From Tetmemena sp. SeJ-2015 (lineage: Eukaryota; Ciliophora; Spirotrichea; Sporadotrichida; Oxytrichidae), in contig JAJKFJ010020898.1 of the NCBI GenBank assembly GCA_027382625.1, positions 186,001-250,000 of the forward strand: a stretch of DNA of 64,000 nt, written 5' to 3'. The number at the start of each line of letters is the position of its first letter. The stretch's first letter is position 1. This document shows, piece after piece, positions 1 through 64,000 of the stretch. The notes beneath the pieces were generated by a model, which was not told the DNA's origin, ran no database searches, and saw only the letters and a list, made by a program, of their open reading frames with translations. The position numbers were made by a program, and so were the translations under genes.

Positions 1-590
1 ATGTCAAGTGCAGCAACAACTTTGTACAAAAGCTTTCCGAAATACCAAGAGAAAGTTTTCTGTTGAGGTGGATACCTTTCGGAAGATTTCTGATGAACCT
101 TTGTGCTCCCAACAGACAACAGGCAAGACTATAGCCTCTCTAACATTCTGATTTGAGATTTGAAGACTTTCGGTTTGTTTTAGGAGACTATGGCCTTTCT
201 AAGGTTTCTTCAATTGGAGGTCGCTTTCACAGATTTTACGGAACTCTGAACTACATGGCTATTTAATTCAATATATTTAATGCTCCTGAGATGCTACGCA
301 ACGAGAGCTATACCATAAAAGTGGACATTTGGGCAGTAGGAGTTTTGCTTATAAAATGAGTGAAAAATAAATATATAAAGCTGTTTCTTTTGAGGTCTGG
401 GAATTTTCCATTCAGAGCGACTTAGTAGGATGAGCTTCTGAGAGAAATACAAACAGGGAATGCAGCCAAGCTCCCTCATGGCTTAAAGCTTTCAAGCGAC
501 TGTATTGAGTTTCTTCGATGCAGTTTGAACTACAATCCTGACAAGAGAAAGAGTGCTGGAGATCTTTTGAAGCTTCCTTTCTTTACTTGA
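1..590 (+). CDS. Protein kinase, C-terminal part (cut by window edge)
   Basis: With TAA/TAG read as Gln, the frame at about 150-590 gives a kinase C-lobe: a SNILI-like catalytic-loop end, GDYGLSK in place of DFG, GTLNYMAPEM for the activation-segment APE, then KVDIWAVGVLL and a final NPDKRKSAGDLL before TGA at 588-590. A 24-base IES with pointer GCT separates ATG-GCT from CCT-GAG of MAPEM. A second likely IES (pointer ATAAA, about 350-379) follows WAVGVLL. Around 150-160 the frame jumps by one base between SNILI and DLRFEDF with no IES repeat that I can see, so an error, a pseudogene or a further rearrangement is possible. The start lies outside the window or in unplaced segments. The DYG motif and short C-lobe do not let me name a subfamily. 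Confidence 0.6.
261..284 (+). other. IES in kinase gene, pointer GCT
   Basis: GCT occurs at 258-260 and 282-284. Removing 24 AT-rich bases with one copy restores ATG GCT CCT GAG ATG (MAPEM), the conserved APE motif. Confidence 0.8.
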
Positions 591-1869
591 GAAGAAGAGA
601 GTAAACTCAAATTTAAATAAGTGAACTAAAATAAATGCTTAAGCAAGTTTATCCAACTCCTTGCTCCAGGGAGTAACGCAGTAAGATTTAATAAGATAAT
701 CGCTTACATTTATAGCTGACTGAACGGTTTGAAGACACTTTGAGCTAGAGGGAGAGGCTCGCTCGCATGAGTTAATTAAAAAAATAAACACATGATCTAT
801 TTGAACTAGTAGAAATACATGCGAGTCGCTCTACTAGCTGCACTTTATAAAAAATACTTTTTGGCATTCTTTTTTTACTATTTGTGAAAGGAATCGACCA
901 TCATTCCCCTTCTGATCTAGGGTGAGCCTGAGAACAAAATAAATCTCTAAAAGAATTGAATTTCTGAAAACTTAAAATTTCTACTTCATTGATTAAAAAA
1001 TGTTAGATTTATTCATTAATTTAAAAAAACTTAATCTGAAATTATCATTATAAATTAGCAATAAGATTTTTTCTTTAATACTTGAAATTATTTAAAAGAA
1101 TTATTTCTTAGCATTAAAAAGAAATTAATTTATAACAAGATTTATGTATTATGAATTTAATATCTACAAAAATATTCAATTTTCTATTATGAATAATTTC
1201 ATTGTAAAATAGAAATGCGAAATTAAAGATAGCATTCATATATCCTCTCCGACATTTATCCCCCTAAACAATTATTAAAAGTTCCTTCTTAGATCTTATA
1301 ATATACATTTAAAGAAAAAATTATACAGTAATTTAAGTTCTTTTTAATTGATAAAAATACTTAATATAATTTCAAATTTTTTCCAGAATCGTGCTTTTAA
1401 TTAAATTTTAAATCTAATTTATTATCTACTTAAATTCTGCTTTCATTTAAAAAAATAATACTGAATTTATATTTATATAGTTATCAAATTTTACATAATG
1501 AATATTTTTATAAGAAATGTAATAAAAATGCACAATTTGATTTAAAGAGTAAGATTTGTAATAAATTTGAGAATAAAATAAAATTGATGGGAAATTGTAA
1601 AAGTTGTGACTGCAACTTTGGAGAGAACAAATAAATCAATAACAAATATGCTATTTAAATTATTTATAGTTAATTTTGGCTTACGAATATGATGATAACG
1701 TAAGTTCCTGCAAAATAATTTATCCAAGATGGTATCGATATTTAGGCCTAAGTTTCAGGGCCAAGCTAGATCTATTTAATAAGTACACCCACGAAACTAG
1801 GCTATCTTCTTTTCCTATATAAATAAAATGAAGAAAAAAACCTATCAAGTTTTATAGAAGCAAGAATAG
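591..1869. other. AT-rich intergenic stretch
   Basis: No credible reading frame on either strand under the ciliate code. The stretch has many A/T homopolymer runs. An imperfect inverted repeat (about 748-773 against 820-840, with CTCGC and GCATG elements) is the only structure noticed. It could be germline-limited DNA between two somatic chromosomes. Confidence 0.5.
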
Positions 1870-3875
1870 ACTAGTGGAGATGGAAGTGTGAATAATAGCA
1901 AACAAGCTCCAAAAAATCCATTGATAGAACAGCACAAGAATATTTAAACCAGTTATATAAGTTTTAAGAATCTCATAGTCAAGAAATAGAATACTCAGCT
2001 AGAGCTTCTAATAAAATAAAAATCTTGGCCATAGATCTGCAAACTCAAGATCCCAAACTAATCTGAGATAGACTTATTCTCGAGAAGGAGCTGCAACTCC
2101 ATAAAACGACTCCAAAATCCGGGAAATCAAATATTTATTTAATATTCTATTAAATCTGTAACTATATCTAAACTTATAATACTTTTAGAGATTGAAGATG
2201 TTGACTTGTAGAGCCTTAAACAGCGATCTGAAATTTCCATAAAGAATAATCTCCAAAATCAATTGACTCCAGCTTAACTGAAAAATTAGAACAGCAGTAT
2301 CTTAGGCAAATATTTTAAGGCTGTAAATTTAATATTTAAATTTCAATTGAGTATAAATAATCTAGATCTAAGCTGCAATTAGAGGAGGTTTAGCTAGATT
2401 AAGAACATTCCAATTAAAGAACTAAACTAATGTTAGAAAGAAATATTTCCTTGATGAGGAGTTCTGGGAGACAATAAACACTTCTGCTTAAGACGTATTA
2501 GAGAATCAGAATTAAGGCCAGGGTCAGAGTTTGATAAGCAAAGATAGAACTCAAGGGAGAAAGATTTAACTCAGTCTGATTTATAGAATCAGCAAAGAAA
2601 TTAATTAAGACTAACTCAGAGAATACCAAGGTTTTGAGAAGAAAGAATACACCTACATTTAAATTTGAAATTGAAAGATGAGAATTAAATTTACAAGTGC
2701 TCAGGTGCAACCTATATTGGAGGTTGGTTTTATGGATTTAGACATGGATATGGATCCATGCAATAACATAATAAATCGGTTTTAGTAAGTCTTAATTAAA
2801 TTGGTGATATGAATGGAATGACGGAGCGAGGTATGAAGGAGAGTGGAGCTTTGGAAAAGTAGTGGGTCAAGGAAAATTCACGCATACTAAAGGAGAAATT
2901 TATGAAGGCACTTGGATGAACGACAAGGCGCATGGAAAAGGATTGTATGTTCACTCTAATGGAGCTAAGTACGAAGGAAAATGGGAGCACGATCTTCAGC
3001 TAAATATTTAAGTTTTTAATTAGCATGGTATGGGCTAAGAGACTTGGCCGGATGGATCAGTTTTCGTCGGAGAGTATAAAGAGGGCAAAAAGAATGGGAG
3101 AGGCAAGTACATGTGGATAGATGGAGCCACCTACGATGGAGAGTGGAAGGAAAATGAGATACAATAAATTCATATGAAAATTATTTATAATAGATCCATG
3201 GATATGGCAGCTATTCATGGAGTGATGGTAGATAGTATATTGGCGAATGGAAAAAGAATGTTCTAATTATATTCTATATCCTAATTATATCTTAAGCTCT
3301 TAATGTGATGGATGGGTTCGGGATTTATACGTGGAAAGACGGGAGAACCTACGAAGGCTTTTATCTTAATGACAAGAAGCACGGTTATGGAATATACACC
3401 TGGTCTGACCAAAAGAAGTACTCAGGCTGGTGGTTTGAGGGAAAGCAGCATGGACTCGGACTTTTCTTGTCTTCAGAAGGAGTTTCCTAACAAGCAGAAG
3501 GTTAACAGTAATCTTAAGCATCTAGAAAAATGAGGATTGGGCTTTGGGAGAATGGAAAAAAGACATAGTGGTTTTCCAGCGATGAGGTTTCTGCTATTGA
3601 AAATGGAGATTAAGAATCTCTATCTATCTTGGAAAGGGCTTGCAATTTGGGAAGCAGAGTTTCAAAAAGATTTATTTGACAATCTAAATAATCTTAATAC
3701 TTATTAGATCCAAACTTTTCCGCTTTAGTTTGCACCACCTCCTAATTTTAAGCAGTCTAGATCTAATTTAGTCGAACGATTAAGAGAACTAAGTCTGGAT
3801 TTATATCTTTCTAAAAACTTGGGTCCTAATTCTAAAGATGACTCACTAATTTTTTCAAGTCAAGGAAATTTATGA
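1870..3875 (+). CDS. MORN-repeat protein
   Basis: The C-terminal half (about 2640-3560) contains at least seven MORN repeats of the form GxGxxxWxDGxxYxGxW, for example GYGSMQWNDGARYEGEW and HGYGIYTWSDQKKY. MORN proteins usually act as membrane or cytoskeletal scaffolds, often in cilia and cortex. The N-terminal region (about 1900-2640) is Q/E/K-rich and likely coiled. It contains an in-frame TGA near 2062 that I cannot resolve, so the start is not set. Five IESs with pointers ATTTA, AAT, AGC, CAT and AATGT interrupt the repeats, and each removal restores an intact MORN repeat. A TGA near 3680 ends one frame, but another open frame continues to TGA at 3873-3875 with plausible sequence, so the C-terminus is uncertain. 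Confidence 0.8.
2662..2693 (+). other. IES in MORN gene, pointer ATTTA
   Basis: ATTTA lies at 2657-2661 and 2689-2693. Excision joins TAC ATT TAC AAG and opens the first MORN repeat (YIYKCSGATYIGGW). Confidence 0.75.
2765..2814 (+). other. IES in MORN gene, pointer AAT
   Basis: AAT lies at 2762-2764 and 2812-2814. Removing 50 bases gives GSMQWNDGARYEG, which restores the Trp-Asp-Gly core of a MORN repeat. Confidence 0.85.
3001..3024 (+). other. IES in MORN gene, pointer AGC
   Basis: AGC lies at 2998-3000 and 3022-3024. Removing 24 bases joins DLQ to HGMGQETWPDG in frame. Confidence 0.85.
3174..3199 (+). other. IES in MORN gene, pointer CAT
   Basis: CAT lies at 3171-3173 and 3197-3199. Removing 26 bases joins EIQQI to HGYGSYSWSDG in frame. 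Confidence 0.85.
3262..3306 (+). other. IES in MORN gene, pointer AATGT
   Basis: AATGT lies at 3257-3261 and 3302-3306. Removing 45 bases gives EWKKNVMDGFGIYTW, a continuous MORN linker and repeat. Confidence 0.85.
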
Positions 3876-4008
3876 CTTATTTTTCCATATTGATAATCCT
3901 GGTCTTATGTTTTATAGTAAGTAAGTTTCATTTAAAAAGGAAGAAATAAAAAATATGATGAGTTTTATATAGAATCCTCCTTGATTCAACTATATAATAA
4001 AGCTAATT

Positions 4009-7000
4009 ATGCAGTCAGTAGGTGTTGATAATTAATAGTTTACTCGGGCAAAGTAGTCTAAATAATTTAGGCAGAATATTCCTTTTGAGATTTATAAATA
4101 ATAAAATCTCTTTGCTCTGTTCCTCGATGGTAAGTTTAGCTAGCGTAGATAAGGCAAAGTTTTTGCTCATAAAATTTCAATAAATCTACCTCAAGAATCT
4201 ACCCTCTTTGGGATTCTATAGCACTATCTTAAATATGAAAGTTATTATGAATTTTGTTGACTATCTTCTTGCATTAACTTTACTCTAATGCAATTCTTTA
4301 ATTTTATTTATGTAGGGACTTCTATCATTTCTCAGCTGCTGCAATTCAGACACAGCTTCCAAAGAAACTCAGCAGCAAGCGCCAACCCAAAATACTATCC
4401 AACACAATCGATCTAGTATTGCATTTTAAAAATATTAAACTCTTAATGTCATTCAACTCACTTGAAATTAAGGTTAGTATAATTTAAAGACGTTAATAGC
4501 TTGAACCAAGTTGCTGCGTTAGGACATCTGTTATAAGAAAACTAGTAGCTTCAAAGTGGGAGACGAGCGCAGTTGCAAGTGCAAATACACTCCAGCAATA
4601 ACAATACGAGTAACTGCATTGAAAGTTTACTCATCTAAGCAAAAGCAATAGCAGCCTCCCCAGTCCAATTAGCTGCAGCCCTAACACTCACTTTCAATTA
4701 ATTAACCCTCAATCTAATAGTCAGCTTTCAGTGCTTAGTAATAGTAAACACAGCAGCTGCCAAAGTCGCACAACCCTAAGTTTCATATTAAGTACTACCG
4801 CATGCTCATTAATTTTATTAGCTAAAGAATTTTAATAAATTGCTACAAGTGTAGTCAACTATCATTATTTTAAAAGGCAGAGAATCTAAAATTACTTCAT
4901 TTATATAGCGATAGTAAATGGTTGCACATCTTGGCTAGTAAAATTTAGAAGTCTAAGGTCTGAACAAAAGGATAATAGCTTTTAGTATTTTTAAGAAGAG
5001 ATAGTCGGAGTGTGGCTGTATCTCCCATTTAAACATAACCTCACCAGATCATCACAATAAGCAACCCACCTCCTGCATAGTTTCAACTCATTCGTTTTAT
5101 GTGATTATGAGCTTAAAAGATTTTTAAATTAGCATTCAGTCTGATAATGGAATTAACTCAAACTGTTTGCCCTAGAACATATCTCATCAATTTTTCGCAG
5201 GTCCATCTCAAACTTAGCCCTAACTTCAAGTTATCAATGCTAGTCAATAGCCTTAGTTCTAGCTATAGCAACAGCCATCTTAATAAATTTAAGTCCAACC
5301 TTTAGTTTACTCTTTTAAAATTTTTGATGATGGAAACATTATTTACAAAAATTTAGTTGATTTCCTTGGTCCTTCAAATTAATATACCCAAGCGCTCAAT
5401 ATTTAAAATCTGAATCCACCCCAGACACTAGATTTATTTTTCGCAATCTTATTAATTTTAGAAGGGGCTGGACTTGCAGGCCCAATAATGAATGGAGTTG
5501 ATAGCAATAGAATATTGCAAATCCATGTATCTAATCAACAGCCCCAACATATTTTATACACAAGCGGCTCTTAAAATCCTCATTTATTCCCATCACTTTA
5601 ATTAGTAATCCTATTCCATCTTCGTTTCAGTAATAAAAAACTATCTAAGTTCAATCAAGTCACCCACATCTCCTTCATTAGCAATACATAAATTTAACTT
5701 GCTAATTGATTTTCCATAGATTGAATAAATGGGCCTGTAATGAACTCTGGACCAACTCAAAACCAGCATTTGTAGAACTAATCACAAACTAACTTAGTTA
5801 ACATAGTGAGCCAACATCAGCTTATGTTCGTCAATAGTCCCAATCACCTAGCTCACATGACAACCTTCCCCAATTAAGCTCAAGTCTAGCTCAACCATCA
5901 TTCAATTAAAAAAATATCATTATCATTTCAATCTTTAATCAGCCTCATATCCTGAATTAGATGACAACTCCCCCTTAGATTCACTATATAGATTTTGCTT
6001 AACCACTCTAGTAATAGCAGCCACAAGCAACTTTAAATACTCAGCCTCAGCAATACCAAATCAATTGTGAATCATTAATTTTAACTCGTGTCTGGTTTCG
6101 GGTAGAGTGTGAACCCTCAACCTCTGAGTTACTCACCCAATATTTTCCATTAGCAGCAAAATCAGCAGACACCAAACTAGCAATAAAATCAGATGCAACA
6201 GCAACTTTCTAACTCCTATCTTGCTCCGTCCCAATACACTCAAAATCAATAGGTATAGACTCCCATTCAACATTTTATTTTCACTTCAATTTAACAGTAT
6301 CTACAGCCCGCAACTAACTATAACTATACCAACTAAAGCTAAATCTAGCCTTAGTAGCAATAGATCTAATGAATATTTTTAATATTCTATCTAATTCAGC
6401 ACTAAGTTCAAACTTAGCAGCCATAACCAAGCTTAAATTTCTAGGGAAACTCAGGCAATCAGTTCCAAGCCCTAAACCCAAATCAAATCTCATTATCCCC
6501 TAACTCCTAGTATCCTTAAATAAGCCAGATTCCGAACTCTTCCTTTCAGCAGCAACTTCTTACTTATGAGTAGCAACAGCTATTCGTTTAGCCTCCGCAA
6601 TACTATTAAATCCCTCAAGTTTAAATTCCTCAAAATGGTATAATCCAAAGCTAGCCATAATCTTAACCTTAGCAGCTATTTCAAAGCTAAGAATCAAATC
6701 GAATTCACACCATAAATTCCTCTAGCCATTAACCCCAGTAACCCACAAACATGCAAGTTCAAGAGGCTTAGAACTAATTATCACAATTGCAAATCAAGCC
6801 TCAGAATAGTGCAGGTTCGAAAAAGCCTCTTAACATCTTGACTTAGCCATTAAGTGATAATTAGAATAGCTGCTCTTAAGGATTTGATTTATCTCCGAAT
6901 CAAGCAAATCCAGGTCCTAATTTTTCTTCTTAATTTAAACTATATAGATCTATGAATAACTTTTAGACTTCTTCTTAAGATTAATCAAAGGCCGCATCTT

Positions 7001-8631
7001 AATTTTATAACCCCAGACAGCATCATAGAAGTAATACCATCAATCATCAAAAAGCTTTGAACTAAATATTTCACATTTTATTAAAGACTCGCAAATAAAT
7101 GAAAAGACTTCAAACTAAAGGATGATCCACCAAAGTAACATCAGGAGTGAAAAGGCACTACTAGAGCAATAACTCAATTAAACTTAAGATTATGTTGTTG
7201 TGTGTAGATTTTAGTATTTCACTATAGGGCTTAGCTAAATAGTGTCCCACAGGGTGTATTGCTCAACATAAACAACATATAAGGAGTGAATTACGGTGGG
7301 TAGGGTACAAGCGGATTCTACGCAGGTAGCGGGTAAGGGATGGGACCTAGTGCCAACAATTCTTCACTGAATGATGTGAGTCTAGCAGGCAGCTTTGGCA
7401 ATCAAGCTCATTACAAGCCCAATAGTGGTAACGGAATCTTCAATTAGATCCAATCTATCTCCAATCAAATATCTTCACCACCAATGAAGCAAGCCAGTAA
7501 CATTGAGAAGTATATGTGATAAGATACTAATTATTTATCTTTAGATTAAGTATCTTGAAGAGCAGAAGAAGGTTGAGGGATTGCTATAGCTTGACGACAT
7601 ACAGCATTAGGAGTCGATGCAGAAGTTTCAAGTTATACTGGCTCAAGGCAACCAACCTTTCAGCTTGAATAATTCTCAATAGCAGGATTTCACTTCTTAA
7701 CTAAGACCACTAATCCAAGCTAACCCCTGCCCTCAAGAATAAATTTATTTATAATACTGCAATTTAATTGCTATTTAATTAGAGTTGAGTGGGTGCTTTT
7801 AGAATGACAAAGCCGGAGTATCTGTATCTTCTGTTTCATAGTCAGAGCAGCACAAGCTTCTAAATGGAGATCCGAGCTAAAGCAGATTAAAGGAAGAGCT
7901 TATTTTAAGTTACTTTACTAACTTTTTGAATCTTTCATTCTACTTTTTAAATTAATAGTGACTAGTTATTGACTCCTAAGAAATTGAGTAACACTGTGAA
8001 TCATCCTGGGACAAAAAAGAGAAAGTCTCGAGCAGCTTAGAATGTAATTGCTGAGCCAGAAATGGCAGTACTAGTTATTCAAGAGGAAGAAGAAAAGAAG
8101 CATGAACACAACTCTAAAAGCTTGCCTCTTCAGCAACTCTCTAATCTTAATTAGCAGTTCCAGCCATTAAACATTCATAATTAAATTACTTCGAAAAAAG
8201 AAAAGAGTATAATTATAGGTTTCATCATAGGAGTTCTGATGAGAAGGCTTAAAATATCTTAGGCTTTTAGCAAAATTTCAATATCAGTGGGGGATAAGTC
8301 ATTAGCTAAAATATATCAGGGATTTCAACGGGTACAGACTATTAATATTATAATAGTTGTTGCAAATTAAGCACTTTCCGTACCTCAGTCATTTACCTAT
8401 AATCAGTTAAACTAAATGTAAGCACTCCCTCAGAACCAGCAAGACTAAGCACACTTGCAACAACAAAATGTTTTGATGCTCAACCAAGAAATTAATTAGA
8501 ATCTGCCTCAAAATCAAGCTCCTATTCCCAATGATGCTAACAATCAGAGTTCACCATTATAATATTTTATATAGCAGAGGAAACCAAACTTAGCGCAGAT
8601 ACAGATATTTAAAGATATCAATTATTCATGA
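4009..8631 (+). CDS. Long Q/N-rich protein
   Basis: With TAA/TAG as Gln, the plus strand codes an extremely Gln/Asn/Pro/Ser-rich protein of well over 1,000 residues. It has runs such as QQTPNQQQNQMQQQ (about 6160) and PQSQPQQLFQSQ (about 6650). Short less biased stretches include GVNYGGQGTSGFYAGSGQ near 7270 and a charged helix EKYLEEQKKVEGLLQLDD near 7560. It ends NYS-TGA at 8629-8631. The likely start is ATG 4009 (MQSVGVDNQQF), with an IES of about 100 bases near 4210-4320, but this 5' part is weakly supported. One clear IES has pointer AAGTAT (7514-7553), and several more frame changes imply further IESs. I see no catalytic domain. The composition suits an RNA-binding or phase-separating regulatory protein, but that is inference only. 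Confidence 0.7.
7514..7553 (+). other. IES in Q/N-rich gene, pointer AAGTAT
   Basis: AAGTAT lies at 7508-7513 and 7548-7553. The 40-base insert contains an in-frame TGA, and its removal gives NIEKYLEEQKKVEG. Confidence 0.85.
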
Positions 8632-8944
8632 AATTGAGTATTAAAAGAGTTTCATATTAAACTTAGCAAGTCATTAAAATTCACTAGCAGAATAATTAAA
8701 AAAGATATTTCTTAAATAGATACAAATTTTAATCTAAACTTAACTTAGTTAGTTAAATTGAATAAATACTTAATATTCTATAAATTAATTTTATATAAAA
8801 ATGATTTACTTTAATGAGAAATAAAATAATTTTTAATAAAACTTATGGAGTTTAATGCACAAATGTTATAAATCAGATCAAAATTTATCTTTGACATTAT
8901 AATTTCTCTCTCAATAAATATGATGATTTTTGTCAATTATCTTC
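8632..8944. other. AT-rich intergenic stretch between convergent genes
   Basis: It lies between the TGA stops of a plus-strand and a minus-strand gene. No frame or RNA was recognised. Confidence 0.5.
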
Positions 8945-11900
8945 TCATATCATATCTACCGAGAAGAATTCATTAGTTCTATCTTCGTATTGAAGTTAAT
9001 TGCTGTCATCTTCTTGCTCCAAGATTTCTCTCTAGTAACTCAACTCCAAATAATTAGCATCACTCAGCAGATCATCATATTCATCTCCAATAGCGGCAGC
9101 TTAGTGTTATGCTTAAATTGATGGAGCTTGATAATTTAAAAATTCTTCGAGTTCTGATTTACTTGCGTTTTTGGGTTAAATTGCCTGGCTCAAGTCTCCA
9201 CAGTCATCGTAGATTGAAATTTCTTCTTCTGTCTAGCTCTTCTGGCTTTTAGAAATTTTATTATCTGCTTCCATTTGAACATTCCTGTTCCTTTCATCTA
9301 CGTTATATTTATTTATTAATTGCTAATAAAGTTATAGTCTTATTTTTCTAAGAGCAGCTAACTGATTAATCTCTGAATTCCCTTATCCTTCAATCCTTAT
9401 TCCAGATCCTTCGACTGTTTCTTATCTCAAATTAAACTTAAAGAATTAGCTAAGTATAAATGATCACATTTAAACATCTTTGAGTAACTTCGATAAAGGA
9501 ATGCCTTCTAAATCTTAAATTAGTCCTCGATTCTTGCTCCTTCGAGACCTACTGCTTTTTCCACTCTCTAAACTTCCCTCCTCGTAGAGTGCACTGCTGT
9601 CACTCAAACTTCTATTTCTTCTCTCTGCTTCTTGCTCGTAAAGCTCGTCCAAGTCTATGTCTTCGAATTCACTATCCTAACCATCCTCCAGCATTAATCT
9701 TCCAAATTTCTCAGCTCTATTCTGGTCACTCACGATATTTTGGTATTCCCTATTCAAACAAATTACAAATTGATTCGAGATGGAAATTAATTGATTTGGA
9801 GAAGACATGAATTTCAATAAATTAGCAACTTACATTCTTAAGAAATGAGCTGATCTATTTGGCAGAAAACATTTGCTAATAAGTGACCAGCGATGAGTAT
9901 TCGATCCAAACCATTTGAGAGCCTGAGCAAACTTTTTCTCCTCTGTTTCAGAGAGTGGCATATTCCTCGATAGCTTCCACCTCTTAATTAAGTTGTCAGG
10001 AGCTTTTGCACAAGTCAGATTTTTATATCTGTGCTTAATATAAAAAAGACTTTTTTATTAAAATGATGGTGCTTGATTTCGTTTGCAGATTTATTAAGGA
10101 GCCAATTCTCTTGAATACTGTTGACGTCTTTATATCCAAATTACCTCAAACCAAGTAGCAAGAAGTTGTCATCTACATATGAGAATCTTCGCCTGTTTGT
10201 GGTTTGTTGGCATTATATAGGTGCGGGGATAGGCTGACCCTCTATCTGAAATTCTAAAGGAGTGGCAGAGTTCACTCCTTAGTCCTTAGACTTTTACTTG
10301 TTCAAGCTAAAACATAAAGAAACACATTTTTGTAGGGAAAAATTAGTGCTGTCCTCTTTAAAAGTAATTATAATGAATTATACGAAATTATTTGATCTTG
10401 CATTTGAGCTTGCTTGAAGAAAGGATGATTTTGGTAGTTGCTATGGGACCAACATCCTTTTGGCAGGAAGTTGTAAATTGAAGGAAAAATAAAAGGATAA
10501 TATTTGGATATAGAATATTGAAGGGAGTAAGTACTGATTGATAAGAGGAGAGTACTTAATCAAGAACTTCATTTGTCCCTTTGCATCCACATTAGATTTT
10601 TGCATCTGCTGCATGATATCTGGAGCTATGTCAAGCAAAGGAGACTGGAAATAGGAGACTTGTGGGTGTAGTTTCAAAGGCTCTTCCTTAGAGTTCAGCA
10701 GATAAGGCACTTCATACTAAGGTAAATTGGTGAAAGGTTTCAAAGTTAATAAATATATCTTGCCCTATATTTCATTTAAGTTTAGCTCTTTCTTGCTGGA
10801 GAAATCATAGAGGAGAGAGTAGATACGATGATTGAGCTTTTCATTTGCATGAATTTACTTTTGAGATAGAAGACCATAGCTGGAATCACTTTATACTTTC
10901 CATTTAGCAATAGGGTTTGGTATATGATCTGAATGTACATTTCTATCTTAGAAAATTAAAAGCAAGCAAATATTCAAACTAAGATATAATATCTAGTGTA
11001 CGAGCTCTCTCAATTGCTCATTTTTAAAAGGATAGAAGCTCTTTCTGAAGAACTCTCTGATCTCCTCTCGTTTTTTAGTTTCCTGATACTCATCCTTGGA
11101 TTACTTATCGCTTTCATTTATCCCATCAGAATTGGCATCACGCATCATTTTATCTCTTAAACTTCCCTAGTGTGAATCAGGGTGACTCAAAGCACTTTAC
11201 TTAACTCCTAAACTTTGTGAAGCGAAGTTGGGATATCCAAAATAAGGAGGAGGAACTCTCTATCCTTACTTCAAATCTGTAGGGTGGGGTATAGCTTAAT
11301 TTGCCATTCCGAAGTAAGGATATCCAGGATATGGAGCCATCGGATGATATGGAGTTTGAAAAGGATATTTTAAGAAAGTCTTAAAATGATTTTAAATCGA
11401 TATCTGCCAGCAGCAGCAGCCATTTGATATTACTACTAAGCATAGTAATGAGCGGCAAACTGCTCGTACATCTTTAAAGATTCTTGCCTCTGAGAATCAC
11501 CATATCCGAATGAGTAAGGATTAGCCCCCAGACTAGCAAAATTTTTCTCAAGAACATCATCTTTCTTCTCCTCTGCCTTCTTAACTCGCTTTCTTCTTCT
11601 TTTCTTGCCTTCTCCTTTGCCGTCGATAAAATCCTCATTATCATCTTGACCAAGCTTCTCAGGAGTAATTAATCAAATATCTTATTACTGAATTCAAATA
11701 GAATCATAGTAACTTAAATCTCAATGCTCTTGGTTTCAATTTACCCTTAAGGACTCTAACCTCCAACAATTTTTTGATTCTAAGCTTGATTACCTATATT
11801 GCCGCTTGCCTAGAAGCCACAATTATCTGCTTAGTAATATTGCTGTGGAGTTGTAGAAGATCTCTATAGTGCTCTTTGATTTGGAGCTTATCCATAGCCA

Positions 11901-12660
11901 GTGCTTTCCTAGCCATAGTGTCCAAAGTTATTGTTGAAATTGTAATAGTAGTTATTCTAAGTGTTTGGTCTAAAAACATGATTGTTGTAATTTGAGGTTT
12001 CATGATTCTAAAATTAAAGCTCAATAAAGGAAGAATTTTATGCTGATGCATCTAAGCATTCGAATCTTCATAGCCTTGCCTACCTGAACTACCTTGCCTC
12101 TATCCTGATATAGCAGTGTTTTGTTGAAATCCTACTGTCTTCTACCTCTTATTTGGATCTAGCGAAGTTGCCCCAATATTTTCTTAACCTATCTGCACGT
12201 TGGATCCTTGATTTGAAAAGTTTAAAAGGTTTCCACTTGAGTTTGTGTGTTGCAATTTTTCAGGAGCTCTTCGCTTTTTGGAGTTATTAGGGACAGAGTT
12301 ATTATAACTTGGACCTGAATCTAAGATCGAATCCAAGGAGTAGTTGTTGTTATTTTAGATGGTGTCTCTAAGCAAGTCATTCACCTCTGCCTTTGGAATT
12401 TGGTACTTGAAAGGTCGCATATCTTGTTGATACTAAAAAAGGTGTTAGAAAAGTATATTCAATAAGAGCTTAAGATGATAATTTTGACTTACAATCTTTT
12501 GATTTTTTTGAAGATCTTCGTTGATGGAATAATCTTCATCGTCCTCACTGCACCAAGATAGAGTGTTCATTATTGCGCTCCCTTTCATATTGCTGTTGCT
12601 AATAGTTTCAAAATGCATATTCTGATTCTGTTAGGAAGACAGGGGATTTGCATTTCCTAC
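8945..12660 (-). CDS. GON4-like (GON4L/YY1AP-type) SANT protein
   Basis: The N-terminal half (about 12660-11000) is N/Q-rich with a Lys/Arg cluster (KGEGKKRRRKRVKK, near 11600). The middle holds PYLLNSKEEPLKLHP and MQQMQKS. The conserved part lies near 10260-9830: FSYVDDNFLLLGLRQFGYKD, then NLTCAKAPDNLIKRWK, then a SANT/Myb-like block with RWSLISKCFLPNRSAHF. From memory of the family, the spacing around APDN-I-K matches GON4L/YY1AP nuclear transcription regulators. The C-terminus is acidic and Ser-rich and ends at TGA (complement of 8945-8947). A GT-AG intron of about 90 bases follows the SANT block, and another lies near 12440-12500. IESs with pointers TATC, AAAAA, ATT and CAT were inferred. 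The first Met of this part (about 12615) is preceded by open Q/N-rich sequence, so the true start may be upstream. Confidence 0.55.
10022..10058 (-). other. IES in GON4-like gene, pointer AAAAA
   Basis: On the minus strand AAAAA repeats at about 10053-10058 and 10022-10026. Joining gives HFNKNLTCAKAPDN, which matches the conserved APDN region. The homopolymer makes the exact boundary uncertain by a base or so. Confidence 0.65.
11368..11402 (-). other. IES in GON4-like gene, pointer TATC
   Basis: The complement GATA lies at 11364-11367 and 11399-11402. Excision joins AAAAGRY to PFQTPYHPMAPYPG in frame. Confidence 0.8.
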
Positions 12661-13668
12661 TCCTTTTAAAATATATTTGCATAAGCATAAATTTAGTATG
12701 ATTTAAGCAAAAATTTCTAGTATATTAGAAATGATACTTTAAAATTATATTTTTGTGTAATTATCTCATTACTAATATATGTCCCCTTTTATAAATTTAA
12801 TTTCACTTTTTATTTCATTTCGACACACGAACTATTTAATTTAAATCCTTTAGGATACTAATCTATTCATTAGCAGGCTGCATTTAAGCAAATCTATCTC
12901 TTAAATGAAAATCATAGGCTCAATGAATTATAAAATTCTTGAGTTATTTGCAAATGGCTAATTTCTACCAGTATTTAGATGAGATGATTAATACTACGAA
13001 TTAATAATTTAAATTAGAAAACCAATCATCTAAAAATTAATGCCATAGTTATAGCTCCCATAAGGAGCCATTCCTTCGCCTCCAAACTTAGATTAGCCTC
13101 CATTCTCCATAATGAAATCATGAGAAGGTCCATTTGACTAGCTAGGCATGTTGTGCCCATAAAATCCATCGTACTGCTGTTGTTAATTCTGTTAAGATTA
13201 TGTGTATCCCATGTGAGCGGGATAATAAGGATACTGATGCTACTGCTACTGCTGAGAGTTAAAGTGGGGCTGAAAAGAAAAGTTATGAGGTTGGGAGGGC
13301 ATAGAGCCCTAACCGTGACCAGTTTAATTGAAACCTGTTTAACTCAGCACATAAGAGGGTTCATCAATGTTTTATCATAATCATTCATTAAGAAAACTTT
13401 ATATCTTATCCATACTTCATGTGTTGGTTTCCTTAGCTTGGGTTGTACTGACCGTCATCTATAAAACTTAAAAGCAATATTTATTATCTAGAGATGGGCC
13501 AAACTGGTTTTGGTGCTGTCCTTCAAAATTTGAAAAGTTAACCTAGCTTCCCATTTGGTAATTAGCTTGATGGGAACCGCCAAGAGCAATATCTAGTCTC
13601 GGGGAGTTACTTCTTTCCGCTGGTTGGTTATTTTGTTGCTTTGAATTATGAGCTCCATCTCTTTTCAT
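12661..13668 (-). CDS. Q/N/G-rich segment, possibly 5' part of the GON4-like gene
   Basis: An ATG at 13668 (minus) opens MKRDGAHNSKQQNNQ. The frame runs with small IES-like gaps through PRLDIALGGSHQ and a Gln/His/Tyr/Gly-rich stretch (QQQQHQYPYYPAHMGYTQ, near 13230) to MAPYGSYNYGIN near 13045. After that the frame stays open but is AT-rich with little protein character until TGA at about 12765. Because the next minus-strand gene has coding-like sequence upstream of its first Met, the two may be one gene joined across a large IES (about 12680-13045). I could not find a convincing pointer pair. No domain was recognised. Confidence 0.45.
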
Positions 13669-13873
13669 AGATTTTTTAATCAAATAATACATAATCTTAA
13701 ATATTTGTTATGATTAGGTGTATTTGTAGTCCATTTTAGTAAAATAAAGATTATAGAATTTAACTTTGGCGCAACTTTTATTCTATTGTTTTATCCTGAG
13801 AAATTCAAATTACTTCTATAATGAGAGATGCTGACTGTTTTAGTAAGAATAATAATAATAATTTAGAGATTAA

Positions 13874-15629
13874 TCAAATGCACTTTTAGCAAGTGAGGTC
13901 TTTGGGGTGGCACTTTCCAGGAAGGCAAGCTGGCTGTAGATGGAGCATGTTTGCCTTCTTTTAGTATGTGCACTACACGAAATCTGTGATCACCTCTGCA
14001 ACAATCTAGTCTGAAAGATCTGGACTTATTCCAAGCAGCCTCAAATTCCAAGCTTGTGAGCTTTAATAACCTCTATTAAATTTTTTAAGTGATTGTTTAA
14101 AAAATAGATGATTATAACCTTTAATATCGTCACAAACTCCTGATATAGTGGCATCCTAAAGCTACAACATACCCTCTAAATAAGTTGAAAAATCTGAGCT
14201 GGTCTATTAATCTAACTTCACAAATTCCTCTCAATTTTAAATAACTAAAAGTTTTTATTAAATCTCCTGTCACTAAAATATCTTGCGCTTCTGGCAAATC
14301 ATCTCCTCCATTCTGGCTATTACCAGCTTTCTTAAAGTATAGTTGGTGCTTAGTGTTTCTCAAAAGCATATCTTGGGAGGTTAAGTCTTCTGATTCCTGT
14401 AAAGTAGTGTCAAAAGCCTCACTATCTAATGACTATATTCCTGTGGTAAGTTTCAATGGCTGCTTATTTCGTGGACTTGAAAGTGCGACCCATTAAATTA
14501 GCATAATTGGAGAACTTTACTCTTTCCTTATTACCTTTAAACTTTTTAACTTTAAGAATAACTATTTTGAAATAGATAACTTTTGAATTTGTCATCAAAA
14601 GCAGAATGAGAATCGTCTAAACTTGGATTCTATAAATCATAGTTTAGAGGACCTATTATTTAATTAAAGCATTTATAATTTAAAAGCCTGAGAGAGTAAG
14701 TGAAGGTTTCCCCCTGCACTTATCAAGTGTGAAGAATTGCACCTGCAGCTGGCTAGGTATAGTGATTGATGTGATGCCCTAACCTTTTTGAAAGGATACT
14801 TAATTGCTTTGCAAATTAAAAATAAATCTCTGTAGAAATCTAGTTAATTAAATTCATCTGATCGTAGCATTAATCACTTTCTGTAAAAGTTGCACCAGTG
14901 ATAGCATGAAAATTATCCTACCCTAGAACTTAAATTCTTGGCTCTTCTAATTCATTATAAAAGTATACTTCTGCTTCTCTTATCCAGTTGTCTATCTCTC
15001 CTAATTTTCCAGACTCGTATGGCCCAATCATTAAAATTAAACTAAAGATAAAAAATAAAATCAATTCAACTGCATCCTCAGGTTTTGAAACTTTGCATTC
15101 TAATTGTCGACAAAGCTTAACTCTAACTCCTTTACCTACCTTGATTGAAGATATCTTTTTGTCTAGAGGATTTTTCCCTAGAGAAAGTACAGTTTTGTCC
15201 TCAACAAATGGTTGCACAGTTACATTTTAGCTGAGTCCCTTAAAGTTAGGGTCTGCAAAGAATTAGACTTTTAGAGGAGGGAATGGATCGCTAGGATTTG
15301 TTCCTAGAGATGCTGTTGAAATTATATAATCTAGAGGAAGAATCGTTTAGAATTCTGAAACTTCAATTTGTTGGCTATCAAAGTGAGAATCATGAGTACT
15401 TAGTTTTCCGAATCTGTAAAAGTACAGGATTAAGCTCACTAGAAATAAGGCTGCAAGAATGCTTAAAATTGAGAATCTTCTGCTTCTTAATTTTTCTATA
15501 ATAAATGATTATAATTATGAAACTTCTTTGAGTTTCCGAGTAGCTCTAAGCTTCCTATTTTTGTATCTAAATAAGAAGAGGAGATTTCGCAAGCTTATAA
15601 GAATCTGATCGAATTTTAAAATGCCTCAT
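13874..15629 (-). CDS. Membrane-anchored protein with beta/gamma-crystallin-like motifs
   Basis: It starts MRHFKIRSDSYKLAK at 15629. A signal-anchor helix follows (SILSILAALFLVSLILYFY, near 15490-15420), then an extracellular region. Two stretches resemble beta/gamma-crystallin repeats: LKVQFFADPNFKGLSQNVT followed by DKKISSIKVGKGVRVKL (about 15270-15120), and a second copy GITSITIPSQLQVQFFTLDK near 14780. The aromatic-x-x-PNFKG pattern and SSIKVGxGVRV are the family hallmarks. What looks like a second hydrophobic helix (ELILFFIFSLILM) is an IES artefact: removing a GATT-flanked insert gives ELIGPYESGKLG. Another IES (pointer ATA) lies just before the anchor. The C-terminal frame is ambiguous, and a Cys-rich tail ending at TGA (complement of 13874-13876) is preferred. 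The function is unknown. Such domains in protists can bind calcium, but I cannot show that here. Confidence 0.55.
15030..15062 (-). other. IES in crystallin-like gene, pointer GATT
   Basis: The complement AATC lies at 15026-15029 and 15059-15062. Excision replaces a spurious hydrophobic stretch by ELIGPYESGK, in frame. Confidence 0.75.
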
Positions 15630-15795
15630 ACTTAGATTTTATAATATTTATTAATCATCATTTCTAAACTATTTTACTAGTAGTACCTTTAGATCTATAA
15701 CTCGACACTAATTAAACTCTAGCTTTTATAATAACTAGTAACTTTGGTAATTTGCAATAAAGTGAAAGTTAATTTTACTATGATTTGCTGTTGTT

Positions 15796-18700
15796 TCATC
15801 GTTTGGCTTCTTTTTCATCTTGATCTTCCTCGATCATGATGGATAGGAAATTACTGTTGCTATTTTAGAGCTTATCTGCTCCAGTAATCTAACTGAGCTG
15901 ATAGTAGTTACTATTCTGAAGATTACTTTGGATTTCTGTGTTTTGCTTTTTTGTCCATAAATATATAAAATGCTTTTGTTATTTGCCTGAGGAAAGTGCT
16001 CTGCTCTTAGTCGAATTTGATTTGAATATGTTTTTAGGCCTCTGCTTCTTATTGCTTCACTGGATATATCATGCTCACACCCAACACTGATTTGTGATAA
16101 CTTTGGAGTCTTTAATTATGCAAAAAATATCAAAATATAAAGAATGGATGTAATCTTTGCTTCTCCTCATTTTAGAGTTGACTAACAAATAATTATTTTG
16201 AACATTAAATCGAATGAATAGTTAATTTAAATGGTGCTCTATCCACCCTATGATCGTCAATATGAAGAATAAATTTAATCATAATCAATATCTTCTTAGA
16301 GCATGATGTCAATTTCTACGCTAGATGCTGGATTGGTGTTAGCAGACGCATTTCTACTTTTATCCGCAATCTCATCTTATTTCTTTTTCATTTCTTTGTA
16401 TATTATTTAGTCTCTCTTCTCATAGTCTTTCCTTAGCTTCCTAAAGTAAACTTACTTTTAAGTGATCGCAATATGGGATTTCCTAAATTAATTTAAGCTC
16501 TTCTCTCAGCCTCAATTTCTTTGGTAGTTTTCTTGATGCGATTATGACGATAAGGAATATAGAAGAACACTATGTAGAAGAGAGTAGCATACATCATAGA
16601 TATTGCCAAATGAGAATTTCGATTTTAAAAGGAGAGAATAAGTGACTTTTGAAATTAAGTGATAGTACAACGTGGAGGGTTATGAACATTTCAGAAATTA
16701 TATGGTCTGCTTTCCAGACACTTAAGTTCCCAGAAACTCCAGAAACGCATGTTAGCTTTGCCGTTTCCTTTACAACTTATATCTCTAAGATAAAGAGTCC
16801 TATAACCCCACCCATCACTATCCCGTAAATACTCCAAAGCAGATTCACGATAGTGAACATCAAGCACAATTTATATAATGATCAAAAAGATGATTCATCA
16901 AAGTTTGTGTTCTCACATACCTCCAAAAGCCTAATGCTCTTTTCATGCTTAGTTCTTTTGGATCCTCCTACTCCTCTTCATTACTTTTTTATCTTGATGA
17001 ATTTTAAGTGCTATCTAAATCTTCTTCCTGTTCTTAGATTTCTTAATTTGTGTCACTATTTTGAAAGAGATAATTAATCAAATTATTCAACTTAACTATT
17101 GATTGAGCTCTCTATTTTTGCAGAAGCAAATACTTTAGATTTTTTGAAGTATCTCTGCTAATGATTCATGACTTTAAATTCTTCTACGCTTTCATCCTCT
17201 TATTCCATAGTTAGCACTCTTTTTTGCTTTACAGTTTGATTTCTTCCATTTTTCAAAAACTGATTATAAGATATTATTTTAAAATAACCAGCATTTAATT
17301 TGATTTTTCCTCTACCTCTTTGGACTCTGCTAAGTTAAACCTCTAGTTCTAGCTTTGTGAACTTTATCAGTATAGTTCTGCGATTTAACTTCACTCTATT
17401 GTTCATTATCATCTATTGGGACAGAGTCAGAGTCTAGGCCTTTAAAGTATTGCCTCTCAGATTGAATCTCGTCATGGTCCTAATACATTTAAGCTGGAGG
17501 TTTCTCTAATGTCATCATTCTTTTTAAACTTGTATTTTTAGTTTATCTAGAGGTGGCTTTATCATTTACTAAACGAATATCACTACTCTAAGTCTATGTC
17601 AATTTCTCATTCTTGCTGTTTTGAATTAATTAAGCTGTGTCCTCAGCTTGATAATCGCTTAACATCTAATTGATTCGTTCTTGATTCTTATTTATCTTTG
17701 CATCTTATTCTCCCTCTTCTTTCATTTATTATTGATAATAATTATAATAAGCATATATTTAATTTAATTAACATTTACTGCTGATGAAGAATCATATGCT
17801 TGACTATATATCGTTCACAGTTATCTTGTCTGTCGATTTCCCGCAAAAGTTCATCCTAGACTGGAGTCCTGTGTGCTTCTCCCTACAAATTAGATAGGAA
17901 CTACTCTTATTCACTAAACCCTTATCCATAAGATTGTAAGGTGGAGGGCAGCAGGATTCCCAAGATTATGTCTATGACGCTCATCACAAAGTCTAGTCCC
18001 AAAAGCAATACAAGCTGCATCGCTATATCGAGATTTAATTTAGAATTAGTTGAAAAAGAAATTAGGATGACAAAAATACTTACGATAGATCTGAGGGGAA
18101 CAACGAAGGCCTTGAGTCGGGAAGAGGGCAGTTGAAAATATTAGAAACAGGCAGAAGAGTCTTATTACCAAACTTATTTTTAAGCTATAGGAAAGTTTAA
18201 TGTATTATCAATCTTTGGGAAGTTAAGTAGGTTATTTAAGGTTAGTTAGAAGTTCCTGTTTACTAAAGAAAAATTGTGGGATTTGAAAGAGAAATTCAAA
18301 GTTGCTAGAAATATACAATAAACAAAGCTTCCCCAGAGCTCAAGGAGCGCAGTGTTTAGGCTCTTATCTGAGGAGATTTTCAATATTTTAGTGTTCCTCA
18401 TGGTGTTCGCTCTCTCAATTGTGCTTATATTCTGCGTATCAGTTATCAAGGTGCTCGAGATAGTATAGCTGCTCACTACTGCAAGGACCAGCAAGTTTCT
18501 TTGATTCTTTTCTCTTTTCCCCCGGGAGGTGGTAAATAGTGAAATTCTTTTTTTTTCCTTTCAATCTGTGTCTCCATTGTTCTTTTGACTTCAATTGTTA
18601 ATTGCTAAATGATAATTAAAATGAGAAACTTAATTACCTTATTTATTGGGCTTTAAATTAATTAAGATAGAGCAAACACGAATTAAGAATACTGTGATTA

Positions 18701-20246
18701 GAATTAAGAACTTATTAAGTGCTTTCTTTAATAGAGAAATCATTTGAACTTAAGGTTTGTTAAAAATAATTCACTTTTAAAATTCTTTTTAAATTTTTAA
18801 AAAATTAAATTAATTTCTCATTTTTTTTAATTTTAGCAATTAACAATGGAAGTCAAGCAATGAACACACTGGCAGCTATCACAGCATTGTAAAGGAAAAA
18901 AACAGAATTTAAGCTATTTGACCACCTCACCGAGGAGAAGAGATGAAAAGAATCAAAGAAACTTGCTGGTCCCTTTCAGTAGTGAGCAGCTATACTATCT
19001 CGAGCACCTTGATAACTGATACGCAGAATATAAGCACAATTGAGAGAGCGAACACCATGAGGAACACTAAAATATTGAAAATCTCCTCAGATAAGAGCCT
19101 AAACACTGCGCTCCTTGAGCTCTGGGGAAGCTTTGTTTATTGTATATTTCTAGCAACTTTGAATTTCTCTTTCAAATCCCACAATTTTTCTTTACTTACT
19201 GCTTTTTAAATCTCCGAGTATATAGAGCATTCAAGGCTTTGATTTAGAGATAATAGCTAGCACCTATTTTCATCATTGTATTCAAAAGAAAAATGAAGAA
19301 AAGCACATTCAAGTTATGAACTATGAACTCAAAAACAATCAGTGCGATTGTAGAAACATTTATATTTACTTAAAAGAAGCTTACAAAGTAATTTTTAATA
19401 AGCTTATGATTGGTAGTAAGAAAGAGAAAAATCTCAAACTAGTTCCAAGTTTGGTAAGTTTACTTATATCTGAAGACAGCTTGCGTATTCTTGAATAAAA
19501 TGAGGAGGCATTTGAACATGATGAATATCTTTCTAACCCAGGAGAAGAATATTTTAACTGAATGTCTATCCTCGTGGCCATCCCCAGATTATTGACTCGA
19601 ATATGAATCTTATGTGGGGAACTCTACAGATTCTTCTTCATTATTTGCTGTGATAGATTGAAGTGATTTTATATCTTCTAAATTAAAATCGAATAAACTT
19701 CCTTTTGTATTTGTAAGTTATTACTGCTAAAAATGTAGATCCTGATATTTAAAATCTTGAAAAGCTAATTGCGTAGTTGGATCATAGTTAATTTGAAGAA
19801 GAGAAATTTCCTGTTTCAGATTTCTAAAGCTCATCTGTAGGAATAGACATACCTTGAGAACCTTAGCCATTTTAATATTTTGAGGAATTAAATGTGCTAG
19901 AATAATTTAGAGAGCTATCCCTACTCATCATGAGGTCATTTTATTTCACTCTGCTGTGATTGTATTAATTAAAAGATAGATTGCTGTATTTTATTAAATC
20001 TAAATTATTCTCTCCCTTGCCTTTTAAATTTTCTTAGATTACTGTATTGTCATTAGCATTTAAGCTGGATTCAAGCATTCCAAGAAATGAATAGTGAGAG
20101 CTTTCGTTTTCAAAGAGGCCGAAAGTAACTTTCCTCGAATAATTGTCATTGTAAAGAGAAAGAGAGGAGTTATTGTAAAGTGGAGTACTTAAATTAGAAT
20201 AATGTTGCGGAAGAGTGAGAGTGTTTAGTAGGCCTAGAATATCCAT
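15796..20246 (-). CDS. Multi-pass membrane protein, unknown family
   Basis: It starts MDILGLLNTLTLPQ at 20246. A Ser/Asn/Gln-rich cytoplasmic-type region follows to about 19550, then hydrophobic segments: VKIFFSWVRKIFIMFKCLL (about 19540), NVLFFIFLLNTMMKIGASYY (about 19290), EIFNILVFLMVFALSIVLIF (about 19070), FCLFLIFSTALFPTQG joined to MQLVLLLGLDFVMSVIDII (about 18150-17960). An acidic/Gln-rich loop follows (about 17730-16900), then MFTIVNLLWSIYGIVMGGVI (about 16850) and MMYATLFYIVFFYIPYRHN (about 16600). The tail is charged and ends EEDQDEKEAKR-TGA (complement of 15796-15798). GT-AG introns and several IESs interrupt it. The largest IES (about 18157-18947, pointer TTC) contains an inverted copy of the neighbouring coding segment. 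I do not recognise the family. The half near 17730 could be read as a separate gene starting MKEEGEQDAK. Confidence 0.6.
18157..18947 (-). other. Large IES carrying an inverted copy of a coding segment
   Basis: On the minus strand TTC occurs at 18947-18945 and 18156-18154. Joining there reads VSLILFCLFLIFSTALFPTQ, one continuous hydrophobic segment in frame. The roughly 790-base insert includes the left arm of the inverted repeat. The 3-base pointer is short, so the exact boundary is inferred from the restored frame. Confidence 0.6.
18264..19194. repeat. Long inverted repeat (arms 18264-18630 and 18811-19194)
   Basis: The two arms are reverse complements. About 240 bases of the outer part (18264-18510 against 18945-19194) differ at only two or three positions. 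The inner parts (to 18630 and from 18811) are clearly related but diverged, with an unrelated loop of about 180 bases. The outer part codes for KEKLWDLKEKFKVARN and a transmembrane helix. The right arm is in the sense of the host gene (minus) and the left arm is inverted. Confidence 0.9.
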
Positions 20247-20506
20247 ATTTTATAATAATGTTTTATAAAGCACTTGGTTAAATTATTAAACTTTCACTCT
20301 CACCATCTACGTTTTATTATCGCAAATTTATTTAACCAAATGTCTTATAATTAAATTTCAAGGTGTTCTGATTCAGGAATCATTTGGTTGAATTAAATTC
20401 CTATTCTTACCTATACAATTTCATCATCAGCTAGTGAATATCTAAAACTAATCTTCAGACTATGGAAATGTATAGTCTGAATTAATTTTTGAGATTAATT
20501 AAAAGG
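20247..20506. other. AT-rich spacer before the HECT C-lobe segment
   Basis: No reading frame was recognised. The coding segment begins abruptly at the pointer at 20507 with no start codon upstream, as expected for an internal gene segment. Confidence 0.5.
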
Positions 20507-20519
20507 GATGTTGATCTTT
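20507..20519 (+). repeat. Scrambling pointer GATGTTGATCTTT (C-lobe side)
   Basis: Inverted partner of 43630-43642. Coding sequence begins here after about 260 bases of AT-rich non-coding DNA. Confidence 0.95.
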
Positions 20520-21046
20520 TGAAGAGACATACCAAGTATGGAGGAGATAAGAAAACAACTATACTTACAGAGGAGAGTCGCCGCATCAAGTGGTTCTGGG
20601 AAGTCCTCAGAGAATTTACTGAGGAGGATAAGTAGAAGTTTATAAAGTTCTGTTGGGGCTAACAAAGGCTTCCTGCAAATGATGAAGAGTTTGACCGTCG
20701 CTAAGTCAGATTCATGATCAAGCCATCTATCAAGAATACACATGGAGATGGAGCTCTACCAAAGGCAGATACTTTTTAATTAGAGCAGAATTTAAAGAGA
20801 GAATGTATGTATGCATCATGCATATATGTTATTACTTGCTTCTTCAACTTGGAATTGCCAGACTACAGCACCAAGGAAATCATGAAGCAGAGAATACTGC
20901 TGGCTATTTACACAGATAGTGATTCTATGAATGCAGAAGCTGAACATGCAGCCAACATTCATTTAAGTGACCCTATGTCAGGCGGACCTGGAAGAGGAGC
21001 AATCATGGAGAGACATTTGGATCAATCCTATGACGATGAGTATTGA
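20507..21046 (+). CDS. HECT E3 ubiquitin ligase, C-lobe segment (scrambled, displaced)
   Basis: The frame DVDLLKRHTKYGGDKKT, then IKWFWEVLREFTEEDKQKF, then FCWGQQRLP, then ALPKADT-C-FFNLELPDYS and KEIMKQRILLAIYTDSDS is the HECT C-lobe, with the catalytic Cys in the TC motif (codon TGC 20837-20839). It ends QSYDDEY-TGA at 21044-21046. It has no start codon and lacks the HECT N-lobe. The N-lobe lies at 43630-45775 on the minus strand and ends in the same 13 bases that open this segment (20507-20519). Joining at that repeat gives CGKNIVDVDLLKRHTKYGG, exactly the family's N-lobe to C-lobe transition. A 63-base IES (pointer TACT) sits directly before the catalytic Cys codon. The 3' end is only 128 bases from the stop of the convergent cyclophilin gene. 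Confidence 0.9.
20774..20836 (+). other. IES in HECT C-lobe next to the catalytic Cys, pointer TACT
   Basis: TACT lies at 20770-20773 and 20833-20836. Removing 63 bases yields GCA GAT ACT TGC TTC TTC (ADTCFF), placing the active-site Cys immediately after the junction. Confidence 0.9.
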
Positions 21047-21174
21047 GCAAAATCAGCAGAGCAATATTTTGTATCAAGAAAGTAGTCATTCAAGTTCCTT
21101 TAATTTCAATTCTTTAAACCTTAAATCAAACTGAAAATTATTTTAAATGATTAAGTAATTATGAAGATTATATA

Positions 21175-21888
21175 TCAGTAGTCACTCATTATTTCACCAC
21201 AGTCGCTAATGTAAACTTGCTATCTACATACTCCGCTCTAAGAACCTACCTTACTCACATTATATAGGATCTCCATTCCATTGATGACTTTTCCAAATGC
21301 AACATGATGCCCGTCAAGATGTGGATAAGCATCTAGAGTAATAAAGAATTGAGAGTTATTGAAATTCTTCATAGTGGGCTAAGTACCATCATTGCTGTTC
21401 ATGCTAGGAGGTTTTGACATTGATATAATGCCTGCTCTATCATGCGAATGGTTAAAGTTCTCATCTGGGAATTTCAGTCCATAGATAGATTCTCCACCCA
21501 GACCATTATTTCTGTGAATGTCTCCTCCTTAAAGCATGAAGCCCGGTATTATTCTGTGAAAAAGGGTATCTTTATAAGACAAGAGCTTCTTTGGTTTCTC
21601 TTCTTTGCCTTGCATATTTGATGAATTAGCCGATAACTCGCTAACGATTTAACCATCAGGGAGTTGAGAATCATTTGCAGTGTTTTATACCGGAGGCTGA
21701 TAATGCTAGCAGTATCCTTTCTCACCAGTGCAAAGTGCTCTAAAATTTTCAGAAGTCAGAGGGGTATCTCCAAATAACTGAATCTCAACCCTGCCTTACA
21801 AAGTGCCAGAGAGACTGATCTCGAGATATACTGTCGCTAAGATGTCCTCTGTATTATTTGGATTGCTGGGGTCGTCTACAAAATTCAT
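21175..21888 (-). CDS. Cyclophilin-type peptidyl-prolyl isomerase
   Basis: A continuous frame of about 237 codons with no IES. It starts [12 protein letters not shown] at 21888 and ends GEIMSDY-TGA at 21175. The cyclophilin core is clear: [51 protein letters not shown] (catalytic Arg in FHRIIPGF), [20 protein letters not shown] and the closing VYISDCGEI. It is longer than a minimal 165-residue cyclophilin because of an acidic N-terminus and an insert (about residues 80-110) before the FHR motif. A GTGAGT...TTCTTAG stretch near 21225 looks like a mini-intron, but read through it gives KVGSQSGV, which matches the family, so I treat it as coding. It catalyses cis-trans isomerisation of peptidyl-prolyl bonds, probably in the cytosol. 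TGA here confirms UGA as stop. Confidence 0.93.
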
Positions 21889-22111
21889 TCTTTAAAAAAT
21901 AATTATCTTTATTCAAGCTTTTCTACTCTAAGTGATTAATGAGTAAAAAAGTAAATATTCATTCACAGTCTCGAATGCAATTAGAATAACTTTATTTATA
22001 ATCCTTCTTCATTAAGGCATTATTAATTTGCAAAATTCAATAAAATTCACATTTATATTGCTCATCATTTAATTCTTAATTTAGAATTTATTAACTTCTA
22101 GATTTGGAATA
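21889..22111. promoter_or_regulatory. Divergent intergenic region
   Basis: It lies between the starts of the cyclophilin gene (minus) and the small protein gene (plus), so it should hold both promoters. It is AT-rich and no distinct element was recognised. Confidence 0.4.
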
Positions 22112-22532
22112 ATGAAAGCCAATACAGAGAATTACTTAAGTGAAGCATAAAAGCCAACTCCAAATACATAATGCCATAAATTTGTAATAAGTCGTCCGAG
22201 AACTCAAAAAATAGGTTATGAAAGGCTTTAATAACATTCGCACTAAGCAAAACTAGATTATTTTTCGAGAATTTGTAATTTATAGAAATTTTATTTTAGA
22301 TAAGAAACTCATAAAGTCTGCATTATAATCTTAGGACTTACTCTACAATTATCATTATGCTCTGCAAAGGAATAAGCTCGCAGCCCAAGAGAAGGAGTGC
22401 GTTTTCATAGGATTGAAAATGGCAGAATATTTTACAATTTAATTTTTTTATTTGAGATATTTGAAGTTCCCTCTAATGATCCTGAACTATAAACCAGTTC
22501 AGACTATTCCTATGATGAAAGCGAGTAATTGA
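22112..22532 (+). CDS. Small basic protein, unknown
   Basis: It starts ATG 22112 (MKANTENYLSEAQK). After removal of two IESs (pointers TAGAT and ATATTT) the frame reads HQAKLDKKLIKSALQSQ, NYHYALQRNKLAAQEKE, IGLKMAEYLKFPLMIL and ends IPMMKASN-TGA at 22530-22532, about 115 residues. It is predicted helical in the middle with a short hydrophobic stretch near the end. No family was recognised. Without IES removal one frame also stays open by chance to about 22560, because only TGA stops. Confidence 0.6.
22259..22301 (+). other. IES, pointer TAGAT
   Basis: TAGAT lies at 22254-22258 and 22297-22301. Excision of 43 bases gives QAKLDKKLIKSAL. Confidence 0.7.
22433..22462 (+). other. IES, pointer ATATTT
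   Basis: ATATTT lies at 22427-22432 and 22457-22462. Excision of 30 bases gives KMAEYLKFPLMILN. Confidence 0.7.
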
Positions 22533-22774
22533 AGCATAGAAACAAATGAAAAAGCAAATATGAATACAAAATCGGAGAATTTTCATGATGAAGAGATTAT
22601 CACCAAAAAGTCGGCCATTTAAAATGGGTGGTCATTCAATGTGGATGAATAGCTTAGTTAAGATGAGGTTTGGCAACAGCATCTCTTGAAAGAATAATTT
22701 AAAATTTAAGATATGAGCTAAAAATAGCTTCACAGTAAACAAAGATGATTATCCTATATTATAAGTTATAAATT

Positions 22775-24204
22775 GAAAATTTACTTCAACAAGGAACTTG
22801 GCAACTACTACTCCTGTATCATAAGATTCTTACACATGCGTAGTATGCATGGATAATAACTTTGATTACTGTTAACCTAAGTCTAAAGGCATGTTTGTCT
22901 ACGATTCAGCTGGCATTTGCGATGATTCCACTGTAACTAAGGCCTTAAATCCAACTACTCCCTACTACTGCTCAGATCAGAAAATTAGAAAAGTCTATCA
23001 CTTATTAAACAATCATACTGATCAGTTTTATACCTACTACAGATATGAGTTTCTGTCATTTTTCCCATGCCCGTTTTTCACTCAGAAATGTGGGTCAGAC
23101 ACAGCTCAACTTACTATTTCAGAAGAGGAGAAGACTATTGACACCTCTCTTATGAGTTAGGGAGATGTCTGCGTGTTTGAGATTTCCTACAATAAAGTTG
23201 ACGATGATCTTAAAGTTTGCCTAATTTTTGCTTGCGTATCTATTTTCTCATTATATTTTGTTTGGTTCTCGAAGACAACGAATGTTTAAGTTACTATAGC
23301 TGATGGATTTAAATAGCACCCCTACTCAATAAGTGGGAACTTCACTTTCGTGAGCAGGTTATTAAAAAGCGATGAGGAATTTGAAGTGGGCGACTACTGG
23401 TATAACATCACAACTCCTGGAAAAGCCTATCTCTTCATTAAGTGCACAGCTACCTACGGATATGCCTCTTTCTCTTATGGCAAAAAAGGACTACTCCCTC
23501 AATGGGCTCTAATCCTCATTATAGTAGGATCTTCTGTGGTTGGTTTGGCTTGCCTTTTCATTTGCTTCTGCTATGTTCGCAGATTGCAAAGAAGAAAGAA
23601 GTTGGCAGCAAGTGCTGGAACCTCAAAAGTTCAGAAGTTCCAGAGAGTAGAAACGGCAGAAGATCGTATAAATAAGTACAAATACAAATCTGGAGCTCTG
23701 AGCAGGCAGTCATTGGCCACAAAGCAAAACTAAATCAATTACTAACCTGAGGTTTACCCTGGCATGATGCTAGCTGGAGATGGGAAATATAAACTAGATG
23801 ACTTCAGCTAAATAACTCCACTAGACGGATCGCAAGTGCCAGCGCTTATGCCTAATCAAATGTTTGACTTCTCTAATATGCAAGATTCTACGCAATCCCA
23901 CCAGTCTGCGCCTCACCAGAATAATATATATTACCTTAAGATATAAATATTATTTTTATCTGGAGAATAACCCAATAATCAGTATGGATCCTAACGCTTA
24001 TGCGCCAGTTAATAACTTAGATTACACATAAATGGAGCCAAATATGTATGGACCTGGAGGCCCAGAGGTATAAAACTATCCTATGGAGCAAGATAACGCA
24101 ATGAACTCTTAATAAACTTAAGAATAAGTAATAGAAATATTACTTCGTTTCTTATTTAAGTTTATCCACATAATTATCCTTTCTAAATGCCAGGGTAAAT
24201 GTGA
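22775..24204 (+). CDS. Type I membrane protein with Cys-rich ectodomain
   Basis: The ectodomain begins near TTPVSQDSYTCVVCMDNN (about 22805) and has about eight Cys. A single transmembrane helix (WALILIIVGSSVVGLACLF, about 23500-23560) is followed by the basic stop-transfer RRLQRRKK. The cytosolic tail is rich in Q/P/N/M and ends YPFQMPGQM-TGA at 24202-24204. Three IESs are well supported (pointers GTTTG, AATAA, TAAGT). The signal peptide and start are not found: an in-frame TGA lies just upstream of 22775, so the first segment sits behind another IES or elsewhere. Possible role as a surface receptor or adhesion protein. No named family was recognised. Confidence 0.65.
23220..23264 (+). other. 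IES, pointer GTTTG
   Basis: GTTTG lies at 23215-23219 and 23260-23264. Removing 45 bases deletes a spurious hydrophobic stretch and gives DDDLKVWFSKTTNVQV. Confidence 0.85.
23925..23970 (+). other. IES, pointer AATAA
   Basis: AATAA lies at 23920-23924 and 23966-23970. Removing 46 bases joins SAPHQNN to PIISMDPNAYAPV. Confidence 0.8.
24130..24161 (+). other. IES, pointer TAAGT
   Basis: TAAGT lies at 24125-24129 and 24157-24161. Removing 32 bases gives QQTQEQVYPHNYPFQMP. Confidence 0.8.
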
Positions 24205-24911
24205 ACATTCATAAGCTAAAATATTGATTTATTTAAAATGGGAACTCAATTTTTATTTGTCTTTCATATAATTTCATCTCATCTCATTGAATTTATTTAT
24301 TTTTATTAAATTGAATAACGGAGATTAAATATATTTTAATAGATTAATCTAAGTAAATATTTTGTATTTAAATAATGTCACAATTGTGAATATTATAATA
24401 TCTGCATGGATTTTTTAATTCTATTTAAAGTATTTTCGATTATTTTGTTTGTGGTGATGGATATAGCAAAGGGTTGTAAATTTATTTATAGTTATAAGTA
24501 AGAATCATAGCTATTGTATAAGCTAAGTAATATATGTTAGTGCATATCCATCTCCTATTCTGAATATAATTCCATTTAGAAAGTCATTTTAATTTCCAAT
24601 ATTCTACTTATGAGGACAAATAAATTTTGATAAAGAGTAAAGAAATTTTATCAAATTTATTTTTAAGGTTCCAAGTAAATCTCACTCTAAATTATTGGAA
24701 ATTAAGTGATTGAATCTTGTTAAGCTTGTAGTTTTTCCCTTTATAAATTAATATGTACTAAAGCATTATTGTAAGAAGAAATCAGATAATTGGTTTGACA
24801 ACTAGGTCCTTCTATACTATAGACAATAGATTTTTTGACAAAACCACATCAAATCTAAGAATAAATTCTGTCTCCTTTAAATCTAAATTATTATTTTTTT
24901 AAATCGTGAAG
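24205..24911. other. AT-rich stretch without recognised genes
   Basis: No frame with protein-like content under either strand and no RNA gene recognised. Probably intergenic or germline-limited DNA. Confidence 0.5.
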
Positions 24912-25865
24912 ATGTTTTGACAAATTCTAAGAATCCTTTAATATTTTTAGTCTTGCTAAATCAGCCAATATATTTGAGCCTGCTTAACTACTTTCTTAAT
25001 TTACGATCTCTCGAAACTATAGTTGTATGTGCAGATGGAGGAGCTAACTTTCTATTTGAAATTATGAGAAATGAAGCTATCTCAAGTATAGGAGATGGAT
25101 CTAGTGAACTAAATAATTCGCAACTAATAAGATTAAAATAAAATATTGGATTAATTTAAATTAAAAGATAGATACCTTAGGCTATTATAGGAGATTTAGA
25201 TTCTTTGAAAGATGATGCTAAGGCATTTTACAATTATTAGATTATTTATTATCGCTTTAAAAAAAATATTTTTACAAATCTAGAGGAACTTAATTCATAT
25301 GTTTGCAAAGTGATTAAGATACTTTAATAATTTTATCCATATTAAAATTTTATGACACAAACGATCTTGAAAAATGTGAAAATGAAATTTAGAAAATGAA
25401 GGCCAAGTTTTAGCTTGAGAATCCTTAATCAAAAAATCTATAGTCATCTTCTATTTATCTTGGCGCTTTTGGAGGGAGGTTAGATCACACTATTTAGAAT
25501 TTAAGTTTGCTTTTCAGGTTCCCTTATCAATAAGATCACTCTTTTATAAAAATATAAGTTACAAATAATTTATTAACTCTGCTTACATGTTAGGAGAAGA
25601 GTCTATGGCGTTTAAAGTTCCAGCAGGCAAATCTGAAATAACCTGCAGTAACAGATTTGAAAAATCTGATGGAGGGATAGGAATTATACCAGGAGAGGAA
25701 AGTATAGTGTCAACTTAGGGTTTGAAATGGGATTTAAAAGACTATAAAACTTCGCTGAGGAAGAAAATATCCACTAGCAATTAGAGAGTGCGGGACAGTG
25801 TCCTCATACAATCAGACTAAGATCTTGTTTTTATCAGCTAATTTAACAAAGAAATCTTATGCTGA
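24912..25865 (+). CDS. Thiamine pyrophosphokinase, copy 1
   Basis: It carries the TPK motifs: FLVLLNQPIYLSLLNYF, VVCADGGANFLFE (nucleotide-binding ADGGAN), AIIGDLDSL, SDQDTNDLEKC, YLGAFGGRLDHTI, GEESMAFKVPAG, GIIPGEES and TQGLKWDL, then ISTSNQ and TGA at 25863-25865. The enzyme transfers pyrophosphate from ATP to thiamine. Two or more IESs break the frame, one with a short AC pointer within SDQDT (about 25330-25370). The start is unclear, since ATG at 24912 is followed at once by TGA. It is AT-richer and more divergent than copy 2, which follows about 380 bases downstream in the same orientation. Confidence 0.8.
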
Positions 25866-26247
25866 AGAAGAATAATTCTCTTTCTTCTGTTGAACTTTAA
25901 TCTAATTTAATTGTCTTATTTTTTTGTAATTTCAAATATTTATTAGATTCTATTAGGAAATGATCATCTTAAAAGCTTGAAAAATAAAAATATACTCATT
26001 TCATAGTCATAAACAACAACGACTTAAATCCAAATTTAGCTAGATAATTAAATACATCTATTAACTTCTTTTTTAAAGATAAAAGTAGAAACATGGAAAA
26101 AAATATTTATAAAAATGAATGAATGTAAGAAGAAAGCCAAACTTCTAAAAATATTTAATCATATTAAAAATCATCTTAATTATTCCTATATTTCATGAAG
26201 AGAACATTATTGAAATTTTCTATTTGATAAAAAAAATTATTGATAGC
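25866..26247. other. AT-rich spacer between tandem TPK genes
   Basis: No reading frame or repeat was recognised. Confidence 0.5.
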
Positions 26248-27150
26248 ATGGTGAGTCAATTAAAGGAAGAAAACCTTCACTTAGACAATAGCATCCTAGA
26301 CAGTTTCAGAGAATCAAGTAACCTAAACTCATTAAAGTTAATCAATTTTCACAGATTAAATTAAAGATGGATTGACTTTCAAAACTTACTTGATAATCTT
26401 GAATCAGCCTGTGAGTTACAAGTTGCTCTCCACTTGTTTTTCAATGACTGGAGATCCAGTGATAATTTGCGCTGACGGTGGTGCAAACAGACTCTACGAT
26501 ACTATAACGCACAAATTTCTTACTGAAAAAGAAAGCGAGGAATAAAAAGGGCTTTTGTTCAAGAAATATCTGCCTAAGTTGATAGTGGGGGATCTAGATT
26601 CAATAAGACCAGATGTCAAAGACTTTTATTCTGAGCTTGGAACTGAGGTGAGAGATTTATCTCATGATCAGGATACCACAGATTTAGAGAAGTCTTTAAA
26701 AGCAGTTCAGAAATTAATTGAAGATGATGGAAATATAGACTCTTAAGAGACTCAGATAAATATTTTGACTCTTGGCTCATTTGGAGGAAGACTGGATCAC
26801 ACACTAAGAAATATGATGGAGTTGCATAGGTAGCCTTTCTCTCCAGAAAAAGCTTTCTTCTTAGGGGAGGAGTCTATTGCGTTTTAAGTTCCTCAGGGTA
26901 GAACTACTGTGACTTACTCTAGTTACTTGAGTAGCTTATTTTAATATTTTTTTAAATGAGTCTGTACACACTTGTGGAATAGTGCCTAGTAGAGAGACTC
27001 GTATTAAAACGAGAGGATTAAAATGGGATCTCGGAGAAGCCCCATGGGATAAAACTAGCATGGATACACAAATATCAACTAGCAACGAAAGGTAGCAATA
27101 AAATGTAGAATTTGAACTAGACACTGGAATAATATTCATATTTAACTAGA
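26248..27150 (+). CDS. Thiamine pyrophosphokinase, copy 2
   Basis: Better conserved than copy 1: KTYLIILNQPVSYKLL, VIICADGGANRLYD, KLIVGDLDSIRPDVKDFYSE, HDQDTTDLEKS, TLGSFGGRLDHTL, GEESIAFQVPQG, then (after a TCT-flanked IES) VHTCGIVP, TRGLKWDL and QISTSNER. The first Met at 26248 (MVSQLKEENLHLDN) is followed by a frame change before KTYLIIL, so an IES lies near 26330-26385. No TGA follows the last conserved residues for about 300 bases in the unprocessed frame, so the end coordinate is approximate. The true stop is probably created by a further excision. ADGGAN and GDLDS are the substrate and metal-binding motifs. Confidence 0.87.
26921..26963 (+). other. IES in TPK copy 2, pointer TCT
   Basis: TCT lies at 26918-26920 and 26961-26963. 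Removing 43 bases gives TVTYSVHTCGIVPS, restoring the conserved TPK C-terminal motif. Confidence 0.85.
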
Positions 27151-27524
27151 TCAAAAATAAAATGTTATTTTAAAAACATAAAAAATTAATTTATAATAAA
27201 ATAAACACAACAGAAGATTAATTACCATAGAGAAAAATTATTTTTCCTCTTCTAGTTATTTATAAAATTAAATAGTAAATTTAATTAAGCTTTATTAAAT
27301 TTAAACATATCTTATTTTGTATTTGTATGATTGTATTTAAGTATTTTTAAATATATTCATAAGCACTATTAGTCTTGAGTATTAACAATGAATAACTTCT
27401 TCTATACTATTTTGTTTTGGCTTACTACTTATTTTGATTTATGATATAAGAACATAATCTAATGAAAGAGAAACTTATCTTTCTCTAATTTAGATTTTAA
27501 TAATTTCTAATAAATTTTAATTTG
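27151..27524. other. AT-rich intergenic stretch
   Basis: Nothing recognisable on either strand. Confidence 0.5.
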
Positions 27525-28079
27525 ATGGCAGAAAAATTAGTATCAAAGTCTACTGATTTCAGAGACTTTTGCAATCATATGACAGTTTTCGCTGAGAGCT
27601 AGCTTGACTTCCATCGCTAAAACTACTACGGACTTAGCGTAAGTACTAATCACTGATACTTTAACACATGAATCGACTGAGAGATGGCAATAATTTATCT
27701 ATAGTAACAAGTGTATAAGCGAATAATGAAATGCTATGAAGAGCCACGCATGACAAATGAAGAAACTGACTCTTGTGCAGCTGTTCACAGAGACTATATG
27801 CAGAAAATATAAAAGGAGCTCACTCAAAGCCTAATGTAAAAGAGTGTAAGTTTTTGCTCTAAAATGAGTATGATAATTTCGAATCCTTCCTGTCTTTAAT
27901 CAATAAACTTAATTCAATTTTCATTCTAGTAAGAACTTGAGGCTTGCACAGACTTCTGCAAAAATGAAAAAGACATGCCCTGCATCAACACTTGCGGCAC
28001 AAAATATCTTCAAGGTCTTCATAAAGAATTCGACTCAAGGCTTTTGAACTACATTCAAGAATATAACAAAATAGTTTGA
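27525..28079 (+). CDS. Small protein with twin CX3C motif (Tim9/10-like)
   Basis: It starts MAEKLVSKSTDFRDFC at 27525 and ends YNKIV-TGA at 28077-28079. Two GT-AG introns (GTAAGT at about 27639 and GTAAGT at about 27840-27930) interrupt it. The C-terminal half reads ACTDFCKNEKDMPCINTCG, two CX3C pairs with a 7-residue spacer, in a helical context. Twin CX3C is the signature of small Tim chaperones of the mitochondrial intermembrane space. Here the spacer is shorter than the usual 11-16 residues and the protein is longer (about 130 residues), so this is a tentative call. The next gene starts 81 bases downstream on the same strand. Confidence 0.5.
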
Positions 28080-28159
28080 GTTTGTCTTGATATAGATTGT
28101 TCAATTTAAAGTAATTAATCTCTAACTTAATTAATTACAAATTAAATTCAAACTTAAAA

Positions 28160-28912
28160 ATGTACGACGGCTTCTATCTTGCGAAGAATTTAGTTCAAGC
28201 TCTTTCTTTGCTGGTTATCAATATTTGGTGCTTTGGTGGATTCGGTTTGGACAAAACCTTCGTCTTCATTTTCTTCGAAGGGCTTTGCTAGTTCCTAGTT
28301 CAGTTTGTAATTATTTGATCCATGATTTTAAATTCGTTTACAGATAAATGTCTGCGGCTACTTCACAAGCTCGGGTGGAAGAGTGCTTTTTAATTTGAGC
28401 TTCATTAGGTAAGATAATAGCTTCTAAAAAATTGTCTCATCTTTCCCTAAGTATAGACAAGTGGCAGTGATGTTCGTGGAACCCTTTTTTGCTTTTATCT
28501 TGGCAGACTTCACAATCAGACTTTCCAACTTGAGAAATGAGAGACAGATCTCCTAAAAGCTGCAACCACTCACTCTTTTCATTGGCCTCATCAGCTTACT
28601 GAGACTTTTATCCTTGCTACCTGACCTCTTTGTAATTGAAATTCTTATAAATTTTGACTAAAAATTAACTTTGTAAATGTTGAGAACACAGTATTTATAA
28701 ACTATGAGGGCGCTAGCTACTACAAACTCACCTTCGCGGACTCTTTAGCATATCAAGCAGTAGATTTTCTCATCATAAGTTACAGTCTAACCCTACTAAC
28801 ATTCGCTGCTGTCTGGTTAAAGCGAAAATACCTATTGCTCCTTTGGGCCTTCAAACTTGCAGCTTTGCTTGCAAAACTTGTCATTGGCTTCTAAAGTTTA
28901 AGAAATTTCTGA
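28160..28912 (+). CDS. Multi-pass membrane protein, unknown
   Basis: It starts MYDGFYLAKNLVQAL at 28160 and ends SLRNF-TGA at 28910-28912, about 210 residues. Five or six hydrophobic segments are visible: LSLLVINIWCFGGFG, TFVFIFFEGLCQFLVQF, VAVMFVEPFFAFILADF, LFIGLISLLRLLSLLP, DFLIISYSLTLLTFAAVW and LLLLWAFKLAALLAK. Two short GT-AG introns (near 28310 and 28409) and one IES (pointer TAAAT) interrupt it. The family is not recognised. It is flanked by same-strand genes at 81 and 43 bases, unusually tight. Confidence 0.7.
28653..28678 (+). other. IES, pointer TAAAT
   Basis: TAAAT lies at 28648-28652 and 28674-28678. Removing 26 bases gives VIEILINVENTVFINY. Confidence 0.8.
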
Positions 28913-28955
28913 ATTAAATTCGAAATTCAAATAGCAGAGATAATAAAGTTTGATC

Positions 28956-29380
28956 ATGGAAGATGGTCTAGAGTTAATTAATTTCTTGATCGTGTACTAG
29001 TACCTTGGAATGCAAACTTTGCTTTGCGATGTGGAGGACAGCAGAGAGAAGCTTGATCGCTTTTTCAGCTACAATTTCCTATTCTTTGATGACGACTGAG
29101 ATGAAGAGAAGCTTTCTTTAACTAGATCTAACCTTTTTAGATAAATAAAAACTTATTTCTCTTACTGTATTCACCTCTTTAAATTTTGCTGATCTGATTA
29201 ATTGGGAGTTGTTGAGAAGTGATATATAAGTCATAATTAAAAACTAAAACTCATAGCTGATTTCCAGTTTGCCAGCTTAAGAAAAAAAGAGACACAAAGT
29301 GGAGGACTGCCGCTTCTAAGAACACACCGCCATCAGACTCGTATCACTATGTCTAATTCATGAATTACTTGTATAATACT
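28956..29380 (+). CDS. Small charged protein, unknown
   Basis: It starts MEDGLELINFLIVYQYL at 28956. Read directly it stops at TGA 29097-29099 after 47 codons. Two repeat-flanked inserts (GATGA, 12 bases; AGCTT, 164 bases) can be removed to give FLFFDEEKLKKKRDTKW and then AASKNTPPSDSYHYVQFMNYLYN. The restored frame stays open into the neighbouring 5S rRNA gene, so the real stop is not identified and the end is approximate. No family was recognised. Confidence 0.5.
29093..29104 (+). other. Possible 12-base IES, pointer GATGA
   Basis: GATGA lies at 29088-29092 and 29100-29104. Removing 12 bases eliminates an in-frame TGA and gives FFDEEKL. It is very short for an IES, so this is tentative. Confidence 0.5.
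29115..29278 (+). other. IES, pointer AGCTT
   Basis: AGCTT lies at 29110-29114 and 29274-29278. Removing 164 bases joins DEEKL to KKKRDTKWRTAAS in frame. Confidence 0.7.
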
Positions 29381-29459
29381 TTTTAAAAGGAACATACCAT
29401 GAGAAGAGATTCTGACTTCAGAGATACTCGACCCGGGGAAATAACAGCAAAAGTAAAAA

Positions 29460-29577
29460 GCTATCAGCACGGAGGTTTCCCGAGCGGTCCCCCACCTCAG
29501 TACTAACAACGCCTTAAGCCGCTTAACTTCGGAGTTCGGATGGGATCCGGTGCACATGGCTTAGTATGGCCGATAGC
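29460..29577 (-). rRNA. 5S ribosomal RNA
   Basis: The minus strand carries the conserved 5S elements: GCACCGGATCCCATC, CGAACTCCGAAGTTAAGC (loop B/C and the internal control region), GTACTGAGGTGGG and GAAACCTCC. The 5' end GCTATCGG pairs with the 3' end CTGATAGC to close helix I. The length is about 118 bases. A T run follows the 3' end (complement of 29455-29459), as for RNA polymerase III termination. Confidence 0.95.
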
Positions 29578-29598
29578 GATAGTCTACCGTCAATATCT

Positions 29599-29607
29599 CT
29601 ATATAAA
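29599..29607 (-). promoter_or_regulatory. TATA-like element upstream of 5S rRNA
   Basis: The minus strand reads TTTATATAG about 25-30 bases before the 5S 5' end, a typical spacing for an upstream TATA that assists RNA polymerase III. It is a position-based inference. Confidence 0.4.
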
Positions 29608-29839
29608 CCAATGGGCACTACCGAATATCGCAACTTTTGTACTCTTACATATGCACTTGCTTTCTCCATAAACACCGTGCATTTAAGTTTCACTCTATTC
29701 CTTACATTCATTTAGCGTTTGCAATTTCTCGCAGATTTAAAATTCCACTCTCTTGACTCCTATATTCATAGAGAATTCGCAGATTGAATTGAATTGGAGT
29801 AAGAATTAATCAAACTTATTAACTTTAACTTTTCATAAA

Positions 29840-31323
29840 ATGGACTTCAAGAAAGGCGGTTGGAATCCCACAGCTGGGATGAACTTCGATAACATCTCAT
29901 CTGATCTACTAGATGATAAGATGACTAAGAACATAATAAGCGATTTGAGAAAGAACCTCCCACCTGGAGGCTTCCCCAAGCACAAGCCTGTAATCACGGG
30001 AGGCACTCCAAGTTCTGGACTTGCATCAGGCAAGAATGCAAAGAGAGGCGTCTCTTCAAATCTGGGAGGTGCTGCTGGTGGTATACTAAGCTCGCATGGT
30101 GATGGTGACCTAGTCACTAAGATGGCGGCACGGTTGCAGTAACTTGAGTCAGTGAATCAGTCACTAAGAGCAGAAGTGAAAGAGAAGAGCTTAAAGATAG
30201 AGACTCTAGAAAAGGAAAACTTCATCCTCTAGACATCTGCTTCTCCTGATTTTACTAGATCTTTAAAAGAGGCATAAGCAGAAAGAGATTCGTTTAAGCT
30301 GTAATGCAAGGAGATGGAAGAGTTTCTTGCTGACTATGGCTTGAAATGGGTGGGGAAAGACGGATAGAGGGAAGGAAAGTTTGACAAAAATTAGATCAAT
30401 CAAGAGTTAGCTCATAACAAACCTTATTACAAAAATAACTTGCCATCCGAGATAGATACAGAAGTTCTAACTAGAAGAATTGAAGAACTCAACTTCATTG
30501 CTGAAAAGCAAAGAGTCGTCAAAAATAAGGATGGCTTGCATTAGTTGCAAATTTTAGTATTTATAGTACTTAAAGATTTAAGTTCTAGAAGCACTCTGAT
30601 GTACTAATTTTCTTCTTTAAAAACGGACTGATAATAAAGGGCTTCCCTTTCTACCCTTACCATTCTTAAATAATATTATATGTGAACTTAAATTTATGAT
30701 CTCGTGAAGCATAGAGTGTGCTTTCTGATATTCTAGACGGTTACTTCCCTTATGATTTGAAAAAGAAATACCCTGAAGGTGTGCCCTTGAAGCCTGTGGA
30801 CTGCACCGACGACACTTACTCAGCTGAAAACGTGAAAACTAACCCAAAATTCAAGGTTTTTGGAGATCTTGAGAAAGATATTAACCCTATGTCCAAGGAA
30901 GAATTCCTCAACCAATTCCCTAAACAAGTTATCAAGGAAGGTAATGTAATACCTATTAGAGAAGAGCTAGAGAAAAGGTTCCGTGACACTCAGGAGTTAG
31001 ATGTTAATAAACTCAACTCTCACGAGCCTATAGTCATTGAGAACGATGTCACTCGCAACATTGATAACATTCCACCCACAGATATAGTCACTATGAGAGT
31101 CAGAACTGAAACTGGAAGAAGAAATCTCATCCTCAAGTTATTGGTAACTGATCAAGTAGGCAAGGTGTATGCTATGGTTAAACCATATTTGGAGAATAAG
31201 GGAAAGCCTTTTGAGATCAGAACTACCTTCCCTAACAAGGCATACCCTGAAGATGAGTAGAAGACTTTGAAGCAGTTAGGATTAGCCCCTTCTAGTGCTT
31301 TAGTTATTTAACTTAAGCCATGA
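29840..31323 (+). CDS. SEP/UBX-domain protein, UBXN11-like
   Basis: It starts MDFKKGGWNPTAGM at 29840. An N-terminal Gly/Ser-rich region is followed by a coiled coil (LESVNQSLRAEVKEKSLKIE, about 30140-30230) and DGLHQL. A SEP domain follows (NGLIIKGFPFYPYHS, then SVLSDILDGYFPYDLKKKYP). The C-terminal UBX domain (TVTMRVRTETGRR region to QLGLAPSSALVIQLKP) ends at TGA 31321-31323. The coiled coil-SEP-UBX order and the ILDGYFP motif fit UBXN11 (socius). UBX domains bind the ATPase p97/Cdc48 as adaptors. IESs lie near 30555-30590 and 30668-30711 (pointer AA) within the SEP domain. Length about 460 residues. Confidence 0.8.
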
Positions 31324-32226
31324 AAAATTCTTTAAAAGTACGATCAATATTATTTTGTGACTTCAATTGAATAAATTGTTTTACTATATGCTCGTATAAA
31401 GTATCAAGCATTTTATTTTTCCAGTCAATATCTCTGAGTCGAAGTCAACTTAACCTCATCCATTTGTGCGTTTATTTGAAATTTTACAAAGTGCTGAGGT
31501 TGTGACTTGCCTGTCATTATGATAAATAAATTAATGATTATTCTTTCCTAATATGATTATTTTATCTTAATTTTTGATGATTAGATAATGAAAATTAATT
31601 TAATTAAAATTTATAAATAGATTTTTAAATGACCTATTTTAATTTGTAAATAACTCTAGATATAAAAAATAAACTCACGAAAATATAATTTGCTTATTTA
31701 TTGTTAAATGTTGTCGAATTGGAAAGACCATAAGTTTATCTAATAACTTAGGTTATACTCAAAATAAGCCTAAAATTTAAAATGATCTAATTGTTTCATC
31801 ATATGCTACAGTAGTCTGATTAATTCCACCTTCAACAATAAGAAATTCATCTGATACAACCACCTTCAAACATATTTAAATTCAAAGCTATTCTTCAACG
31901 TTCTAGTTGCTTCAGAATAGTCTGAACTTTTTTATTTTAGCTTTCCAAGAGCTTTATATAATTATAGCTTACAACGACAACTCCTAGTTTTGAATAAGAT
32001 ATTAAGTATGTTGTAGTGGTAAGTCTTTTTAACTACTTCATGGTAATTCAAAGAGATTGCTTAATTTCAAAGGAAGATGAGGATCTAAGGAAATTTAAAT
32101 TTAAAGAGTCAAATTTATTTATGATTATAAATTCCATTCTTGATTCAGGACTCCCGAAAAACGAATTTAATTTAAGTTCATAGAATTTTCAGTCTTAATA
32201 TTACAGCTTCTAAATGTAAATTTAGA
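31324..32226. other. AT-rich stretch before the USP segment
   Basis: No convincing gene. A plus-strand frame at about 31820-31990 lacks TGA but has no recognisable content. The following coding segment begins at the pointer at 32227. Confidence 0.5.
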
Positions 32227-36187
<3,961 letters not shown>

Positions 36188-36277
36188 TGATGCGGTAGTG
36201 CTGTTTAAAACTTTATCTAGGATTGGATTAATCCTACTGCTTAAAGAAAATTCTAAATCAATTGAGTTTTATTCTAT

Positions 36278-36285
36278 TGCTATCA
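36278..36285 (-). repeat. Scrambling pointer TGATAGCA (5' partner, USP gene)
   Basis: The plus strand reads TGCTATCA. It is the inverted partner of 32227-32234 and marks the end of the 5' coding segment of the USP gene. Confidence 0.85.
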
Positions 36286-37435
36286 CCACTCGGAGTTTAT
36301 TTAATCTCTACTGAATCATAGAGTGTGTACTCTTTCCACTTCTTCCACCAATCCATAGCGACAAGGTAATACTCCTCACCGGCTTTTTAAGGAATGGCGG
36401 GCATTTAACTCAACATTAATTTTACAGTTTAAGCCTCATTTGTCAACTCCTCCTTGCTCTTTATTTAATGAGCAGAATATAAAAGATCTTAAAATATATA
36501 GCTACTACTATAAATTTTATGCTCCTATAATTAATTTTCTTTTGATTAAGATGAGGGAATTCCTTTTTCATTAGCTCTAATCTCTCAGTTCTCAATCGCT
36601 CCAGATCTTGCTTCTACTATAATAAATTTCCAATTTATAAATAGTATTTTATCCATTGCTTGTGCTTTTCCAGTTTTTCTTCCTCACTTAGCTCCTTTAA
36701 ATCTCGCTGGTCCTCATCCTCTTATTCGATAATCAGTAGCATCTCAAGCACACTCTTAATGTAATTTTCTTAATGTTAATTCAAATTAGTATTTATGCTT
36801 TTTATGATGACTCTATGCGTAGTTATTTAAAACTTCCTCCTCAGACTGAGTCAGATAAAAGAACAAGTATTCACACACAACATTTTATTCTTCAAGAGAG
36901 TTTTAATCAAATTATTTTTACAATAAGTGAGGGTCTCATAGAGAAGACTTGCAGTGCTCTGCCTCAGATCAGGTTTTAAGTTCTTATTTAGCTTATGCTT
37001 GAGGCTCAAAAGTAGGTTTATCATAGTGCGGAATACTTAATATTATAATCCAAAACTCAACAAATTCAGTAGAGGATTATAACTTGCTCCTTGAGTGGCT
37101 CTTTCTTGACAAAGTGCTCTTGAATGGCCGCAACTGCCTGTTTAGCTTCCTGGTCAGTGATTGAGAGGAACTAGTCAAAAGTCTGTCCAGTATTTTAAGC
37201 TGCGAACTTCTGTTTTTGTTTTTCCAAATTGTACTCACAGTATTCAATTTAAAAAGACATGTAAATTATCTATATCGATAGTTAATATATCATAGTATTC
37301 TTCAAAAGTAGGAGGGTAGACAGAACTGGTTTGCGAGAGTTATTTATTATTGCTGAGAGGCGGGGTTGCAGGTGGGTACTCCTTAGATTGTTTATCATTA
37401 GCTGGTTATGACTAATTTGCCCTTTTACTGCTCAT
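36278..37435 (-). CDS. DUSP-USP protease, inverted 5' part of the scrambled gene
   Basis: It starts MSSKRANQSQPANDKQSK at 37435. The frame (IES pointer GAATACT at 37239-37300) continues FEEYCEYNLEKQKQKFAAQ, AIQEHFVKKEPLK, then (across a large insert of about 300 bases, 36770-37090, pointer not settled) MLLIIEQEDEDQRDLKEL and a DUSP-domain start, KAGEEYYLVAMDWWKKWKEY. It stops being protein-like just after TPSGDS at the pointer TGATAGCA (36278-36285, minus sense). The DUSP second half lies at 32227 onward on the plus strand. DUSP domains occur next to USP catalytic cores (USP4/11/15 group). This segment lies downstream of, and inverted relative to, the rest of its gene. Confidence 0.85.
37246..37300 (-). 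other. IES in USP 5' part, pointer GAATACT
   Basis: The complement AGTATTC lies at 37239-37245 and 37294-37300. Removing 55 bases gives PPTFEEYCEYNLEKQ in frame. Confidence 0.85.
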
Positions 37436-37909
37436 TTTTAATATTCTAACTTCACAATAGAATATTAGAATTACTATTTCAAGAATATATATATATATAT
37501 TCATTAAATGTATTTCATTTTATTCCTGAGATTAATAAATAGATTATTAGCTATATTAATTATATTTAAAATACAAAAACCATTGTAACATCTTGTATTA
37601 AATTTCATCTTCCCTTTATCATCAAAGCTCATGATATTAAAGAAAAATATCACCACCAATAAAATATAAAATCATAATGAAGATTGTAATAAAGCTATCA
37701 TAATTTTTTTTCATTTAAAAATAAATGCTATAATTTATTGAGCAATTTCTTTCCTAGCGTGAACCAATCATTCCCTATAAGTTTAAATTTCTTTTATCTA
37801 TTTCTAGAAATTCTCATAAATATCACTGTAAGTGGTTTAAATGAAGACTATGACTTAATAATTTGGAATTAACACTTTTATAAGTATCAAGTAAAATTTG
37901 AATAGATCA
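37436..37909. other. AT-rich intergenic stretch
   Basis: It includes an (AT)n run near 37489. No gene was recognised. It separates the start of the USP 5' part (minus) from the 3' end of MoaE (minus). Confidence 0.5.
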
Positions 37910-38619
37910 TCAGTAGTCTTTAACCTGCTCTCTCAAAAGCTTAAACTCAGGATTTTATTTCCATGTGCCAGTTTATGCCTTGTTGACTAATTTATCTTGC
38001 TATGTTTAAGTTACTGATTAATCTTATTAAGTTTCAGAAGTGATTTCACTTTATTAAGCCTAAAAAATAATAAAAACTAACTATCATAAGGTATTAAAGC
38101 CCCTTCTTCTGCTGCATAAAATTCTTTCTTCCAAATGGGAACCTTTGTCTTCAGCTCATCGATTGCCCAAGCTACAGCATTCAAAGCTTCCTTGCGATGA
38201 GGTGACACTGCCACTATATTCACAGAAGCTTCACCAACAGGCTAAAAAGTAATATCATTATCAACCAAGCAACTAAATTTACTTGAAGAACTTAAGTTAC
38301 TTATGATAAACTTACACATTCCCCTATTTTATGATAAATAGATATTCCTGATAAGTTGTATTCTTAAAGAGCCTTCTCTCCAAGTATCTGCATTTATTTT
38401 ATTGCCATGGATTCATAACACTCATAGTGCAGAGTGACTACCTTCTTTCCATTGAAAGTTATTACGAGTTATTCCTGAGAAGCTGCCACATGCCCCGCAT
38501 TCAGGTAGTTTAAGCTCATCCACCTGATCTTACAAAGTAGGTAGAGACGAGTCGGCATAGATTTTCACTTTCACTCTATCTGAAAGATTTTGCAGCTATG
38601 AGGCGTCAATTTATTCCAT
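37910..38619 (-). CDS. MOCS2B: MoaE / MOCS2B, molybdopterin synthase catalytic subunit
   Basis: It starts [17 protein letters not shown] at 38619. The MoaE core is clear: [17 protein letters not shown], then [18 protein letters not shown], then [20 protein letters not shown], then [29 protein letters not shown] (catalytic Lys in the PIWKKE region). The tail is Q-rich and ends VKDY-TGA (complement of 37910-37912). With MoaD it converts precursor Z to molybdopterin for molybdenum cofactor. One GT-AG intron (GTAAGTTTATC...TTTTTAG) follows GEC, and another intron or IES follows LIPYD. Between TRNN and FNGKK one extra T in a TTT run breaks the frame. A 10-base ATAACT-flanked excision would also restore frame but would delete the conserved TR. 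Confidence 0.88.
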
Positions 38620-38742
38620 TCTTTATTATCTTGAAATGATTTACTGAAAATATGGTAATTTCTATAAAATTTTAATTTGGAATGCACAAATTCATCTAAT
38701 TTAATAGGTAAAGATATTTCGCAATAAACATATCAATCATAA

Positions 38743-41700
38743 ATGGTAGAATCATCAACTCATGCAGTGAAGCAATCCACTGATCAAGACACTCTTGAGT
38801 TCTTCTTTAAAGGTCCCGTAAACTATAATTACCAATATAAATATCGTTTATTTTTTGATAATTTGGTTATCAGCTCTATGTTTCCACAAGATAATCAGTA
38901 ACTCAAACGAGGGAGAAGAAGTGCCATAATAAGACAAAATATATCTGTTAGCAGGAGAGGGACCTACTCTGTCAGTTTATGATCTCCAAACTAAAAGCCT
39001 TGTGCAAAGCATTAAACTCTTTGCCTCCTGTTTCAAGATAATAGGAATACATTTGGCTAATGAATATCAATAGATAAATACTTTTAATGATGGAAATAGA
39101 ATTGTGGTCAGCACAGAAAAATCACTGAAAGTTCTCTAACTTAAATCTGATAAAGAGTATGTATGATTATTAGTTTTTTAATGATCATAGTGGATATGAA
39201 GTTACTAACTCATTTGATAAGAGAGTCATGATAAAATAGTCCATAGTAGACTAGATGAGAATATTCTTTACACTATAAACGCTCACAATTTAATATTAAA
39301 TGGGATGATCCCGTAATTATATTGAATTTCATAGAGAGCTGGGACTTGAACAATATGACTTTGTTAAATCGCACTTTCTGTAACGAAGAGTGCATTCTTT
39401 ACTCAGCAGACCTGAATTTGAAAACTAATCTGATTGCAGGAGGAACAGTATTTAGAACTATCTTGGTATGGGGAGGAGAGAGAATTGCAAAATGGAATCA
39501 CCAAGACTAAATACCAACCGACGCAACCTCGTTGAAAGAGAATGCCTTGAAAGTACTTTACAAGTTGGAAGGACATGCAGGAGTGCTCTTTGATGTGAGA
39601 AATTAATTTTTTGTATGATGTGAAGTTTCTTTAAGACGATATTTTGGCGTCGGTTTCTGATGATCGCTCTCTTAGAATTTGGAGGCTGGATCTTAGCAAG
39701 GAAGGCGAATATCAGCAACTAAGTGAGTGCTATGGCCATCGCTCAAGAATTTGGAATGTTGCTGAGCTAGGTTTCGGAGGGATAATGGTGACAGTGAGCG
39801 AAGATGCAACTTGCAAGCTCTGGGAGTCTACCGACTTCAAGTCTACTTCAAACAAGTTAGTTACTGCTAAGTTATTATGATAAAAGTCAATAAGTTCTAT
39901 AAATTAATTGTGGAATAACCGATCGATTGAAACTCTGAAAGGTCATTCAGGAAAGAACGTGAGAGCTCTCACTTGCCTAGATGGCTTAATAGCCACAGGT
40001 GGAGATGATGGAGCCATCAAAGTATGGAAAGCAAAGGATATCTTAATCTCCAAGAAACTTCTCTCTCAAGATTCCAGACCAAAGAGGAGTCCAAGGAAGA
40101 TGAACTTTAAATCAAGCATCTTTTAAATTATCCAAAATTATTGAATGAACAAAGTATGACTGCCAAGGAAACTGTAATAACGAAGATCAGAGTTGACATG
40201 CCTGAGGAGAGTGAAGCACTGCAAGAACTCAGAATGCTCAAAGAGCATCAGCTACTCAAAAGGTAAAGAGAGAAAGAAGAGGAAGAGAAAAGACTTGAGG
40301 AAGAAGAAGCAAAGAGATTAGCAGAGACCGCCTCAGAGGAAAATAAGGAGACTGTCACAAGCCCAAGAAAAAGAAGAAAGCTTCTGTTCCAAAACCAAGG
40401 CCAGAGGAAAACGTCAACCAAATCAGAGCGATAGATATATTAGACGTTAAAGTGCAAGATGAAATCTTTCATTCTTTTTCTTCTAATGAGGCATTTTCGG
40501 TTCCAGTAATAGTAGCTGCAACTAACAAGGGTTCAGTGTTTGCTTTCGAAGCTAGATCAAAAGATGATATTAAATAACATTTACTCTATCAAGATGAACT
40601 ACAGCAAAACATTCAGGATATTTAAACTATCAAATTATCCAAAGCCGCTATTGTTGCCTTTTCAATAGGAGAGGGGATGCTAAGGCTCCTTCTAATTACC
40701 GGAGAAAACGAGTCTGGTTAAATAGTAGGCAATGAAATTGCAGATTTGTAAGTTTCTGACATCAAACTCATTAATCTAAAATTATAAGCCTCTAAATTTA
40801 AATTGATTTAACTCTTGAACCTATTCTTGAATGTGGAAGCTTAAGATGAGAAAAATGTTTATTGACATAATACATTTTTTAAGAACTTTTATCTAATTAA
40901 TACTTTAAGGAATTATTTAATCTTTTATTTAATCGTATTCTGCGAATATTTCTCTGTGATTGCTGCCAATGGAAGAGCTGAACTTATAGAGACTCTGTTT
41001 GTTTTCAATAAGCAACAAAAGAGTTGTAGGCAGTTGATTCCCTCCACTTAAACTTATAAAGTGACTATCAAGACTCAATTCATTTGCCTCTAAAAGATTG
41101 ATTCTTTGGGAGTGTTTGTTGCTGGAGATACTAAAGGCAATCTGTTTCTTTTTGACCCAACTACTAAACCTCCTAAGGATCATTTCATTTTCTTTTAATT
41201 ACAATTTTATTGGAGGACTTAAAAGCTACCGACGCTGTGGGCCCTGATAGTGAGAAAATAGATCTCAGTTAAGTAATTCTCCACTATCAACAGTTAAAAG
41301 CACACAAAGATGAGCGAGTGCTTAGTCTCCATTACTCTAAAGAGTAGGGTTTACTTTATTCCACCTCAAAAGATAACTACATCAACGTCTACAGCTTTGA
41401 TAGTCAAAAGCATATTCAAAAAATGCAATCTATTAAGGAAGAAGATCTTAACTTGATCTACATCAAAAATATTTATTTTCTCTCAATAAGTAGTACTATT
41501 AGGAGAATATATATATATGATGATCTACAACATTTTCATGAGAAACAGAAGATGATACTACAGGGCTTCTATGGAAACTTTGCCTACGTCTGGAATAAGC
41601 AAGAGAATATGCAGATATTCAGTATTGATACTAAAGGAGGAAACAGGCCCATGAGACTTAAAATCTAGGATGAGTCTATAATCTCTGACTAGCAATAATC

Positions 41701-43079
41701 ATAGTAAATTATATAGTGATAAATTAAAATATGGGAGAAACTTTGTCTATGCCTACTCATATGGTGATTGCATTGTAATTTGCAATAACTGGCTTTTTAA
41801 GGACCAATACTAAGCTCTCTAAGAAGCAGGGTCAATGGAAAACTAATTCACACTGAGGGACTCTCTTCACGGAAGAGAAATATTGACGTCATGTGGTTTA
41901 CCGCTAAGTGAAGGTAAGACAGTTATACTTACAGGCTGTGAAGACTCTTTTCTCAAAGTTTCACATTTTGAAAGCACAAGCGATGGTTAAAGAACACTCT
42001 CAGTCAAGCAAACTTTCAGCAATCACGTTGCTTCAATTCGAACAATCACAAAGTCCAAGATAAAGGGATCTTATTTTATTCACTCTTTGTAATCAAATAG
42101 TTACTTGATAGTAAGTGGAGGTAGTCGCATGTAGGCCAACGTATTCTTAGGCCAGTATTCAAAAAGCAGTCCAGCCGATGCAGTCGATTTTAAAATGAGC
42201 CATATTTGTAACTTCATGAGGAGTAGTGAGCAAGATGAGGAACAAGACTTTAGAATAATGTCAAGTTGCATTATCTCTTAAACTAAAGGATTTTCATCTG
42301 CTAATGGACTTTAAAACGAACAAATTTCTTCTTAAATTTGGCAAGACAAGCATCTCGAAGCCTACTGCTGTTTCGGAACTTCAAGTGGAGAGTTACAAGT
42401 TTTTAAAGTCAACTTCAAGAAGAGAAGACTTGAGGATTCGTATAAAATTATGCTTGCAAGCTCAGTCCTCTCTATGAAAAGGGTTAGAGTAGATGAATAA
42501 GTATGGCTTATTATTTGCGGACTAAGTAATGGAGATGTTTATATCCTTACAATGGATTTGAGTAGTTAGGGATAAAGCAACTCTTTAGCTAATATATCTC
42601 CGCACGCAGAATTAAAGCAGGTTCATGATTTTGGAGTTAATACATTAGATGCTTCTTACAACTCACCACAAAGGAATTACTCATAGTTTCAGGTGGAGAC
42701 GACCAGTAACTGTCAGTTATAAAGATGAAAAAGAATGCAAGTGAAACAAGCAACTTCTAATTTGAGATAGAATCCTAATCCAAAAAATATGCTCTCTCTA
42801 TTTATTTATGATATTTTTGCTCATTCCTCTTGCATAAAGGGAGTCGTATTAGCTAAATCTACTGGCGATGATAGTAAGATTCAACACAAAGTATTTTCTT
42901 CCTCATATGATTAGCGTTTCAAAGAATGGAATTTAGAGCAAACTAATTTGACCCTAGTTAAAACAAGCAGGCATTGCTTGAGTGATCTCAACAATATTTG
43001 CAAAATTAACACAAAGAGCAGTAGCCATTCTAGCTAATAAGTTGTTTTAGTTGGATAGGGAATCGCTGTTTTTAATTGA
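38743..43079 (+). CDS. WDR6-like WD40-repeat protein (tRNA 2'-O-methylation cofactor)
   Basis: It starts MVESSTHAVKQSTDQD at 38743 and ends VGQGIAVFN-TGA at 43077-43079. WD repeats are clear: YLLAGEGPTLSVYDLQ, GGTVFRTILVWG, LEGHAGVLFDVKF, LASVSDDRSLRIW, CYGHRSRIWNVAELG, VTVSEDATCKLW, LKGHSGKNVRALTCL and ATGGDDGAIKVW. Two WD40 blocks are separated by a charged insert (EKEEEEKRLEEEEAKRL, near 40280). GEGP near the start, GTVFxxIxVW and SVSDDRSxRxW fit WDR6/Trm734, partner of the FTSJ1/Trm7 methyltransferase for tRNA wobble-base ribose methylation. Frame changes throughout show several IESs (for example near 38815, 39140, 39600 and 40870). This gene lies between segments of the scrambled HECT gene. 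Confidence 0.75.
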
Positions 43080-43169
43080 ATTATCTTATTGAATTTTTAA
43101 GAGTGATATTGACTTGAGCGCTCTTGAACGCATAGATTTTTTGATTCATTGATATTGTAGAGTGAAGTG

Positions 43170-43500
43170 ATGAAAGCAATGACTGACAAACTTGAATCCT
43201 TCATCAATTTCATTTGCCAAATCATGAGCGCTTATATCAACAGAAAGAAATATGTTTGGATAAGTTAGAACTTTGGTATTTCCAACAATAGATTTTATAG
43301 TGAAAGATACAGGTAAAAATAAAAGGTCATCAAGCTTAATGATATAAATTAGAGACGAGGAAAGATTATAAAGGCATTAGCAAAATTATCATGAGGAGGA
43401 CTTCATTATAAAAGATGAGAAGAGATAAGGAGGCTCATTATAAATTAAGATTATTGGCCGATTGCTTTATTCAATTATGTCATTCAATGAAAATGTAATT
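43170..43500 (+). CDS. Possible small gene or displaced segment, unknown
   Basis: A frame opens with MKAMTDKLESFINFI (43170). A second frame gives protein-like TLVFPTIDFIVKDTGKN and RDEERLQRHQQNYHEED up to about 43460. The two need at least one IES to join. There is no recognised domain and no clear stop. It lies between the WDR6-like stop and the HECT N-lobe segment and could be a segment of another scrambled gene. Confidence 0.3.
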
Positions 43501-43629
43501 CATTTACTCCAAATCTGGCTTGCATTTACATTTTTAGTTTGTCTTTTAAATTATAAATTATAAATAAAATTTATTAAGAAATAAATTACTGTTCCAGACT
43601 ATTAATTTGCCTTTATTTGTTTTGAATTT

Positions 43630-43642
43630 AAAGATCAACATC
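43630..43642 (-). repeat. Scrambling pointer GATGTTGATCTTT (N-lobe side)
   Basis: The plus strand reads AAAGATCAACATC. The same 13 bases in opposite orientation open the C-lobe segment at 20507-20519. Flanking bases differ on both sides, so the match is exactly 13 bases. It codes for DVDL. Confidence 0.95.
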
Positions 43643-45775
43643 GACTATATTCTTTCCGCATACCCATGTTTCAAGTTCTTGATAAGTGACCATGTTGAGT
43701 AGTGCTTCAGGGACTATCTTGACTATACCTCTCTTGATGGCTTCACACTGCAAAGAGCACTCAGTCAACCTTGCTTTGAGAGCCTGCCTTACATACTCAA
43801 CTCTATCCTCAAACTCCACCTTCTGATCTTACTCCTATGAATCTTAATTAGTCTCAGCTTGATAAAATTATATATGAAAACTTATTCTAAAGTTAAGGTT
43901 GATCTTGTGTTGCTTTATATTTATTAACTAGGAAAGAGTTTTAAATTAGTTGCGTTCTTTTCTGATTTAGATTCTTCAATAGGTAGTCTTTACTTCTTAG
44001 GGGGAGGACTTAGTGAAATGATAGTCTCGTCTGAGAGAGTGAGTGAGTTCCAAGTCTCGAAGATGGATTCCTCGTACAATTTCTTGGGGGCGCTAAGCAT
44101 GAATGACAACAGCTTGTAGAAGCCAAGATCTATCTCTACCAAGTCTTCGTGACTAAATACAAATTGACAATTCTACTATGTAAAATGCTTATAAATATAA
44201 CTAACCTTTTCACCCACCAATTACTTCCAAACAAACTGAGGAAGGTCTAGATTCATATGAGATTTACAATTCTACTATCAAAGACAAAATGATAAGTAGT
44301 ACTTTTTTATAAAAATGAGCTCCTGTTCTGATACAAACTCCCATCAAGTTGCCTAAGAACTCAAACAAGGAAAGGTCTTAAGAGCCGTTGCGGGAAGGTG
44401 ACAGCACGAACTTCCCCTTACCAATATTGCTGCCAGCTCTGTTGTTGGGGCTTGGATAGAGGAGTCCTAACAATTTCTGATTGGGATTCTTAGCTAAGTT
44501 GTTTGGTTGGAGCTCTTGAGATATATCTGCAAAGAACTGGCGATAAGGACCACCCTCACCTACTACATGCTCCCCTCTGAAGATCACGTGGAAAGACAAA
44601 TGTGGCTCTGCTCCTGAAGGCTTCTTTGGTCTTAGTTGAGCTAGGTCCATTTCTTTGATTTACTCGTAAGCTTGCATGTACATAAAGTCCATTGACAATC
44701 TCTTATCCTTTGATTTATTAGCATCGCTCTGAGCACTGTTGTGGTTTGAGTCTCTCTCTTATCCTCTTGGAGGGCTGCCTCTCTCCTCTTAAATGCTTCC
44801 CATGCCTGCAGCTGCCTCCTCAAGTTCTCTGTTTCTGTGAGCGAGCTTGAGTCTTTCAAAGTAAACCTTGGGTACCTAGCTCTGTTGCTGCTCTCTGGCA
44901 ACGCTAGTTTTCTCCAAGATGAGGTGTCTCAGATCAAACTTAACATTCATCAGGCAAAGGTTGCGGCTGAACTGCATATATGCGGCTAGGGTTAAAGCGA
45001 CTGAGTTTGATGGAATACCAGCCTAGCTCTGACCTGCTTAAGATGAGGTGTATGAAGAAGTGTTGATATATGGTACCGCAGGTGCAAGGTATCTATTGAA
45101 GGTCTTTAGGAGAGCCCAGAGGTATCTCACATCGGCGAGTGTGAGCTTCTCATTAATCTCTGGGAAACTGTTGCTCAGCTGGGAGTCATCGTAATAGTTC
45201 ACTGACTTCACTAGCTCTTCGTTATTGTTAGGATCTAGGAGCATATCTCTAGGCATTTTAGAAATGAGTCTTAGATCGAAAGGATTCAGAGTCTGCACGC
45301 CTTTAGTCTCCCTACACATATCTATCTCTATGAAGGTTTTCAGTTTCTCAAGGATTTGAATGTTGTTCACCTTATGATCTTGAGTCTCATCTGGCAAATA
45401 AGTTGGATAGGTTACCTATTGGAACCAAAAGTCGAAACCTTGAGATTCCAACATCAACATAAAGAGCTTGACGTCAGCATCTACTATAATTTTGCACTGC
45501 TCAATGAACTCCTCTAAACCTTACTCTTTGAGACTTTCAGAAGTCAGATCAAATAAGTCCTCTAAGTCTTTTGGAAGTGGAGTCAACATCTCAAGAGGGT
45601 AATTGCAATTGTTATGGTGGATTTTTGTCAAAACCTCAATTAGCTTAGGAGAGAACTCGAAATTCTTCTCATCAGCCTCAGGCTAAGATCTTGGCATCAA
45701 TCTGCTCCTCAAGAAGTTAAACACTAGTCGCCACTCAAATGTAAGAGTACACAAATACCTAATATGTTAACGTTA
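43630..45775 (-). CDS. HECT E3 ubiquitin ligase, N-lobe segment (scrambled)
   Basis: The minus-strand frame from about 45775 reads YLCTLTFEWRLVFNFLRSR, then long helical sequence, then the HECT N-lobe: PHLSFHVIFRGEHVVGEGGP, YRQFFADISQEL, FEFLGNLMGVCIRTG, NLDLPQFVWKQLVGE, LTECSLQCEAIKRGIVKIVP, and finally LETWVCGKNIVDVDL. Coding stops exactly at the repeat 43630-43642 and then becomes AT-rich non-coding. The C-lobe continues at 20507 on the other strand. IESs lie near 44170-44210, 44260-44310 and 43830-43985. The segment has no start codon and begins near 45775 without an initiator, so its upstream partner is elsewhere, possibly the giant gene at 53085 onward. HECT ligases pass ubiquitin from an E2 to their own Cys and then to the substrate. 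Confidence 0.92.
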
Positions 45776-45869
45776 TCTTTACAATTTATGACATTTTAAT
45801 GTATAATTTATTGTTATTTGGTGGATAGTCATATATTTATTTCACTTCATTCAAATATACTTTATGTAT

Positions 45870-48800
45870 TCATGCTCTGAGAATCTGCATCTTTTTACTG
45901 AGTTAGTCATAGGACTATCTAGCAGGAGCGAGAGAGCTGCTTGACTTATTTTTGGCTGTATTCTTATTTTGCTGCTGCTGAGTGATTTAGCTCTTGAAGA
46001 TCTTGGAGGAGTTCCTGTTTCTCAAGGGAACAATCTTCTGGCCTAAATTAGAGATCGCTTATTCTGGATGGACAGCCTGGCTCTTGTTATGGAAGTTCTA
46101 CTGCTGCCTATGGAAATTGCTAATATCTAGACCTATCAGTGAAGATGAAGGTAGCTCTTATTGCTGAGAAATCTTCTAGTGGTCCTTTTTTGTGTTATGA
46201 TTATGATGAGTACTCGAATTCAGAAGCATCACATCGGTTGAGCCTCGATGAGCTCCACTTCCAAAAATTCCTCCAAAGCTTTAACTATCACTGCCATTCA
46301 TAGCTCTTTAAGCAATTAAGCCTTCGTTATCGAGAATGGGGCTGCTTTCAAGTTGGAAAAGCACCATGCTATCATTGTTAATATCCTTCTGCTCTTCAAT
46401 TTACTGTGAAGTGTAATTTGCTTGCTTTCTGGTTTAGCCTGGGGTCAGAGATGAGAGTGAGGAATGCATCAGTCGCTAGGGCGGCTGATTTATAAAGGAT
46501 TGGTTTGCACTATTGCCTGCGATATTCGATAGATTAGACATTGAAACTATGCTTTGCTGGACTATCTTTTACCCTGGATTAGATTTGTAATGTTAACTGC
46601 TCGTCTTTTATGGAACTGAATAATGCATCTTGCCTACCATTTACTGCTAGTTTAAACTATAGTAAGCTCATAATTTCAAAAATATTGAAAGTTCTTTTGT
46701 CTAATAGCTTGTTAATTTCTTTGAGCAGCAGTCATAGAATTGGAGGTTTGATGTTATTGTTGTTATTAGTTGAGGAATAGGCTATTGTTGGCCAGAGGAT
46801 TCATAAGATTTGAAACATTGGATTGATGAATCTTAGAGGAGGGAATCTTTCCCAACGTGTTATGGTTGCTGATAAAATTGTCAAAACTCTAGTCATGAGG
46901 GAAGAGCATCATAGAGTCATCGTTCATGAATGAATTGCTAACTGCTAGTATAGGGTCATGCTACTAGCTTAAATACTGCTGCAAAACCGCCATACTAGTA
47001 TCAATATGACTTTAGCTTTAAATTTTATTTTTAAAAATCATGGGCAGGAATACTACCTAGATTACTAACTCGCTTTTTAGACAGCGATCTTCTATTGTCT
47101 GTCGTAGCAAAAATCTATTGCATCTGCCCATTTGCGCCTACTTTGACTCCTCTATTTAGCTTTTAACCACTGAGTCCTGCATTATATTTGCTATGTGCTG
47201 CTAATGCACTATCTCCCTCCACTTTAATCGATCTGTTATGCTAAGTTATAGACTAGTTATGGATCTTTTTGGGAGGCGAATGGGATCCACCCTATCTTCT
47301 CTTTTTCTTCAATTATGGACTATGATTGTCAAAGAACCCGAAATGCTCCTTTACTCGGTTTCTCAATTATTCTGATTCCTTTCCGTGATTAGATCTCTCA
47401 TGAATAAAAGATTAAGATTGGCTCACTTGACCCCCTGATGAGTGCTGACCTCCCTTTTATTGAGAATCGCTCTTGCTGTGGATAGTCTAGCTAGGATTTT
47501 GTCCTTTCTACTTAACTTCTGCCTTTATAAAGAAGCTGTAAAATTTAATAACCTAACTTACTGATATAATTTATTATGTTAAGCTTATCTTTAAAGGAGA
47601 CCTTTAGTTTAGTCTAATAGAGCAGCACCTAGACTTGAAGAGTTTATATTCTCCTTGTTGCCTTTCAGATTGCTTGAGCCGAAATGTTTACTCAAGTGTT
47701 ATTGTTGATATAGATGATTCTTGAGTTGAGAAGTATTCGCCTGCTTCATAATCTTCTTGTTATTCAGAATAAGAGCCTCAATTAACTCTTGCTTCAAATT
47801 ATTGTTAGATATATTTGTTGTTGCGTTATTTGAGGAAGCAAACTGCTGATTTTACAAAGCAGCATCTAAACCTGAGTTATCAATAGATTTCAAATGCTTA
47901 GAATTCTTGCTCGAGACACCTTTTAAAATTGAGCTATTCAGCTGCTAAGAAGTTCCTTGGCTGAAGAAATCATTAAAATATAAACTATATGAATAATATA
48001 ATTAAGTTCAAGAAATTGGAACTCTTTCCTCTCCCAAAGTTTCCTTTTTACAAATTTGAGGTTTCTATAATCATGCTTTGATTATTTTGGTTCATTCAAG
48101 ATAGATACATAAATAGAGTCAATAAGAATATTTATCATGAGTTAGTTATTAATCTCATGTTGTCTTAAGTTTCCATAAGACCTCTTCTTTTTGGATTGCT
48201 GTCTCTTTTAATCTGAGTTATTCATATGTTTGCTGAACAAGAGTAGTTGACGCTAATTCTCCATAACCTATTTCTACAGTTCAAGTATTGAGAGATTATC
48301 CTATTCTCTATTTCCATTCAATATTGAGCTTGAAATGTTCTTTTAAGAGCTAGGTTAAACAACATCAAAGGAATAATTGTGGTTGATATGATCTGATGGC
48401 TGAGTGAGCAAGGGAGCCTCTTTATTTAAGTTTTTGAAGAAAGAGAATTAAAACTTAAAAATGCATAGAAAGCTAAATTTAACAATTTAGAGACATCATT
48501 TACTCTATCTCTAGATCTTGAATCTACTCTTCTTCCTTCAGATTTAGATCTATTTTTTTCTGAGCTCGACGATCTGGTCTTTCTTTGACCCAGGTTTCTT
48601 AACTTCTGTCTCTTTTCTTTATCCTTTCTAATTAGATTTTTGATTCGTAGTGTTTGTTTTTAGTCCTACTTTCATTTAATTAGCAATCTATTGCTGCTTT
48701 TTGCCTGGGTTTGAAACTCTGCTTGCTGAACGCTATCTTTTTGCTTCTCCCATACCAATTCTTTACTTTATAATTTTGGAGTTCTTTTTAACGGTATTAC

Positions 48801-51800
48801 TCTCCTACTGGTTTTACTTATTATTGTTTATTTACTACTCAACTATTTGATTAAGCCTTTTTTCTTTGAGAAAGTTGTTTATAATAGGATGCGAGAATAT
48901 TAAAATTTAGCTATAAATGAGAATATTCTCTCGCTAGAGCGGCTATTATCAGAAGAAGAAAAGTTTCTCAAATGACTGCTGCCTTTTCTTACTGCTCTTT
49001 TAGGGATTTCTTGGCTCTTCATTGCATATAGTGCTTGCTTCGAAGTACTGTTGTTTTATTTCGATATGTTATGTTAGAAAGATGCAACTTCCTTTTGATT
49101 AACTTCATCTTGAGTGTCCTTCTTTTTCTGTACGAATCTTTTGCCTTTTCTTATCTAGGAGGCTGTAGTTTAATTTGTGAAAGATGAAGAAGAAGGCCTG
49201 CTGAAAGACTTTGACTTAAAGTTAGAGTTGGTTTTGTGGCCTTTAGACTCGACTGAGGACATATGTGCTAAGTTTATTCCTTATGAGGTTTTATCTATCT
49301 TTTTCTTATCCTCTACTGATCCTTCTTTATCCAGTATCAAACTTTTGTTAATGTCTTGGTTTTTAGTACTCTGCTGAGAGATTAATTCATTTTCGATGTC
49401 TTCTTCCTCATCAAATTCCTGCTACACTTAGCTTCTCTAAAGAGCAATATCTCTGGATTCTAGTTCACTAATCCGCTGATTGATTTCTGTCTATTAAGCT
49501 TCCATCATGTGATCACTTTGCTCTTCCTCATAAGAATTTCCATTCTCTCCATCTAAGTCATCCTCTTCATCATCTTGATATTCCAGCTCATCGCCGTCTC
49601 TCTCCAAAGATTTCTCTATCTCTTTGAGCAAGGAGTCTCCCTCTAGATAACTCATTAGTTTCCTCTTTGGATGGTGATTGTCTTTACCTTTCTTAATCCT
49701 TCTTTCTTAAGAAGAGAAAGGCCTTAAGATTTTGGCTACTGCACTCCCAGAGCTCTTGCTGACTCCATCTAGCCGAGATCTCGCTCCTAGATTGGACTGG
49801 ACACTCTTGCGTTGATTTTAGTTTTCTGTCCAAATTTGATGCAAGGACGAAGAATCATCAGGGTTCTCAGTTCCTTTGTGACTCTACAGAGTGTGATGAT
49901 GATGCATGTCAAAAGATTTATTGATGCTGCCATTTTCATCCAGACCGTCTTCTGCTCCACTTAATCGACCTAAGTTGCCAGTAACCTACTATCTTTCAAG
50001 TTCTAAGTTGCTGTTATTATGAAGGAAGGAGCTGAAGTCTTCTGATTAAAGTATTTAGTATAGATAAAAAGTAATTAAATCGTGATTAGATTTTAGAGAG
50101 AAGCTTTTAGACTAACTGCTTCTTATCTAACTTAGGGTCATCAACTATTTGCTTTACCATCAGATCATAATACTCCTCTGAATACAAGTTTACATGTCTA
50201 GATCTTTGACTCCCACCATCATGACTTGAAACAAAATGCTTCTAATCATTAACATCTGCTAAGTCCCCTTCTTCATCCTCATCTTGATTCAAACTCCCGT
50301 CTCTTTAACTCCTAGAATCGAGATTATGTACTGGTGTAGTCAATATAAGTTCAAAATTACAGATAAATAATTATTCAAAATTAAAGTCGATCTATGATGC
50401 TCCTCTTCTTTGCTTTCACTGATAGCAGCTGCATTTATTAAGCCTATATGTCTATATTCTCCTCAGTTGATCTAGCTTAAGCTCTTTGATTTGAGGTGGA
50501 TAGTGGCACACTTTTCTTTTCAGTAGTAATTTGCGTTGGGTTTTGCTGCCCGCTACTCTTAAAAATTCTTCTTGTGAGTGGACTCAATTAGCAGGGACTG
50601 ATCGCGACCTTGAGATTTTATATTTGCCTGACAATTGGTTAGTACTTATTAGACTCTATTCCTTTCAAAGGCCTTATCACGTCTAAAATATCGTTAGACT
50701 CCATGTCTTCTTTTATAGGTTATTAGCTTGGATCATGATGCTTCTGATAACTCAAAAGAATGTGATTAAGAAGGGGACATTCACTTGGTAAAAATGTACA
50801 AGCTATCTCTAGAGCCTTTGCATGCCAGAATTCAGACTCTAGCTCTTTTCTCTTCTTAATAGGAGAAGTTAGGAATTCAACTCTTGACTAAAGGATGAAG
50901 CGCATTTCTGTTGAGACACAAAAGTAAGCAACACTTAAAAGTGATAGCTTTTCCAAGAAGGAATCTCTGGAGAGTTCAGTTTCGTTACGACAAGTTGAAA
51001 GCAGTTCTTTCATCGAAATAGGCTGAATTTACATGATGTTTCCTATGTTCAAATTGTAAATCCATTCATTCTAGTTTAGAAACCCTAGTACAGAACGCAT
51101 ATCAGCATCATCAGGAAGCAATATCTTTTCATATTCTATCTCAGATGCGAGCTTTTCATTCTTCTGATCAATTTGTGGTTATTCTTCTATCAGTCTGCTA
51201 CAACTTCTCTTAGTATGGGATAAAGCTTTAAAGATGTACGCTCAAGCATCGATATAGAATCTTCCAAGAAACTACCTGCACCATTACTTTAAATCTGGAA
51301 TGCTCCCTGATTCACTTGAAACTGGCTTGGTGAGGTTGAAAGAATAGAGATTTGCTGTCTTTCGCTTTGACCTAATCCCATTCCATCTAATGCACTCTCA
51401 GGAGCATTTCCATTTTTGCTTAAGTTATTCATGGTCTGGAGGACTCTTCTTAGTTTAGGATCTTTGTTTTCAATTTTCCTAATGTATATACCACAGAGAG
51501 TTAGTAAATCTTTGAACAGCTGATGGACAAGCTTGACACTCTTTTTTGAATTGTCTAATGCCTCTGTATGATTCTGGTTTGAGAGAGAATAGCGCATAGC
51601 TGGAGTTTAATTTTACACTCTTGTTTGAGCTGTTTCATTCGAGTTGTTACCGAAGTGTCCTTGTAGAAAGATGGGAGAGCTATCATCTTTTAGCACTCTT
51701 TTAGATAGACATAGCACTCTTCCAGCATCCCTAACCTATTTAGATTCATTACTTTATCATCACCCAATTTTTAAGAAAGACACTGTGTTTATTAGATAAG

Positions 51801-52541
51801 AGAGGATTGTGCACAATACTTACTTTTGGTAGCAGAGAGCCATATTATGGAAAGTACAGTATATTATATACCTATCTCTTTTACTTTGATCTAAAGTTAC
51901 TACCTAAAAAGTGTTTAAGAATCATTCAGCGAAAATTTATAAAAAATTTGAAATAAGAAATATTTTGAGGCAGTTCGACAAAGATAAGTTGCTTCTTGTC
52001 AATTAGTTTAAAGAATTATTTAAATCATTCCTCATCATAGGGAAACTTACATCAAGAACACCTTCAGTTTTTTGAAGAAGGATGATAGCTTTTTCATAAC
52101 TCTCCCTTTGAATATAATTGAATGCTGCATCTAGCAGTTCATAAAGAACAATTGGAATCTCTTCTTGATTGACTTTTATTTCTTTATTATAATGTCTATT
52201 GAATGAATCCGATTCTTATGAGAGGCCACCTCCCGCACCTTCTTAAATATATTAATATTATACTTCTTTAGTTGAGTTTCTGGATTTTTTGTTTCTTTTT
52301 CTCCTCCAATGGCTGGTCTATGAATGCAAATTATACTTATTGTTTAGTCATAAAAGTTGAAACTTTTTATGGAAGAGATTAACTACTTATTCAAGATAAT
52401 AAAATGAATTGATGCGATGCACATAGATGCGATTCTCTTCTCCAGTGACTATCTATGTTTTACTTACCCTTCCATTTTTTGAGCGAGAGAGTCAGTCGAC
52501 GCTCCTGAAGCGAGCAATGCTTTTTCTTAAATTGCCGACAT
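45870..52541 (-). CDS. Long TPR protein with Ser/Gln/Asn-rich tail
   Basis: It starts MSAIQEKALLASGAST at 52541. TPR-like helical pairs follow: PIVLYELLDAAFNYIQRESY with EKAIILLQKTEGVLD, then YCTFHNMALCYQKLGMLEEC with YVYLKECQKMI, then RMKQLKQECKIKLQL, then KSVKLVHQLFKDLLTLCG. A middle region (LPDDADMRSVLGFLNQNEW, near 51110) is followed by a very long low-complexity tail rich in S/N/Q/K/E (about 50400-45870), including an acidic coiled stretch (LEGDSLLKEIEKSLERDGDE, near 49640) and His/Gln-rich parts. It ends KKMQILRA-TGA (complement of 45870-45872). GT-AG introns follow GVLD and YQK. An IES with pointer ATA joins KKRSII to LTTPVHNLDS near 50340-50400. About 2,000 residues. The function is unknown, and TPRs suggest a scaffold. 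Confidence 0.65.
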
Positions 52542-53084
52542 TATAAGAAGTTTAGAACTATGAATATACAATGAAATTTCAATAATTTATTAAAATTAAA
52601 TTTCTAATTATCGTTCATTACATTATATTCTAGATTTAATTAATTGCAGCCTAATTATAGTTAGGGTGATAATTTATCTACTTAAACTAATTTTAAATCT
52701 AGATAATAAAATGTTTTTAGAAAATTTGAATTAACTTAGGATTTCTGATAAAAAGTTATTTGAAGAGTTATTGTAATCATTTTATTTCCTGGATTAATTG
52801 AGTCTAATAATTTGAAAATCAACGATACTCCTAACGAACTTTCATCAAACATATCTTCCTTGAGTCATTCAACATCATCATCTATACATTAAAAACATTC
52901 TTAAATTCTACATTTTTCAAATTCACTTAAAAGTGTAGTGTATCAGAAATGAAGGGATGATTTGGTAAATTTAGTATTTAAGAGGGGCGGTATTCGAAAT
53001 TATAATCCATAATTAAATATAAGACTAAAAGATTCGCATCTTTTAAGTATAATTCGTTTTCTATTGAAAAGCAAACATTGTCAA
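52542..53084. promoter_or_regulatory. Divergent intergenic region
   Basis: AT-rich DNA between the start of the TPR gene (minus) and the start of the giant gene (plus). No specific element was recognised. Confidence 0.45.
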
Positions 53085-56000
53085 ATGACAAGACTTTTAC
53101 AATCTAGAGATCTACTTGTGTATCCACCTCAAGTGGTTGCTTAGGAATCTGCTTGGGCGTACATTTAGTCGTTCTATCAGAGACCTTTCAGCTCCAGAGA
53201 TGTGGACGCACCTGATTACAGAATTTCAGGGGCCTCATAGCAGGCCCACAATCCAGGTTACGCCTAATCAGGCCAGAATCATGGAAGCGTATTTGACTCA
53301 CAAACAATCAACTCATGCTCCTTCTCATGGAATAGGCAGAACCCGAAAAGAACCAATAGACAGGTATGCTTCAATCATAGACGCTGAAGATCCTCGCTTT
53401 GAAAGGCAGAGAATGGAAAATCACAAAGTTTAAACTTATTTTAAGTGCTTATATTTAGTTTGGGAGAACAACATCAACTTTATATTAATATTAGTATTAT
53501 AATTTAACGGTATATGCAATTCACTTAACAGAAGCAAATAATTTTGATTAAAATTCCAGATATAATTTGAAGCATGGATGCCTTTTACAGTCGTAAAACT
53601 AAACTTTATCACTACGTTGTCTCTAACACCATCTCTGATCGAGACTCATTGGCACCTCAAGTCGATATAAACGAAAGTGCAGAGCAGAATCAGGATATAG
53701 CTCTAGCTCCTTGGATCTTCCAATCTTTACCAGGCACAAAGCCAAGCTTAATGGGATAAGTCTCCCGATCAATTAGAGTCTCTAATTTAGCGTTTGGAGC
53801 AACTCCCAGCTACCTCACTTTGGAACGAGCCTCTTGACTTGACCTGTGGGGGACCTGAGTTCTTCGAACATGCAAAGGAATTCATACTTAATACTGGAGC
53901 GAAGATAAACCAAATAGATGTTCTAGAAAAAGCTCAGCCAAATCATTAAAGCCTCATCACTTTGGAATCAAATGCATTAGTTGCCTTATTCGGTGTTGCT
54001 ACTCACATGGCTAGCTATGAAAAACTTATGTATACCCTCGAAGTTGCTCATGAGCTTTCCAAAAGCTGCAAGCATGCAGATGCCATCATAGAAGAAGCTC
54101 AACCTCATTTAAAGACGTATCTGCAACAAATTGTCGACTTTGCAGAAAATCAAAAGTCTCTTCACTACTTCCAACAGAACTCAATCAATGGAGTAATATC
54201 TATTGCGAAACATTTCTCAATGCTAAACCTAACAGAAAACTTCTGCTCTTTGACAACCTGCGGGAAGTATTTGTATCTGTTGGTTTCAGCGACTGGAAGA
54301 GGATAAATGTACAAGATTGGAACAGGAGAACAGAACACTCTGGCTGGAAAAGTTTATCTGAACGAGGCAGCTGAAAAAGAAGGAGAGATGACTTGGGTCT
54401 ATTGCTAAGGCAAGCTCTACGCTCGCAGAGCCAATGAAGAACTAGGAACCATCTCTATTATTGATGCTGAGACCTTAAAGAGTGAGGGTGTAGCTAAGCT
54501 ATACTTTGGAGAGGCTTATCAGAATCCCACAGCACAGTCCTTAAACAGATACTATCCCTTGTTGACTGATGGAAAGAACTTATTTGCGGTGACCATGAAT
54601 ATCGTGACTAAGAGAAGAAAGGTAAAGGATAGCATGAGAAAGCTTTATCAGACCTACTAAGAGCACAAACGCAAGAACAAGGAAGAGGAAGAGAAGCAAA
54701 AACAGCTTGATGCCTTGGCTAAGACTGAAAAAGCAAAGACTTTAGCAACTGGTCTTTCTTCCTCTTCCAAACTTTCTCTATCATATTAATTATTATTATT
54801 AATAATAGAAGAAGAAAGCTTTAAATTAATTATCTTTCTGATAAGGAGCTACAATTGCTTCTAAAAGCTGGAGATGAAAAAGCAGCCATGTAGTACCTTT
54901 AATTGATAGAGAAAGAGGCAATGAAGGATATCAGCCAGGCCATGCAAGGTCCAAATGTCCAGAAAATGAACGAAAAGGAAAAGCAATCACATCTCAAACA
55001 ACTGAAGCATAATCTCAAGTAGAAGCTTAAAAATGCAAGGAAGGAATTCTTAAAGCAAGCTATTCAAGCCAATCAGGAAAGAGAAAAGGATCCTAACAAA
55101 GCAGCAGCTGCTGCTCCTGCTAATGCTTCTGCTGAAAAGAAAGCTGAATTAGACCCTGAAGCATACAAAGTTTGTGAGTTCTGGGTTCACGAATTCGATG
55201 TCGAGGGACAAGCATAAGAAGAGATACCGTTAAAATAGCTACTTGAAAACGAGCTAGTCATAGAAACCTTTAACTCTTTCTCAGGGTTCTTTACTTATGA
55301 GGAGTGCTATCGTGCTTTGAAATTCCACAATGATGACATCGCTGAAACAGTGGCGTGGCTTGTTGACGAAGGAGAGAAAGAAAGAGGCAAAAAGTCGCTC
55401 TCTCGCAAGCAGGCTCTTCTCTTAGCAGAGTCAGAAGTTGAATCAGAGTCTGCGCCCGCAGGCAAGAAAAACGAGCTAGATGTGATTGTCAAAAAAGACT
55501 CAGTTCTCTAACCTAATTGCATCTCAACTGGAAAGTGGACTATAAATGATAACCAGATCTCTTATCATAGCTTGGTTCATGAGAAGGGCTTAGTGAAGAT
55601 TTTTTCCCTTAAGTCAACTAATATATTAAATTGTAGTAGTCTGATTAATTTTTGCAAGTATTAGTCAGCTGATAAAAGAGTGATTAATCAAGCGGAAGTG
55701 GACCAAAAGATATTAGAGAGTCAAGCTAACCCTCAGATAGAGAAGATTTAGAATCAGAACTTTTCTCTCTCAGGATGGACAATTAGTGCAGGCATATCTG
55801 ATGTTGCCTCTGAATCTAATTCCAGTGCTGGCAAAGTCCCAGCCAAAGCTGCTGATGAGCAATTGATAGATAAGTTGGAGATTCAATCTCAGAAATCAGA
55901 TTCTGTTAAGTCTTCCTCTCAAGTGTCTGAAATGGTTGAGATAGTGATTTCTGAAGAGGATCTATATGAAGAGATCAGATTATTCATCAATTACAATTAT

Positions 56001-59000
56001 CAATTGAGGAAAAAATATTATTTTTATTTTACAATTTAATATTTACAAATCAAAAATATATAATGTTAGTGGAGCGTATATTTTGCAATCTTAAATTTTT
56101 TTAAAAGATAAATAAGATTTGTTAATCTCTCGAATTATTTCCCAAAAAAGGGCCGTCTAAGTAACCTTTTGACTGAATAATTTTTACCATTGTAATTCAA
56201 ATAATATTTGGCACTTTCGTGAAGCAAGTTAAACTTTTTCTTTATTAAATAAATTATCTTTTTTAATTTAACTTCATAGAAGCTCTGACTTCAATAACCT
56301 AACATATTTGAGCTACGATCATATAAACAAGAAGTTCTACATGCTTATGATCGGAAACAATATCAATAAATTTATTAACTAAAGAAACAATATATAAAAT
56401 AATTTTAGAGGTTAAGAAATAGTAAATCATTCTATATTCAATTTACTAGAAAATTTAGTCCTCAATAGTAAGAAATATTAATATACAATGGTAAAATTTG
56501 AATTTTATCTTTCTTTAAATATTATTTTTAATGAATATGAGATATGTGGCAGTATCTCAGGATCTACAGTCGATGGGATCACTTCTGAATGAAGTAATAG
56601 TGAATCTGGATACTGATTTCAATCTGAGAGACACCTAACAAAATGAAAATAACTCCAGTGAAAAAGTTGGTTAATTGTCTGCTAATACCAAACCAAAAGA
56701 CAATAAGTCGAATTAGTTATCGACAGAGAGCAAGAGTGATAGAATCAAACAGGAAATAGATAAGCTTCTCAAGATTGAAATGAGAAGCGTGAGTGATTTC
56801 ATGATACAGGTTCTAGCCATTCTCAAGCATGTCAGTAAGAAGAGACACAGTCTGCCATGGAGATGGAGAAACTGGAGTTTTATATACTCATAGGCAATAA
56901 GCAGCTGGATCAACACAATTGAGCAAAATGGAGGAGACTCAGAGGAATCCAGAAAGGAAAATGAGCAGCGAAAGAAATAAGAGTCAAAGCTAAATAGCAG
57001 ACTAGAGAAGATAGCAATGATCGAGCAAGCTGCTATCAGAGAGAGACTTGGTACCAAACTAATTTTAAGAATATTTTAGATCTAGGTATTCAATATCAAG
57101 AAGAATTATTCACAAAAAAATATTGGAATCACAACAACGTTGATTTGACTTTATAAGCTGACTAGGATTTTTTACAGTAATCTTTGTATATCTTTATTAA
57201 GAATATTACTTGATTATAGGACGGAAAAGTTATTGTAATGCATCTAATATAACTATGTTAATAAGCCTAAATAATGATTAAGCGAAGCTAAAATAGATAT
57301 TCAAGCCAGTTTAACTATCTAGTCTATATTTGGACTGTTAAGTTTAGAGTTAAAAGAGACATAAGCTCATATTTGGTGATAAAATTAAATATAATAAAAA
57401 CGATTTTAATTTCAATTTATCTCTCTAAGACTTAAATGATTAAATCAAGAGCCACCTGCTAAAATAAAGACTCAGCCTTCGATAAAGAATAAGCCTTAGA
57501 CAGCTTCATAAAAAACTGACTAGCCTGGCAAGAGAAAGGAATCAGTCCAAGCCAACGCTCAACCCAAGAAAACAGATCCCGCTTTAAAGCAATAGAAGGG
57601 CCAATCCATCTGGAACACGTTCAATTACAACACCAAGGAAGAGAAAGGAAATCTATTTGGGGGAAGAAGTATCATAGAGCAGCCTTTAAATCAAGGTCAA
57701 GATAAAATACTGCCAAAGGAAAGACTGCTAAACCAACAAGAAATTAAAAAGTTGTATGCCTTCTCAACTTCTGGATCATCTTAAACTCTCTCAATGATTC
57801 TAAGACTTCTCAAAGATGAATAAGCTTCAGTGGAACTCAAAGAGAGATTGCTTTCGTAGATATTTGACTGGGTCACCTATGCAGATATTTTAGCAAACTT
57901 GAGGAGCTCTGAATTAGTTGATGAACTTAGAGATACTTTAATTGATTTCTTAACCACATCATTAAAATCCGCAGAATAGAGAACTGAGTAATAATCACAA
58001 ACTAAAACTACGATCGCTTTGATTTGGAAATGCTTACTTATAGGATGGCCCTTCTTCTCAAAGAATACTCAAATCCTCCACAAGATGTTTACTCTCGTTC
58101 TGGAGTACTCATACTCCTGGTCTAAACTTTTGAGCTAATTAGGAGGTACAGATTTACCTGAGGTTGGTAGTTAATTAACCTACTATCAGAAAGTGTTTGG
58201 CTTGAATAACATGTCCCCTCTATAACTCTATGGCGTTCTTTATCACTCCTATCCTTAGATTTTCTTCTAGCAAGAAGTTCTTCTGCAAACAACTGTCAAG
58301 ACCTATGTGCTATTAGTACCTAGCTCCGAGATCTAGTTAGGAAAGCTTGTTCAAGAGTCAGAGACCTCAAAGTTTCCCCCGCCTCCAAACCCCTTGGGAC
58401 AAAGTTATGCGCACTAAGGAGGTGTGAGTCAAAACAGCGTATCCAAGAAATTAGTAGACTACTTTAAGGATAGTTTCCTAAAGCCCAGATATGACTCATT
58501 CTATCAGAACTAAGGTTCAACTCACTATGAATCTAATGACCAGGTTTCTATTAGGAATTGCAAGACCTTCATTGAAAAGGAAATAGAAGTGGGGCCTATT
58601 CACAACCACTACTTTAATGTTCCCTCTTTCCTGCTCTTTTGCAATTAGTACGAAGTAGTTGAAAATGTCTATGGATATAAGACCACTCTTCCTTTTGACA
58701 AGCTGATCAGATATTATACAGATGAGAGAGTAAGCTTCACAGAGGAGGATACTGACGAAGAGAGACATAACAAGAGAGTGTAGATGCTTCACAAGGTTAG
58801 AGATCAACACGCTTAACAGAGCTTAGAACTCCTTCAGAAAGTCCAAGGCCAGATATTGGATTTCATTTCTTCGGAAGATAGAAAGTAAGAATAACTTGTT
58901 TTAAACTTAAACTTATAGTGAGTGTGATTCTAGTTATCTTTTCACTTTAATGAAGATATTCAATGACCTCATGAGATTCAATCTTGACTAAATCGATTAC

Positions 59001-62000
59001 TCCTCCTCTAAAGAGACTTTATTATCTTATTTTAAAGGATTTATTATCTCAAATAAATTACAGGAGCTTTCTTAGTATATAAATTCTATGTTTTAAGAGA
59101 ATTACTTCCAATTATAATATTTTTTAAACAAGACTAAGTACTCAATTGGAATTCTAAAGTTCATTGAGAAGTGTCTATCTACTCTGATGAGAAAAACAAT
59201 CCTGTCAAACATAGACTTGAATGAGACTCAAGTGACTTGGCTTTCTCACATCCTGGAGCTCATAAGCACATCCACTAACATCATATTTGACGTTGTAAAC
59301 TTCGAAAACTAGGCCTGCTTCTGCAAAGAAGCTGCTCACTACATCCTGGGCATTATAGAAAATCTTAAGCACCTTTTCTAAATAAACTTATCTAATGCTT
59401 AGAATCAAAGTGCTGGCAGTGGAGGCTCGTCTGCTTTGAAATTTAAAAGTCTGCTTGAAATGGCCTATGTATTCTTGAGTGAGGGCGCAGACTTCACCTA
59501 TGAGAAAGTATTTGAGACTTCTCATCCTTACCCCAGGACTGAAAGCATTCAGAAAGATTCAGTTCAATCCTCCAAAGCAATAGCTTTCTCAATTGAATTT
59601 GACAAGAGATGCTAGACTGAGTCCAATAACGATTCCCTCACCATTTACAGTTAAGACCATGCTTACTGGATCAACGACACCTTTGGAACTCTCGTGAAGT
59701 TTTACGGCAAATATCAAGCTAAGTATCCTGTGCTCGTTCTTGGAAATAGGATCAACATTGTGATAAACAATGTTTTTTTCTTCCGAATTTAATGTCTAAT
59801 TACATTGAGTTCAGGTCTTTTATGCAAGGAAAGAAGCAGTAAGTTATAAATTTGAGTGAAATAAATTTGTAATTAGACCTTCAAGAGGATAAAAAAGAGG
59901 CGGCGGTTACTACTATATGTCAGGAGGAGCACCTGCAGGTGCTGGTGATGATCCTTAGGCAAGATGGGGCTACAAGATTCATATTAGGCCTATTTATGAC
60001 GAGCCAAGCTTCTTCCTTACTTCTAAACTGAAGAGCGAGCAATTGAAAGTAGTTTACCAGAGATTGGGAGGAGAGACAAAGATCCAGCAAATCACCTCCC
60101 TCATGAATCAACTCTACTTCACTGCCTCTAGGTTCACTAAGGCAGTCACTCAAGCCAAAGAAATACCTCACTGGCTTACCTTCTTCAACCAAAATGAGAC
60201 TCTGGCAATGCAGGGAGCTAATCCTCAACAGGCTTTGTCGATCCATTCGGAAGTACTCTCAGTTATATCCAGCAAACTCTTTTATATACTCCTTTTATTT
60301 TATTAAATGAACTCTCCAGCTCAGCTTTATAATCAAATAGGAAATTATAATACTTTTGACTTTAAGATTTTTAATTTTATTAAATGCATTTTCAGATGCT
60401 AATTTATGCATTTCAAAATAATATGCATTTTATCTTAAGACTAAAATTGAATTTAAGCTAGGAGCAGCTGCGTAAATATCTGAGCTGGCATCTGTTCAAG
60501 GGTGGTTTGAGAACTGAGCTGATTGAACACTCCACGACCCCGCAGTATTAGAAATTTTCATGGAGGAAGAAATGAAAAGAGAGGAGACTTTGTGCTACTA
60601 AGCCTATGTAGAGTTGGAAAGGTACATCCCACCTGCTAAAGTGGAGGCCCTAACTCAAGAAGAGCTCAAAGAGAGTCTCCAGTTCGAAAAGACTATTCAA
60701 TCCGCCACGGAAAGCGTCAAGGATGAATTCTTGAAGGAGGGAGATAAAGTCACAGTCAGAGAATTCCAGCCACTGAAACAGTACTGGACTGAAGAAGTTG
60801 CTAGAGTCTTAGAGGACATGCCACTTAGAGAAAAACTGCTGAAGAAAGTCAGAGAATTAGTACCCTATCTACTCGCTTTTAATAACGAGAAAAGGAAACC
60901 GAGCTTCAAAAAGGTGTACCAGGAGGACTGGCAGCATTTGGAACAGCAAATCATAGTAGCCATGCTCTATCACTCATAGTCGCTGGAAGAGGTAGTTGCT
61001 TATTTGGGTGGGTCCACAAACCAAGGCTAGAATAATTCAACTAGCCCTAATAAATCTTCAGCCCAGGCCCAAGCACTGAGCAATGGAATCTAAGTAAGTC
61101 TACTATTTTTATTAATATCTCTCTCAATAGGAAAAACTGACTTTAATCGGTACTTAACTGAACGACATCCTCTCTTGGATGCAGTCCAGGCTCTAGGGTG
61201 AACAGGATTTCTAGACCATGCTTAGAGACGTTATTGAGCACTCTTAGTCTCACATTGATAAAGTGATTGCGAAAAAGAAGCAAGAGCAAGAAGAGAGACT
61301 CAAGCTTGAAAAGGAGAAAGAGGAAGAGAGACTCCGCCAATAAGCCGCCAAAGAAGCTGAAGAGAAGAAACTGAGGGAAGAAGAGGAGAAGTAGAGTTCC
61401 TCATCCACTCAAGCTCAAAAGAAGGGAGCAGTAATTAGCAAGAGTAAGCCAGTCAAGCATGCTAAGCGTAAAAATGTGGTAAAAATGGCAGCTCCTAAAA
61501 TAGACTTAAATAAAATCGCTAAGGAGAAAAGTGTCAAGGAATAGGACAAAGCTCAGTAGAGTCAAAAAATTAAAGAAACTGCTTAACTAAACGATAAGAT
61601 AATGAAGAATCTAAAGATGAGAAAAGCAACCTTAAAGATCAAACTTAAGCTTTGGAGAAGGTTGAAAAAGTTAAAATTAAATATCTTGAATTGTCAAAGG
61701 CAGAGGAGAGTGAAATTAAGAACAAAATATACAATAAAGTCTATGAGGATTTCTTGCAGTTTTATCAAGGAAACTAGGATAGAGTAAGACCACTCTGTCT
61801 TTTGCTCAACATACAATTTAACGCGGAGGATCCAAATGAATCTCTAAGGGCTATTTTCAAGAGAGTCAAGCAAAAGCTCTAAACTCTAATAGATTTCGAT
61901 GGAGAAATGCAGTTGAGAGAATCGATCACGATTGATAATTTATAAATTATTTAAAGCTTATCTTTAAAAATTAATATAAGTAAAAGTGTTTAAAATTTTT

Positions 62001-64000
62001 TTAATTTCATACGAGCTATTTAGTTTTTTGTGCGTATATTATGAAAATGGAAATTATTACTATTTAATTGTAGTTTTTAGCATTAAAATAAAAAAAATTT
62101 TTTAAAATTAAATAAATTATAGTTAAACTATATTTATTCTATTTATTGAAGAGCTAAATCTAGAAAGTCCGTATTCAGAGATCAGAAAAGACGTCTAGTA
62201 GAGGATCCTCTTCCTATTTGAAATAAAGCCAAGCATGGACTATCACAGCAAGGTTGTAAAGATAGACTCTAAGCAACTTCAGAAAAGATTCCAATTGCAA
62301 GCTCATAATCTTTCGTAATAAAGTCTTGAGGATCAGTATGACACAGACTCTCAAAATCCTTTTGGAGAGAGCTCTATCCAAGGAGATGATGATTAGGAAG
62401 TTTTGGAGCCACTCGGAATATAGAGATCTCAGTCTGTTCAAGTGGGCATTCAGCCAATTATACAAGGAGTAGCAGGAGTCACATAAGCTATTGCAGAGCA
62501 CAACAGAATGAAAGATGACGAGATAGCAAACTGGATAGATAATTATCGTAAATGGAGACAGTGGAATCGTCAACACAACCTTATTCATAGACAGTATGGC
62601 ACCTTTGTAGATGGGTTGCAAGACGAAGATCTATCCTCGCCTTTCTGTTCTCCCCTCTACTCAATTGTTTCATTCGCTAAGTCAAACAAGATCATTGACT
62701 CTAATAAGCTGAGAGAAGTTTTCTTGAATCATCAGATAAAGGCTGCTTTCAGATCTTCAGGTCTGAAGTTGCAGGAAAGACTTCTGATCCTATCAAATAG
62801 TACCCCTTTCCAAAGACTGTGTTGGGGAAATCTGAGCATCTCACTTTCTGAGGGTCAGGTTATGGGAGATGTTGAAAGTTCAGGTGAAAAACTAACTCAG
62901 CAAATAAACGAGAATAGCAGGCAGCTTCTAAAACAATTAATGAAAACTACTATCCAAAGTTAGAAATTCCTTTATGAGTACATATATAAGCGCAGATACT
63001 ACTAGTCATCCGCTGCAAGCTAAAATAGCTCCACCGCTACGAGTTAAAGCCAGAGTAACAGCAACTAAAGTGCCAACTCTTCCTAGTGTAAGTTACTGAA
63101 TGTTAATTCTTACTCAATTATAGAGAAATCATCTTAAACATAAGCAGCTTCCTCCTCTAAGTAAAGTACATCAAGCAAGTCAAGTTCTCAAAGAATCAGT
63201 GGCAAGCAAGGCTTTGAAGAATGGGTTATGTATGAACAGTTGAGAAGATTGATTTCAAACCTTAATGATATCAGAATCTTATTGAACAACGTTTACACCA
63301 GAGAGTATATCTTGGAGTCTGTTCGAAAGAATTTTGCCAATTCTGGAAAGGATAATTTAACTCTTAGTAAAAGCCCTAATAGAAAGGAGAGACATGGAGC
63401 CAATGGAGTTAATCATCACGTAACTTCAACTGCTCTACCATAGGTTGATAACTTAGAAAACATCAAAGATTTGATCAGCAAGGGAGAAGAAGATTCTGAG
63501 CTAAACTATGAGAGCTTGCAAAGATTCCTGAAATCGATTATTTCACTGATGCAAATTACTTCTAGCTCGACTCAAGCTTAAAAAGCCCAATACACTTTTT
63601 CAACTAAGCTGCAATTCTAGGCAACTAATTGTTGCAAGTTAATTCTAAGCCAATTGATGAGTGACAAAACTTTAATGAGATCAGCTGAAACTCAAAGATT
63701 GATACAAGAAATGCTTCTCGATATAGTGGTTGAATAATTAGAAAAGTAGTGCGGAATTTTGACTCCTTCAAGCTAAGCATCTCAAAATGTGGGAGGTACC
63801 AAGTCTACGGAGGAAGCAAAATCAAGTGATCAATAGCCTAATCTTCCTAAGATAGCCTTGAGCAAGATAGTGAGTAGAATAAACAGTATCTCTTTCACAG
63901 ATGAGATAGTGCCACTTCTGAAGATTTTGTCAGACGTGATCAGAATCAGTGACGACCAAAGTCACTTTAGAGTTGACATGATGAAGTAGCAATCCAACTT
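53085..64000 (+). CDS. Giant multidomain protein with UBA domain (5' part; likely N-terminal part of the HECT ligase)
   Basis: It starts MTRLLQSRDLLVYPPQVV at 53085 and is still open at the window end. In order: DQLESLIQRLEQLPATSLW (about 53760); beta-rich blocks with CGKYLYLLVSATGRG and YYPLLTDGKNLFAVTM (54270-54620), which look like propeller or RCC1-like strands; a charged coil; a UBA domain (FFTYEECYRALKFHNDD then VAWLVDEGE, about 55290-55370); STGKWTINDNQISYHSL; helical-repeat regions; a block TSHPYPRTESIQ with IEFDKRCQTESNNDSLTIY and VLVLGNR (about 59515-59750), typical of very large HECT and ZZ-type E3 proteins; WGYKIHIRPIYDEPSFF; and further helical and K/E-rich regions. Many IESs interrupt it. 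That it encodes the N-terminal part of the HECT gene at 43630-45775 is inference, since the linking segments lie beyond 64000. Confidence 0.65.
54787..54833 (+). other. IES in giant gene, pointer TAT
   Basis: TAT lies at 54784-54786 and 54831-54833. Removing 47 bases gives SKLSLSYLSDKELQLLLK in frame. Confidence 0.7.
55980..56280 (+). other. Long IES in giant gene, pointer AGA
   Basis: AGA lies at 55977-55979 and 56278-56280. Removing about 300 AT-rich bases joins SEEDLYEEIRSSDFNNLTYL. The 3-base pointer is short, but the frame and content change sharply at both ends. Confidence 0.65.

Follow-up and report, generated by a model that had tools for sequence, protein, structure and literature searches.

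The germline (micronuclear) genome of a ciliate, a spirotrich and probably a member of the hypotrichs, very probably harbours a scrambled HECT gene that the somatic nucleus reassembles through an inversion guided by a pointer. This reading is based on a pointer repeat, on the exact in-frame complementarity of two half-domains, on selection acting on the C-lobe and on a second contig that carries the joined sequence. The kind of gene is already known, and it is the coexisting joined version, contig C5201, that is the less ordinary part. The window, meaning the whole 64-kb stretch that was analysed, corresponds to C1977:186001-250000 in an assembly of 146.2 Mb and 5213 contigs, and coordinates refer to the window unless a contig is named. 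A C4A4 20-mer has 67 matches in the assembly, 21 of which fall in a single contig, and 9 contigs begin with it; with so few telomere repeats at contig ends, we regard the assembly as mainly germline. In-frame TAA and TAG codons in the HECT domain, together with C4A4 at these 9 contig starts, mark the host as a ciliate.

The two halves of the gene lie approximately 23 kb apart on C1977 and on opposite strands. A 13-base word, GATGTTGATCTTT, marks the C-lobe segment at its 5' edge (20507..20519, plus strand) and the N-lobe segment at its 3' edge (43630..43642, minus strand), in the positions and orientations given by a preliminary description of the window; there is no third copy in the window, and 100 shuffles yielded a chance expectation of 0.01 matches against the two observed. 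Identity between the two sites extends over exactly 13 bases, with the flanking letters diverging at once on both sides, and an identity of this length at a place fixed by protein homology has a chance probability of about 6e-8 (at 33% GC). The uninterrupted in-frame join that had been claimed is reproduced when the sequence is read across the junction in code 6, giving CGKNIVDVDLLKRHTKYGG. The pointer repeat is present at both edges of the junction and the coding blocks are inverted and out of order, two of the marks of a scrambled gene. The pointer is also, as had been noticed, longer than those of the simple internal eliminated sequences (IESs), at 13 bases compared to 4-5 in the five that were seen; its length counts in favour of a scrambled gene, since it fits the ranges in the extracts of PMC9797194, where canonical pointers measure 2-20 bp and those at scrambled junctions are longer.

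Neither half constitutes a complete HECT domain, in agreement with the preliminary description, and the two cover abutting ranges of the Pfam HECT profile: positions 25-197 on the N-lobe side (85.5 bits) and 195-300 on the C-lobe side (96 bits), against 25-300 of 306 (192 bits) once joined. The alignment spans the junction in 61 of 65 homologous proteins, and 57 of these 61 are gapless from 10 residues before the junction to 9 after it; these homologues, the best of which has approximately 50% identity, come from 7992 candidates sharing most words, which alone were scored. The C-lobe segment (20507..21046, plus strand) comprises 158 codons and a TGA stop in code 6 when 20770-20832 is left out, a removal that restores the motif ADTCFFNLELP, containing the cysteine that we take to be the catalytic residue of HECT enzymes. 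TAA and TAG occur in frame inside the conserved C-lobe and were read as glutamine under code 6, the sole code compared. The N-lobe segment occupies 43630..44698 on the minus strand and adjoins an upstream part of the same gene (44699..45841, minus strand, within an open frame at 44210-45841), beyond which the gene probably extends further. A tblastn search with the joined protein of 448 residues returned no other HECT pieces in a 94-kb stretch including the window. The joined product is therefore a predicted HECT E3 ubiquitin ligase with a near-complete domain and the C-lobe cysteine.

Within these blocks lie several conventional IESs. An IES of 63 bp, counting one TACTT copy, sits inside the C-lobe (20770..20832, plus strand) and is shared by C1977 and contig C468 and lacking in C5201, and the N-lobe is interrupted on the minus strand by one of 48 bp with pointer TTAGT (44157..44204) and another of 58 bp with pointer CTCAT (44262..44319), both also absent from C5201. 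Conversely, the N-lobe of C5201 has a 42-bp IES-like insert with pointer CTCA that C1977 is without, and a 48-bp insert with pointer ATTT occurs in C5201 in a neighbouring gene, at window position 23559, where the C468 version measures 47 bp. A probable intron, whose limits (43862..43938, minus strand) are approximate and come from the tblastn coding limits, is present in both C1977 and C5201.

An exact 27-base search located the C-lobe start on four contigs, and a similarity search with 20507-24500 gave the same four, while the N-lobe is on three only: C1977, C3719 and C5201. The letters of C3719 equal those of C1977 wherever they were compared (80 kb and both C3719 ends), which makes it a redundant contig offering no independent support, and hence the N-lobe side of the scrambled layout rests on one contig. 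C468 has 95.6% identity to C1977 over 17.1 kb of aligned bases, and the two have in common a scrambled left flank of the C-lobe as well as the 63-bp IES; the N-lobe partner of C468 is absent from the assembly, leaving its C-lobe side only. That one assembly contains three different C-lobe sequences points to more than one diploid strain or to a duplication.

In C5201, a contig of 10,034 bases, both lobes are contiguous across a single copy of the 13-mer (C5201:8758-8770), with a diverged version of the N-lobe at C5201:8758-9764. It matches window positions 29255-20833, 20774-20507, 43630-44156, 44200-44261 and 44315-44698, in that order, and each block overlaps the next by precisely the length of a single pointer (in turn TACTT, the 13-mer, TTAGT and CTCAT); the three short segments of C1977 with pointers TACTT, CTCAT and TTAGT that interrupt the HECT domain are missing from it. 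The HECT match ends at the equivalent of 44698, adjoining a dispersed element at the far end of the contig. This element has a fixed terminus, aligned in eight contigs including C5201 (two of them, C1993 and C1048, have common flanks and represent a single locus in two versions), is present in 17 other contigs and encodes a helicase-like protein with weak matches below the Pfam cut-offs. The sequence predicted by the preliminary description, crossing the junction with one 13-mer, is thus found in the same assembly, although on a molecule that seems germline and not somatic as had been expected.

C5201 was rejected as a somatic chromosome: there is no C4A4 at either end, it extends 8.4 kb into neighbouring genes, and it retains the 42-bp CTCA and 48-bp ATTT inserts and has the dispersed element at its end. 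Nor does the assembly, which holds few telomeric contigs, contain a telomere-capped somatic contig with the reordered gene. C5201 looks like a germline molecule; an unfinished developmental molecule is less likely, given that conventional IESs are usually removed before inversion, with one exception in actin I of Oxytricha trifallax, according to the extracts of PMC2394655. It is also possible that C5201 is a chimera.

The N-lobes of C5201 and C1977 differ by 40 synonymous and 1 nonsynonymous changes in 864 exon bases, excluding a few codons adjoining the intron (dS 0.25; 0.29 and then 0.14 by exon block), compared to 5 synonymous and 0 nonsynonymous changes in the C-lobe (dS 0.055), a difference in rate between the lobes with a Fisher P of 0.0004. 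Identity rises to 99.8-100% at 24000-26500 and reaches 100% at 27500-29255, the part separating them being at 97.6-98.6%; divergence declines from N-lobe to C-lobe to these near-identical stretches, and no abrupt change is evident at the 13-mer.

That the scrambled copy works is argued chiefly from the C-lobes of C1977 and C468. Each is cut off at the pointer, and between them there are 9 synonymous and 0 nonsynonymous changes, a pattern with a probability of about 5e-7 without selection, which indicates purifying selection on the C-lobe; since a C-lobe is conserved that has no N-lobe attached, it is presumably joined to one. The argument requires C468 to have been in the scrambled state ever since its split from C1977, and the shared flank points that way. 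To judge from these substitutions, the orphan C-lobe seems to be in use, and strong selection apparently maintains a coding fragment that lies 23 kb away from its partner. The same counts bear on the possibility that a plain 23-kb germline inversion broke the gene on this haplotype, leaving two dead relics and a working copy elsewhere. Such an event would account for the geometry, which is what a single inversion whose break was staggered by 13 bases would give, and for the unbroken order at the junction of C5201, but we consider it very improbable: neither the C-lobes of C1977 and C468 (9:0) nor the N-lobes of C1977 and C5201 (40:1) have the substitutions of relics, the gene on C5201 is itself incomplete, stopping at the 44698 equivalent, and the upstream part of the gene is found on C1977 and C3719 only.

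Less probable still is an artefact, that is, an amplification or assembly chimera in either C1977 or C5201. Amplification chimeras typically carry short inverted microhomologies, which the 13-base inverted repeat resembles; C5201 is, moreover, short (10 kb) and of mosaic identity to C1977. Against this, the independent, roughly 95% identical C468 has the scrambled C-lobe side, and the N-lobe of C5201 is a separate version whose 40 synonymous differences, three missing IESs and one extra would not be seen in a chimera of C1977 pieces. Joining of the halves as RNA by trans-splicing, and not as DNA, is extremely improbable: a repeat of 13 bases at the junction would be superfluous for splicing, and in C5201 the joined sequence, with a single 13-mer, exists as DNA.

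Returning to the scrambled gene, the HECT locus would consist of two or more macronuclear-destined blocks, separated by 23 kb and oppositely oriented. The C-lobe block would be inverted relative to the N-lobe block with retention of one copy of the 13-base pointer, the short IESs within each block would be cut out at their 4-5 base pointers, and the enclosed genes would be separated from the HECT blocks and processed on their own route. In hypotrichs, as described in the extracts of PMC9797194 and PMC2394655, germline blocks are joined at pointers in the developing macronucleus using RNA templates from the parental macronucleus; we infer that a similar developmental joining, with guidance by RNA templates as in the literature on Oxytricha, may operate at the HECT locus.

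The interval between the halves (20520..43629) holds other genes, recognized by Pfam matches and a 5S rRNA. Among 23 ORFs selected from those in 20507-43629, nine have a Pfam match at E<=1e-3. The interval contains a cyclophilin (21175-21912, minus strand), two thiamin pyrophosphokinase (TPK) genes comprising three ORFs in all (24839-25865 and 26255-26959, both plus strand), a 5S rRNA (29459-29577, minus strand), a UBX gene (30700-31323, plus strand) and a USP gene of three ORFs (32144-36187, plus strand), the first of which has a DUSP match only, under the Pfam cut-off; a weak WD40-like match, also under the cut-off, lies at 41655-42728 on the plus strand. At least ten unrelated genes had been proposed here, of which six clear loci including the 5S rRNA can be recognized, and ten are not proven; MoaE, one of the proposed genes, is not among the 23 selected ORFs submitted to Pfam. 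Fourteen ORFs outside the interval gave no Pfam match at E<=1e-3.

We put at about even chances that one germline genome contains both the scrambled and the joined version of the junction, C5201 representing either the ancestral order or a locus repaired from somatic DNA or a template copy. On the ancestral-order route, an inversion of 20507-43629, its break staggered by 13 bases, would have left one copy of the word at each end, and if this single event is real, scrambling and pointer arose together. Under the repair route, somatic DNA or a template copy would have recombined with the germline locus, removing IESs and scrambling in one event; an intron would be kept, as it is in C5201, and the 42-base insert would then be younger or have been spared. 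A third route would be a partial duplication of a block followed by loss of different copies, and the larger divergence of the N-lobe is compatible with it. No decayed N-lobe copy was detected beside the scrambled C-lobe, upstream of 20507, at E<=1e-4, and similarity between the flanks at the far breakpoints was not significant in six comparisons (0.07-0.86 of 300 shuffles reached the observed score). In the assembly, window 44640-48640 is matched by C1977, C3719 and 59 bases of C5201 alone; neither for this upstream part of the gene nor for 40.5-43.6 kb was a second version found there, such as might have shown the unscrambled order on its other side. C-lobe distances of 5, 9 and 14 changes place C1977 between C5201 and C468, an ordering of states that recombination blurs, as the identity mosaic of C5201 indicates. 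Should both versions coexist, the start or the reversal of scrambling could be studied in a single genome and not by comparing distant species; titles and abstract openings in the open-licence literature yielded no report of coexisting scrambled and joined germline alleles.

Scrambled genes number thousands in Oxytricha and Tetmemena, according to the extracts of PMC9797194, and one more is ordinary in kind. The model of Gao et al. 2015 for the origin of scrambling, duplication of macronuclear-destined sequences (MDSs) and their decay, as related in the same extracts, is resembled in that two versions of one block, each beside a partner, occur in one genome; it differs from our case in that the HECT versions are on different contigs, with differences almost all synonymous, and in that the search beside the scrambled C-lobe revealed no decayed copy. 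In the nested or Russian-doll loci of Oxytricha and Tetmemena, as outlined in the extracts of PMC5940158 and PMC9797194, the blocks of one gene enclose others, which in one example are bridged by a pointer of 18 bp. The HECT locus is similar in having genes between its blocks and a long pointer bridging other loci, although the genes that it encloses are known from germline sequence alone. The actin I genes of Stylonychia lemnae and Oxytricha trifallax, described in the extracts of PMC2394655, have inverted germline blocks, pointers of 3-19 bp and conventional IESs inside blocks. The HECT locus corresponds to them in its inverted blocks, edge pointers and conventional IESs, whereas its junction bridges 23 kb containing other genes and exists in joined form on another contig.

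At window position 23559, an insert of 47-48 bases with the pointer ATTT is carried by C5201, the 10,034-base contig in which both HECT lobes are already joined, and by C468, another version of the C-lobe region, and is absent from C1977, the contig that contains the window; it is an IES-like presence/absence difference among versions of one locus. C1977 in turn has a 929-base insertion (18264-19194), missing from C468, which is a foldback element with inverted arms of about 390 bases each, 92.6% alike, and ends that carry a TA repeat; it lies 1.3 kb from the C-lobe segment.

Most of 53500-58000 has a version in contig C1544, 91-97% identical with several length differences, and other parts of the window therefore have partial second versions too. 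Between 32000 and 36500, all matches outside C1977 and its redundant contig C3719 are shorter than 170 bases.

The dispersed element at the far end of C5201 has a fixed terminus (its sequences include L005:9791-10000 and L025:1501-3210), recurs in 17 further contigs, and encodes a helicase-like protein ending in MFKKMMRG, whose DEAD/ResIII matches are weak and under Pfam cut-offs. Elsewhere in the assembly, C4A4 repeats are abundant over about 350 bases of C2828 (3805-4156), a stretch far longer than the 20-base ends of other contigs and possibly a germline chromosome end.
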